NCBI GenBank assembly: GCA_963931925.1
Contig: OZ007581.1
Span: 15,289,322 to 15,353,321 of the forward strand
DNA from: Onchidella celtica
Lineage: Eukaryota; Mollusca; Gastropoda; Systellommatophora; Onchidiidae
Direction: 5' to 3'
Length of the DNA stretch: 64,000 nt
Positions 1-64,000 of the stretch are shown here, one piece after another; position 1 is the stretch's first letter, and every line of letters starts with the position of its first letter. Position numbers and translations under genes: made by a program. The notes under the pieces are model-generated. The model did not search any database, had not been told where the DNA came from, and saw nothing but the letters and a program-made list of their open reading frames with translations.

Positions 1-1640
1 TTCAAAATGCTACACCTTGGGAGGACGAAATGTGTATTTTATATTTTTTTTTATGCAATTATGGCGCACACCTATGTTATTATTATATGAAAACTCTTAT
101 ATTTCACTTTAGTTAATAGCCCTTTCTTCTGTCATTTGGTCAGGTTGAAGAAGATCAGAATAATGATGGGATCTTAGATGATGTGAGTACAACTTACGCA
201 AATTCCGCCCGCCATCAGATGCCCAAGCCAGGAGACTATCGATTGCCTGTTGCTGATCACAGCCGTGTGTCCACGTATGAGCACATGTAGACAAAATGTT
301 AATTTTGGAAGAACATCAAGAAAGTAGCATATATTTTCTTACCCCATCCCCGTTAAAATCGAGCCATATTATCTAAGTAAAATTGGAGACATACATGCGT
401 CTGCACAAGAAATGACACCCTTTAGCTAATTATACCCGCCACATTCTTAGACTCAGGGATCATTTTAAATAAAAACACAACAAACAAAAATATATTTTTC
501 AGTGCAAGGTTCAATGCTTATTTGAAGACATAGAGCAAGTTGGGCCACCGACTATATAAGGTAGACCCTTGCATGATGGTGCTTCTGACATCAAGTCCTC
601 AGCCTAACAGTAAACAGTGTGCAGTCACTCCTGATGTACATCACCACGGGAATCAAAACTAGGATCATTTGCATAATATCATAAGATTTATTATAGAATA
701 CTTGGAAGTGTCCGTGAAATTTACCATGAAGATATCTTTGATCATTAATATGTTACAGGGGAAAGAATCCAACAAAACTTCAAGATAATACTTTGCTTTC
801 CTTGTTGTTGTTCGTATTGTAAATTTGTTTGTCTTATATAATTTTAATGATTTGATTATATATATATATCACAGTTAACTCAATTTATACCTTGGGGGGG
901 GGGGGGGTGGTTACAGTTAAAAAAAAAAAGATTTCCACATCAATTTTATTTCAGAAACTGCATTATGCACAGGGAGAAGATTTATTATAAATTATTGATA
1001 TTCTCATTTTTTGTATGTTCTTTGCTCTCCACAAATGTCTTGAAATACGTTTTACTATGAATATTAATTATCTCTTAGACATGAACATTAGAACACATTA
1101 TTTTTTGAGATAACTTGACAGCAAAACATGAACGCGGCAGAAAAATCCCAGTCGCCAGTGAAGATGTTAATAATTTGCAGTACCAGTACGGTATGGGCAG
1201 AAATGAATGGACTGAATAAGTATTTTTTTACACAATAATGTTTGAAGAATGAGCATTGTATATAAATTTACAAATAACTATTTTTTCTAATACCTTTTTC
1301 TTGTTTGTTTGTTTTGGTTTTTTTTTAGTTTGTTTTTGTTTCTTAAATTATTATCTGAATATTTAGGCCTGTAAATACAATGAAATGACAATTATGTCTG
1401 AGAAAAAATTGTGCTGGTTTTGTTTGTCCAGATCAACACTCAGATGTTTTGTTGCTAGTGAAAATCATCCACTTATAAAAAAAGAAAAAAATGATCAACA
1501 TTTAACCAGACTTTGCATCTGGCATATTAAATAAAGAATAACGCAGAGGTGTATTTGTTGTTACAAATTGCGTTTGAGATACTGAATGATTTACCTAGAC
1601 ATGTTGCTGAAATTATTAAGTCAAACGGTTTAAATCTTTG
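1..1640. repeat. Left copy of a duplicated segment (partner at 61413-64000)
   Basis: This stretch aligns in direct orientation with 61413-64000. Shared landmarks are GTCATTTGGTCAGG near 135 and 61540, GATGATGTGAGTACAAC near 177 and 62192, CACAGCCGTGTGTCCACG near 259 and 62274, and TGCGTTTGAGA near 1569 and 63990. The copies differ by scattered substitutions and small indels. The left copy lacks the two insertions present in the right copy (61588-62187 and 62652-63045). Short reading frames here are not conserved as proteins. The duplication runs past both window ends, so it may be a segmental duplication or an old long interspersed repeat. Confidence 0.8.
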
Positions 1641-1944
1641 GCCACCGGACGACAAAATTCATTCTCATCACTTGTTCACCATGTAAAGCAGGAGATCATT
1701 TCCCTGAAAACTGTTAATTGATACATAATAGTAGCCAGAACATAATAATAATATTATTTCTATAGCTTTGTGTCCAGGCAAAACAAAATTCGAAGACATT
1801 GTAGACCAGGGGTTATCGGACTTATTGACCCCAACCACTTTCAACATTTTGATCGTTACCTGAGATTCCCCTTCCCTCCTACACCAAAAAAAGCAAGAAC
1901 AAACTGTTAACTACCCTGAACCAATCTCTTGGTAGTTAATTTGT

Positions 1945-1948
<4 letters not shown>

Positions 1949-1995
<47 letters not shown>

Positions 1996-2020
1996 TTCTC
2001 CTTACACACACACACACACA

Positions 2021-2052
<32 letters not shown>
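1949..2052. repeat. (TC)n-(CA)n-(GA)n compound microsatellite
   Basis: About 44 bases of TC repeat are followed by a short CA repeat and then about 32 bases of GA repeat. The TC and GA arms are complementary, so the tract could fold into a hairpin with the CA block as loop. The reading frame across it is low-complexity and not a gene. 1641-1948 holds no recognisable feature. Confidence 0.9.
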
Positions 2053-2057
<5 letters not shown>

Positions 2058-2327
2058 TCACCCACATAATAACAGAAACCTATGTGGAATGTGAACTGAG
2101 ACTGATTCCGTATTAAAATAAACCGCAAAGGCATTTTCTTATTAGGTACGGCATGCCCCCATCCCCTTTCTCTTATTTTGGAAACGTCTTCGTCACCTCC
2201 AGATTGTAACTGAGATGTTCATTTTGACATATTTTGCAAATGTCACCCTGTGCAGTGGATGTTGGCCATTTGGGAAATCGGGGGATGGGGTGGGGGCATA
2301 CCTCAGACTAATTTAATCAAATACCAA

Positions 2328-2456
2328 ACCAACTGTTTCAGAAATCAGCCGATCTAACAACAAACCAATTGTTTCAGAAATCAGCCGATCTAACAACAAA
2401 CCAACTGTTTCAGAAATCAGCCGATCTAACAACAAACCAAATAATTCAGAGATCAG
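2328..2456. repeat. 36-bp tandem repeat, about 3.5 copies
   Basis: The unit begins CCAACTGTTTCAGAAATC and repeats every 36 bases with few changes; the last copy is degenerate. No coding potential. 2457-3206 contains nothing I can identify beyond a poly-C tract near 2964. Confidence 0.85.
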
Positions 2457-3206
2457 TTAAACAAAAAAAAACTAATCTATATCCATTCCCAATAAGTATT
2501 ATTGTATTTGAAATATAAGACTCAAATGGTCCAACTGTTCACCTGTACTATATCATAATTATAGCATAGTCAGTGTTATTATTTAACCAATATCCTCAAA
2601 CTGGGAACATATTGACTCTTTAATTACGTAACTACAAATCATCAACAAACATGGTGAGACTCAAGTTGGAAAGCTAAAACTGTCAGTCAGCGGCTGTCTC
2701 TAGTTCGTCTCACTTTTGAAAACAAGCCTTTCTTCCACTGACCCTTGACACTGCAGTCGCTTTCGAGGGACGAAATTTGATGAGCCGACAATCGTCTTTC
2801 AGACCTATTTTACAGGAACAGTCGCCATCGGTAAATGCTTTGAACGCTTTTTGGGATGAATAAAGGGGCATCTTCATTACTGAAAACAATCAAAAGACAT
2901 TGACGACATTCCAAAGTTCATTATGCCCTTTAATTTATTAATGTATTATCAATAAGCATGCACCCCCCCCCCCTCCCTCAAATTAAAATTAAAAATCCCA
3001 CTAAACGCGAATCTATAGCAGAATGGAGCAGGTATTTGTATCGTGTCCACATTCCTAGTGCAGTGAAAATGAAAATGATGATTTATTTTTCAGTCTAGTT
3101 CAAAGATACATTGAAGGAGTAATTACTCTTGGAAAGATAGACTTGAGGATTTTCATTTTGTATTCTTTGACCAATTTCATGCGATAGAAAACGGACCTAT
3201 CGGATG

Positions 3207-3440
3207 AAGGTGGTCTAGAGGCAAGGTGCTCGCCTCTCTTGCCAAGGGTCCCGGGTATCCCAGATTATTACCCCCAAAAATCTCTCAACCTCAATGTTTC
3301 AGAATATCCCCCGGATAATCTAGGATATCCTAGAACAACCACAGGATATTCTGGAATAGGCTGGTTTATCCCCCCGGATATTCTAGAATATCACCCCCTA
3401 TAACAGTTTATCCCCCGGGCTTAACATAGGATGGGGGATA
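3207..3440 (+). repeat. SINE head fragment followed by GGATATTCTAGAATATCC-type palindromes
   Basis: 3207-3257 resembles the tRNA-like head of the full SINE at 9565-10038, sharing GGTGGTCTAGAGGCAAGG and GCCAAGGGTCCCGGGT. It then diverges into AT-rich sequence with repeated palindromic GGATATTCTAGAATATC-like motifs. Similar motifs recur at 5604-5700, so both pieces may belong to one older element interrupted by later insertions. 3441-5215 has short open frames only and no recognised gene. Confidence 0.55.
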
Positions 3441-5215
3441 CTAGCCAATGGGTAAGCTGCATCCTATTTTATCCCCCATTACAAATTATCCTCCACCTGT
3501 TTTTTGTTTTTTTGTCTTTGAGTGGCCTTTTCCCCCTTTTCTTCGTGTGCGTTTCTATATACAATCTTTCTCTACCACACACACCAACACAAACACACAA
3601 AAACACACATTTACAAAGTGTGACTTAACATGCGTTTTAAGCCGACCCCTATAATTGAACTGGGGACATAAATCTTTCTCCTCCCGTCCACCAACCATAC
3701 CCTTTTCTGGAGCTTTTAGCAGTAGTAGTAATTAAAAAGATCATATTTCAGTGGTGTTCTGTGTATGGAGCAATGAGAATAAAGTACATTGTACTCAGTA
3801 TCAACAGACAACCAGGGCACCCATTCTTTATTGTGAGGAGAAAGAGAAACGGGCAAAAATTGACAATACCGAATCGAAGCTGGCACAAAATGAAGTCGAG
3901 ATGTAATCTTAATCGGCCACTTGTGATCTTAAAGTTCTCATCTTATAGTAGGCTAAGCTTCGACAGAAATGTGTATCCTGTGATTTAAAGCACCGTGGGT
4001 GTAATTTCCAAGTTTTTGATCGACTACCTCATGGAAGATACTGTCTGTACAGCACAGTCGGTAGCAAACAAAGAGGTTACATAAACTCTCTGGTAGCAAG
4101 TTGTTGACTTCATGGGACAAGATGAGTGTTGAAGAACTAATTATTGCACGTCAAGCATAGTGACACAGCAGTAATGAAACTAGTGCTGGTGAGGGATTTG
4201 CAAACTTTGATAGAATTTCCCCCTTCGAAGCAATATTGTGGAGGATGTTACTGAAGATTACACCACCAGCTTCAGAAAAGTCTATCATTGTCGTCAGTTC
4301 TGAAAGCTGTCCAACAGCTCCAAGGACAGGCTGCCCAAGTGCGAAGATGTAATTGGCCCAGCGCCCACAGCCCCCTTTGTTATCAATCCTCTGATATGTT
4401 GCAAGTAGTCTGTCACCAAAGCCCAGCAAATGGCAGTATCAACGGGGAGAGTCTGTTGCTAGAATACAAGAGAAATAGTCATCAAAACCTACGACTGCCC
4501 TGTTTTTGGTGATCTCATCGACAAAACCTCCTAATCAGGGTCGCAATGCCAAGGATGGATTCAATCAGACAACTTTCAAAGACTATGCAGATTCGAGACA
4601 GGCGGGAAAAAAAAATCCAGATTCTTGGACCATTCAGGGATACAGTTAAGTCGAGGTGAAGAGCTGTTCAGTGACAAGCAGCTGATCCCATTCAAGTGTA
4701 CCCTTACAGTCCCAACATTTTTTATTTTTTTTTGCCTGCCAGATCCAATACTTTTTACAGACTTAGCATGTTCTGAGCAAGAGATCCTTTAAAATAGTTA
4801 TTCTGGATTACAGGGAATTGCATCCTGGTTTTAATCATTAAAAATGTTCCATCTTTCAGCCTCATCTGAGACTACCTTTCTTTTCTACGGGTCACACCAA
4901 CTCTTTTCCCTCCTTGGAAGTCTATCGTTCCATTATATAATGATAGCATAAAAGTCTTGTGCGTCCTCCTTCCCCCTATCAAACCCGCCTCATTTCCTGG
5001 AAACACTTCTGTCAATACAGTAGGACACAATTAGCAACTGTGAAAGGGGCTGCTGGATTAAGACGGCTTTAGTCCACGCCGCCACAATTATTTTTGCCTA
5101 CTATGTTATAATGCACATACTGCATTTTGTCAGCCTTCATTCATGGGATGGGCAAAATGGCCTACTGACCTTGAACCTTTGCAACCTAGCCAGTGATGTC
5201 AGTAAAACGTTAGAA

Positions 5216-5580
5216 CAGTGGTTCTCAACGCGGGCGATATCAGCCCCCTGGGGAGACGATTCTGATTTCCAGGGGGGGGGGGTGGGGGGAGGGGAGGAAA
5301 CGAAGAAAAGGGCGACAAGGGGCGAAAACGAGAAAGAGGGGCGATATGGAAGTTGAGGAACCAGGATGAAGAGCGATTTGAGGGCAAACACATGTCAGTC
5401 ATTGACTTCTTAAACAGCATGCTTAGATGGTTTTGATGAACAGAAAAGGTCGTTGTTTTTTTTTTAGCGCACATGATAAAGAACTGGTTTTCTTTATAAT
5501 GAATCATCAGCAAGAAGTGGGAGATGAAAGAAAATTTGGAGTCTAAGGGGCAATTGCCTAAAAAAGATTGAGAACCACTG
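5216..5580. mobile_element. hAT-type MITE
   Basis: The ends are inverted repeats: CAGTGGTTCTCAA at 5216 and TTGAGAACCACTG ending at 5580. CAGNGGTTCTCAA-type termini are characteristic of hAT transposons. The 8 bases on either side agree at 5 of 8 positions, compatible with a decayed 8-bp target duplication. The 365-bp interior has a poly-G run and no transposase frame, so it is non-autonomous. Confidence 0.75.
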
Positions 5581-6039
5581 CTAAAGAAAGTGAAATCGAG
5601 CTGGGGGATACTTTAGAAGAGAGGGGGATGTTCTAGGATATCCTAGATTTTCAGGGCGGTTAAAATAATTATAATGGGGGATATTCCAGAATGACACAGC
5701 GGATATTTGCAATGACCTGTCACCCAAACTTTAAACCTACTATTGAGAAGTTGGAATGAATTTAGCACACTCCAGCAAGTTCTACTGTCGAGCCAAAAAT
5801 CATGGGTATCGTTACTCAGTGTTCATTTTATTGACTTAATTTCTGGTCAAGTTTACCTTCCATCATTGTCCCTGCCTGCGACATAGCACAGGGAACAAAA
5901 ATGCCTGAAATAAACAGTCCTGGAAAATAATCATGGCGACAATGGAGTTTTTAATCATGAATGGCAATTTTGAACTTTCAGACAGCTAACAATATCCAGT
6001 TTGTCAACAAGAAATCAACACAGAAAAACGAAACAACAA

Positions 6040-6096
6040 GACACTGCGAGGTGTAAATGCCGAGAACAGGGAACCTCCTAAAATAAAGACCTACAA
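6040..6096 (+). repeat. SINE 3'-tail-like fragment
   Basis: GAGGTGTAAATGCC followed by GAACCTCCTAAAATAAAGAC matches the 3' terminal block of the SINE copies at 9565-10038, 17634-18099 and 48652-49033. Only this tail is recognisable here. Flanking 5581-6039 and 6097-6799 show no gene. Confidence 0.6.
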
Positions 6097-6799
6097 ACAA
6101 TATCCACTTAGTTTTATTTTGTCTTTTCTCGTGTAACCCTGGGTGCTCCAAAAAACTGGTGTGGAGTACAGACAGCCATGCAAGTTTTAACTTTGAAAGA
6201 AAAAAAAATTGCTGAAGTTGGACAAATTAGACTAAGATTGACATCCTTTGTTTTGTCAGAACGTCTCTCTTATCAGTTTAGCATTGCAACTTTTTACATT
6301 CAATTGCTCTAGTCACAGTTTACCAGCAAGCTTAATATGGCACTTGAATGCAAGTAATCATTTAGGTTTTAAATTAATACCTCTTTTCTTGAACATGTTT
6401 GATTGTGTTGTCTTTTTTTTTTTTCATCTTTGAAATGGTCATTCTTGGTTGTTCTACACCATCGTTATCATCATCACTACCATCATCGGAATAAACAAAA
6501 TAAGGCGTTCAGTGGATTTTTAATCGTGATCCTTAACTTTTATGAAATAATAATTGTCATCTTACGTACAAAAGAAAACTCACAGCCAGTACTTTGTTTT
6601 TAACTGAGTCTTTTCGTTGTTCCTGTGGTGGTTGAGAATTTACTAGGTGCCATTTCAGTTATGAGGCCATTAGAAGAACGGTTATGAGAGTGGGTCCTAC
6701 AAGCAATGTCCCGAGATCCCCAGAAAGGATCCAGGAAGTTGTTAATAAATATCCGACATTTCAGAGAGACCGAGACCTTGGGAGTTGCCAGTACTGTCA

Positions 6800-6895
6800 C
6801 AGGACATTGGCCACGCCTTTTGTCACCGACTTCCCAAAAATCCCGATCAAGTTCAAAAGGTTTCATTGCTACAACATTTTGAGAACTGCTGTATT
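6800..6895. mobile_element. Degenerate hAT-like terminal fragment
   Basis: This shares an approximately 95-base block with 8757-8855: both contain GCCTTTTGT, GACTTCCCA and GAGAAC.GCTGTATTAGAG. The right end (TTTTGAGAACTGCTG) resembles a hAT terminus. No transposase remains. Assignment is tentative. Confidence 0.4.
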
Positions 6896-6999
6896 AGAGA
6901 AAGGGTTCGATCCCCCCACCTCACCCCACTTTCCCCGCCCCAGGTCACCGACGATTGAGTGTTTTAAGAAAAGCGTGAACAATTAATTAGTTTATGCCA

Positions 7000-7070
7000 T
7001 GTCATGTGCGGGATTCGAACCTGGAAATAGGCGAGTCAAGTTTTCTAACCACTGGTCTGCTGTGTCGGCT
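7000..7070 (-). repeat. tRNA-derived SINE head fragment
   Basis: On the minus strand an A-box-like CAGACCAGTGGTTAG is followed about 30 bases later by a perfect B box, GGTTCGAATCC. The flanking sequence does not pair into an acceptor stem with a proper 3' end, so it is read as a tRNA-derived SINE head, not a tRNA gene. It differs from the 9.5-kb SINE family. Confidence 0.5.
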
Positions 7071-7327
7071 CATACTACATGTACATAGCAATGCAACGAA
7101 AATAATTATGTACTTCTTTTGGCACCAGTCACTGACTGAACCTCAAACAGTATAAGCTGCAAAATGTTTGTAGATATTCACATCGTAATACGGCCAGTCA
7201 TAATTTCCGAAATGAGGTGGCTATTTTTGAGAAAATATATTTTTTTCCATCCATTTCATCCTCATGTCGTGTCCACTTTCGGCTTCTATAGTTGTTTTTA
7301 TTTCACTGCCATTCAAAAGCGTTCCAT

Positions 7328-7436
<109 letters not shown>

Positions 7437-8182
7437 GGGGGGGGGACGAGGGAGGATGGATAGCGAGTAGAAGGGAATGGTACGCGGAGAAGATTCAAGG
7501 GTGGAAGCATCCAGGCACCGAGCCTCTGCTAGTGTCAGAATATTTTCGTCGCAAACGTTGCTATTAATTGTGTAGGCGCGTCATACGTCTGCCGTTCATT
7601 TACTCATTCAAAGATGTGTCTTTTAGATAACCGTTGGCTCTTCCCACGACTGATCTTTCAGTTAAAATGTGTCCAGCGGATCAGCTACACCGGTTGCAAT
7701 AAAGAATGTACGCTATTGTTTTCTTGGCCATTGCAACCAAATGTGCACATTTATTCCATAACACACCGGCTGTGAACATAAATATCATGAACTTTTGTCC
7801 ATAAATACGTCTTTGTTAGTTTTTGTTTTTTCTCCTATCTGCAAAATAAGCGAACAAGGACGGCGGTTGAGAAGAGGCGCAGGGCACGTAAATCTGAATG
7901 GACAAGTGATTAGAATTAGGGGACACAACTCACACTGTCTGGTATGACATGTATACACGATCTCAGGCAATGTGTGGCGTCTCACTGGGAACGATCAATA
8001 ATTATTGTTTCACCCCCGTATTGCTGGTCGCACTCGGCGACCTTTCTCCCCTCTCTCGCAATCACGGCCGGTATTTCTCTTTGATATCTCGCTGTGTGAC
8101 TTGTTTGTTTCACTGTAGAATATCGACAAAGTCCGGAAGGTACTATGGTATCCGAGATTATGCTAGGTTGACCTTGGAGTGA

Positions 8183-8608
8183 TGTAACTCTGTGACGTGT
8201 CTGTGTGCGATTGGGTATTGTGTCCCGAACGGTCTAGGTCTGTCTAGTGCTGATGAGGCGGTTAAGCCTCTTCCTGAACGTTCGGACAGAATATATATTA
8301 TATATAAGTAGGTGTGTGGGCAAGATAATAGTTATTCCTTGTGTGTGGAAGATACAGTTATTCCTCATGTGTGCAAGATCTAGTGTAGTTTACTTAGTCA
8401 GATTTGAGTGCCTTCCCCGCTAGGCGTAAGTAAGTTGTGAGATATCCAGCTCTTATTTACAGTTATTAAACGTTAGTGTTAAGTGTTCTTCGGATTCTGT
8501 TTTTATTCATTTTACTACAGTTCGTGACAGTTTCATTTTTTTAGAGGGTAGCAGTTCAGATCATCTAACTTTTCCTATTATAACGTATTATTTACACCAA
8601 CTGTTACA
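8183..8608 (+). mobile_element. Solo LTR of a Ty3/Gypsy element
   Basis: It starts TGTAAC and ends CTGTTACA. It is similar, in inverted orientation, to the LTR at 46932-47341 of the internally deleted Gypsy element; shared stretches include CCCCGCTAGGC, GATATCCAG and CAGTTCAGATCATCTAACT. A TATA-like tract lies near 8290. No internal region or primer-binding site follows, so it is a solo LTR. The 5-bp flanks (AGTGA and TAAAG) do not match, so the original target duplication is not visible. Confidence 0.75.
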
Positions 8609-8756
8609 TAAAGTTTCCTCACGACCAAATAGTTTGTTCACAGTTTCATACAGAATCATAGACTGATATTACTGAATTGTCTCTGAGTTGTGTCACTGCA
8701 ACCTTTCACCCCGCGCCAGATGTTTATTGTGACTTACGGTAGCTAGTGTTTCTTGT

Positions 8757-8855
8757 ATTGTCACAACCCATGCCTTTTGTTACAGACTTCCCACATATCG
8801 TTACGAAGTTGAACAGTTGCCGTTGCTGCACATGTTTGAGAACCGCTGTATTAGA
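8757..8855. mobile_element. Degenerate hAT-like terminal fragment, partner of 6800-6895
   Basis: It is homologous to 6800-6895 and ends with TTTGAGAACCGCTG, a hAT-like terminus. No transposase coding remains. A (GT)n tract follows at about 9045-9112. 8856-9550 is otherwise without a recognisable gene. Confidence 0.4.
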
Positions 8856-9564
8856 GACGGAGTTAGACCCATCAGTTGGGTTAGCCTCTTGCCAGGTTGC
8901 CGAGAAACCGGATATGCGTAATCCTTTGCGAATAATGTCAAGAGGCATTGAGATAATGAGCAGACACGAGTGCATGCAATCGCGTAGACAGATACATAAC
9001 AATGGCCTGGCTAAGTACACTGCAGTGGAGACAGAAAGTCAAGTTCTGTGTGTGTGAGTGTGTGTGTGTATATATGTGTGCACGTGTGTCTGTGTGTGTG
9101 TGTGTGTGTTTGCCCAGGCAATAACCGGATCTCATGCTTATTACTAAACAACAACAACACTGTCAAGAGTCGAGTTTAATGAAATGTCACGCAGAGCCGT
9201 GAGTTGTTTAAATGCCAGGGCCATGAGAAACTGACCGGTGGCCTTGAACGGTCCCCGCGAATTATTGTTTGTGAGTGAGAAAGTGCAAAGTTAAAATATT
9301 GGATTCACCCTTTTGGGTTTTGATGTTCGTGATTAGAAGTAATGGAGGAGGGGTGAGATAGGGGGGGGGGGATTGCCGACATGGCTAGATATGACTAGAC
9401 ATGTTTTGCACGTTGACTGAGTAGTGCGGATAGTGCAGAGAGTAATACATTCAAGATGATTTGGTTTTGGCCAATAAGATTGCTGAACTGATTTAGCAGC
9501 GGAGTAACCCCGCCGGGTAGTTGGATAGTATAAAAGAACATGTAGCATTGAAATTCTTTGAGTG

Positions 9565-10038
9565 AAAGGGACAAGGTGGTCTAGGGGCAAGGTGCTCGCC
9601 TCTCATGCCAAGGGTCCCGGGTTCTAAACCCGGGCAGTGCAGGCATGTTGGAAAGTGGATTTTTCTCATATTTTCAAGTCCCTGGTCCTATTGGGGGATA
9701 GGATCGAGTAGTTCTTGGAAATTAAATTTTTCTCATATTTTCAAGTCCCTGGTCCTATTGGGGGGTAGGATCGAGTACCTAGTCTTCTCGGATAAGGACG
9801 AAAAAATTCGGAGTGCCCGTGTGCACGTTGCGCACGTTAAAGATACCTTGGCAGTTGGAAATCGTAAAGAGCAGGCCGAAAGGCCGCTGCCCGGGCAAAA
9901 TTGAAATTAATAGATTAAAATTTATCCATATCATCTCCCCCCCCCCGCCCCCCCCGCCAGAACAAGAAATAGTAAAACAAGTAAAGTGAGGTGTAAGTGC
10001 CAAGGGCAGCGAACCTCCTAAAATAAAGACCTCAAATC
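9565..10038 (+). mobile_element. Full-length tRNA-derived SINE with 14-bp target duplication
   Basis: The element is bounded by the 14-bp direct repeat AAATTCTTTGAGTG at 9551-9564 and 10039-10052. The head has an A-box-like GGTGGTCTAGGGG and a B-box-like GGGTTCTAAACCC. The body contains a duplicated block (TTTTCAAGTCCCTGGTCC) and a conserved core with GCACGTTAAAGATACC. The tail is CCTCCTAAAATAAAGACC. Further copies are at 17634-18099 and 48652-49033, with tails at 6040 and a head at 3207. Open frames across it are not genes. Confidence 0.9.
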
Positions 10039-10052
10039 AAATTCTTTGAGTG

Positions 10053-10922
10053 CAGACGAGAAGCTTAGCATCGTTCCCGTGAAGTATCTCCGGTTGGCCA
10101 GTACCTGAACTGTGTTGCACGAAGACGAGCATTCCATTGTCATCGGCCTGACATAGCATATAGCGAGAGAGCTGATAGAAACCACAGAGAGAGCTATAGA
10201 AAGAAAGGTCTGGGTGGACTGACCTAAAGTGTCCACACTGCACTGTCCTGATTTTCACGCCTACAGGTTTTAATAGGTGTGATTGAGTGATTGCATAATA
10301 ATAATTATATATATTTATACAAGCTGCTTACATACCTACAAGCCAATTTGTGCTTCTGTAGGTTTTGAAAACGTACTGGGCCATCCCGGCTTTCACAGTG
10401 TTCTTATATACCCTTGTAATATTGATTGCAGTAAATTAACTAGATTAGGATAAGTTAGTAATTGGAATTTTTGCTTTGAACATACCTCTATTGTGATTTG
10501 TTTCATATATTTATATTTTATGTAATATTACGGCCCGGCCGGCAAGACAAACATATACTTTTATTTATTTAATAATTTCTTGAGTACTTGTGTCCGAGTG
10601 TGAGTTTAGCTGCCTCTTGTGCAGTTATTACATGCCCAAAACTTAATTCTGCTCGTGACAAACACCATAAACGTGATACAGAAATGGTCATGTTGTTGTT
10701 CACGACAATTGTAGAGAGGAAGGCTGGATTTCCCAACTGTTGTAGTTATACAACAATTGTGACTGTGAAGTGGACTTATCCTGTAACAGAATTGTTGTTG
10801 TGTCGATAGGACTATCTTGAATTAATTTTCTGCAGCAATACACAACAGGATATAAAGAAAAAACTGAACAGGAGACTGTTAAAGAGAGAGTTAAAAACAT
10901 GGATGGCTAAATGGATGTAAAA
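10053..10922. other. Non-coding, no feature recognised
   Basis: AT-rich sequence with only short frames on both strands and no homology I recognise. Confidence 0.5.
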
Positions 10923-12337
<1,415 letters not shown>

Positions 12338-12809
12338 TTCCAGGATGTCACACCGGCACCTCCGAAAATCTTCAATGGAGTAGTTTTAGAGATTGCGATG
12401 TCACTTTCTGATGTTAGCCAAACTTTCAGTTTGCAGAGAGTAAAAACGTGATTTACCTGAAGGGTTTTTAGTTTAAATTGTTGTAAAAATATTCGACTTT
12501 TCTATTTCTTGCTTGACACTAGGGTTCTGAGGTTCAAACTCCTCTTATATCTACCTGTAAAGAGATCGCTGATCTACACCGAATTGCCTGTTGTGTTCCC
12601 TTCTCTAGTTCTTGCATGGCGTGATATAAACGACCCTTCTTTGCTTCTCTGTACAAGCGTCTATATAGTCAAATGCATTTTCAATCGGCACCGAGTACTC
12701 ATTTTAATTTCCGACTCTATGAAATTTATTCACGACCAGTGACACCTACAAATATACCAGACTGCACCTACCTTTTCGTTCCTGGTCCGCGAAGTGACAA
12801 ATGTAACCC

Positions 12810-13145
12810 CGAAAGCTGATGGAGTGTGTAGGGCAATAATGCAATAATGCAATAAGACTGCATTTGTTGACGGACAATTTATTGTGGCACTGTACGCTGA
12901 TGGAGTGTTTAAGGCAATAATGCAATAAGACTGCATTTGTTGACGGACAATTTATTGTGGCACTGTACGCTGATGGAGTGTTTAAGGCAATAATGTAATA
13001 AGACTGCATTTGCTGACGGACAATTTATTGTGGCACTGTACGCTGATGGAGTGTTTAAGGCAATAATGCAATAAGACTGCATTTGCTGACGGACAATTTA
13101 TTGTGGCACTGTACGCTGATGGAGTGTTTAGGGCAATAATGCAAT
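12810..13145. repeat. 73-bp minisatellite, left part
   Basis: Units begin ATAAGACTGCATTTG at 12852, 12925, 12998 and 13071, a constant 73-base period. Each contains GACGGACAATTTATTGTGG. The array is interrupted by the element at 13146-14347 and resumes in phase at 14348. The minus-strand frames through it are repeat-derived. Confidence 0.9.
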
Positions 13146-14347
13146 AGGTGAAACTTGAGTCGCCGGGTGGACACACCCCCGCCACCATTTTGTTAGACCA
13201 GGCGGGTTTGTTTACTTCGGCTTCCGTTAGGAAACATCGATCCTGTGAGTGCACAGAGGTTTTGTGACAAGTTTAAACAATGGAGTTGACCCAGACACTG
13301 TGCCAGACTGTGAGTGGAACAAAGATGTGACCGCATTTCCTCCCATCACACATGCTGAGATATTTTCATAATACTTGCTGTCAATGCCTACACCCATGAG
13401 CTGTTCAATGCAAATTTTGGAATTAGCACCCCAGACCTGTCAGTATTAGTATTACCCTGTTTTATTTTAAATGTTCTCCCCCATCGCTAACCCTAAAATG
13501 GATTAGATCTATCAAATGTGGACACCTGATATTAAATTAGTGGAGGAATCATAATCATTGAGTAGACTGGATCTAGATCTAGATTCTAGATCTTAATCTG
13601 GGAATGACGATGTTTTAGCAACAACTGTATCAAGGTGTTAGAGGCCCTAATTAGTATTGTGATATCAAATTAGGTTTGGAACATTAGGCCTACACCATCG
13701 GATTCAATAGCTTTGCCCAAGAAACCATGGAATTTTAGTACCACAATGTACACATTCAGGTTAGACACAACATGGTTAGGTTACAGCCATTTTCCTACAT
13801 TACATTTATATCTAGATCTAGATAGACTACATGTATTAATTATGTCTATATGAGCAACATTGTAACCCTGCATTCGGAACTTCTTCCAAACCAAACCAAA
13901 CCCTTCATAGCATTTCCCGGTTAGGAACTGGACTAAGCCTAAGGTCTAGGGTTAGAGTTAATTTGTGTCCAAGTGGCAGTTTCTTTGTTCATTTTAATCC
14001 TTTCTGCATCACAGGATTAGAAAAAATAACCTTGTGGTGAACTTTTACTATTTTGTTCTAGATGTCTTTTCGGCCGATGGCCTTTATCTCCATTCTCTCC
14101 TTCGCCTTTCTGATAAACGCTCAGCGGCCTCGCCCCCATTCTTTCTTATATTAGGAATAGAAAACATTCTTCGTCCAATTTTGTATTTGTTGGTGCAGCC
14201 AAACACTGCACACAAGTGCGGCATCTCGTTAATCGGTCTCACCCACGTCTATGCACTCGCTATCAGTCTAACACAGAGATCTGTGGTGTAACAAAATGGC
14301 TGCCTAGCTCCGGTAAACAATGCCGTGACGTCACGAAAGTTCCACCT
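13146..14347 (-). mobile_element. TIR element carrying a THAP-type coding fragment
   Basis: It interrupts the 73-bp minisatellite exactly. The left end AGGTGAAACTT and right end AAGTTCCACCT are inverted repeats, and both ends then carry a CCATTTTGTTA / TAACAAAATGG inverted block. Rejoining the flanks at an AT or ATA duplication restores the array unit, which marks the borders. It encodes a short THAP-like frame at 14084-14224 (-). A TGACGTCA palindrome sits at 14326-14333 next to the right end. Superfamily is unassigned. Confidence 0.75.
14084..14224 (-). CDS. THAP zinc-finger N-terminal fragment of a DNA transposon
   Basis: The 46-residue frame starts MPHLCAVFGCTN, continues to an FSIP segment and ends at EWR. 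The order Cys-x3-Cys, then F-x-I-P, then Trp is the first half of a THAP (C2CH) DNA-binding domain. The second Cys and the His are not present before the stop at 14084, so a splice or decay must intervene. THAP domains are the DNA-binding modules of P-element-type and some other transposases. The frame lies inside the TIR element 13146-14347, which supports transposon origin over a host gene. Confidence 0.6.
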   Translation of the reverse strand: MPHLCAVFGCTNKYKIGRRMFSIPNIRKNGGEAAERLSERRRREWR

Positions 14348-14520
14348 ATAAGACTGCATTTGTTGACGGACAATTTATTGTGGCACTGTACGCTGATGGA
14401 GTGTTTAGGGCAATAATGCAATAATACTGCATTTGTTGACGGACAATTTATTGTGGCACTGTACGCTGATGGAGTGTTTAGGGCAATAAGGCAATAATCC
14501 TGCATTTGTTGACGGACAAC
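14348..14520. repeat. 73-bp minisatellite, right part
   Basis: Units start at 14348, 14421 and 14494 with the same 73-base period and sequence as 12810-13145; the final unit is truncated. 14521-15827 beyond it has no recognised gene and would contain the promoter and 5' UTR of the gene starting at 15828; no clear core promoter element was identified. Confidence 0.9.
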
Positions 14521-15827
14521 CCGCAACCCATCTTATCCTCTCTGAAAGAGGACGTCATCTACAGCTAATCGACGCTGTTTAGGCCCTTCGCTCTCTGATG
14601 AAATTGGAAAACACAGAGGACGCCACATCACGACTAATAATAATTATTGTTGGCCTGAAAGATTTCTAAGACAGTGAAACGGAGCGCTGGAGATCCCGTG
14701 TCCATGTACTAGATCCCTACTATGTAGTATCGGTTACCATCAACTACCAGTAATTTCCTGCTATTGAAGTAAAATAGTTGTAAAAGTAATAATATTCTTG
14801 CACTTCTAGCATACAATGATAGCTCCAGGTAAATTTGTGGAAGTTTGATCTTCAAAATGTCCCGTTAATTGGGTTCATATTTGCCCGAACACATCGGATC
14901 TTGACGCTCTCACTAAACCCGATAGTTGTTACAGCAATATGACGTTAGCCCTCACCAGCCAGGGCTTAACCAATTAGTGTCAAGACCACTGCTGAATGGC
15001 AACCGATGTTTCCTTAACTAGGCTAAACGGCACACCGTGTATATTATAAAGGAAATTATCGCAGCCTCCAACAGCCTTGCCTACAGTATACACACTTAAT
15101 GTGGCTTCACAACGACTTCATACAATACCGTCTCCTTGCTGAGATCTGCACGTGCAGTCACCGTCTCAGATTTAAGTAGTGTGACATATAAAATTTGTTG
15201 TTCGAATTGCACCAAGTATCAGCTCATTTTTTTAAAAATGTCTTTTTTTCTGTATCCGAACAGATTTCATTATTTTGTGTAATTACTGAAAAGTGCTTCG
15301 CAAAAGAGAAGCTGTTTACAATCAAATATGTATGATTCTGTCATTACAACAGTTGGTCAGGTCATCAGAAGATTTTAGATTTCTGTTCATGTTATTACTT
15401 ATCTTTCTAAAATCTTTGAAATTTTGGACTTCGAATGAGATGTTAACACTTTCGTTGATGGTCGACTAGTCTTTTCATGAATTTTACCTTCCTGCACTGG
15501 AGACAAGTCTACGGAACCTCACGGGTATTACGTTACACAAAGGTTGCTGGTTTTCTGGATTTCACAAACAAATTCTGATAAATTGCAAGTCAAAACATTA
15601 ATTTAAAAGTTGATTTGTTTTAAAGGCAGGGAGTCACAACATGAAGAACTAAGAAGAAGGAAAAACGCAGAGAAAAATCATTCTATATTGGAGTTTTGTG
15701 ATTGTGACAACTACAAACTGTATCCTAGTGTTTATAGATTTGGACGGTTATTATTTATGTTATAAATTTTCGTTCTTAACCAGTTCATAAAGAGTTCAAG
15801 AGGATAATCATCCATCAAGCTACAGAC

Positions 15828-15837
15828 ATGGCACAAG
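15828..15837 (+). CDS. CARD-C1q gene, exon 1 (start codon)
   Basis: ATG GCA CAA G followed directly by the donor GTAAGT. The start has G at -3 and G at +4, a favourable Kozak context. The exon ends in phase 1, and its final G pairs with GT from exon 2 to make glycine. It is chosen as the start because exon 2 is open upstream yet has an AG acceptor at exactly the phase needed. Confidence 0.5.
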
Positions 15838-17331
15838 GTAAGTTAAATTATGGCTATCAGTAACTTCCAATTATGTGAATAATTTCTTTGTTTAATTAAA
15901 TAAATGTGTTTTCACTTCAACTAAAATGACATGACCCATCGTCATATTGTCATCAACTATTTTCTTTTTATTGTGAAGCCAATCCGAAATAAACGAAATG
16001 TGGCTACTTCTGTCTGTGAGTTTCACACTAAATTCCTACTTACAAACCACAGACATTAAAACCGATGTTCTGGAGTTTAGTCAAACGTGACATTTGTTTA
16101 CACAATCCAGACCATCATTGACAATAATTATTCTAAGACGTGGGAAAAATTCACGAAAACCTTGTTACGTTCAATTACCTGTTTTTAGTGGAACATAGTA
16201 ACGGACTGTGTCATGTATTGATCGAATTGAGTCAACCACATTATCATGTTTCTGATGGCAAGAAAATGACTGACCTACCACTGAACCAACATAATAACAC
16301 CGTGGATCAGAGAAATTGGATGTGTTGGCGATGACTGTAGCCCATGATGCTGTTTTGATGGAGGACAACTTTAAAATGTTTAATGTTTCTGGTAAACGTA
16401 TTCCCAAATCAGTGTCATTTGCATAATAGGTTGTATAAATCAGGCTGTCTCTTGGCACGGCAAAAAAAAAATGCATGGTATGGAATGCTTGAAAGAAATT
16501 GGTATGGAACTGGTATATTCACAAGAACAGGGGTTGAAGGGTTTTAGCAAATGTGAAAAATAGTTTACAAAAGAGCATGGTGCAAAGACAATAACTACAA
16601 TAATTAACTTGGGAGTTACATTGAAAAATTCAGTTTGCATAGGACATTTAGTTCATCGAAGGAAAAAGTGGTGTCCCGTTGATTCATAGAATATCTCCTA
16701 GACCTTCTAATGAGTTAACAGTTCAAATATATGTGTATTTTGTGGATTATTCCTCAATGACACTAGATTTTATGCTTTTACACAACCATTATGGTTTGCA
16801 ATCATGCTTCGTTTGTTTATGCCAAATTTCGGTAGATCCATTCCGTAGTTATGTTAGTCTTTTCATTACTAAGGGATTTTTTCTTTATCATTTTTTTTAA
16901 AACTCAATGTGGGCCCAGACTGCAAGCCCACCGAAAGCGCTAGAAATAAACATTATTACTAAGGATTGTGCTGTATCAACACTTGCCATTTAGAAGATCT
17001 TGAGTAGCTGGCTCGAAACTGGCTTGGCTTCGAAGAAAACTGGAATCCTTTCCGGTGCTCATGTTTCTTAAAAATAGGGATTCCCTGCCATTAACAGAAC
17101 AATTATTTAAAGAAGCACAAAGATATAGAACAACCAATGTTAAGTCGAAAAATGTTGTAAAGGTCGTGTTTTATATTCTAAATTCTAAGTCAGAAAAACC
17201 ATCTGAAATCTCAATAATGTCGATATATGTTAGGGGGGAGTTGGGATTCAAAACTTGACCATCATCAGCTTATGAGTATAGATTCGTGGAAGACTTATGT
17301 CAGTATCGTCTGCATTGTTTTCTTGGTCAAG

Positions 17332-17498
17332 GTTACCAACAAGAGCAACTGCCACTAGCGTCCAATCCCAGATTTTGGCCTGTGGATCCCCAGGTCATAT
17401 CAGAAATTGAGCAGATATTTCAGAACTATATTGTGCCAGGCAATGTGCTGACAGTGTTCCAGAAGTATTCTCCCAGTGTGCTAGTGGAGAAAGATAAG
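17332..17498 (+). CDS. CARD-C1q gene, exon 2 (CARD helices 1-3)
   Basis: The acceptor is TTTTCTTGGTCAAG and the donor GATAAG|GTAAGG. It encodes residues 4-59, ending VLTVFQKYSPSVLVEKDK. The pattern of a hydrophobic helix, a short loop with SPSVL, then an E-K-D helix start fits the first half of a CARD of the RIG-I/MDA5 kind. It ends in phase 0, matching exon 3. A short reading through the donor into the intron stays open, but the domain continues only after splicing. Confidence 0.65.
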
Positions 17499-17633
17499 GT
17501 AAGGGAACTGAAGAAAATTTTTAGATACAACTCTAAATTGCCTGAGATAGAGCCGTGGAGTTAAATATTTCTAATGTCACTCCATTAGTCACATTAGTAA
17601 TTCAATGAATCCAAACTATATTTGTAGTGTGTC

Positions 17634-18099
17634 GATTTGAGGTCTTTATTTTAGGAGGTTCGCTGCCCTTGGCATTTACACCTCACTTTACTTGTTTTTT
17701 ATTATTTCTTGTTCTTGCCGGGGGGGGGGGGGGATGATATGGATAAATTTTAATCTATTAATTTCAATTTTGCCCGGGCAGCGGCCTTTCGGCCTGCTCT
17801 TTACGATTTCCAACTGCCAAGGTATCTTTAACGTGCGCAACGTGCACACGGGCACTCCGAATTTTTTCGTCCTTATCCGAGAAGACTAGGTACTCGATCC
17901 TACCCCCCAATAGGACCAGGGACTTGAAAATATGAGAAAAATCCAATTTCCAAGAACTACTCGATCCTACCCCCCAATAGGACCAGGGACTTGAAAATAT
18001 GAGAAAAATCCACTTTCCAACATGCCTGCACTGCCCGGGTTTAGAACCCGGGACCCTTGGCATGAGAGGCGAGCACCTTGCCTCTAGACCACCTTGTCC
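17634..18099 (-). mobile_element. Full-length SINE copy, antisense in intron 2
   Basis: Inverse copy of the SINE at 9565-10038, flanked by the 13-bp target duplication TTTGTAGTGTGTC at 17621-17633 and 18100-18112. Head, duplicated body block, conserved core and TAAAATAAAGACC tail are all present. A run of G replaces the C-rich tract of the first copy. Confidence 0.9.
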
Positions 18100-18991
18100 T
18101 TTGTAGTGTGTCATATAGTACATGGACATTTATAAGAATTCGAGCATGTAGAACTTCAAATAGTATACCAGTATCAAAATAAAAAGACAAATTCATGGAT
18201 GGAATGATTTGTATCTAGTAGCTTTATTTGTGTATAATAAACTGTGTCACGAAATAGATTTTCGACTGCAATAACAACTCACTTCAAGGTATCGGTGCAA
18301 TTTGGAAACTGGAGTTATATGTTTTGAAGTATCATCCAACATGTCAACAATAAACGAAATTGTGCCCTTACTAAGATTAACTTATTAACTGATTTATTAA
18401 TTGGGTCTTAAGATAATATTGTACTAGCCTCCCTTGATTTTGTCAAAAGTGTGAATAATAACTCAGTAGCGAAGAGTATTTGAACTTTTCACAGACGGCA
18501 CCATGAACGAAGATAATTTTCTTGTTAAAGATCAGCTGAGAGCTAAAATGCTGAATCCATTCTAAAATAAATCAAACATATATTAACTGGGAATACCCTA
18601 GAGTTTGCTGATGTATGTCGGAAACTTATTCAATGTGAAGACAGGTATAATGTTTCTACTTGATGTAATTTTTCTTTGATATCCTGGATTTTTTTGCTTG
18701 GTTGACATCAGGCCTGGATTTAGGTGAAGAGAGACCATAGGCCATTGTCGCTGTGAGGTCCCTCCTCATCCTCCAACTCCCCGCTCGGAGGACGATGGAC
18801 GTTTTAAAAATAATTTGAGTAACCCCAATGACGATGATGGGTGTAAAATTACGCACTTCGCAGTTCCTTCTCGAAAGGACATAAACTGCTATTTTTCATT
18901 GCCATAGTAACTCAATAAATGTTAAAATACTGGGTTTTATGTAACTTTTCCTTTAACTGAACTTTGTACGTATTTTCTGGAAGACGCAGGA

Positions 18992-19240
18992 TGTTTCATC
19001 ATCATCATCATCATTGCCTTTCTCACCCTGGATCAGGGTATAGGCCACCAACAAACACTTTCCATCCCTCTCTATCATGGGCCAGTCTCTTTACATTATT
19101 CCAAGTCTTTCCGCTTCGTTGCACATCATTTTCTCTGGCTCTTCTCCACGTTCCGCGCGGCCTTCCTCTTGATCTCTTGCCCTGGGGATTCCAATCCAAT
19201 ACCTTCTTCGTGATGCTGTTTCCTGGCCTCCTGAGAGTAG
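18992..19240 (-). mobile_element. 3' end of a non-LTR retrotransposon with an (ATG)n tail
   Basis: On the minus strand the frame reads SRGRPRGTWRRA, then SGKTWNNVKRLAHDREGW and GLYPDPG before a stop. This basic linker and HDREGW motif is the typical C-terminal tail after the reverse transcriptase of invertebrate LINEs. A GATGATGATG tail lies at the 3' end near 18997-19013. The copy is strongly 5' truncated and lies in intron 2 of the CARD-C1q model. Confidence 0.7.
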
Positions 19241-19703
19241 AACAATAAAAATGTTTGTTTACTGTTATTTAAAAAAAACAACAACACAAAAACACAAAAC
19301 GCGAATCTCAAAATGCAGTCTAAGAAGTGCTAATCATATGACAACAAATGTATCTGTGTAACACTTAGATCCTACCGTATGATGTCATTATACAGTTGGT
19401 TTTAAAATAGATGAGTAAGAAATAAAGAAACTGCCGCGGTGTGGGCAGTGCATGGGATATTCCTGTGGTGCAAACTTTATGAGGGGTGAGCCATCAGTCT
19501 GGCGCCTACTCCAGGCTTGGTATGTTCCATCCCATAACTTGGAGAGGTAAGAAAATTACACACTATTTTGTTCAGACATTGCAGTGCATGGTCACATCTT
19601 ATGTAAGGAGAAGCTATGCAGGCCACAAAATATTGTGTAGATTGGCCTGGGGTGGCAAGGCCCGCTTAGATTTTGAGGCCAGAGGCTTCAGGCTACCTAG
19701 CCT

Positions 19704-20131
19704 ATAGGCCCATTGCGAATGACGTCACAGAGTGTTTTTGTTTTGTACTTCCGAAACCTAAAATGGCGGGTGGATCAGCCGACGAATGTAACTTCGAGAT
19801 AATGTCTAAGCGGTTAAAATGCCTACTGGTTGCGTTGCAGTTGGCTGTTATGACAGGGGTGGAAAGGATGGATCCGAGCTGGTCAGATTCCCGACCATCC
19901 GTGTAAACAAGGAAGAGGAAGTGAAAGAATTGACCGAACGTCTCCCATGTGCGTGGACGCACGTGTCATTGTTTACCGTTGTGAATTTTTCTTAGCTCGC
20001 CGCCGATTGGTTCGCGAGGCCTGAAGTGCTCGCAGCGCAAATCAGCTAACGAATCAAAATCAATGCTACCATCGCCATTGTGAGGCGTCGGTCTTGACAG
20101 CTTAAATGGCCGATATCCGCAATGGGCCTAT
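19704..20131 (+). mobile_element. TIR element carrying a THAP-type coding fragment
   Basis: The ends ATAGGCCCATTGCG (19704) and CGCAATGGGCCTAT (to 20131) are perfect inverted repeats of 14 bases. A TGACGTCA palindrome sits at 19720-19727 just inside the left end, followed by AAAATGGCGG. A THAP-like frame lies at 19819-19995. The flanks show no clear target duplication. Intronic in the CARD-C1q model. Confidence 0.7.
19819..19995 (+). CDS. THAP zinc-finger N-terminal fragment of a DNA transposon
   Basis: A 58-residue frame starting MPTGCVAVGCYDRGGKDG, with VRFP about 15 residues later and a Trp near residue 48. The C-x3-C, then F-P, then W spacing fits the first half of a THAP C2CH finger. 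The distal Cys-x2-His is absent before the TAG. It lies inside the TIR element 19704-20131, so it is transposon-derived and probably inactive. Confidence 0.6.
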   Translation: MPTGCVAVGCYDRGGKDGSELVRFPTIRVNKEEEVKELTERLPCAWTHVSLFTVVNFS

Positions 20132-20339
20132 TGGTAAATCCGGCACTGACTGACAGAGATTTGCTTTTCAGACATGTCACGAAAATATATTTTTCCAAAT
20201 GGTGTGATAAAAATTCGGACTATTGTGTAAAATTAGCCCAATATCCTTTTCACCAGCAAGCTGACCTTATATTACACCCCTGCCCTTATTGTTTAATATT
20301 ACTGAAGTACTTTAAATTTTTGTTCTGTGCAATATCCAG

Positions 20340-20505
20340 GAAAAAATTAAACAAGATACTCTGAATCATGGTAACAGAGAAGGAGCCACTACTTTACTGG
20401 ATCGGCTGAAAAGATACGAAGATTGGTTCGACTGTCTAACAAAAACTTTGTGCGATCAAGCCGTTAAACAAGAACATGTAGCAAAGATGATAGAACAAGC
20501 TGCAG
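20340..20505 (+). CDS. CARD-C1q gene, exon 3 (CARD helices 3-6)
   Basis: The acceptor is AATATCCAG and the donor CTGCAG|GTGAGT. The exon encodes EKIKQDTLNHGNREGATTLL and then DRLKRYEDWFDCLTKTL. The G-x-x-x-x-A-x-x-LL-x-x-L-x-R motif followed by a W-F-x-x-L helix is the classic second half of a CARD. Joined to exon 2 in phase 0, the two exons complete one CARD with no gap. This is the best evidence that the flanking small exons are real. The exon ends in phase 1. Confidence 0.75.
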
Positions 20506-21299
20506 GTGAGTATCATTTCTCCATGTTTCACCAACACATCAATCAAATGACACAGGGAAATAAATGTTTACAGTGGTGTACCTAAGTATTGGCTGAGCTG
20601 TGGACTTTTCTCTAGAAGAAATGTAAAAGAGATGATAAAATTATGGGTATGATTTATCATAGCCGATCGAAGACTCGAAATAACTCATACTGGATGTGAA
20701 ATGTTCACCTACACAGGCATGGAAATGGAAGAAGTAAGCAACAGCGGGAACTGCAAATAAAATGTGTTTATTAATAACTTGGAAAATTTATGCACGGGAT
20801 AAATAATTATTTGTATTGATCCTAAGCATAAATTATAATTGATGTTGAAAGTCAAACTTAACCTGGGCACTGTCTCATACTCATTTGTCACCCAATGCAA
20901 TATCAACGCTGTATATGGATCTTTACAAAGTTCCACATGATCAGAAAGTTGAGAAGCAAATGGAGTAAATATTGACCACATAGTCTTTAACTTACAAGGC
21001 ACATTGACCAAGAATTGACTGTTCTGAACCAGACGATAAATACATATTATTTTATTATTATGGTTTCGGGATTTTTAGAAATCATAGCTTGTCAGCATGA
21101 TGGGTAAAGTTCATATTTACACAGTTCCCTCAATTAGTCATAAATTCGGTTATAGGCAGCCTTTTAGTATCTAAACCCAGTTCAAAGATTGATTCGCAAA
21201 AGCTGAGATAAATTATGATAATATAAATGATTTAACCAAAAAAAAAAAGGCAATTCACAAGATATTTTACCAATATTGATAAAAGAGAACAAAAACATG

Positions 21300-22288
21300 T
21301 GTCACAAGTGGAGTGAGCGCGATTAAAAGGATTGCGGTAAAGTGGGTATAGAGTTGTAAGATTAACTCACTGATAGTTGAAGCAGACAGTTAACTGGAAA
21401 GCGTGCAATGACATGAGCACAGTTTTGGAGTTATTGAGGTAACGTCTGTGTAATGAAAAGTCACTGCAAGCTGAGAAGTTCAAGAGAACAGACGTGTGAG
21501 AGGCAGTCGGGAGTTTTGATTTATTCCAGTGAAGACTGGTGCCGGGTACAGGCTGAACGTTGTGACGGGGTCGGGCTGTGATGCCACCGTTGGGACAGTG
21601 AGGGCATAGCTGGGGCTGGGGGTGTACGCCAGTATCTGGGTGCCGACACCAAGGGTAGCTGTGGCGTAAGGCCGACAGGCAGCACAGTATCCGTGGCAGC
21701 CTGATTCGAGGAATCGAGGCTGGCCATATTTAGAAGATAAGTGACTTTACGAAAGCCTTCGTTGGTCGTGTGGTTGTTCCATGGGAACTTTGTCAGTAGA
21801 TGTGTTTGGAATACGAGGTGATGTATATAAAGTGATAAGGTGAAATATATTGACGCCTATTAAGTGCTGAACATGAAGTAATCACCTAAGTAACGAGTGG
21901 TTGAATATGAGATCACTTTGACTTAAAGGGTCATCGGGACGAACGTCTGAGATATATGTATTACGGTATTGTACTACAATGTAGTGCAGATATTGATGTG
22001 AGGTTGAGTTAAGGGCAGTGAGATATTGTACTACAAGGTAGTGCAGACATTGATGTTAGGCTGAGGCCAACTTTCATATTTTAAAGAAGTGACTATCCTG
22101 TAGTGGAACTGGAAGTGGAATGAATGCTTGAGGGGAACGAGTACTATGTTGTACTTATTTGATTGTATTTATTAATGTTGTAATAAATGTGTGAGCCTGT
22201 TTGACTGTTTTGTTAATTGTTATACTTGTTTGTTTGTGATTGTCTAACTGTCACATTAAGGACATCTCCCAATCTGGGATTTGTTACA
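21300..22288 (+). mobile_element. Solo LTR with 5-bp target duplication
   Basis: The 989-bp sequence begins TGTCACAAG and ends TTTGTTACA (TG...CA) and is bordered by ACATG at 21295-21299 and 22289-22293. A TATATAAA-like tract near 21824 and an AATAAA near 22184 support plus orientation. No internal domain remains. The minus-strand frame at 21521-21727 is within the LTR and not a gene. It is unrelated by eye to the other LTRs in the window. Confidence 0.7.
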
Positions 22289-22929
22289 ACATGAATGGAT
22301 TTGCAGGAAGAGACTGAATTTTCATAAATGAATGAAAATATGCTTAGTGAGTCCTGTCAATCAAATATCTTTTGTTGTGAAAATAAGTCAGGAACAGAAA
22401 CACAGACTAGGGGAAACGGCATAGCTCTACACCAGTGGATGGAACGTTTTTGCGAGGAAATTATGGCGTCTTTATTGGTAACTCACACTTTAGATATCCA
22501 TAAAGGAGACTTCTCTCTACAGTCATTATCCCATCTTACAGTGGTCCCTAGTCAAGTATAACATCGTTCACTTTAAACAGTGTAGCTTACATCTGATTGA
22601 AAGGTACTTGAATTCTACTGTAGACAATAATCATATTATGCGATTGTTATCAAACAGTTTGATCTTATCATAAGTTTTAAAACACATGAGTATAACTAGT
22701 GCATCATTGTGGCAATACTCAATTCTGTCATCCAAGTTTTGGCTTAGTTTATCAAACATTTACAGATGTACGGTAATTTTGATTCAACACTGTTTCAAGG
22801 GGAAAAAAACGTATCGGTGCAATGAGGCAGTAATAAATCACATTTATTTGACTCTAGTAGAGTCTGATGATGATGGTGGTGACTGTTCACATGAAGTGAC
22901 ATGATTTGACAAATCTTTTGAACATTAGT

Positions 22930-22998
22930 GTTGTGTGTGTGTGTGTGTGTGCGTGTGCGTGTGCGTGTGCCTGCGCTTGCGCGTGCGCGTGTGCGCGG

Positions 22999-23072
<74 letters not shown>
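22930..23072. repeat. Alternating purine-pyrimidine (TG)n/(CG)n tract
   Basis: About 140 bases of almost perfect alternation of TG with CG blocks, including a (CGTG)n core. Such sequence is prone to form Z-DNA. Intronic in the CARD-C1q model; open frames are artefacts. Confidence 0.9.
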
Positions 23073-23077
<5 letters not shown>

Positions 23078-23339
23078 TTGACTAGACACGGTCTTGTCGA
23101 TGCATTCATGAAGCAGATTGTTGTTTTATATCATTTTATTTCGCTTGGAGTAAGATTTCTAAAACGGTTTCTTTGTCATGACATAGAGCTGTTCATTGAT
23201 TTCCAATGAAATCGAACAATTAGAGACATAGCCAAAGAAAGTCAGGAGATGAAATTAATCCTTGACGAAGGTGAACACAGCCTTAGAGTTACCTGCCATG
23301 TAAACTTTGTCTCTCCCATGTGATCTGTTTGTGTTTCAG

Positions 23340-23374
23340 GAGTTCAAACAAGAGAAGATGAAGATGAGCATGAG
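23340..23374 (+). CDS. CARD-C1q gene, exon 4 (acidic linker)
   Basis: A 35-base exon bounded by GTGTTTCAG and GAG|GTAAGT, phase 1 in and phase 0 out. It encodes a short acidic segment, VQTREDEDEHE, between the CARD and the coiled coil. Microexons are hard to prove by eye; strong splice consensus at both ends and correct phase support it. Confidence 0.5.
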
Positions 23375-23604
23375 GTAAGTTAAGCTCTCTCTTGAGTTGT
23401 GACGACATCACTGGGTGCAATGTAATTTCAGTAAGAAATCAGTGGATCATGAGCTATTGAATACACACACAATGTTGCAAGACGTTAGTTTTTTTTGTTG
23501 GCTTTCGTCAGAAATCTGAAAGTCCCAGAGTAACACGTGGGCAACTTGACATTAGTGCATTTGAGAAATTAATCAGTCATGTAGACATGGTCAACTGGTC
23601 TCCA

Positions 23605-24062
23605 GAACAGCACAGACATGTGTTCACTGGTCTTCACACTAACACAGACATTTATCCACTGGTCTTCACACCAACGCAGACATGTATCCACTGGTCTTCA
23701 CACCAACACAGACATGTGTCCACTGGTCTTCACACCAACACAGACATGTGTCCACTGGTCTTCACAACAACACAGAAATGTGTCTACTGGTCTTCACACC
23801 AACACAGACATGTGTCCACTGGTCTTCACACCAACACAGACATGTGTCCACTGGTCTTCACACCAACACAGACATGTGTCCACTGGTCTTCACAACAACA
23901 CAGAAATGTGTCCACTGGTCTTCACACCAACACAGACATGTGTCCACTGGTCTTCACACCAACACAGACATGTGTCCACTGGTCTTCACACCAACACAGA
24001 CATGTGTCCACTGGTCTTCACACCAACACAGACATGTATCCATTGGCCCTCACACCAACACA
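23605..24062. repeat. 32-bp minisatellite, about 14 copies
   Basis: The unit contains CACTGGTCTTCACACCAACA and GACATGTGTC and repeats every 32 bases. Because 32 is not a multiple of 3, and the unit lacks stops, all three plus frames stay open for over 500 bases. These long frames are therefore not genes. It ends about 95 bases before exon 5. Confidence 0.95.
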
Positions 24063-24156
24063 GATGTATGTCCTCTGGTCCTCACACCGACGCCGATATA
24101 TATGTGTCCATTTTACATTATGTTACCTAATACCAAATGGAATCCAATTTCTTCAG

Positions 24157-24241
24157 ATAACACCAAGAAAAGTACTGGAGTTGCAAAGGAAGATAAGATC
24201 TCTTGAGATGCAACTGGAGGAGAAAGAAATAGAAAATAAAG
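24157..24241 (+). CDS. CARD-C1q gene, exon 5 (coiled coil)
   Basis: The acceptor is TTTCTTCAG and the donor AAATAAAG|GTGAGC. It encodes 28 residues beginning ITPRKVLELQRK and including LEMQLEEKEIE, with leucine/isoleucine heptad spacing typical of a coiled coil. Phase 0 in, phase 1 out. A 32-bp minisatellite ends about 95 bases upstream, and its open frame runs into this exon, but the acceptor marks the likely coding start. Coiled-coil stalks usually drive trimerisation of C1q heads. Confidence 0.6.
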
Positions 24242-25376
24242 GTGAGCACAATATTCTCATATGAATCACTAGCATTAGCTTGGCAATTATTCCAATTGTT
24301 TGTATTTGAATTGTTGTTTGCAGTAGCTTTGATACCAGTCTAAACAGATATTTAAACTGTGTTTTGTGATGGCGAATCTTGATTTATACTTGTTTTTTTT
24401 TTTTTATTGATTTATTTATCAGTCTTGGTGTCCTTGCTAAACCTGCCCATCTGACATGGTTTTCCATTTCAGTCTGTACCATAATAAAAGTGAAAACACT
24501 ATGATATCTGGCCATAAGATTGTATTGTTCATCATCTGTAACATGCTCAGACTTTGTAAAACTGAACCGAACCACAAGTTTTCAGCCACACAGACTTTTC
24601 CCAGCTCTCAGACACGAAGCCGGATGGTCTACAGTGTGAAAACGACGATTCTGTTCTCTTCATGCAGAAAAAGCAATGTCTTGGGACCAACTGGTGTCAA
24701 CTAAGAATGAGAGCAGATTGGGAAATAAAAACAAGAAGTTGAACAAAAGATAAAAGAAACAACAACAACAACAACAACAAGAAAACAACAACTCAGGAAA
24801 TGTCTAATAAGAAAGTGGATGACTGGAAAAACATGTCGTCAGATAATGACAGTAACTGAAAGTGGTCAGTCTTGTGAAAAGCTAAAGAAAACAAAAAAAA
24901 GTGATGCACATGTTCCCTTGACCAATCCCTCCCAGACCTCCATCCCAGCACCCCACACCCCCCCCCTCCTATCCGCTTATCGTTCCCTGAGAAACGATGA
25001 TTTTGCAGTGCTTTAAAGGTCGCCAAAACTACGGTTTTCGTACTCCGTTTGATGTCTATTAATAAATAATTAATGAATAAAAAATTATCTACTCTGAATG
25101 CGAAAAAACACGAGCACGAAGCGTGAATTGTGCACAATACGAGCTGGAAGTGACGCGTTATTGTTACGGTTCGTGTCCGCCATATTGGTATTCTGCTATC
25201 ACGCAAAGCATTACCAGTGCTCACCAATGCCCAGACGCGCCACGGGTTGAATGGTATTGTTAGAAGGAGCTGGCGGCCATCAAAGGACGGGCGGCCATCA
25301 AAGGACGGGCCGCGACTTATTATCTGAGTCATCGTGTTTGTAAACAGAGCAGCGTGTAGGTCTTTGATTATCAAAA
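24242..25376. other. Intronic sequence with small duplications
   Basis: No coding exon recognised. It includes (CAA)n at about 24760-24779, a poly-C tract near 24960, and a 20-base direct duplication (GGCGGCCATCAAAGGACGG) near 25272-25310. Confidence 0.5.
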
Positions 25377-25404
25377 GATTTATCTGTCTGTCTGTCTGCC
25401 TGTC

Positions 25405-25462
<58 letters not shown>

Positions 25463-26019
25463 GTCTGTCCGTCTGTCTGTCTGTCTGTCCGTCTGTTTGT
25501 CTGTCTGTCTGTCTGTCTAGCTATCTATCTATCTATTCTATATATCTAACATATCTATCTATTCTATCTATCTATCTTATCTATCTCTCTCTTCTATCAC
25601 TCTCTCTCTCTTCTATATCTCTCTCTCTCTCTCTCTATCTGTTTCTCTCTCTATCTGTTTCTCTCTCTATCTGTTTCTCTCTCTATCTGTTTCTCTCTCT
25701 ATCTGTTTCTCTCTCTATCTGTTTCTCTCTCTATCTGTTTCTCTATCTCTCTGCCTCTCTCGTCTCTCTCCGTCTCTCTGTGTGTGTGTCTCCTTCTCTC
25801 TCTCTTTCTGTCTCTCTCTCTGTCTCTCTCTGTCTCTCTCTTTCTGTGTCTCTCTCTTTATATGTCTCTCTCTATCTGTCTCTCTCTCTGTCTGTCTCTC
25901 CCTATCTGTCTCTCTCTATCTGTCTTTCTATCTGTCTCTCTATCTATCCATCTATCTATCTATCTGTCTCTCTATCTGTCTATCTCTCACTCTCTCTATC
26001 CATCTATCTGTCTATCTAG
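25377..26019. repeat. (CTAT)n/(CTGT)n and (CTCT)n simple-sequence array
   Basis: The CTAT and CTGT tetranucleotides grade into CT-rich sequence with a repeated TATCTGTTTCTCTCTC unit at about 25636-25742, then back to CTAT. The serine/leucine-rich frames are artefacts. Intronic in the CARD-C1q model. 26020-26793 has a 27-base tandem duplication at about 26527-26580 and no gene I can support. Confidence 0.95.
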
Positions 26020-26793
26020 TACAGGTAGCTTGTTTGTCCCAGTGAGCTTTGCAACCACACTTTATTTTCAATAGCAGTCGAGGCTTGATATTAGTACAAG
26101 TTCAATGTTGTCAGTTTGAGGCCACACGATAGGGCCTGTCTTTCACTAGTCTGTTGTCTGGCCCATCTCCACGTTACCCGTACCCTAGCATGTCTCTTTC
26201 TCTCTCTCTGTCTTAACTACTATGGTATACTGCTGGTTTTTATAGTGTTTTTGTTATTTTTTTAGCCCAATTCAGTGATAAGTGTATGAGCCAATGAAGC
26301 TGTTGGTGTTAACTTCCCATCACTCGTTGTCATCCCTCTAGGCTTACCCCACCCACTACCGCCGCGTCATATAAAAAAATAAATAAAATATGCATTAACA
26401 CCATTTGCTTTACATTGTAGTTGTGGTGAGTTGTGTCGGTTGAATCAGTTTTTTAAATTTTAATCGAAGACTTTTATTCAATTTTATGTCATAGTGTATG
26501 GAAATGGTATGTGAGTGACTATAAAAAAATTAAAGTTACAAAATCAATCTCAATCAAATTAAAGTTACAAAATCAATCACAATCACCGCTATTTTTCAAC
26601 CCGTTGGCTAGGCTGGGTTAGGCCAGCATCGAGCGCTCAGCCCAGTCCGCGATGGCGAGAGGGGGTTCCAGTGCGGACCATTCCGGCTCGCTTCGAGAAG
26701 CAGGGAAAGAGAGAGCTGGCGAAGCCACGCGTGGAATCTAGTCCAGTAGTGTATATCTATGGTGCTCACAAATCTTTGAATTATGTTTTCTAG

Positions 26794-26925
26794 CAAAGCA
26801 TCAGACAACGTTAGCACAAATGATCAGTCAGAGGATGAATTATTTGAGTCTTGCAGTGGGGATTTGTCTGATTCTGACGATGATACTCCACTTTTACCCT
26901 CGATCAATGCTGCAAGTCTGTCGAG
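26794..26925 (+). CDS. Candidate optional exon of the CARD-C1q gene, or first exon of another gene
   Basis: The exon lies between TATGTTTTCTAG and CGAG|GTAAGT and is open in two frames. In the frame set by exon 5 (phase 1 in, phase 1 out) it encodes a hydrophobic run YLSLAVGICLILTMILHFY, a plausible transmembrane helix. In another frame, starting at an ATG at 26783, it encodes an acidic serine-rich N terminus (SEDELFESCSGDLSDSDDD), which looks like genuine coding sequence. That frame ends in phase 2 and cannot join exon 7. The hydrophobic frame may simply be the shifted shadow of acidic codons. The two readings cannot be separated by eye. Confidence 0.35.
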
Positions 26926-27724
26926 GTAAGTTGTGAACTACAGTACAATGGAGCATGTAAGCGAAATTACTTGACACATATCTGAAAGTTAATAGAATAA
27001 AATGTTGTGTCACTGTCTCTAACACAGAATCTTCAGACTGATCTTCATTAAACATGAAAGAGATAATGTGCACTGTGTTGGTGGATACGTTCATTTTGAG
27101 GGCAAACAGGGGTATTAAGGAAAGTTGTCTTTCTTTCTTTTTTTTTTATTGACCCTTAAATCAACTGACTCATCGAGTTTGGTCTTTTCTGACAGACAAG
27201 TGATGGATAGATGAATGAATGAACAGATGGGCAGAAGGTGTATTGAGCAAAGTAAGGGATGGGAAAGTTAACAGATCGATATTAGTATGGATTTGAGGAT
27301 TTGTCAAGTGTGGTAGTATGAATAGATGTGTAGACATAGATGAATGAATTGAGACAGAAGAGGAGGTATAGAGCTGGATAAATAGGACATTGGAAATGGT
27401 GAGATGAAAGGCAGAAAAAATAAAGAGTAAAAACGTTTGTGTTGACTAAGTACTAAATATGTGCATACATTGTATCACTTGACCATGAAAAAAATATACT
27501 ATTTGATAGATTACTGGACCCAGCGAAATGGGGGATCTGTTCCATCAACTACAACTTCCAATTGCCTCCTGTAAATCATGACTGTAAAGTCTGAGCATGA
27601 AATTTGGACCATGATAACGAAATTAAACAGTTTGTGACTGAGATGACTGTGAATGAAATTGAATGACGTGATAATGCGACTTAAACTTGGCTACAACAAA
27701 AGCTTTGTTCGTGTATTCCTTCAG

Positions 27725-27820
27725 AGCAAGCTGAGCAACACAAGAAAATCTTGGGGCATATGAAACACTGTGAAGAACGTGATTTCCAGGCTGCCTTGAA
27801 AGATGTCAAGGGATGGAAAG
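27725..27820 (+). CDS. CARD-C1q gene, exon 7 (helical stalk)
   Basis: The acceptor is GTATTCCTTCAG and the donor GGAAAG|GTTAGT; phase 1 in and out, 96 bases. It encodes EQAEQHKKILGHMKHCEE followed by RDFQAALKDVKGWK, a charged helix continuing the coiled coil. It joins exon 5 or the optional exon 26794-26925 equally well, and the C1q exon at 32827 downstream. Confidence 0.6.
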
Positions 27821-27918
27821 GTTAGTATGGAAGTTTGAGTAAAAAATATAACGGAAGGAGAAACTATATTTGCAGTCTAGGAGATAATCAACAGTTTGCT
27901 CTCTTTTTTTTTTTTCAG

Positions 27919-28506
27919 ATTAATTATTTTACCAAAAGAACGATGTTTGTCGAGCGTTGAGTCAGTTTGTTTTATTCACCCCGGTGCATTATTTTTTTTC
28001 AGATTAATTATTTTACCAAAAGAACGATGTTAGTCGAGCGTTGAGTCAGTTTGTTTTATTCGCCCCGGTGCATTATTTTTTTTCAGATTAATTATTTTAC
28101 CAAAAGAACGATGTTAGTCGAGCGTTGAGTCAGTTTGTTTTATTCACCCCGGTGCATTATTTTTTTTCAGATTAATTATTTTACCAAAAGAACGATGTTT
28201 GTCGAGCGTTGAGTCAGTTTGTTTTATTCACCCCGGTGCATTATTTTTTTTCAGATTAATTATTTTACCAAAAGAACGATGTTTGTCGAGCGTTGAGTCA
28301 GTTTGTTTTATTCACCCCGGTACATTATTTTTTTTCAGATTAATTATTTTACCAAAAGAACGATGTTTGTCGAGCGTTGAGTCAGTTTGTTTTATTCACC
28401 CCGGTGCATTATTTTTTTTCAGATTAATTATTTTACCAAAAGAACGATGTTTGTCGAGCGTTGAGTCAGTTTGTTTTATTCACCCCGGTGCATTATTTTT
28501 TTTCAG
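27919..28506 (+). repeat. 84-bp tandem repeat, 7 units, each ending in a 3' splice-site-like T8CAG
   Basis: Units start at 27919, 28003, 28087, 28171, 28255, 28339 and 28423, exactly 84 bases apart, with only a handful of point differences. Each begins ATTAATTATTTTACC and ends in a run of T followed by CAG. The unit is 28 codons and open in one frame, giving a 106-residue repeat frame from 28199. No start context or donor site supports coding. It lies in the last intron of the CARD-C1q model. Confidence 0.95.
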
Positions 28507-29620
28507 CGTAATCCGTTGATGTTAGTTGTTTTTTTTAGTTTTATTATTTGTCTGTCTAATGTATACTGAACTTTCTCTGCATATATTTCAAAGTTTTACA
28601 GAAAAGTGGCAATGACATGATTAAAATCATAGAAAAATACTCTTGAAACTAAAATCCCCCGTTGAACCGCTGAGCATTTTGTGAACTTTCGGTTCAACCC
28701 ATAATAAAATACATTGATGATACTCAAATTTGCACACGTTTTACATAGAAAATCATCACAATCCCAGGATTGCTGGGTACTCAACATAAACACAAACACT
28801 AAATTGCTGTCAACCGCCAATCAGAAAGATAGATAACCATTTTGTAGCGCATAACAGCTTATTTACACATGTAAAAAAACGCAATAATTGAGAGGCCACA
28901 TGCAAAATTTCAGAAATATGGATCAAGAATTACATAATTTATTCCCTAAGGACACTTTTTCTCATGAAAGGAACTCCAGTTATGTAACTTGCATGTTACA
29001 AAAATGATACTGAATGAAACTAAATGAGCGAAAGTTGATGGAACTCTAAGAACGTGTCCTTGTCTAAATGAATAGTAATCTTCATTTCAGATGACATTAT
29101 TGTCAAAAAGATTATGAAAATGTGAGTTGAAATAGTGGCAAATTAGAAATTAAAATGTGTATTAGGCAAAGTTCCAGTATGTGAACAAAGAACATATTTA
29201 TTGTGCAGGTGAAAGAAACCAAACAACTTCTCGGATGTTAAATTTTTGAGTCGGTAAAAGAATAGGAAAACAAATTAAAAAAAACAACAAAAAAAAAGTC
29301 TCCTCCTAGCTCCACTAGGGGGCGACAAACGAGATCTCATGATCTCGAACCAGTGCGTTGGCTTCCTTGCTAGGGTGAAGACGTGTTTTCATTCCCGTTT
29401 TGCTTCTTTGGATTATTGTATTTCATCTGCTTGTGAATTATCATTGTGCTATCATCATTGTGCTCTTCTCTGCCGGTATGTGTTTTCCTAAAAACCTAAC
29501 GGGTTCTACAGTCAAGCACTTTCCTTGCTGCAGTTTGGATGCTTTGTCACAGATACCACAGCCAGGCGAACTTTCTTATTGCTCCCACCAGCCGCTCTTA
29601 GTTTCATCAGTCTCCAAGAC
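28507..29620. other. Intronic sequence, no exon recognised
   Basis: AT-rich, with only short frames. A degenerate tRNA-like segment may lie at 29300-29385 on the minus strand (GGTTCGAGATC), too weak to call. Confidence 0.4.
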
Positions 29621-29629
29621 ACATATGAT

Positions 29630-30830
29630 GGAAGCAAAAAGTGCTCATGTTGCAGGGGACATTTTGTCCACCATGGAATTTCCCCACGAAACTGAGAGCA
29701 AAAAAAAAAAAAAAAGACAAAAAAAGAGGCCGGCAAAGAAAGAAAAGTCGGGGCAAAGACGGACAAGATGAAAAAGGCGGATGATGCCAAACTGACCACA
29801 ACCGTCTGTAGAATTTAGGTCAAAAGCTGGACCTTCACATATCTCTAATTCCTCAGGTCCGGACTTTGATAAATTGGCGTCATTGATGCTCGAATTGCAA
29901 ACGAAACAGTTCGAGCACATGCGCAGTCTCGTGACTGCGCAACATTTCCGCCCAGAGGCATCACTGGCTCAGCCAGTTATCGCCCGCAGGACCATCACAT
30001 GAAAACCGACCCCTCGTCGGTGATGACGGGGGAGGCGGTGGCTCCAACACCCTCGCATCCTTAAGTGCCATTATTGAAGACAATGACAATAAGGAGACGG
30101 ATAGTGACGTTCCTGACAGCGACACTAGACTTCGAAAACCTGGAAACAATGTTTCGGGACACAGAGGACAGTGGAGAACCGATCGTGGACAACATTGCAA
30201 AAATTGTCAATCAGGCAATGCACGCCACAAGAAGTATTGAAAAACATAAGCGAGAAATGCCCCCCCCCCTTCCCCCCCCGATAATATCGAGCACCTTAGG
30301 GTTGCCAGGGTGAAGATGGCTTCAGCCAGTTGTCGTAAGAGAGATTTCGAATTCTAGAGAATTCAGGCAACTGCGGTGACGTGACAGCTTTGGATTATGA
30401 AGCCAAGTACGTCAAATCCAAAAATGAAAACAACCCGGATGGGAAGTATTAAGTTTGACATTCTGTCACACAGTTTGTGCCTTTCTTTCACTGTATTTGG
30501 GGACTTATCTCAAAAGAGAAAAGACAGCCTAAAACCCTCACTGAGCACCCAGTACTCCGATTTGTGGAAACCCTTAAAAGACTGAGGAACAGGTGAGCAG
30601 TGAATATTTGTTTCGAGACAGTGTATCGGACAAAGTGAAACATATCACTGGCACGATTAAGATAACACACCAAGTGGCTCGGTCTGCTCCAAAAAACTTC
30701 CAAGGACGCATTCCTTTTGCGCGACGGAATGCGAATGGCCCCATGGCCGGGCGTCGAGAGACAACAAACCAGATCAGTGCACCAGAACGGGGGAGTGGAT
30801 CACACAGGGGAGGCAAGTAGAGAGTAAAGC
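29630..30830 (+). pseudogene. Degenerate retroelement gag-like region
   Basis: Pieces in different plus frames read as a Cys-rich segment (KKCSCCRGHFVHH), a poly-lysine stretch, then FDKLASLMLELQTKQFEHM, and near 30700 a basic glycine-rich end. This order resembles Gag-like ORFs of DIRS-type elements in invertebrates, but stops and frame changes break it. The identification is tentative; it could be another retroelement. No reverse transcriptase was seen nearby. Confidence 0.3.
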
Positions 30831-31533
30831 CAGCAACCCACTCAACCCCCCCACCTAGACAGTTCCATAGGGCACGTCCCTATGCATGCTTAGACCAGCA
30901 CACAGAATCAGATGTAAGTGCCGAACCTGTCATGACATTAAGATTGTATTCCCTGGATAATTTCTCTTCGCAGGGAAAACTAAAGCATATTATTCAGGAA
31001 TAGAGAAATAATCACAAATGGCCCGTAAATTTTACAACTATTTAGTGGCGTGATTCCCTCTTTTGTTAATCAGTACGGAAGGTCTACTTATTTTTTTGCT
31101 GTTGTTGGTTCTTCGTCCTCCAAAGTTCTGTTTCTTTTTATTTTAATCATGAATACTTGACTGAGTGTGAGTGTTTTTTGTATAGTCATGTAAAAAACAA
31201 AAAGTTTACATTTCGTGCTTGTATACTTAAGAGATGTGAAAATTTCACTTTGTATAGAAAGATCTAAGTCAGAAACAGTTGGACTGATATGTTGATGAAA
31301 CATGAAAGATATGGGCAGTGGCTTAATGGATGAGCTCACTGTCAGATCTCACAGAGAATGTACTCAGATGATGCTATCTTCTTCTTTATTGTTTAGATAA
31401 TTCTAATGGCATATTGAATTAGGCCCGTCGGGTGGTATTCAGTTGTAGGTGGTAAATGTGGATTTATTGATGATATATTTAAGTATCTTGAGATCACACA
31501 CTATAGGCCGAGGTATATATTGATGTCATAGAG

Positions 31534-31733
31534 NNNNNNNNNNNNNNNNNNNNNNNNNNNNNNNNNNNNNNNNNNNNNNNNNNNNNNNNNNNNNNNNNNN
31601 NNNNNNNNNNNNNNNNNNNNNNNNNNNNNNNNNNNNNNNNNNNNNNNNNNNNNNNNNNNNNNNNNNNNNNNNNNNNNNNNNNNNNNNNNNNNNNNNNNNN
31701 NNNNNNNNNNNNNNNNNNNNNNNNNNNNNNNNN
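31534..31733. other. Assembly gap of 200 N
   Basis: Exactly 200 N, probably a placeholder of unknown true length. It lies in the last intron of the CARD-C1q model next to a long GA-rich repeat, a likely cause of the assembly break. Exons could be missing here. Confidence 1.
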
Positions 31734-32576
31734 GATAGATCTATAGATAGAGAGAGAGGGGGACGAGGCAGACAGAGAGGGAGAGAGACAGACAGAGGGG
31801 GAGAGACAGACAGACAGAGACGGGCAAACATAGATGGATCAATAGAAAGAGAAATATAGTTATATATAGAGATATAGTGGAAGCAAGAGAGGGAGAGAGA
31901 GACAAACAGATGGGCAAATAAAGAGAGACGGACACAGAGAGAGAGAGAGATATAGACAGAGAGAGATAGATCGAGAACAGGGCGAGAGAGACAGAGAAAG
32001 AGAGAGAGAAAAAACAACAGACAGGCAGAGAGAGGGACAGACCAACAGAAAGACAGGCACGGAGAGACCGAGAAAGAGAGAGTGGGAGGGAGAACGAGAT
32101 GCTAAGAGAGAGAGAGAGAGAGAGGGAGAAAGAGGGAGAGATAGGGAGAGAGAGGGAGAGACAGAGACATAGCTGACAGAGATACAGAGACAGTGAGAGG
32201 GGGAAAGAGAGAGAAACAGACAGGCAGAGATAGAGAGAGAGAGAGAGAGAGAGGGCCAAAAAAGACAGACACGGGGAGGCGGAGAGTGAGAGAGGAAAGA
32301 GAGAGAGGGTAAAACAAAGAGCGACAGAGAGAAAAAGAAAGAGAGAGGGAGAGTTAGACAGACAGAGAGATGTTGGGAGAGAGAGACTGACAGACAGAAA
32401 CAGAGAGAGAGAGAGAGAGTTAGGCGAGATCCTGAGACAGGGAGAGAGACAGATAGACAGAGTGAGAGAGAGGGTGCGAGACAGAGACAGAGAAACCGGG
32501 ACAGACAGAGAGAGAGAGAGAGAGATGAGATGATAAAGTAGTAAAGAGAGATAACTAAGTGATAGAGATAAATAGA
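31734..32576. repeat. Polypurine GAGA/GACA low-complexity tract
   Basis: About 840 bases of nearly pure purine plus-strand sequence built from GAGA, GACA and GAAA blocks. The 321- and 261-residue minus-strand frames made of serine and leucine are artefacts. A second (GA)n run lies at 32711-32750. Confidence 0.95.
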
Positions 32577-32710
32577 TAGTGAGAGTCCAGGTGAGATGGG
32601 GAGCACAATGGAGAATAGTGAGAGATAACACCGTTGAGATGTCACGGGGTGGAGGGAAGGGGGGGAGGGGGGGTGGCAATGAAATAAAGCTAAATGGAAA
32701 AGCCATTAGG

Positions 32711-32753
<43 letters not shown>

Positions 32754-32826
32754 CATGTAGAAAGAGTCATGACTGAGGTCACCATGGCCCAGCTATAAAA
32801 ACTATGTATTTGTTGCATATTTACAG

Positions 32827-33302
32827 ACAGACAACAGACAGAGTCCAGACAACCAGTAACATTCAAAGCTGAGTTGCCCAAGGGCGAGTCAATCTCCATC
32901 ACTGAAGGCAGAATTCTCACGTGTTTGACAAATGTGATAATGGACAGTGGTCACAACTATGATGCGTCTACTGGTGTGTTCACTGTACCTGTCAGTGGCA
33001 CGTACAAGGTGACCTTGAGACACACCCAGGAGAGGAAAGATAGAGAAAGTTTTATACAGTTATGGGTGGTGCGTGAGAGGGGGGAGGTTGGTGTGGAACA
33101 GGGGAAGACAAGTAGGGTGAATGGGTCAGCGACGTGGGGCAGCAAGCATAGTCGTGATAGGATCAGTCAAGTACAGGCTGTCAATTTGAGAGAGGTAGAG
33201 ATGGAGGTGGGAGACAGGCTGTGGGTGCAGGTGGACATGGTAGCGCATGATGAGAAACTGGTGTCACCCACAAGCGTGTCTTATGTGTTGTTGAATGATT
33301 AA
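32827..33302 (+). CDS. CARD-C1q gene, terminal exon (C1q domain)
   Basis: The acceptor is TGCATATTTACAG; the frame is open from 32827 to the TAA at 33300-33302. The protein starts RQQTESRQPVTFKAEL and carries the C1q jelly-roll hallmarks: an FKA-type first strand, N-x-YD-x-STGVF, TVPVSGTYKVTL, and a C-terminal L-x-x-GD-x-LWVQV motif followed by a final strand (VSYVLL). Length, about 145 residues, is normal for a C1q head. The usual F of the last strand is replaced by YVLL. The TTG at 32874 is not a real start, because the domain begins upstream of it. C1q-domain proteins in molluscs are lectin-like immune factors, usually secreted; the CARD upstream is therefore unusual. Confidence 0.85.
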
Positions 33303-36300
33303 TCTGTTTGTGTGTGTTTATGTGCGATTGTGTGTTTGTCTGTGTGACTGTCTGTGTACAAACACACACACCAACACACAAACACATACTCAAACTCAAA
33401 CACCCAGTCAGATTTCATGTCTACTCTCTTGTATGTTTTTTTTATCTTTTTCTGCCCCTTTTCTCTGGGGGGAAGAGGAGAATAAGAAAGAGTGGCAAAT
33501 AGGATTGAATATGCGTGTGTATGTGTGAGAGAGTGAATAAGTGTGTGAATGAAAGAGGATGAATTTCAGTGTTTATTGATAATGTTTGAGTGTGTGTTGT
33601 GTCTTTGTGTACGAGGATTTTTGAGTGTGTTACAAGGTCATGAGTGTAGGGGGATGTTTGAGTGTGTGCAATAGTAATGTGTTAGGACCAGCACTTTGTC
33701 CTCTCTTGTGTCTCCCACCTGTATGTGACACCGTGTGATCTGCTGGGTCATCTCATGTCAAACACCTGATGGACAGTGGTCAGTCAGAGGTAAAGAGATC
33801 ATATTTTACAGTTTAAATTTGATTTTTAATGGTAAAAAAAGACAATTAATAATTTACTGTAAACTCTTTATGTTAGAGGAGACCTAAATGGATATATAAT
33901 TAAACCAGTTTATGAAATATGCTCTTATTTTAATCTTCCACTTTTGTCATTTTTAGAGAAAATAGTTTCTTGAATAAAATTCACCATTCTCACTGGTTCC
34001 AAATTTCATAAAATGCAAAGACAAACTGAACATTTCTGAAGAAATAAAATGGGCAATATTTACTTATCATAAACAAATGGATTTTGTAGTGGAAATCTTC
34101 TTTTAGTTAATGTTAGTAAAGTAATTGAGTTTACATAATTAAATAATACGTAAATAAATTTTAAATGTAAATATTGTTTGTAAAAACTAGTCAACACACA
34201 CAATTGTATCTTACAGTCTATGTTACATGTGAAATATTGAATTCTCACTTTTGTGTGATTCACCAGGCTAGAGAGAGAATTCTTCGCTTGTAGGCAACAT
34301 TCATTTCACTTGAAGTCCAACATATACAGGTGAGCCTGTTGTCTGTGTCCTTCCATATTTGGCCAGAATAAACTCATCCACACAGCTGTTGTTTTCTTCT
34401 TCTGCAGCCTATGAAAAAATAAGTCTTTCTATAAGAAAGTATGGGAAACGTGGTGGATAGAGAGAGATCTGGGGGGGGGGGGGGGACATCTTCTATACTT
34501 CAGCTGATTCTTGAACTAGTCTAATTTGTTTATGTTTCAACAATATGGACCGTACAGAGTTGTAGGTAATTTATTGAGACAGACAGATTAGATCATTGGC
34601 CATAGATAGGTGTGTGTGATCCAAAGAGACAGACAGACAGACACACACACACAGGCCTACACAGAGATAAGGTAGAGACCATAAATTATTGTGTATAACT
34701 TGATACAGGCAGACAAATAGGATGTATAGACAGTTATGTTTAACTTCTGGAGAGAGATAGACAGATCAGCTATAGACCATAAATAGTTGTATGTAACCTA
34801 CTGAGACAGACAGACACACAGACAAACAGACAGATATACACCGTAGATAGTTTTATGTAAGCTACTTAGACAGACAAACAGATCAGATGAGCTGGGGTTA
34901 ATGAAAGCCTTGTATCTGTGGACCAGAGATAGAATTTAGAACATGGCTGAAGTGTGAACTTTGTAGGAAATATAATAAAACAATGTGAAGATAATCTACT
35001 TTAGCAGATATCAAGTTGTCCTGATCTCATGTACAGCACTGACTTTGTGCCTTGTACAACTAGTCAACATTAATTTTGATCAATGTAGGACATGTACTGT
35101 GTGCTGTATCATACGTTTCCTGCAGCATGTCAAAGGTGAAATGTAAAAAGTGTTGCGCCGCAGTTGTAACAGGAAATGGTGAAAATGCTGACATGGATAA
35201 CTGCTTGGATTAAAGTTCTACATAATGTAAACATTTACTGTGAAATATATTGCGTCACATTTTGGAATGGTCATGTCAGATGCTATATAAAGAGACTTTC
35301 ATGTTCATAGTGATTCTGTAACAAATGAATAAAATAAAAAGAAATGTAGAATTTTATTGGCAGTTTTATTTTCTGAACTTTGTTGTTTTTGTTTTTTTTT
35401 CACATTTTTCCTTCAGGAGTCACATACATCCACACGTTCTGATGAAAAAAGAAAAGACAAGATGATAAACTGCTTAAAATGACATTTCTATGGATTCAGG
35501 ACACAAGGGAGCACTGTACTCGCACTAGACATTAACAGTTGAAAACCTAACACGGTCTATAGTTTTGTTTTCCTTTCTGTCTATCGTATTCATTTATTAC
35601 AAGATTATCAATTAGTTATTTTGGCGTGTTATAACAGGATGTAAGGTGCTTAACCCTGTGCTAGGTACATTCTAGTTTGAAGTCGAAATCTTCTGTCATA
35701 TAATTATATGGTTCAGATTCCTTCAGACACAGATATGGCATGTGTTGTTGGTGTGACTTGTGATTTATCAACGGCTGTAGTTGATGATTCAGAGAGGACA
35801 AAAGAGAAGAACAAATGAAAAAGAGTGATCAGAGAATTAAATATGTCAAATGTTGTGGTGAAACTGAGAGCTCTTGTGTGTCACAAACATTTTTGTATTG
35901 TAGAAAGTAATGAAAGTTGAAGTTAAGATTTTCATTACAACTGAGATGTGTTAAGGAGAGAATTCCCATACTAAATGGAGTCACAACCAAAAATATCACA
36001 CACGTGTGGTTTGAACATTAGCATCTATAGACATCTTTCCGTTTTCTTTTGTTTTTGAACCTTTATGTAGGCTTTTTCTTTTTATGTTTCACTTAACCAG
36101 AATTTGTAATTTTAAAGATTATGTCAGGACTGGATTTGATATACACTGTAGTTTATTTGTGTGTAGATCGTATTCTATTGATGTTGTGGATGAACGATTT
36201 ACATAATTATTGTGAACCAATGACAGTTCAATGTAAATTTGTTTATATCCAGAATTCATCCTTTGAGATCGTGAGAAACGAGATTGTATTCATAGGATAT

Positions 36301-37740
36301 ACATAAAATTGACATAATACTTTTTTTTTTTTCAGCCAGGACAAATTTAATGTCTGGACAAGTTTAGTGGTAAATACAAAGAAAATGCATCTGCAGTGTG
36401 CAGGCAAAAAAGAATAGTTTACAGTTAAAATGCATATTTCCTGATAAACCATTCATAAAATACACATGTCATTTCTCTCTCTCAAGTGAATGAACTAATT
36501 TATTTATAGAGGTAAGATTGAATCCATAAACTGCATGTCTGTAGTACATTATGAAATTCACAGTAACTGTAAGAGATCGCTGAATACAGAAATGTTTGAC
36601 AATTAAACAATGGACTTTAAGAGCTGGAAGTTGATATTTCTGTTGATGCTAGCATAAACTTAGGACCATTTGACAAGACTTTTAATATGCAGTAAAACAG
36701 TTTCGACTAAAAACATTCTTCTATTATTTATATACTATACAGCTGAAAATATACAGGACGTATTGTCAGAGTCTACGTATATTTAGGATGATGTTACACT
36801 GATGTACATTTTTACTGTAACTCAGAAATGAAACTTAACCAATCTGTGATGATGAGATTTATTTCGTCACCAGTTCTGAGTATTTTGTTATAAACTAGCT
36901 GAACAGTCTCAACACTATCACTGTCTGGGACAGGTCATTTTTCATTTTAGTTTTAATGATTTTGTCATGTTGAAGTATCATTTTGTAACTATAATCCGTT
37001 CAATATTATACGGTTTTAAAATTTCTTTGATATCTCCAGTTTGTCTTAATCAATCAAGATTCAGTTTTGCATGTCCTCCTGTTTCAATTTGTCTTAACTG
37101 AGAACTGTTTATTCACTTGTAAAAAGCCTTGTGTTAGAAATAATACCCAAACGGTACATTGAAACACAAACTAAAAGAGAAGACAGAAAATGGCCGATAT
37201 AATTTTGTATATATTGCGTCCATTGTTATATAGTTCCTTCAAGGCTATGTTGAATTTGTTTGCTTGTTTGTGTTCAAATTCACAAACAGTCCTATGGTTA
37301 ACTCTTGTTCAGTACAACACTTCACTTTAAAGCCTGCAATGCGTTTATCCAAAACATGCACTTTTGCATTTATTTATGAAAACTCGGTGTCAACTGTGGA
37401 TTTTTTCTGGTACTGTAAAAAAACTTCTGGGTTCACCATTTGCTGTCGGACAATTTTTTTATATGTTTTTATAGAGAAAAGAAATGTATCTCTCCCTCCA
37501 TGAACGCGAAAACATTATTTTCTCTTAAGACAGGTTGAAACAGGAGGTCATGGAAAATTTTACATGGATTGATCAAGTCAAGCTAGAGATATTAAATGAA
37601 TAGTAAAACCATATAATGTTGAACGGGCTATAAATACCATTATGTTTCCCTTATATTAAATTATGTTTGACCTGTGAGAACTGACTTGTATTATTGTCAG
37701 AGAATGGTTTAAGAAATAGTTGCCACTGTTATCAATTCGT
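33303..37740. other. 3' UTR and intergenic, with imperfect repeats at 34555-34890
   Basis: No gene recognised after the C1q stop. 34555-34890 holds about four imperfect copies of a segment containing GACCATAAATAGTTGTATG and GAGACAGACAGAC. The rest is AT-rich with short frames on both strands. Confidence 0.5.
33973..33978 (+). promoter_or_regulatory. Candidate polyadenylation signal (AATAAA)
   Basis: First AATAAA downstream of the C1q stop codon, about 670 bases away. Alternatives lie near 34040 and 35324. The proposed 3' UTR includes GT-rich and CA-rich tracts at 33305-33400. Confidence 0.3.
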
Positions 37741-37779
37741 TTATGTTGAAATATATATATATATAATACTCTTGTCTAT

Positions 37780-38420
37780 TTTGTTGTTGTTGTTGTCTCC
37801 CTTAACCCCTTGCGGTGTCGTCGGGGCGCCGCCTTGATGCACTGTACACCTCCTTCCTCCATTTCTCTCTGTCGTGGGTGAGGGCCTGGGTCTCTGCAAA
37901 GGGCTTGCCTGTCCACTCTGAGATGTTATCCGCCCATTTTTTCTTCTGTCTGCCTCTCTTTCTGCTGCCCCTAACGGTTCCTTGTAGGATTGTCTTTGAT
38001 AAGCCATTGGATCTTGTTGTGTGACCATACCATTTCATCTTTCGTTTCTTGACTATGGTGAGTAGATCGTCGTGGGGGCCAATATGTTGTTGGATGATCT
38101 GCCAGACTCGTTCGTTGGTAATATGGTCCAGGTATCCAATGCCGAGTATGTTTCTATAGCATTTCATCTCAATTGCTTGAATCTTTCTTTGCAACTCTGC
38201 AGTGAGGGTCCATGTTTCACATGCATACAGAAAGATAGACAGTACCAGTGCATGCATGAGTCGGATCTTGTACTTCATGGTGATGTTTTTATCCCTCCAT
38301 ATTGGTCGCAGTTTTGTCAGTGCGGTCATGGTTTGTGCAGATCTTGCGAGGACCTCCGCGCGCGATCCGTTGTCCGAGATGATAGCCCCTAAATACTTGA
38401 ATTGATTGACTATTTCAAAA
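37780..38420 (-). mobile_element. 5'-truncated non-LTR retrotransposon, reverse-transcriptase C-terminal region
   Basis: The minus-strand frame from about 38420 reads FKYLGAIISDNGS, then KIRLMHALVLSIFLYACETW and TNERVWQIIQ, and ends with RKRGRQKKKW and THDREKWRKEVYSA. This is the thumb and C-terminal region of a LINE reverse transcriptase, followed by the usual basic tail and HDRE-W motif. The catalytic YADD part is missing, so the copy is 5' truncated. A (CAA)n run lies at the 3' end near 37783-37797. The frame upstream of 38420 is host sequence open by chance. Clade not assigned. Confidence 0.8.
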
Positions 38421-40397
38421 TACATAAATACGTAACATTTGATTTTATAAGTACAGAAACAATAAATCTTTGTTGAATTTATCTTTGCTTGTATTTCTTG
38501 GTTTTTTGGTGATGATGTGGTTGTGGCTGATAATCTTGATTGTAATAAAGCTGAAGTTACAGTTGATGTTGTTGTAAGTATGAAATGAGTCAAGAAATAA
38601 ATGGCCATGGTTCAGCATCACTGACATGGATATATCAGTTCAGTCAGGGAAATTTCTGAGATGTTGCTGCCTGTGCCACAAGAAAGGGAGATATAAACAT
38701 TTGTACATCTGACCCCCATGTCAAAACTTCACAGACCAGATAATTTTTATTGTTGTCTTTTTTTTTTTTACCAATATCAACATTCAAGGTCAAAGTAACA
38801 AAAAAAACAAAACCCACAAAACTTCCAAAACAAATATACAAATGTTACATACAAGGAAACAATATTTCACAGTTCAGAAAGATCATCAAGAGATAAGAAG
38901 TGTCTGAGTGAAGGTAGAAATTGTGACAGAAATGACAAACATGAAATATTTCATTAAGGATGGAAAGTTGTAGAATGATATCTGAATAGTCAATCACTAA
39001 TCTCAAAACATCAGCACAGTTAAATGTACACATGTATAGACAACCTACATGCGTGCGTGTAAATAAAAATTAGGTTATTTGGTCAATGAATAGTAATAAA
39101 ACAGTAACAACAACAATAACATAAAAAATAAATAAACACATTACAAAAATTGGTTCCTAGTTAAATTCACCACAGACTTATGTCCTCAAAATACAAAATA
39201 AAATATTAATATGAAAACACTGACTTTCACACAGTTACGGCTTCACAATACATGCAATACATTATAACAAATCGTTTCACTGTAGTGTCTGCTTGGCTCA
39301 ATAAACTCAAAACCAGCAAGGGGTTGGTGAGCACTTCTAGTAGCGTCTCCTTCTGTCCTATCGTTGTGTTACATTCTGTATATTATAATTGTCTTGCTTT
39401 TTCCTAGCACAATGTGACCGTTATCTTGTCGACGTGCTTTCTTCAAACTCAAGAGCAGTTGTGCAGATTAAACTTTTCACACTTAGGCCTTATGTAGTAT
39501 AAATAATAAGAGAAAAAGATATCATTTCTCCCATATTGCGGCATTAGGTCACTGTGACAAACAAGAATTGGAAAACTCTGACTGCACCATATAGGGTTTC
39601 TGTCCACAGAACACGCACAGATTGCATCGGAAAAATTCCATCTGATGTCCATCGGAACCTGACAGTCAAAAGCAAACCCACAGCCCACGACACACAACGG
39701 CACAGTCAACAGCCTACTCTGCCTTCCAGCTGGCAATAGTGTGTTGAGGAGGGAGCAAACACTATTCTTGGAGTGATAGTGCAAGAGAAAAAGACTTCGA
39801 AGTTAAGGCATGTTATGAGCCCATCTCATGTTCTAGCATCACGATGCATTAGGCGATTGTCTCCCACTTGAAAAGTACATGCTGCTGACTAGAATTGCAG
39901 TGATTATCTCAAAATGTAAAAAAAAAAACAACACATTCGTAGAATAACTGGTACAGTTGAGTTTTCTTACGGGTTTTGCCAGCACATTCGTTCCAGCAAA
40001 TTGGACATGAACTTCATGAAGAAGACTCCAGAAACGTTTGTTCGACTTTTATTAGTAGATGAACAAAAACAGAATCACATCGAGGTATGCCAAGAATTAA
40101 TGAATTACGAACTACTGATAGGATTTTTTTAAACGACTGTAACATGTGATGAAACGCATATGACCCAGAAGATCTAATACTGTTGAAATATTTCTTTTGT
40201 TTGCTTCTTTTTTTTGTTTCTTTTTAATAATTTGATCTAATTATTAGGCCTGTGTTTTACAATGCAAAATGCGTTTAAAGAAATTTCAAAGTTTGGCCAC
40301 ACTCTAACAAATAAACAATCAGTTCCATTGACATTTTGGTGTAAAATATGAGCTTATGCAAAATTTCTAAGAAATCGATGTTGATTCTGCTCACGGT

Positions 40398-40446
<49 letters not shown>

Positions 40447-40865
40447 CGTTCGCACACGTAGAATCTGATCACCTTATTCTGCTCTGTGATCACTTCGACA
40501 CGGACAATGCACGTCAACTGTTACCTGTGTGTACTTCATATCTGAACTGAATAATTGTGTAATATGTCTTTGTGTGTGTGTGTGTATGTGTGTCGGTGGG
40601 TAGATCTGTGTGTATATTATGTATACGTCGATAAATAGGCGTGTGTTTGTGGGTGTTTGAAATGTTTGTGACTGCGGTAGGTGATTGTGACAATTACAAT
40701 TCGAGCGAGCCTTTAACCTGTAGTTTTAGTTTATATTTTGTTTTTGTCAGTGTTTGCCAGTGTTATGTCATGCCAGTGTCATTTTAGCACAAAGAGAGGC
40801 CTTAAGGGCTTCATCAGGCTGCAGACCAGTGAATGTCCTAAAACAATGTGACGGATGGGCAGGCT
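38421..40865. other. Non-coding; (CA)n microsatellite at 40399-40444
   Basis: No supported gene. Several frames of 60-110 codons lack recognisable domains. A pure CA repeat of about 46 bases lies at 40399-40444 and a (GT)n tract near 40570. Confidence 0.5.
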
Positions 40866-40945
40866 GGGCCGTGCCTAGAACAAGATTTGAACCTGGTCTC
40901 TCTTACATTCGGATCAAGGGCTGTAACCACTAGCCTAGTCTAGGA
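40866..40945 (-). repeat. tRNA-derived SINE head fragment
   Basis: On the minus strand an A-box-like GGCTAGTGGTTACAG is followed by a B-box-like GGTTCAAATCT after about 32 bases. No SINE body from the 9.5-kb family follows. 40946-43017 contains no recognised gene. Confidence 0.5.
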
Positions 40946-43017
40946 TATTGCGTCAGAGAAACTGAAGTAGGCCTACACGGTGTTTAATTTGATCTTCTAC
41001 TACATTCTTAAGGATAATACTTGAGTCTTTACTGCCCTGTGTGGTCAGTCAGTGATTTCAGAGAAAATAAGTGTGTAACTTGAAATACGGGCAGTGTCAC
41101 CGAAAAGAAACTATTTAAAGAGAAAAAGCACGAAAAAGCATGAATTAAAAATATCGTAAAATGTTTTTATTGTATTTTACATACTTCTTTTCATGAAATT
41201 TACTAACAGCATCAGCAACAACGAGAATAACAACAACTGCGGTTGAATGTTTATCACCCAACCAATATACTAACTGACAAAAAAGACTAAAAAGGACTTG
41301 ACAGAAGGCTGATATATTGGGAAAAAATATATGGTTAGAAAAAATTCCAACGTTAGCTTCAAACAAGGACGGCTTCATGAATAAACTTAACAGTTAAATA
41401 CAATAGCAAAAAATGAATCTTACCCAAACAAACAAAGAAACCTACTACCACTACTAGCCCAGCAGTGTCACAAAAGATACTAGAAACGATAAGATGAGAC
41501 ACTGTCCTCTTCGCACCACTAAAAAAAACGTGCACACAATTTGCACGCTGATCGGGGGCGGGGGCCCATGGCGTATGGTATGAAAAAAAATGCTTGATAT
41601 CATATAATAATAATGGAGCTTGGGCCCAACTTTGTTCCCGCAAAGGCTTTTTTACTACGCAACGTAGAGAAATGAAACTTGGCACATGTATGTAAAATGT
41701 ATAAAGCCTGTACGTGTCGTGCTCATTTTTTCCCGAAACTCTTTACTTTTTCCAGAAATTCAGTTATAATTATCAGTTATCAATTCATGATTGCGAATAC
41801 GACGTGATAATGTACTTCCGTCAATTTCGTCATTTCCGCCTCTTACCGGAAATGTAAACTCTCGAAATAGAGTTCACTTGAGATTCAGCCACGCCAAGAA
41901 AATTTTGATACCAAGTATAGTGTTATACAGATGAGGTGAGTGCCATTCATTCATACCAAGAAAACTGTGTATAAACATTTTTGTGTGCTTCAAGCTCGGA
42001 ATGAAATATTTTTATTATAGATTTTAGATCTCGGAGTGTCAGTCATGCCAAGAAAACTTTGTCGAAAGGCTAGGCCTCTCATGCCTCGAACTCTAGAGCT
42101 AATGCTCAAAGAAAGAAAAATGTAATAATAAAATAAAAAAAAAAGAATTACGGGATTTTGAACAAGACCTAATGCCGCTTACACAGCTCGGATTTGCGTG
42201 AAATTTTACATGTACCCGCCCTGCGACCCGCAAATGTTTTTTTTTTAAATTTGGAGTCCTGAAAAGGTGGGTAAGTATTTTTTGAGTTTGCTTGATGCCG
42301 CTAATTGACTACTTCCGATCCTTCATTTTTTACGACAACATGAGCGCATGACGTCATAATTTCCTGAAAAATTCTCCTATCTATCTATTAATAGCCAATT
42401 TTTTTGTGGATAACCCAAAGTGTCTCGACATCAATGTCTTTGTGCTGATTCCTTTCGGTCTGGAGTGTTGTGCTTAACCATTCGAAGAATGGGGCAATTA
42501 CTAGTATTGGTAAATCTATGATGCAAAATTGTGACAATGATACTGTGTCTTAAAAAAAAAATTGCCACAGTTTTCCCCCAGCGATTGAGGTTTTAATTCC
42601 GCAATAAGTGACGACAATCAAGGCTTATAGCGATACCAGAACAGTCAACAAAATTCAATATTTTCGCTATTTGGCTTTGTAAAATACGGTACTTTTCATG
42701 ACTTCCGCGCATTTGCCGCTAGTTGGCAGTGCGAATTCTGTGCACGCTAAAAGCATTAGCTGTCTGATTTTATCAATTCTAGTATCTTTGATGTCATTAC
42801 ATACTAGGTGCTTCATTTTCATTCTGTATTATTTATTTACTTAATATTTTTTTTCCAGAAACTGCATCTAATGTAAATAGTTAAATGTACTACTAAAATA
42901 TAATCATTATCGTTCACTGTCTTCCCTAAACCTTCAGAGTTATGTCACATTGTTATTGTTCCTCTCTTGGACGATCACCGCCCGCAGCAAAGAGCTTTGT
43001 CAGAGGCCCGGCCTTTC

Positions 43018-43542
43018 TTAGGCATCAGTAATTAATACCTCGGTGTTGCCTGCAACGTCTGTAACTGTCAATGTGTTGAAATATTGGGGTGTCATTTTCT
43101 GTTCATCTGCATGCACCGACAGATCACTAAAATTATAAGGGTTGCAAGCATAGTCGTAAACATGTTGTGTACTACATCTTTCACAGTTGTGTGTGTGGTG
43201 AGTGTTCTTTACGGTGTCATCACGGGGATGCATTTCGTCAACACCGAGATCCTTGTTCTTCACTGAGATTGGGATGGGCTGATGCTCCGTGGCGTTCGGG
43301 ACATGGCTGTTCTGATGTTTCAATGTGTTTTGGGGACGTATTGAAAATGACATATTAGACGCAGCTGAATGGGTATCACTGGGCAACTTCGCAACTGACT
43401 TTCGGCGTTTCCACAAAATACAGGCGACAATGGTCATGGCCATGGCTACAGCGATGACGCCGACAACTACACCGACGATGATCCCAGTGTTGTCATCTCC
43501 CGCCTTGGAACCATCGCCACTTGCGGCATCAATTCCTGACAT
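43018..43542 (-). CDS. Cys-rich single-pass membrane protein A: stalk, transmembrane helix and tail
   Basis: The frame reads MSGIDAASGDGSKAGDDNTG, then a hydrophobic helix (IIVGVVVGVIAVAMAMTIVA) followed by CILWKRRK, a classic stop-transfer signal. The cytosolic tail is about 125 residues, with a HVYDYACNPYNF segment rich in tyrosine. The same SGDGSKAGDDNTG stalk occurs in the paralogue at 45080-45478. The first Met may not be the true start: a Ser/Thr-rich stalk precedes it in frame back to a TGA. I do not recognise the family. It is probably a receptor-like membrane protein. Confidence 0.55.
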   Translation of the reverse strand: MSGIDAASGDGSKAGDDNTGIIVGVVVGVIAVAMAMTIVACILWKRRKSVAKLPSDTHSAASNMSFSIRPQNTLKHQNSHVPNATEHQPIPISVKNKDLGVDEMHPRDDTVKNTHHTHNCERCSTQHVYDYACNPYNFSDLSVHADEQKMTPQYFNTLTVTDVAGNTEVLITDA

Positions 43543-43543
43543 A

Positions 43544-43990
43544 CTAGATTTCCCAGGGGAAGTAGTGGTTATTGTATCGTGTGCAGTGGTAGAGATGGCA
43601 GCAGCTCAAGTGGATTTCTGGGAGGTTGGAGATCTGATAATTCTTGGAGATGATATTTGTGGAGTCTGCAATATCAGTGCAATCATTACATACTTCAACA
43701 TTCGGTAATTGAGCTGTCAAATTTTCTCCTGGATATTTCCAGTGCAGACTAAAGCAAGTAGAATTACACATTCTCGGGCTGGGCACACGGAAAAAGTCAT
43801 TCATCTCAGCACATGGTGTGGTATTGCCAAGTGATCTAAGACACACAAGTGCTGACTGTGAATAACTGTTTTGACAAGTGTACATGGATGGATGAGAATT
43901 AAAAACGACATCTGCTTGTCTGAATATTTTAGGTGCGGCATGCTCTCTTGACTGTATTCTGCTGTACACAGTGGAAATGCTCTGTCGCAT
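43544..43990 (-). CDS. Cys-rich membrane protein A: ectodomain, different frame
   Basis: The frame contains MYTCQNSYSQSALVCL, a TTPCAEMNDFFRVPS block, MCNSTCFSLHWKYPGE and LPNVEVCNDCTD, giving eight cysteines. The paralogue at 45.4-45.7 kb has the same cysteine spacing. The continuation past CNDCTD in this frame is not conserved; the conserved stalk and helix lie in a shifted frame (43018-43542). Either an intron lies between them or the gene is broken. No signal peptide is seen in this exon, so an upstream exon is likely. Confidence 0.5.
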   Translation of the reverse strand: MRQSISTVYSRIQSREHAAPKIFRQADVVFNSHPSMYTCQNSYSQSALVCLRSLGNTTPCAEMNDFFRVPSPRMCNSTCFSLHWKYPGENLTAQLPNVEVCNDCTDIADSTNIISKNYQISNLPEIHLSCCHLYHCTRYNNHYFPWEI

Positions 43991-45079
43991 AAACAGTGTT
44001 GAAACCTGCCGGAGTAAGCGACAAACGAAATAAAAATGGCCAAGGCATTATTCAGAATTCATATCAACACACACACACACACATTCATACACATACACAC
44101 AGACCGCGTTCTTGTTCGGCATCCCCCAACTATTTCCCCCTTTCCAGATATCTCTTTGGTGGTTATCCTACAATAATTATCATTTAAAGATCTTCATATT
44201 ACAAATTTATAAGGAACTAGAAAAGAAAAGCATTTCTTTAATTCATATTTATCTCGATAACGAATGATAATCTGTACAATGGCTATAAAAAAAAATGTCC
44301 ATATTTAAAAACACCTAACTTTATAATACTTAATAATTTGGAATCATACAATATGCCACCTATGGAAGCTTTCTGGCTCACTGCTGACCGCTCTCTCGCT
44401 GCGACCCCTCTTCCACCCCCCACCCCCACCCCCCGCAGACGAGACAGGTGGACGGATGACTACGCTGATGATTTATTAATATTGGACTTTTTTTTATGTT
44501 ACTCAAGTGATAATTCCTCTATTCGGTACTGACACCGTTATTTTTATGAAACTAGAACATTGCAGTCGTTTTGAAGGTTGGTGTTCACACTTATCGCTTC
44601 ATATACTTTAATGTAGACGACTGGCAAGGTTTAAGGTCCCTTACTGAGATGGCACGCGCTCAGCAAATTACGAGGTGCTATTGTTTACACTAGACTAATG
44701 GAATCAAGGGCAAGGAAGGGGGCGCTAACTGTTCATCATAATAAACCAGCGTGGACTGGATGTTTGGCAGAAGATTAACGGTGTTGTTTAGAGGAAGGAC
44801 ACTTAAACAGTAAACAAATCATCGCAGAACATTTAGGAGCACACTGGGGTAAGGTCAGGGAAAATATGTACTAGGGAAAATGATAAATAATTAAATAAAA
44901 GATACTAGGGCATTAATGAAAATTAACGCCCCGGTTTAGACTTGGGGGTGGAACTATATTGTGACTGACGACACGAAGGTGGCGGTTGTGTTATCAACCA
45001 ACCACAGCCTGTGTACTAAGCGCTAAGGCAGGAGAGACTGGTTTATATACAGTTGATGTCCCATTCAAACCTAAATCGT
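43991..45079. other. Spacer between paralogues A and B, no gene seen
   Basis: It contains a CA tract at 44068-44100 and a C-rich stretch near 44410. No domain is recognised. Confidence 0.5.
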
Positions 45080-45478
45080 TTAGACCATCGAGACGTGTAT
45101 AGTGACCATTTGAATTCGTTGCATACGAGGGTTTTTTAGTATGACTGTGTCGTCTGCTCCATTGACTGTATTGCTGGCAGAAGGAGGGGATAGAACACCT
45201 GTAGAAATGGAGTTATTGTCAGCGGACAGCTTTGCAGGCAACTTTCGTCGTCTCCATAACAAAATGACAAGGAGGACCAAGACGACGATAACAACCACAA
45301 TGCTAAGGACTACCCCGACGATCATCCCTGTGTTGTCATCTCCGGCCTTAGAACCATCGCCACTTACGGCACCAGTTCCAGACATGTTGGTTCTAGCAGG
45401 GGAACTGGTAGATATTGTATCTTGGGCAGCAGCAGAGATAGCAGCAGTTGCAATGGATATCTGGGAGGCTGGAGACAT
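45080..45478 (-). CDS. Cys-rich single-pass membrane protein B: stalk, transmembrane helix and tail
   Basis: Paralogue of A. It has a Ser/Thr/Ala-rich stalk, SGDGSKAGDDNTG, a helix (MIVGVVLSIVVVIVVLVLLV) and LWRRRKLPAKL as stop-transfer. The tail is short (about 58 residues) and lacks the Tyr-rich end of A. The frame upstream of the stalk is closed by a stop, as in A, at an equivalent place, so a shared intron is as likely as a shared lesion. Confidence 0.55.
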   Translation of the reverse strand: MSPASQISIATAAISAAAQDTISTSSPARTNMSGTGAVSGDGSKAGDDNTGMIVGVVLSIVVVIVVLVLLVILLWRRRKLPAKLSADNNSISTGVLSPPSASNTVNGADDTVILKNPRMQRIQMVTIHVSMV

Positions 45479-45489
45479 GGTAATTCATG

Positions 45490-45727
45490 GTGATGATGTA
45501 TGTGGTGCTGGGTTGTTATATCAGTGCAATCATCACATACTTCAACATCGGGAAGTTGGACTGTCAAACTCTCCCCCCCCCCCCCCTGGATATTTAAAGT
45601 GCAGACCAAAGCAAGCAGAAGAGCACATGGTGGAGCTGGGAACACGGAAAAAGTGATTCATCTGAGCACAGGCATTCCTATGTGAGCACGCAAGGGCTGA
45701 CTGGCTATCACCGTTTTCACAGGTGTA
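45490..45727 (-). CDS. Cys-rich membrane protein B: ectodomain
   Basis: Reading from 45727 the minus strand gives YTCENGDSQSALAC, NACAQMNHFFRVPS, MCSSACFGLHFKYPGG and, after a run of C on the plus strand at 45574-45586, LPDVEVCDDCTD. The cysteine pattern matches A. The homopolymer changes the reading frame of the two halves, so the gene is either mutated there or the tract is a sequencing artefact. The coordinates follow homology, not a start codon. A GA microsatellite at 45728-45776 directly abuts it. Confidence 0.5.

Positions 45728-45776
<49 letters not shown>
45728..45776. repeat. (GA)n microsatellite
   Basis: Nearly pure GA repeat between the paralogue B ectodomain and the Gypsy remnant. 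Confidence 0.9.
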
Positions 45777-46062
45777 ATGCGGAAGCACGGTTATCTCGGG
45801 CAACACCAGGTACCTCAGTTATTGAGATGATGTAACAGAGGGTGTAAATTTCAGTACGTTATAATAGAGAGAGTTAGATGATCTGAACTGCTACCCTTTA
45901 AAAACGAAATTGTCACGAACTGTAACAGTTGTAAAAATGAAAGAAAACAGGATCCGATGAACACTTAACAGCGAAGTTTAATAACCGTAGAAAAGAGCTG
46001 GATATCTCACAACTTACTTATGCCTAGCGGGGAAGGAAGTCAAATCTGACTATGTAACTTCA

Positions 46063-46413
46063 CTAGATTTTGCACACATGCTCGCTCGCCGCTGCCTGCG
46101 TCGTTGCTGGTGTGGTCCAGGGGTTATATCTTTTGAGAAGGTTAGCGTGCCAGATCTTCCCTTTCACACCTATCTTGACTCTGTAGTCGTTGAAGCCGAC
46201 AACCGAGACTACCGTGTGTGGTCCCTTCCACTGGCGTAGGAGCTTGTTACAGTTCGTCGGCAGCAGTACTAACACTTCATCGCCAGGGCGGAACTTCCTC
46301 TTTCGCCCCTTCCGGTCGTAATAAGTTTTCTGTCTACCTTGTGCCTTGGAGAGCTCTCCCTTCGTTAGTTCCCATTTGGCTTCGTTAATTGGCAGTCTGC
46401 AGCATCTCTCCAA
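46063..46413 (-). pseudogene. Gypsy integrase C-terminal fragment
   Basis: About 100 residues corresponding to the end of integrase. They include QGRQKTYYDRKGRKRKFRPG, EVLVLLPT, a WKGPHTVV GPY/F-type module and KIWHANLLKRY. The last residues read into LTR sequence (EHVCKI then TAG), which fixes one deletion junction. The catalytic core is missing. Confidence 0.8.
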
Positions 46414-46429
46414 GGCTCTCTAGGTCAAC

Positions 46430-46830
46430 AGGGCAGACAGAGATGTCGTCGAAGTGGATCTGGGCTAGTCGGCTTTCTCGGCGAACCTCTCGAAATGCAG
46501 TAGCCAGCTATCAGGGTCGTCCTTCCCATCATGAAATGCGGGTAGCTTGGGTCTCTTGGAAATGGCGTGGTCGGTGCTCCTCTGCGTTGGGTCGTTGCCT
46601 TAACTTTGATGACGGATCCTCTCCATCTCCAACTCGTGGTTAATCCTTTTCCTTTCCAGCTGTCGTTGAGCCTCCTTTTCCTGAGCCTCTATTTTAAGCT
46701 TCTCCATACCATTTCGAGCCTCTCTTTCTCTTTCCTCCTTCAAGCCTTCACGGATGTAGTCCTGTCTCTCCTTCCCAGTGAGCCCAATGGCATCCGCTTC
46801 CTGGCCAAGCCTTCCAATAGCCTCTGACAT
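46430..46830 (-). pseudogene. Gypsy gag N-terminal fragment
   Basis: It starts MSEAIGRLGQEADAIGLTG, then a charged helical region rich in E, R and K. A frame break near 46600 separates this from a second part, KRPKLPAFHDGKDDPDSWLL, ending at a stop near 46460. The layout parallels the Gag at 56853-58193: short N-terminal helix, charged coiled coil, then PKLP-F-x-D. Confidence 0.7.
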
Positions 46831-46910
46831 GTTGTGGATATCCTCGATGATCCTTACGCAATTTACTGCACTTTATGAACACCTCCATGGTCCGGATCGG
46901 ATCTGATCGG

Positions 46911-46928
46911 ATCCCGGACGAGCCCCCA
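46911..46928 (-). promoter_or_regulatory. Primer-binding site of proline-tRNA type
   Basis: The minus strand reads TGGGGGCTCGTCCGGGAT, the 18-base motif known as the proline-tRNA primer-binding site of gammaretroviruses and many Gypsy elements. It lies 3 bases inside the 5' LTR. Confidence 0.85.
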
Positions 46929-47341
46929 ATATGTAACAGTGGGTTTAAATTTCAGCATGCTATAATGGGGAAAGTTAGATGATCTGAACTGCTGCCCTTT
47001 AATAACGAAAACTGTCACGAACTCTTGTAAAAATGAATGAAAACAGGATCCGATGAACACTTTACACTAAAGTTTAATAACTGTGGATGAAACCTGGGTA
47101 TCTCGCAATTTACTTACCCCTAGCCGTGAAGGCACTCAAATCTGACTATGTAACTTCATTAGATCTTCCACATACACTCGCTCACCTGGCCATCCTAAGG
47201 CCAGGCGATCCTATATATATATATGTATCCATATTGATCGAACTTTCCCGATTTGACTTCCCAATTAGCTCAATATAAATCTAGAACGTGCAGGATACAT
47301 ACCAATCGTCCAATCACACAAGAACACGTCGATATGTTACA

Positions 47342-48641
47342 TCTCTCCAAGGCCGACTTAGCGTAAACAAGTCCGACACGAATGGTACAGTACATTCTCG
47401 ATTTTCTACCGCCAAACAAAACAACTCACACTGAGAGATATCAAAGGGAAACACAGACTATCACTGAGAAGGGGGGGGGGGGAGAACGGTCTCAGAGTGC
47501 GAACAACACGGGGATGAGACAATATCGATCGTCCCCGTGAACAGTGATACGCTACAGATGATTATCGCTCATCATGTCCAGTAATCATCAAACTTATCAG
47601 TCGGATATATTGATTGTTTTACTTAAAAATTAACACGAGGAAGTTAGGGTTTGTTATTTCATAATTATTTACTAAGCAGCAAACATCAGACTGACAATTT
47701 TGTAATGCGAGGAATGAGACAATCACACAACTGTCAAAACAATGTACTAAATCAAGATTTCTGGAAGCAAATTTTTCTCTACTACCAAACACATTACGAC
47801 AAAGATACGCGTGACGTTGGTGTTGTGATTGTACATCAGTTTCATAAATATGTATACACATGTGTGATTTCAATCTGTGAAACAAACCCCGCCAGTGCAG
47901 ATTGTAAGAAATCTCATAACGCCCAATTTTGTCATGTATGATCCAATGAGAGAGAACTTTAAAAATTGAAGATACAGAAACGATAGAGGAAGAGAAAAAT
48001 ATAACTGTCTGAGGAAAAGATAATAGTGAGAGGATTAAAAGTTGTGAAGTTGTGAAGTTCTTTTCATCTCATCCGACCCGCGAGACTGCTTTATGCTAAT
48101 TTCGACGGAGTTATGGAGATTCCAATACACTGCACCGAAAGCATACATTATTGGGGTAAATAGTATGGTAGTGAAAACAGGACGAATTAGTAAACTTGAC
48201 CGCGTTCTTTGTTGATCTAATTGTAAAATAAACACGAATCTGGTGAACCGACTATTTCAAGGGTTTTGAAAATGTGATTACGATTACCAGCCTATTATCT
48301 CACTTTACTTACTTTATAAACGTGTCCAACGAAAATGATATATTGGCAATAGGACTTGTCTCACGTCGGTCACCTCTGACGCCGATGAACACATTTCCAT
48401 GAATCCTCGCCAGGCAGGTGATCCAGATTACAAAAAAGGTTCTCCAGTATCCGCGAAACATTGCTTTCCTTGATGTATGGATCTGTAAGATGAAATAACT
48501 TTAAAATATTACTTAGCCCTGGATTGACAAGAAAAGAACAAAAATAATAAAAGAAAATGAACGAAGTAACCAACATTCGGACGTGAAAACTATAGCAAAT
48601 AGCAAGTAATGAGAAAACAAATAAAAGAAATCCAGAACGTT
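47342..48641. other. Non-coding, no feature recognised
   Basis: AT-rich sequence with a poly-G run near 47471. Frames of up to about 100 codons have no recognisable domain. Confidence 0.5.
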
Positions 48642-48651
48642 TACTTGGCTG

Positions 48652-49033
48652 TTGGAAAGTGGATTTTTCTCGTATTTTCAAGTCCCTGGTCCTATTGGGG
48701 GGTAGGATCGAGTAGTTCTTGGAAATTGGATTTTTCTCATATTTTCAAGTCCCTGGTCCTATTGGGGGGTAGGATCGAGTACCTAGTCTTCTCGGATAAG
48801 GACGAAAAAATTCGGAGGGGCCGTGTGCACGTTGCGCACGTTAAAGATACCTTGGCAGTTGGAAATCGTAAAGAGCAGGCCGAAAGGCCGCTGCCCGGGC
48901 AAAATTGAAATTAATAGATTAAAATTTATCCATATCATCTCCCCCCCCGCCAGAACAAGAAATAATAAAACAAGTAAAGTGAGGTGTAAATGCCAAGGGC
49001 AGCGAACCTCCTAAAATAAAGACCTCAAATCAA
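48652..49033 (+). mobile_element. 5'-truncated SINE copy with 10-bp target duplication
   Basis: Same family as 9565-10038 but lacks the whole tRNA-like head and begins in the body at TTGGAAAGTGG. It is flanked by TACTTGGCTG at 48642-48651 and 49034-49043. Body, core and tail are otherwise very similar to the full copies. Confidence 0.85.
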
Positions 49034-49043
49034 TACTTGGCTG

Positions 49044-50117
49044 TCGCTGATGTCGCTCCTCATCTTTAAAAAATAATTTTAAAAATAAAATTAGACTATC
49101 TTAAGGGTAAGGAAAATAAAGAAGACAGGGAGAATGGAGTGTTTCTGATTATGGGAAACTACAGCCTTGCCTCGCGACGCTCGTGTCTTTTCCAGGGTTC
49201 TCTCCCTTCGATTAAAAAAAAAGATTATAAATTGGGGATCATTTTTAAAAGTGCAGAAAGTGTGACTGCATTATCCGAGGCCTTTGTATTCCGTCGCTGC
49301 TTAGCAAGTTCTTTCCTCTACATGGCTTATTTTCAGACACTGAAATGTTGGTAATCCCAGTAACCGCTGGAACCTTGAAACAATACAAAGTGTAGATCTT
49401 AGGCTTAATCGATAGAATATCCCAATGTTTCAGGACATAACTTTTTTAGTATCTTTGAACGTTTCTGACTACTACAGTGACAGGTTAGGGCTTTCCACCT
49501 CTATCTCTCTTGGATGAATGTTAATCTATCTTTCTCTTTCCATTTATGGCTAGAGTCGGTCACTTTCAAGCATTTCAGCTTAGCTTCATAAATTAATGTT
49601 TATTCTGAATCAGGTTGGGTGTAGGTCTCTTGATATGGTATGTTATAGTTCTACACATTCAAACTCAGAAACCTTTGGTTAACACTCATTGAAGAGCTCG
49701 GCTGAGTGAGGTTAGTCGTGCCCCTAGGCCAAAGGATTTTCAGAAACTCGCTGGTAGCCATGAAATACGCCCGTGTGTGTACAAAAATCGTCCGGACATT
49801 ACTATTATTATAATGAACTACGTTTCCGTTTTAGACAACAAGTATTGTTTATTTACTATATTTAGAAGTGAATAGCGTGGGATGGAGAGAAGGTTTGAGA
49901 CTTTTTCTTTAATGTTGACAAAGTGTGAAAGATGCTGGATTTCGTGATGGCTTCCTACCCGTCTGATAATCGCCCTCCGATGAGTCTGACAGTAGAAACG
50001 GCAGAAAGATGTTTTGATTATTTGGAAAAAAATATCACAGTGCCTACTTTGTCTCGAAACCCAGCTTTTCTACTTGTGTAAGGCCGCCTCCGTCTGACGA
50101 AATATGTTGCACTTCAG
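49044..50117. other. Non-coding, no exon supported
   Basis: An ATG-started frame at 49932-50081 is short and has no domain. The first exon (with TM1) of the tetraspan at 50118 should lie here or further upstream, but I could not identify it. Confidence 0.4.
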
Positions 50118-50301
50118 ATAGATAACTGTTTTGAAGGATGTGACTGTTTTGGGTTTGACATTTCCTCTTGCACGGGGGGAATCAGGTGGTATTGTCTTGT
50201 CTTGCCGGTCGCTAACGCTAGGCCTGATGTGCTTAATGATGTTCTGGGCTTTTCTGGAAAATGCTGGTCTTACTCCCTGGATTACTGGGTCTCACGGGAT
50301 G
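50118..50301 (+). CDS. Putative claudin/PMP22-like tetraspan, ectodomain exon
   Basis: The acceptor is GTTGCACTTCAG and the donor CGGGATG|GTGAGC; phase 0 in and phase 1 out. It encodes IDNCFEGCDCFGFDISSC, TGGIRWYCLVLPVANARPD and a GKCWSYSLDYWVSRDG end. The GG-x-x-WYC motif resembles the first extracellular loop signature of claudin-like proteins (G-L-W-x-x-C). Phase 1 joins the membrane exon at 51191. The family call is inference from layout; it could be another Cys-rich membrane protein. Confidence 0.45.
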
Positions 50302-51190
50302 GTGAGCATAATTATTTGTGACCAACCCCGTCAAAATGGTAAATCAGTCTGATTTGATCATAATGGAAGTGCATTTAACTCACACAGGCATTGTATTTAT
50401 GAAAATAAATGTGTTTGCACATAGAAATGGTACTGAGGACTCATCATCAAACCAAATCACAGTTTCGCCGAAAATCTGCCCGCACATTAATTTTGAGTAC
50501 TATTTTCCTCTTTGGGTCATAGGACATAATATCAGATTTGGAAAAAATTGTGTCTCATTCCCCTCTTAGCAGGGGTGGGTTTATTTATTTTTTTTATTTT
50601 TTTTTACTTAAACCTTTAGCTCACAGTTGGCCCTATTTGCAACACGTAACATATTAACCTGCTATTTTTCTTCTTTTAAAAAAAAATATTTAAATACAGT
50701 TTCTAATTTATCAGTAATGGGATTTTCATGTTTTATTTTGAAACTGTTTGTATTTTATTTCTCTAGTTTAAAACAGATCTGCCTGCCTCAGAAGTTTTGA
50801 ATGAGGCTTTCTGAGTATCTTAGTCTGGGCATTAGAGGGTTAATTATTTTTTATCTGCTCTTTAATTTACAATCTATGTCCTGAGGTTTCAAACCAAATA
50901 TTATGGAGTTTATGACAGTTCTGATCACAACATTTTGTTTTCTTAACTTGATACACAAAAACAGGGATAATCGTGGAATGAACGACGAATGAATCGTAGG
51001 CAAACATCCAACCCTCCCCTTCTCCCTTTCCAACTATGCATAACTTGTCGTGTCCTCTAGTCCGTGTATATTTTTGTGGTTGGGAGCCGGAGTTCAGGTA
51101 AGGGAAGTAACTGGGTTTTTACTGAGATCACTGGATCAGTGTTATGAGATCATCTGACAGCATTTATAGGCTATCACTATTCATTTTCAG

Positions 51191-51331
51191 GTGACAAAGA
51201 TTGGGCCATTCGGGTGACAGCTGTCATCAACGTAGTGCTGACTATCTGTTGTGCTGTGGCAACCGTATATCCGACATATCGAAGTCCGCATGAAAAAACA
51301 GTTATTCTTGGAATTGCGGGCTTGTCTGCTG
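51191..51331 (+). CDS. Putative claudin/PMP22-like tetraspan, TM2-TM3 exon
   Basis: The acceptor is TTCATTTTCAG and the donor CTGCTG|GTGAGA; 141 bases, phase 1 in and out. It encodes DKDWAIRVTAVINVVLTICC, continuing AVATVYPTY as one helix, then SPHEKTVILGIAGLSAG, the start of the next. The W-x-x-R-x-x-x-VI-x-V helix followed by K-x-x-x-L-G-I-x-x-L-x-AG is the pattern of TM2 and TM3 in claudin/PMP22 proteins. No downstream exon was found; the next intron carries a GATA array and then the LTR retrotransposon in antisense. Confidence 0.5.
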
Positions 51332-51364
51332 GTGAGACAGGTGGACAGACAGACAGACGGACAG

Positions 51365-51409
<45 letters not shown>

Positions 51410-51426
51410 GATAGATAGGTAGATAA

Positions 51427-51503
<77 letters not shown>

Positions 51504-51547
51504 TAGATAGGTAGGTAGGTAGGTAGGTAGGTAGGTAGGTAGGTAGG

Positions 51548-51607
<60 letters not shown>

Positions 51608-51630
51608 TAGACAGATAGACAGATAGATAT
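51365..51630. repeat. GATA/GACA/GGTA simple-sequence array
   Basis: About 265 bases of GATA repeats with GACA blocks and a (GGTA)n stretch at about 51509-51550. It immediately follows the donor site of the exon ending at 51331. The minus-strand frame is an artefact. Confidence 0.95.
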
Positions 51631-51703
51631 CATCAATACTTAAAATGTAGACAGTCTATGTAACATGTTACTCAGTTTGTCAAACCGACAATGAAGACGC
51701 AGA

Positions 51704-52984
51704 TGTTACGAGTTGGATATTAAGGAATTATTAATGTTACGACTGCATTTAAAAATCGAGAGGTTTTTAGGAATTACTCATTCATACCCATGCCACATAC
51801 TAATAACAATCTGAATGGTTTTTATCGGGACCTGCAGGGCCACAAATTTATTTACTTATTATTCCCTAACAATTTCGTCTAGCTCTTACATATTAAAAAG
51901 ACAACATCAGCAGCATCAAATGAAAAGTCAATAATATGTCACTAGAAGTCTCCTCTAGATTCCTAAAAGATTATATCATTCTGTCTCACTCACAATTTAA
52001 GTATTACTTATCTACTATCTAACAAATAATATTCTAATGTCTCAGACGACAATGTTATCTCAGTTATTTGTGCCTACCGCTTATAATGGATCAAACTCGT
52101 CAATACAAACTGACGTAGTTAAATTAGATCTAGATCTGCTCTAGGATGGGCTGGCAATCCCCAGCCTCATCCAGACACATCAATTTCAATTTACAAATGT
52201 GTATACCAGACATTCATGCTAGATCTAGTTGCAAGCTAATGTACATGGAAGTCTTGCATTCTTCGGTAGCACTCCTACTGGAAAATTAAGGTCAGCTTCA
52301 CGTTCATTGTTGAATCAACAGGCAGACACTTACACTTGGTCCCTGATCAGAAATCAGGGAACCGTAGATAAACAGCAGTGGATAATTCTCACAAATAGCG
52401 TATGGTCTCATTTCAGTGTCTATAAAGGACATAGACATGAATATAACAGTCTTCTGATTCTTCTGGCAGAATCCCGCCGACCGCCTACACAGATGGATAT
52501 TTCTGCATGGAGTGTTCAAACATAGTAATGGCTGCGCTTATATACTGTGCGGCCAGCTGCAAATTACCGTCCAAATGCCTGGATTTGATTGGTGCATCCA
52601 TTCCGAGCTCAGCTCGTAGTATTAATAGATCCACATGGAAGTCGGTCACGGCCTTGTACCAGAAACAGACAAGGTCGAATTAACATGTCAAAACCATTAC
52701 TAAAATCACTAAACCCTCTACGTTTTATGTACGAATTTACTATCTCCCTTTTCTCCCCCCTTCTCTTCCCCTGTTAGAGTTCACCAAAATCACGGGGTCG
52801 AAAACTGCACCGTCACTGCTAACTTATCCATTTATTCTATCTTGCCCCACTTTCTTTCCATCCCCAAGAAAAAGCGTTACAAAAACAAACTGTTCACGAA
52901 AACAGTTCAAGGACATTTACGCTGGCTATAATCAACGAGACCGTGAAAAAACAAGTCTCTTATAAATGTACTTTACCCTTGACA
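51704..52984 (-). repeat. 3' LTR of the Gmr1-type element
   Basis: Direct repeat of 59581-60861 with an offset of 7877 bases. On the element strand it begins TGTCAAGGG and ends CGTAACA. The 98-codon plus-strand frame at 52229-52525 recurs in the other LTR only because the LTRs are identical there; it is not a gene. Confidence 0.95.
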
Positions 52985-52996
52985 TCCCCCACCCCA
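52985..52996 (-). promoter_or_regulatory. Polypurine tract
   Basis: The element strand reads TGGGGTGGGGGA directly before the 3' LTR, the expected place and composition for the plus-strand primer of reverse transcription. Confidence 0.85.
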
Positions 52997-53661
52997 GTGA
53001 AAATTTTAAGAAAAATTTACACGATAGGATCCAAGAAATCCCAAAGTTATTGTGGTAGGGGCTTAAGTAGTACTGTAGAAAAACGAGCCTTAAGCTTAAG
53101 AAGAAAAATCTAACTAAGAACGTGCATATTGGATGGACAAAAAGCATACAATTATTGATGTCACGTTCTATAGAATCTATTCTATCGAAACATTCTTACT
53201 GCACCCAATCAAACTTCTCAGGAACATCTATAATAACAAATGAGTATATCACTGTATACTGCTGGATTAAAGTATAACTATTATCAAACAATGAAGCCTT
53301 ACTGAAGGAATAGGCTCATAATTATCTAGTCAACACACATAATGGCTGCTTATACACACATTCACACACAATATATTGCTAATTAAAATATTGTGGTATC
53401 CAATGGCAGCAGTAGCTCTGGTAGCTTGGTTTGCCATGTCTCCATCTCATTGACCCGCTGACAAGGGCGTCAGGTTTGTCAGAAGTTCATGTCACAGTCC
53501 GGAATGACGCTGGTGGAAAGAGGATATTCACAAAAAAAGGATTGTAAAACTGGTTCATAAAGTAATGAACAAGATAAATGTGAATCCATCCACCGTCTAG
53601 AATTGAGGGGGACAAGCACTATCCAACCCCAATACAAGACACAACACTCTTTAATAGGGGA

Positions 53662-53850
53662 CTAAATTAGACGTGACAAAACATCAGCTTGGGAATTGTC
53701 ACCGCCAGGGATAGACCGGATAACAAACCGGTATTCCTGGAGTGCAAGACTCCACCTGGTTAATCGAGCATTTTTAGCCCTGTTAGCCTTTAAGAATAAC
53801 AACGGACGATGGTCCGTTTCAATTATAAACTCGGACATGAGTAAAATGCG
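53662..53850 (-). pseudogene. RNase H C-terminal part, out of frame with pol
   Basis: The frame contains EFIIETDHRPLLFL, the RNase H motif with the third catalytic Asp in TDH, and GGDNSQADVLSRL near the end, the usual pol terminus in Gypsy elements. It is in a different frame from the main pol frame, which runs out shortly after the second catalytic Glu region. A small deletion near 53840-53850 best explains the shift. A coding gap of 52997-53661 follows before the LTR. Confidence 0.8.
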
Positions 53851-56831
53851 TTTACAGCAAAAATGATAGCGAGACACTCTCGCTCGATAATTGCATAGCG
53901 GCATTCCCTATCTAGCAACTTGCGGCTGGCGTATAGACATGGCCGCAAGGTATCGTCTCGTTCTTGTAATAACACAGCTACCAATCCCTTGTCCGACGCA
54001 TCAGTGCGGACAATAAATATTTGGTTTATATCTGGAAGTATGAGAATGGGGGAAGTGGAAAACAGTTGTTGAACGGTACGAAGTGTATCAGCACATTCGG
54101 TTGTCCATTTCACTTTGTTAGGAAAATTCTTTCTTGTGAGGTCCGACAACGGAGCTGTAAGCGAAGAAAAATTTGGAATGAATTTCCTATAATAGTTAAG
54201 AAAGCCCAATAAACTACGAACTTCTTTCTTAGTTCGAGGAGGTTGGAGCTTTAAGATGGTAGTTATCTTCTTGTCATCAGGAGTCTGAACGCCGTGGGCA
54301 ATTGTATGGCCCAGAAAATTAATTTCATTATATCCTAAAAACACCTTACTGGGTTTCGCCGTAAGGCCAGCTCGACGAAGAGCAATAAAAACTTGTCGTA
54401 GGGCTGCGAGGTGGCCCGACCAATTGGTTTCATAAATACAAATGTCGTCAAAATAGGACAACACGGAATTCATACCCTGGAGCAATATTGTCATCATACG
54501 GGCGAAAGTGGCAGGGGCTGTAACTAACCCGAAAGGCATATAGCGCCACTGCATGAGACCCAACGGAGTCTGAAAAGCGGTATATTGCTTGCTATTCTCA
54601 TCAAGTGGAATTTGCCAATAGCCTTTGGAAAGGTCAATTTTAGAAAAAATCGTTGCCCTCGCTAACTGCGCAAAAAGATTCTCCTGGTTGGGAATCGGTT
54701 CAGCGTCATATATCGTAACCTCATTAAGTTTACGATAGTCAATACAAAAACGCACTGTATCATCTTTTTTTTTCACTAAGACGATGGGTGAGTTATATGG
54801 ACTCGTCGATCGCTCTATCACTCCCAGGTGAAACATGTTACGTACCTCGGATATTATAGTCTCCTGTGCGTGCAGCGGACGCGGGTATGGTTTAACAAAG
54901 ACGGGTATATCCGTCTTTAATCTTATAACATGCTGTACCAATGAAGTATTACCTGGTAGATCAGTAAAGACTGTAGTAAACTCGTTAAGTAAATCTCTTA
55001 TATCTTGTCTTTGCGATTCAGATAAATCTGGATTTATATTTACATCCGAAGTGTTTTCAGAAGATCGAAGTGCGGGAATTGAATGCTCTATCTTAATAGG
55101 ATCATCATCGTCAACTGAAACTAAGGCCGCATTGGCCTGAGCAACCACATTTCGGCGATTATTCTGACGATTATCATCGTCGGACAGGTACTGCTTTAAC
55201 ATATTTATATGGAAGACTTTGTCCTGTCCTCGAATCTTGATAAGATAATTTACTCGAGAAAGTCTCTTTAGGACTTTAAAAGGTCCCTTCCATGTAAGAA
55301 GGAGTTTATTTTTCGTCTCCGGAAGGAGAACAAGAGTTTGGTCTCCGACGGCCAAGGTTCGCAATCGGCTACCTTGATCACGATATAGTTTATAAAGACT
55401 TGCATGCGCAGCTGAAGATTTTTGTGCGAGCTGACATGCGTTAAGAATTCGATGGCGCAAATCTACAACATATTGATATGCAGACCGCGTATCGTTGTCG
55501 TCGGTGTCTGATCCGGCGAATAAATCATGGAGTATGGCCATTGGACCACGCGGCTTGCGACCATACAATAATTCGAAGGGGGAAAAACCCGTCGATGCGT
55601 TCGGTAATTCTCGGTATGCAAAGAGAATAGCGGGGAGTTGTCGATCCCAATCACTCGGCTTGTCGGCGGAAACTCGCGCAAGCATAGCTTTCATGGTAGC
55701 ATTCCACCGTTCACAGCAGCCATTAGACTGTGGATGGTATGGAGATGTCAATCTTTGTTTAATCCCGACCAATTCCAAGACTTTCTTAAAAAGCTCAGAG
55801 GTAAACTGTGGACCTCTGTACGATAAAATTTCAACCGGAAATCCAAGACGCGAAAAAATAGTAATAAGCGCTTCAGCTACATGATCGGCTGAAATGTCTT
55901 TTAGTGGAATGGCCTCTGGCCAACGGGTTGCGTAGTCAATGACAGAAAGTATAAAACGATGTCCTCTGTCTGACTTGTGTAGAGGCCCAACTATATCTAC
56001 GGCAACGCGCTCAAATGGTCTGGAGACCATAGGCATCTCCTGCAGAGGAGCCCGCGATGCTCTTCCTTTAGGAGTACGTCTCTGACATACGTCACATGTT
56101 GATACGAACCGGTTTACATCTGCGTAAATACTGGGCCAAAAAAATTGCGATAGTATTCGAGACTTAGTTCTGGCCTTTCCTTGGTGACCCGCCAAGGAAG
56201 TGTCATGCGCGAGACGAATAATGTCGCGACGAAAAGATCTTGGTACTACAAGTTGCATAATGGTCTCTCGCTTATTCCGAAAATTACGATATAGTAAGTC
56301 ATCTTTAATAAGAAACTTAGAGGTATCCGGCGCTGTAGGATCAACTTTAGTAAACAAATGTTTCAATGTGGGATCTGAATGTTGCTCATCATGGAATGCA
56401 TTAGACGTTATGTTCACTTCAATAGTAGGGTTACTCAATGCATTGTCTGCTCGTCGACTCGATTGTAGGCGTGTTGTCGCACAAGCAACACTCTCCTCCT
56501 CAGTCCAAATTTCCAAGTTACCGATAGGAAACTTATTTACTTGAGGTACATTCCCTATGATTAAATCAGCCACTGGATTAGGCAGTACACATGCGGTAAC
56601 AATACCTGTGAGAAAAGGTGTATCAATATAAACTTCTGCCAGACGGAATCGCTGCACAGATCCGCCAAAAGTAATACAAGTTACTTCTTTATCCAAAAAT
56701 TGTGTTGGACGGACTAGTGACTGTCGAACGCCGATAGTCGTGCATCCGGAGTCACGTAGAACGGAAGCGCGAATTGCGTTCACGCGGCCCTGGTAAAATG
56801 TTAATTCCCCCAGTTCATGTAGGGCGGACAT
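53823..56831 (-). CDS. pol: Pol polyprotein: protease - integrase - reverse transcriptase - RNase H (partial)
   Basis: 1002 codons from the first Met. The aspartic protease has DSGC at residues 27-30 and LIIGN near 90. Integrase has a zinc-binding HH-CC (LAHDTSLAGHQG to CDVCQ, about 208-250), a core with VAVDIVGP, then SYRGPQF where Asp is expected, and SNGCCERW with the Glu. A GPY/F module (TWKGPFKVL) follows. RT comes after integrase, with LSKGYWQIPL, MPFGLVTAPATF and the YFDD active site. RNase H begins with the TDASDKG motif and is cut by a frameshift. Upstream, the frame is continuous with gag except for one TGA, so the Met is probably not the true start. The element inserts antisense to the tetraspan exons. 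The D-to-Y change and the frameshift suggest that this copy is not autonomous. Confidence 0.9.
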   Translation of the reverse strand: MSALHELGELTFYQGRVNAIRASVLRDSGCTTIGVRQSLVRPTQFLDKEVTCITFGGSVQRFRLAEVYIDTPFLTGIVTACVLPNPVADLIIGNVPQVNKFPIGNLEIWTEEESVACATTRLQSSRRADNALSNPTIEVNITSNAFHDEQHSDPTLKHLFTKVDPTAPDTSKFLIKDDLLYRNFRNKRETIMQLVVPRSFRRDIIRLAHDTSLAGHQGKARTKSRILSQFFWPSIYADVNRFVSTCDVCQRRTPKGRASRAPLQEMPMVSRPFERVAVDIVGPLHKSDRGHRFILSVIDYATRWPEAIPLKDISADHVAEALITIFSRLGFPVEILSYRGPQFTSELFKKVLELVGIKQRLTSPYHPQSNGCCERWNATMKAMLARVSADKPSDWDRQLPAILFAYRELPNASTGFSPFELLYGRKPRGPMAILHDLFAGSDTDDNDTRSAYQYVVDLRHRILNACQLAQKSSAAHASLYKLYRDQGSRLRTLAVGDQTLVLLPETKNKLLLTWKGPFKVLKRLSRVNYLIKIRGQDKVFHINMLKQYLSDDDNRQNNRRNVVAQANAALVSVDDDDPIKIEHSIPALRSSENTSDVNINPDLSESQRQDIRDLLNEFTTVFTDLPGNTSLVQHVIRLKTDIPVFVKPYPRPLHAQETIISEVRNMFHLGVIERSTSPYNSPIVLVKKKDDTVRFCIDYRKLNEVTIYDAEPIPNQENLFAQLARATIFSKIDLSKGYWQIPLDENSKQYTAFQTPLGLMQWRYMPFGLVTAPATFARMMTILLQGMNSVLSYFDDICIYETNWSGHLAALRQVFIALRRAGLTAKPSKVFLGYNEINFLGHTIAHGVQTPDDKKITTILKLQPPRTKKEVRSLLGFLNYYRKFIPNFSSLTAPLSDLTRKNFPNKVKWTTECADTLRTVQQLFSTSPILILPDINQIFIVRTDASDKGLVAVLLQERDDTLRPCLYASRKLLDRECRYAIIERECLAIIFAVNAFYSCPSL

Positions 56832-56846
56832 GACTGGAATAGCTTT

Positions 56847-56855
56847 TGATTGTCA
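56847..56855 (-). promoter_or_regulatory. Gag stop codon in a readthrough-type context
   Basis: The element strand reads TGA CAA TCA. Gag and pol are in the same frame, separated by this stop and seven codons before the first pol Met. The six bases after the stop fit CAR-YYA, the consensus linked to stop-codon readthrough in tobacco mosaic virus type signals. Readthrough would make Gag-Pol without a frameshift. This is inference from sequence. Confidence 0.55.
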
Positions 56856-58193
56856 TGAAGATTCAGAATGACCGTCAGTTTCATAAGGTGTAGATTTAAC
56901 AGAGCAGGCATTTGCCGCTTCCATTTTCACGTTACAAAATTTTTGTATGTGGCCTACCCTATTACACCTAAAACACATAATACGATGAGGATCGTTTCCA
57001 CGATAAGGAAGACTCTGCGGTCTATCATAATCATGATTATTATCAAAATGCACTCGTCGGGGCGGTCCCTGAGGCCGGTTATATTGTTGGCCTGGATAGT
57101 TGCCACGATAATATGGACGAGGCTCGTAAAAAGAATAGTTCTGGTATCCTCGACGCGGGGATAAATTACTTCGATTCGGAAAATCCCTCTGTTTAAAAAA
57201 AGGCGGCTCTGATTGAGAGCGCGGATTTGGGGCCTGACGACGAGTCGGCCTTGAACGATCGTGTCCGGTTGGCGCTCCTTTGCCCACGTTGGCATAACAC
57301 GGTGCTGTAGTTGAAGGCTTTGCCAAAGGACGATTTGGGTGGGCGGACGCATAACGTTCCGCGCACGATGTGATTTCTTCAGAGGATGTCGGTGCCCTCT
57401 CTTTAAGGTGGGCAACCAAATCGGAATGACATGCCGTATAGATTTGGTCCTTTAAGACCAAATCATAAAGTTGGGAATAATTTCCGGTAGTTACGTTCGC
57501 GAGCTCGATCCAGCGATCTAAGTAATGTTTCAGCCGATTCACATAAGTTGAGAAATTTTCAGATGGCTCAGGTTTACATGCGCGAAATCTCTGATGAAAG
57601 CCATCCTCGGTATGCTGGAATCGCTTAAGCAGTGCTGTTTTAAGCTTGTCATAGTCGTTGGCATCCTCTACTTTGAGGCTATGAAATACTTCTAGAGCCT
57701 TACCTGTTAGTAAATTAGACAGGCATGAACTGTACATCGCCTGCTGCCATCCGACGCATTTAGCGTGTAGCTCGAACCGATGCAAATATGCGTCGATCCG
57801 GTCGAGTTTTTCATTAAACGTCGGAAGTTTTGGTTTCTTAGCATACGTATTGCTGGCAGTAGTGGGGGCCACAAGCGATTCTCGCTCTAACTTTTTCATT
57901 GCGAGTTCATGCTCTCTTTTTTCTCTCTCTACAGCCTCTTTTTCTCGTTCTCTTTGTCTTTCCTTTTCTCTCTCTCTTTCTTTTTCTCTTTCTCTTTCTT
58001 CTTTTTCTCTTTCTCTTTCTCTTTCTTCTTTTTCTCTCTCTCTTGCTTCTTTTTCTCTTTCTTTTTCTCTTGCTGCTACCCGATCCTCACGATCTCGGTC
58101 TTGCTGTATTTGTCGTTCGCACCACGAGGCGCGTTCTTCTTCTGGTATACCCAGAGCTTTGGCAGAGTCAATGTATTTAAGAAACTCGGCCAT
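56853..58193 (-). CDS. gag: Gag polyprotein with CCHC zinc knuckle
   Basis: 446 codons starting MAEFLKYIDSAKALGIPEEE. Residues about 30-110 are an extreme E/R/K coiled coil of REKE repeats, encoded by a pyrimidine-rich plus strand at 57880-58080. The capsid-like part follows, with PKLPTFNEKLDRIDAYLHRF and a DRWIELAN segment. A basic RNA-binding region (about 310-400) leads to one zinc knuckle, CFRCNRVGHIQKFC, at about 407-420. This order is typical of Gypsy Gag proteins. The start is the first ATG after a 1.4-kb leader. The frame is intact. Confidence 0.9.
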   Translation of the reverse strand: MAEFLKYIDSAKALGIPEEERASWCERQIQQDRDREDRVAAREKEREKEAREREKEEREREREKEEREREKEREREKERQREREKEAVEREKREHELAMKKLERESLVAPTTASNTYAKKPKLPTFNEKLDRIDAYLHRFELHAKCVGWQQAMYSSCLSNLLTGKALEVFHSLKVEDANDYDKLKTALLKRFQHTEDGFHQRFRACKPEPSENFSTYVNRLKHYLDRWIELANVTTGNYSQLYDLVLKDQIYTACHSDLVAHLKERAPTSSEEITSCAERYASAHPNRPLAKPSTTAPCYANVGKGAPTGHDRSRPTRRQAPNPRSQSEPPFFKQRDFPNRSNLSPRRGYQNYSFYEPRPYYRGNYPGQQYNRPQGPPRRVHFDNNHDYDRPQSLPYRGNDPHRIMCFRCNRVGHIQKFCNVKMEAANACSVKSTPYETDGHSESS

Positions 58194-59580
58194 GATATGT
58201 TAAAATCTGTAATTAGTAAGTATTTACCTACTGTTACGGTATATCGCGGTATCAATTATATTATGTCTAACAGTTATTCTCTGTTAATATTAATTCAGTG
58301 TCTTACGTTAGCACTGCTTCGCGAAAAGAACGTTCTATCTCTCTCTGTAAATTGCAGGCAGTGTCTCTTTCACTGCAAAAACTTTATCTCTCTCTCTCTG
58401 AATATGACTTCTAATAAGGCAGTGCCGTCTATCCGTTGCTCCCACTGCAATAAAATATATATATCGCCTTTAATGCGATAAATTAGTGTCTTGAGTGATC
58501 ACTCTCAAAATTTATGTCTCTCTCAACGCGACGAACCAGTGTACTCTGTTATCACTGTCAAAATTGTATCGCTCTCTCAATGCGATGAATCAAAATTATA
58601 TCTCTCTCTCAACGCGACAAATTTGAAATATCTCTCTCTTCTTAAAACGCGCACACGCAGTGTCCTCCGCCACCACTGCAAAATTATTCTCTCTATATTC
58701 GACGTGAAATTATCACGTGATCAAAAATTTATTATATCTCTCTCTCTCATATATCAATACCAGATTACACTTCAACGTGGTTTTAGCACGTGAAACACCT
58801 CAGGCATATATTGTAAACATAGCAATGTTAGTATACTAGTTTAAAGTTTATAAGGAAGAAAAAAGAAATACAATAAACAGGACGCTAAACTCACAAGTAA
58901 TACGAACGATAACAGACCCTACAAGTCCTAACCTATTTTACAGAAAGTTTAAGAAGAAGACAGGAGAGACATCTTCCTAAAAAATGTAAGGAAGGAAAAG
59001 AAACGCCACAATCTATACGAATAATAGATCCCTAATAGAACTATTCACAGTGAAGCAAATCCCCCCGAGTTATCAATAGCCACCAAGGCACTCCAATATC
59101 CTTCGAAATGGCAAAGAAGATATGCTAAACTATGACCCCAACCAACCTCCCGCTATTAAACTAAACATATAGTAAATAGTAAAAAGCCTGGAACACAGAG
59201 CGGAAAGTACGTCGCCCTCCTCAAGACTGTAAAATAGATGGATCACTTAACTTTGTTTTTGAGGAATTCCGATGGTAAATATCCTCAAACCATAGCTCGT
59301 TCCAAGCCCAAAAAATTGCGTTTCTGTCTGAGGTAGATCTGTAAGGTGAAAGTTGTCCCTCGCCGGTGTCGTCGGGTCAATGGGATGATGAGTTCACCAT
59401 ATGAAATTGAAGCAAAATATTAAATTAATACAAATTGCCTATAATCTATAATAAAAGGACCTGAAAACACAATGTTACAAGAATACAATATTAAATAATA
59501 GGATAAAATACAATAGATTTTAGAATAATTTACCTAAATGGCATGGTGTTATTTAAGTTCTTTAAGGGTTCCCTCTCCAG
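58194..59580 (-). other. Element leader between 5' LTR and gag, with degenerate repeats
   Basis: About 1.4 kb without coding. 58340-58760 holds imperfect copies of a motif pairing TCTCTCTCTCAACGCGAC-like and CACTGCAAAAT-like blocks. This could be a packaging or translation-control leader; nothing proves a role. Confidence 0.6.
59562..59579 (-). promoter_or_regulatory. Candidate primer-binding site
   Basis: The element strand reads TGGAGAGGGAACCC one base after the 5' LTR. It starts with TGG, complementary to a tRNA CCA end. I could not assign the tRNA; it differs from the proline type at 46911. Confidence 0.6.
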
Positions 59581-60861
59581 TGTTACGAGTTGGATATTAA
59601 GGAATTATTAGTGTTACGACTGCATTTAAAAATCGAGAGGTTTTTAGGAATTACTCATTCATACCCATGCCACATACTAATAACAATCTGAATGGTTTTT
59701 ATCGGGACCTGCAGGGCCACAAATTTATTTACTTATTATTCCCTAACAATTTCGTCTAGCTCTTACATATTAAAAAGACAACATCAGCAGCATCAAATGA
59801 AAAGTCAATAATATGTCACTAGAAGTCTCCTCTAGATTCCTAAAAGATTATATCATTCTGTCTCACTCACAATTTAAGTATTACTTATCTACTATCTAAC
59901 AAATAATATTCTAATGTCTCAGACGACAATGTTATCTCAGTTATTTGTGCCTACCGCTTATAATGGATCAAACTCGTCAATACAAACTGACGTAGTTAAA
60001 TTAGATCTAGATCTGCTCTAGGATGGGCTGGCAATCCCCAGCCTCATCCAGACACATCAATTTCAATTTACAAATGTGTATACCAGACATTCATGCTAGA
60101 TCTAGTTGCAAGCTAATGTACATGGAAGTCTTGCATTCTTCGGTAGCACTCCTACTGGAAAATTAAGGTCAGCTTCACGTTCATTGTTGAATCAACAGGC
60201 AGACACTTACACTTGGTCCCTGATCAGAAATCAGGGAACCGTAGATAAACAGCAGTGGATAATTCTCACAAATAGCGTATGGTCTCATTTCAGTGTCTAT
60301 AAAGGACATAGACATGAATATAACAGTCTTCTGATTCTTCTGGCAGAATCCCGCCGACCGCCTACACAGATGGATATTTCTGCATGGAGTGTTCAAACAT
60401 AGTAATGGCTGCGCTTATATACTGTGCGGCCAGCTGCAAATTACCGTCCAAATGCCTGGATTTGATTGGTGCATCCATTCCGAGCTCAGCTCGTAGTATT
60501 AATAGATCCACATGGAAGTCGGTCACGGCCTTGTACCAGAAACAGACAAGGTCGAATTAACATGTCAAAACCATTACTAAAATCACTAAACCCTCTACGT
60601 TTTATGTACGAATTTACTATCTCCCTTTTCTCCCCCCTTCTCTTCCCCTGTTAGAGTTCACCAAAATCACGGGGTCGAAAACTGCACCGTCACTGCTAAC
60701 TTATCCATTTATTCTATCTTGCCCCACTTTCTTTCCATCCCCAAGAAAAAGCGTTACAAAAACAAACTGTTCACGAAAACAGTTCAAGGACATTTACGCT
60801 GGCTATAATCAACGAGACCGTGAAAAAACAAGTCTCTTATAAATGTACTTTACCCTTGACA
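59581..60861 (-). repeat. 5' LTR of the Gmr1-type element
   Basis: Near-identical to 51704-52984. It would hold the promoter; no clear TATA box was assigned. 60867-61412 beyond it has no recognised feature. Confidence 0.95.
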
Positions 60862-61587
60862 GCAGAGACACTGGTTTTATCAGACGAAGATGATTTCGGT
60901 TGATACTGAGGGTTCGGTCTATCATGTTTCCCTAGTATCTTTACCATGTGAGTGAAAACAACATGATGTTTTAAGCAATTTAATTTGATTGCACATCCAA
61001 GAACGAAATCTAACTTAATTTCCCTGAGACTTTGGCCAAATGAACCTCCGATGGTCTGTTAGAATTTAGAGTAAAAAGTACGACCAAAAAAATAAAATAA
61101 AAAGCACAATGAGGTTGAAATGAAAACCATCAATTGTCTTATAAGTTTTTTCAATCTGTTCTAAAACAGAGAAGGTAAGTTATTTACAAAGTTTTCATAC
61201 TTTAATGTAAGTTTTGACCATGACTATTGTTCAAAGAAAGAAAAAAAGAAAAGCAAAAGGAAAGAGAGAAAGATAGAAAGGAAACACGTGTATAAACGTA
61301 TCTCAGGATGAAAAATTTATACTACTTTTGCAACAATTTCAATGTTAATATTTTTATTTCATTTTGTAATTTAAGATAGACCATTGGAAACGTTTGTATT
61401 TTCTGTAGCAGTTTTCAAGATCCTACAACGTGGGAGAATGAAATGTGTATTATTATGTTTTTAATGAAATTATCTCACACATAAATGTTATTATCATCTG
61501 AAAACTCTTATATATCACTTTAGTTAACACCTGTCTCTTCTGTCATTTGGTCAGGCTAGTGAAGATCAAAATAATGATGTGATCTTA

Positions 61588-62187
61588 GGCCCTACGGACG
61601 AGCTATAAAAAACGCAGCAGTAATTACTGCGCAATCTGGAGATACACTGTGCCAAATGATTGCGGTCACACGAGCGACACGCATTAATTTCAGTCCTGGC
61701 GTAGCAGATGTGTGTCGCTCGCATTCTGCTACGCCGCGACACATCAGCGCATTGGTGAAGCACAGAATTCAATGGACGCGGACACACGAGCTGCATTTAC
61801 TGTCGGCGCATTTCTACCACAACTGTGTTTTTTTCTCTCTCGTCTCATTCTCCACGACAATATTTCCAGCGTGTCCAAAAACACAGAATTTGATTTTGGA
61901 AATAAAGAAAAGAAACATCTGTTGGGGCAGCACAAGTGAAGAATATAAAAATAAAATTTTTAAAAATGATGCATGGATCGATGTATGCAGTAATCTGTGA
62001 GGAACTATGGGATGAACCAAAAATCTTCCTTGTATTTTTTTTTGCAGATTTTCTCATGACTATAACAAAAGCCACAGTGACTCTTCGATCGTCCATGTTG
62101 AAATGGGCTGCGTAGCGTTAAATATTGCCCTTGTGGACGGCACACAAAGTAAGCTGCACTCACTTTACAGCTCGTCTGCCCAGGGCC
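61588..62187. mobile_element. PIF/Harbinger-like non-autonomous element
   Basis: A 600-bp insertion absent from the left copy of the duplication. The ends are imperfect inverted repeats: GGCCCTACGGACGAGCTATAAA-like at the left (start GGCCCT, then GACGAGCT) and AGCTCGTC...AGGGCC at the right. The insertion site TTA in the left copy is flanked here by TTA (61585-61587) and TTG (62188-62190). A 3-bp TTA-type duplication is typical of PIF/Harbinger. No transposase frame was recognised. Confidence 0.7.
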
Positions 62188-62651
62188 TTGGATGATGTGA
62201 GTACAACGTGCACAAATTCCGCTCCACATCAGATGCCCAAGCTCGGCGACTATCCATTGCCAATTGCTGATCACAGCCGTGTGTCCACGTATGAACATAA
62301 TTATGTAGAGAAAATGCTAATTTTTGGCAGAACATCAATAAAGTAGCATATATTTTCTTACCAGGCCCCCATTCAAATCGAACCATATTACCTAAGTAAA
62401 GTTGGAGACATACACACATCTACAAAAGAAATGACACCCTTTAGCCAATTATACCCGGCACTTTCTTAGGCCTAAGGATCATTGTAAATAAAAACACAAC
62501 AAACAAAAATAAATTTTTCAGTGAAAGGTTCAATGCTTATCTGAAGAAATAGAGCAAGTTGGGCCAGCGACTATAATAGGGTAGATTTTTGCACGATGGT
62601 GCTTCTGATATCAAGTCCTCAACCTAACAGTAAACAGTGTGCAGTCACTCC

Positions 62652-63045
62652 CACAGACTAATAAATCAACCAGACTGGAAACACAAGCTTCGGGCTGTGT
62701 CTTTTCTTTAAGGAAGTTAATGAGATGCAGCCGTATAACGAACATGGCCGCCGCTCGGGAAATTCCGATTCTAGTTTTATCTGCAGTAGACATTTCTTTT
62801 TATTTGTCAAGATTGGTTGTACATGTGTTAATAATGCATTAACTTGCCTATCCTTTCATTTTATTGTCTACAGCTGTCTTTTTTTTATTGTTATAAACGA
62901 TGACCGTATGTACTTTTAGCGACCGCTGCATTGTAGCTATGCTGAAGCGTCGGTCGCAACCGTAAACCTACAATGGCGGACCTTTCGCTGTTTTGTGACG
63001 TCACACAATGGGCTCATCCCAGTCTGGGTATTTTATTAGTCTGTG
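62652..63045 (+). mobile_element. TIR element with 8-bp target duplication and THAP remnant
   Basis: A 394-bp insertion flanked by GTCACTCC at 62644-62651 and 63046-63053; the left copy of the duplication has the single empty site at 624-631. The ends CACAGACTAATAAA and TTTATTAGTCTGTG are perfect inverted repeats. A TGACGTCA palindrome lies at 62996-63003. A frame reading SSFICSRHFF (62773-62799) matches the distal Cys-x2-His of a THAP finger. An 8-bp duplication plus THAP suggests the P-element superfamily; hAT also makes 8-bp duplications. Confidence 0.8.
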
Positions 63046-64000
63046 GTCACTCCTGATTTACATCACCGGGGGATTCAAAACTAGGATCATTTGCATGATA
63101 TTATAAATTATAATGGTTTATACAATATTTGGCAGTATCAGTGAAATTTACCATCAAGATATCTTTGGTCATTAATATTTTACATGTGAAAGAATCTAAC
63201 GAAATTTGAAAGATAATAATTTGCTTTTTTGCTGTTGTTTTTGTTGTCCGTTTTGTAAATATATACGTCTTGTATAATTTTAATGATTTAATTATCGCAG
63301 GTAATTAAATTTGTTTGTTTGGTTTTTTGTTTTTTTTTCGGTTATAGTAAAAAAGAATAAAAAAGGTTTCTACGTTATATTTCAGAAAACGCATTATATG
63401 CACAGGATAAGAACGATAAATTATTGGTATTCTCATTTTTAGTATGTTGTTTGTTCTCCACTAATGTCTTGAAATACGCTTTGTTATGAAAACTAATGAT
63501 CTCTTACACATGTACATTAGAACACATTTTAATTTTTGGGATAAATTGACAGCAAGACAGGGCGAGACGGATAAATCCCAGTCGCCAGTGAATATGTTAG
63601 TAATTTGCAGAACCAATACGGTATGGGCAGATATGAATTGGACTTACTGAGTATGTTTTTTGCACAATAATTTTTGAAAAATGGTTAGTGTACAGAAATT
63701 CACGGACATCTATTTTTTCTATTTCTTATTTTCTTGTTGTTTTTGTTTGTTTGTTTGTTTCTTAAAACATTATTTGAATGTTCCGGCCTAAAATACAATG
63801 AAATGAAGACCATGACTGAGAAACAGTTGTGCTGGTTTTGTCTAGATCAGCTCTGAAATGTTTTGTTACTGATAAAAATCAGCCAGGCATAAAAAGAAAA
63901 TGATCAGCATTAAAGCACAATTTGTATATTATGACGTGTAACCAAAAAATTAAGTACAATGGAAGGCTAAATTTGTGGTCATTATTTTGCGTTTGAGACA

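Follow-up and report, generated by a model that had tools for sequence, protein, structure and literature searches.

C1q proteins are mostly regarded as secreted, and a signal peptide is usual in them; CARDs act in cytosolic pathways, those of RIG-I/MDA5, NLRs and caspases. The Pfam family CARD_2 holds the CARDs of RIG-I, MDA5 and MAVS, and in MAVS the CARD is combined with a C-terminal membrane anchor. TRIM5-type and NLR sensors have a signalling N terminus, an oligomerising middle and a fast-evolving recognition C terminus. We know of no CARD in Caprin-2, a protein with a C-terminal C1q-related domain. Of the immune-type gene families of the Pacific oyster, the C1q proteins form the largest (PMC4346834).

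We analyzed the window, a whole stretch of 64,000 nucleotides from Onchidella celtica OZ007581.1, which contains a predicted gene joining a CARD to a C1q head. The first-pass annotation knew of no described CARD-C1q family, and our literature searches likewise found none. Bivalve C1q-like type II proteins have a coiled coil ahead of C1q, where the window protein has a putative coil, and theirs is a large tandem family (PMC6835236). They are classed as secreted proteins that have a signal peptide; the window protein, by contrast, bears a CARD and shows no recognisable signal peptide. The Mercenaria cytoplasmic globular-head C1q proteins (cghC1q) are filed as cytoplasmic, like the placement proposed here (PMC8905726); unlike the window protein they are C1q alone, and the words "death" and "CARD" are absent from the main text of that paper. 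RIG-I-like receptors (RLRs) share a CARD-type N terminus, and in lophotrochozoans their N-terminal domains have been exchanged through exon changes (PMC8998645); the window protein differs in lacking a helicase and a RIG-I C-terminal domain, its putative sensor part being the C1q head. The C1q-related domain of Caprin-2 is trimeric and cytosolic (PMC4440618), but Caprin-2 is a Wnt-pathway regulator. Molluscan C1q is joined to another N-terminal domain in SUEL-C1q of oysters and in QREPs (Ig-C1q) of gastropods (PMC6835236); there the partners are binding domains, whereas here the partner is a signalling domain. Protein database searches gave 0 of 1192 candidates with the joined frame, 0 of 14 with exon 7 and 1 of 608 (a shark C1QTNF3-like protein) with a 10-row C1q alignment, in a database seemingly poor in animal proteins that says little on other species.

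Structure of the predicted CARD-C1q gene

The features of the locus are as follows.

15761..15766, + strand: TATA-like box, 67 bases 5' of the start codon, by sequence match alone
15828..15837, + strand: exon 1, with start codon (MAQ|G) and phase-1 donor GTAAGT; the ATG has G at -3 and +4, and the donor is in the top 0.05% of GT sites
17332..17498, + strand: exon 2, encoding the CARD's first half, with the match starting at 17391; phases 1 to 0, 167 nt
20340..20505, + strand: exon 3, encoding the CARD's second half, with the match ending at 20459; 166 nt, CARD_2 34.6 bits alone
23340..23374, + strand: exon 4, acidic linker, same borders in the paralogue
24157..24241, + strand: exon 5, putative coil with its heptads spanning residues 132-150, same borders in the paralogue
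27725..27820, + strand: exon 6, coil continued, 32 residues in the window gene
31534..31733, no strand: 200-base N gap within intron 6, separating the CARD side from the C1q exon
32827..33302, + strand: exon 7, C1q head and stop, PF00386 26.8 bits
within 32904..33245, + strand: 25 scattered hypervariable codons of the C1q head, with pairwise amino-acid diversity of at least 0.6 in a ten-gene clade
33973..33978, + strand: first AATAAA polyadenylation-like signal past the stop, by sequence match alone

Spliced, the seven exons give 1035 nt in a single frame (344 amino acids and a stop), with intron phases of 1, 0, 1, 0, 1 and 1. Of 3819 GT sites scored in the window, the six donors rank in the top 0.05 to 0.7%, whereas the acceptors score less well (top 1 to 11% among 4212 scored AG sites). 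This scoring used hand-written splice-site weights. An in-frame stop at 15777 lies upstream of the ATG, which is one of two ATG-plus-donor candidates within 8 kb 5' of exon 2. No counterpart of exon 1 was found in the 4 kb upstream stretch examined in a gapless paralogue on C15, so support for the 10-base coding start comes from the window alone. Scanning the window for Rfam families and tRNAs gave no matches. An ATTAAA lies at 33899, between the stop and the first AATAAA.

In the joined frame, CARD_2 (PF16739) was matched with an E value of 4.1e-12 and 46.4 bits, against a cut-off of 28.2. Exon 3 alone scored as listed above and exon 2 alone gave no match, so joining the exons gains about 12 bits, in keeping with the claim that the CARD is split over the two. 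The C1q match (PF00386) was 24.1 bits in the joined frame, barely exceeding the cut-off of 23.7, and higher for exon 7 alone. A profile of 10 family heads searched against solved structures found C1q-like protein 2 as its best single-domain chain (E 3.2e-5); the E value of 4.1e-9 for a single-chain adiponectin trimer was boosted by the three copies in that chain. The window CARD aligned with MDA5 (chain 7dni residues 141-185, which we take to be its second CARD) at GN..G...LL.R....E.WF, with an E value of 0.04 that ranked below a designed helical protein (0.035). A single-sequence structure model of the exon 7 head had a pLDDT of 36.7 and was of no use. The coil is short and its heptad score of 4.95 modest, being reached by 60 of 1000 shuffles and barely exceeding the 4.5 of the CARD part. 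We concluded that the CARD is of CARD_2 type and linked to the C1q head by this putative coil, with both domains in one frame as the first-pass annotation had proposed.

By hydropathy, the 344 residues contained no hydrophobic N terminus or membrane segment, and the best 19-residue mean, 0.94, was located inside the CARD. Pfam searches of the same residues at E values up to 1 gave no match to a DExD/H helicase, a C-terminal RNA-binding domain, NACHT or NB-ARC. The predicted protein thus lacks the hallmarks of RIG-I-like receptors (helicase and C-terminal domain), MAVS (membrane anchor) and NOD-like receptors (NACHT or NB-ARC).

Gapless relatives and genomic arrangement

Because the N gap divides the CARD side of the gene from its C1q exon, two neighbouring genes or contigs could have been misjoined across its 200 bases. 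Relatives without a gap in the same genome remove this doubt. The relative at C15 5.47-5.50 Mb has exons 2 to 7 with the same order, borders and phases in a single open frame, carries CARD_2 (44.5 bits) and C1q (26.1 bits) by Pfam, and is collinear with the window on either side of the gap. Exon 2 is 75% identical between the window gene and this paralogue (C15 5.48 Mb), with the same length (167 nt) and borders; exon 4 differs by an in-frame 6-base indel and exon 5 is 79% identical, both with borders unchanged. A second gapless stretch carries, in this order, coil exon 5, two copies of exon 6 and the C1q exon. Two relatives have exon 6 in a 53-residue form, present twice in each, which resembles a longer coil. 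The exon 3 form (166 nt, AG and GTGAG borders) was found in all nine members inspected, the window gene included, and 24 of 26 relatives inspected share the position of the phase-1 acceptor of the C1q exon.

The genome has 29 CARD_2 exons and 29 long C1q exons resembling exon 7. Within 50 kb there are seven CARD_2/C1q pairs, all with C1q downstream on the same strand, and none in the other three arrangements, which also speaks against a misjoin. We rejected the misjoin, a barely credible explanation that we regard as nearly refuted. In that arrangement and distance, 22 of the 29 CARD_2 exons have no long C1q match and 22 of the 29 long C1q matches have no CARD_2 match; at 130 kb, ten pairs have C1q downstream on the same strand and two have it upstream. 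No convincing CARD exon was found within about 28 kb upstream of five C1q relatives. CARD_2 matches begin at profile position 35-39, the border of window exon 3, in 24 of 29 cases. Of the long C1q matches, 27 are open; a stop interrupts one, and another is split between two frames. We concluded that the predicted gene belongs to a multigene family and, given the good splice sites, the 344-residue frame and borders repeated in relatives, that the seven-exon split gene with genuine splicing claimed earlier is confirmed at the level of sequence.

A locus with this structure might also yield two products, a CARD-coil protein and a C1q protein secreted from its own promoter and signal-peptide exon. 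If the exon 6 donor is read through, a stop follows after a single codon, which would fit a separate CARD-coil product, and 262 C1q genes of the eastern oyster (55%) are filed as secreted coil-plus-C1q (PMC6835236). Three head cysteines are conserved in 25, 23 and 24 of 25 genes, which could point to disulfides and an extracellular place; two are absent from the window gene. However, no in-frame start codon precedes the head in exon 7, which needs a phase-1 exon upstream and, both in the window and in two gapless relatives, follows the coil exons. A signal-peptide exon for C1q, the refuting evidence named in the first-pass annotation, was not found in window intron 6, by a weak scan that also gave no upstream-exon candidate at any of six other C1q loci, which are not known to be secreted. 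Strict-filter signal-peptide candidates in introns of two of three relatives scanned were judged to be chance. We consider two products improbable.

Sequence change in the CARD and the head

We compared 27 of the 29 long C1q matches, fetched or the window's own (C15_17.312 and C15_50.760 were left out). Rates of dN/dS were computed for 25 of the 27, omitting C15_6.652 (frame broken) and C15_17.232, by Nei-Gojobori counting over non-independent pairs, with bootstrap over codons and no likelihood test; dS is possibly lowered by gene conversion. C15_17.201 was additionally left out of the column comparison.

For CARD exon 3, pooled pN/pS across nine genes was 0.417 (0.33-0.51), and none of the 11 of 36 pairs with measurable dS exceeded 1. 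In a ten-gene C1q clade that includes the window gene (support 87/86, in a tree with only 3 of 22 inner branches well supported), pooled pN/pS was 1.71 (1.26-2.42), and all 45 pairs were above 1. The value was 0.88-0.91 in two other C1q clades and 0.82 in a control C1q array; only one clade thus shows an excess over 1. Between the window gene and its gapless paralogue, dN/dS was 0.29 for CARD exons 2 and 3, 1.40 for C1q and 1.84 for the coil, the last resting on a dS of only 0.064. Intron divergence between the two was 0.197; the C1q dN of 0.274 is above this yardstick as well, and the CARD, with a dN of 0.157, is only mildly constrained by it.

Relaxed constraint in a decaying family, rather than selection, might also produce amino-acid change in the head. 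The two damaged long C1q matches and the two clades near 0.9 are what such decay would give. The open frames of the other 27 and the conserved CARD exon 3 are not, and variable residues alternate with fixed ones along strand-like stretches of the head in the ten-gene clade. Two other groups agreed with the window clade in column diversity: the C18 clade (Spearman 0.50, p 3e-10, 142 columns) and a three-gene C15 17 Mb set (Spearman 0.42, p 3e-7, 136 columns). For the 38 columns with the greatest variability in the C18 clade, pN/pS in the window clade was 2.65, against 1.19 for the remaining columns. Decay is thus very improbable, and we concluded from these counts that the head diversifies in the window's clade while the CARD stays conserved.

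A putative intracellular sensor

We favor, as fairly probable, a soluble protein lacking any recognisable signal peptide, made of an N-terminal RIG-I/MDA5/MAVS-type CARD, a short coil and a C-terminal C1q head, that would act as a cytosolic trimeric sensor in which the diversifying head clusters the CARDs. The heads and the coil would form a trimer in the cytosol, as the trimeric C1q-related domain of cytosolic Caprin-2 illustrates (PMC4440618). The variable outer face of the head would recognise ligands, microbial or danger ones, that vary from one family member to the next; through multivalent binding trimers would be brought together, and their gathered CARDs would seed a CARD assembly on an adaptor with a CARD, or on a caspase, acting downstream. 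The layout can be likened to that of TRIM5-type and NLR sensors, with no sequence relation, the head here being C1q and the effector CARD_2.

The same Caprin-2 precedent would fit a cytosolic scaffold or modulator whose head merely trimerises and whose CARD would either feed other CARD proteins or compete with them, as do CARD-only regulators; helicase-less CARD-only proteins of RIG-I/MAVS type are known in Aplysia (PMC9334734). A mere trimeriser is expected to be conserved, yet this head diversifies in the window clade at columns that are also variable in the C18 clade, and we regard a scaffold as unlikely.

With its fast-changing head surface, the CARD-coil-C1q family looks like a new kind of intracellular immune sensor. 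If so, RLRs and NLRs would be joined by a third route that leads from recognition to CARD signalling, and animals without adaptive immunity would have a germline-diversified intracellular receptor set; intracellular C1q recognition would be directly testable. More tentatively, and a little short of an even call, the family may form a separate class of cytosolic pattern-recognition receptors, in which a fast-diversifying trimeric C1q head reads intracellular ligands and directly fires a RIG-I/MDA5-type CARD, with units swapped through phase-1 introns. Such introns flank the CARD (exons 2 and 3) and the coil (exons 4 to 6) and precede the head (exon 7), so each unit is exchangeable, and exchange through them may be the origin of the gene and of re-pairing of CARDs and heads. 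Compared with the gapless paralogue, dS varies along the window gene (exon 3, 1.05; C1q, 0.20; coil, 0.06; introns, 0.20). A putative mosaic history would account for the C15 4.91 and 5.49 Mb genes, between which the CARD exon has a dS of 2.84, near saturation, beside C1q exons that are 77% identical.

Gene model of the split CARD-C1q gene

The first-pass annotation had proposed seven exons between positions 15828 and 33302 of the forward strand. Joined, these gave 1035 nt and one frame of 344 residues, as claimed. Two of the borders required a one-base correction and the rest stood as given; all introns have GT/AG ends, with phases 1, 0, 1, 0, 1 and 1, so that borders and phases match as reported. 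Ranked using splice weights, all six donors fell within the best 0.7% of GT sites in the window, and the acceptors were weaker (best 1 to 11% of AG sites). An in-frame stop lies upstream of the start codon, and a TATA-like box is found 67 bases before it. The CARD is indeed split over exons 2 and 3: the joined sequence matched Pfam CARD_2 (PF16739) with 46.4 bits, exon 3 alone with 34.6 bits, and exon 2 alone not at all. The terminal exon matched C1q (PF00386) with 24.1 bits in the joined frame and 26.8 bits when exon 7 was taken alone. By sequence, MDA5 was the best natural match to the CARD among solved chains, although a weak one (E, 0.04) that ranked just below a designed helical protein. 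We regard the predicted CARD-C1q architecture as near certain as a gene model.

Two repeats lie close to the coil exons (exons 4 to 6). A 32-base minisatellite (23583-24088; 15.8 copies), open throughout in all three forward frames, immediately precedes exon 5. Shortly after exon 6 is an 84-base tandem repeat (27908-28506; 7.1 copies), each unit of which has a T-run and CAG resembling a splice acceptor.

A 200-base run of N (31534-31733) in intron 6 separates the CARD-coil exons from the C1q exon, and the pairing therefore spans a scaffold gap. At the level of genomic sequence, relatives in the same genome settle the doubt raised by this gap. A paralogue on C15, the contig that carries the window, contains no N and has exons 2 to 7 in one open frame, with the same borders and phases as the window's gene.

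Exons of the gapless paralogue compared with those of the window's gene
C15 5.47-5.50 Mb, minus strand: exon 2, 75% identical
C15 5.47-5.50 Mb, minus strand: exon 3, 70% identical
C15 5.47-5.50 Mb, minus strand: exon 4, two-codon indel
C15 5.47-5.50 Mb, minus strand: exon 5, 79% identical
C15 5.47-5.50 Mb, minus strand: exon 6, present twice in a longer, 53-residue form
C15 5.47-5.50 Mb, minus strand: exon 7, 60% identical

Pfam gave 44.5 bits for CARD_2 and 26.1 bits for C1q in this paralogue; no counterpart of exon 1 was found in the 4 kb examined upstream. Collinearity between its DNA and the window extends from intron 1 past the stop codon, with blocks flanking the N gap on both sides. In a third gene, near C15 4.93 Mb, an N-free stretch runs from coil exon 5 through two copies of exon 6 to exon 7; a CARD exon 3 lies at 4.911 Mb, 9 kb outside the stretch examined. 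The 53-residue form of exon 6 is thus found twice both here and at 5.48 Mb; the window has one copy, shorter by 63 bases and in frame. On another contig, C18, gapless loci carry exons 2, 3 and 7 inside 7.6 kb (16.2 Mb) and exons 2 and 3, coil-like stretches and exon 7 across 40 kb (6.0 Mb). Exon 3 was 166 nt long with AG and GTGAG borders in all nine members examined, and exon 7 kept its phase-1 acceptor position in 24 of 26 relatives.

Divergence of the CARD and the C1q head

Between the window's gene and the gapless paralogue, dN/dS was 0.29 for the CARD (exons 2 and 3), 1.40 for C1q and 1.84 for the coil, where dS was only 0.064. Since intron divergence (0.197) was close to C1q dS (0.196), the head's amino acid excess holds on the intron yardstick; by the same yardstick the CARD (dN, 0.157) appears only mildly constrained. 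Across nine sequences of CARD exon 3, pooled pN/pS was 0.417 (bootstrap, 0.33 to 0.51), and dN/dS exceeded 1 in none of the 11 of 36 pairs with measurable dS. In the window's clade, represented by ten C1q exons, all 45 pairs exceeded 1 (pooled pN/pS, 1.71 [1.26 to 2.42]). Values above 1 are demonstrated for this clade only, because pN/pS was 0.905 in a four-gene set at C15 17 Mb, 0.875 in a six-gene C18 clade (1.13 to 2.0 in its six closest pairs) and 0.816 in a seven-gene control C1q array.

Column diversity was correlated between the window's clade and the C18 clade (Spearman, 0.50; P = 3e-10; 142 columns). In the window's clade, pN/pS was 2.65 for the 38 columns of highest diversity in C18 (remaining columns, 1.19); in C18, it was 1.21 for the 24 columns of highest diversity in the window's clade (remaining columns, 0.67). 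The two sets had 17 columns in common. Fixed and variable residues alternate in strand-like stretches of the head: in F-I-Q-L-W-V-V, I and L are fixed in 10/10 genes and V in 9/10, and the intervening residues change. Strands were assigned from the C1q family and this alternation, the structure model of the head being too poor for use. Decay of the head was considered and rejected, as the alternation fits instead a folded sheet whose core stays constant while its outer face varies. We concluded that a diversifying C1q head is supported in one clade.

Family size and pairing across the genome

Searching the genome (1.14 Gb, 43 contigs; window at C15:15289322-15353321) gave at least 58 matches to C1q, at least 29 to CARD_2 and at least 90 to exon 7, the first 29 of which were taken as the long exon-7-like set. 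In 24 of the 29 CARD_2 matches listed, the match began at profile position 35 to 39, where the window's exon 3 has its border. At distances of up to 50 kb, a long exon-7-like C1q followed seven CARDs, including the window's, on the same strand, with none upstream and none on the opposite strand; within 130 kb the counts were 10, 2 and 0, respectively. Among the matches listed, no such partner was present within 50 kb for 22 of the 29 CARD_2 hits or for 22 of the 29 long C1q hits, and no convincing CARD exon was seen in the approximately 28 kb upstream of five C1q relatives. Any one of three conditions could explain this: long introns, CARDs that have diverged, or relatives lacking a CARD. A multigene CARD-C1q family is well supported in this genome.

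The CARD, coil and head are each entered via a phase-1 intron, and the CARD and coil are also left via one, a layout that lets them act as exchangeable units without a frame break. Between the CARD exon at C15 4.91 Mb and its counterpart in the 5.49 Mb gene, divergence (dS, 2.84) is far greater than between the C1q exons of the two genes (77% identical), which suggests that CARDs and heads may have been re-paired among family members.

Six CARD_2 matches at C17:2000208-3858914, three starting at the split border, have no long C1q partner. A dense row of many short C1q-like exon 7 matches occupies 18 kb at C15:29595780-29614105 (forward strand), unlike the single-exon heads elsewhere.

Putative cytosolic role and neighboring elements

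Hydropathy revealed no signal peptide or membrane segment in the 344-residue frame, which favours a cytosolic location for the protein, most likely as a sensor. C1q domains trimerise; the family head profile matched solved C1q-type domains, and a putative coil precedes the head in the window's gene. The variable face of the head would bind ligands, clustering of trimers would gather CARDs, and these would seed CARD assembly. Caprin-2 shows that trimeric C1q-related domains are able to function in the cytosol (PMC4440618). The three conserved cysteines of the head would also suit a disulfide-bonded extracellular domain, and the locus could also make a separate secreted product. Two of the three are missing from the window's gene: codons 33120-33122 and 33282-33284 are cysteines in 23/25 and 24/25 family genes, and their joint absence here looks as if they were paired; in one further gene the first is absent and the second retained.

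The claim that no CARD plus C1q family had been described held for the passages and listings searched, none of which named the pairing, including passages on oyster (PMC4346834) and placozoan (PMC6321704). Architectures in those passages include secreted coil-C1q, SUEL-C1q and Ig-C1q (Gerdol 2019; PMC6835236), cytoplasmic single-head C1q in Mercenaria (PMC8905726), CARD-only RIG-I/MAVS-type proteins in Aplysia (PMC9334734) and grafted RLR N termini in lophotrochozoans (PMC8998645). A family member may be hidden in some "other" category of supplementary tables.

Elsewhere in the window, the minus strand at 43018-45790 has two adjoining similar frames that combine a cysteine-rich stretch with one membrane segment and a cytoplasmic tail. 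These may be tandem type I receptor genes; no Pfam match exceeded the cut-off. A dispersed repeat (17634-18102, 9565-10038 and 48647-49031; copies 96% alike), also present near other C1q relatives, is by eye possibly a SINE, although no tRNA was called. An LTR retroelement at 51704-59880 has two 300-base repeats that are 100% identical; by eye, its long minus-strand frame seemingly places an integrase-like stretch before a reverse-transcriptase-like one, an unusual order.
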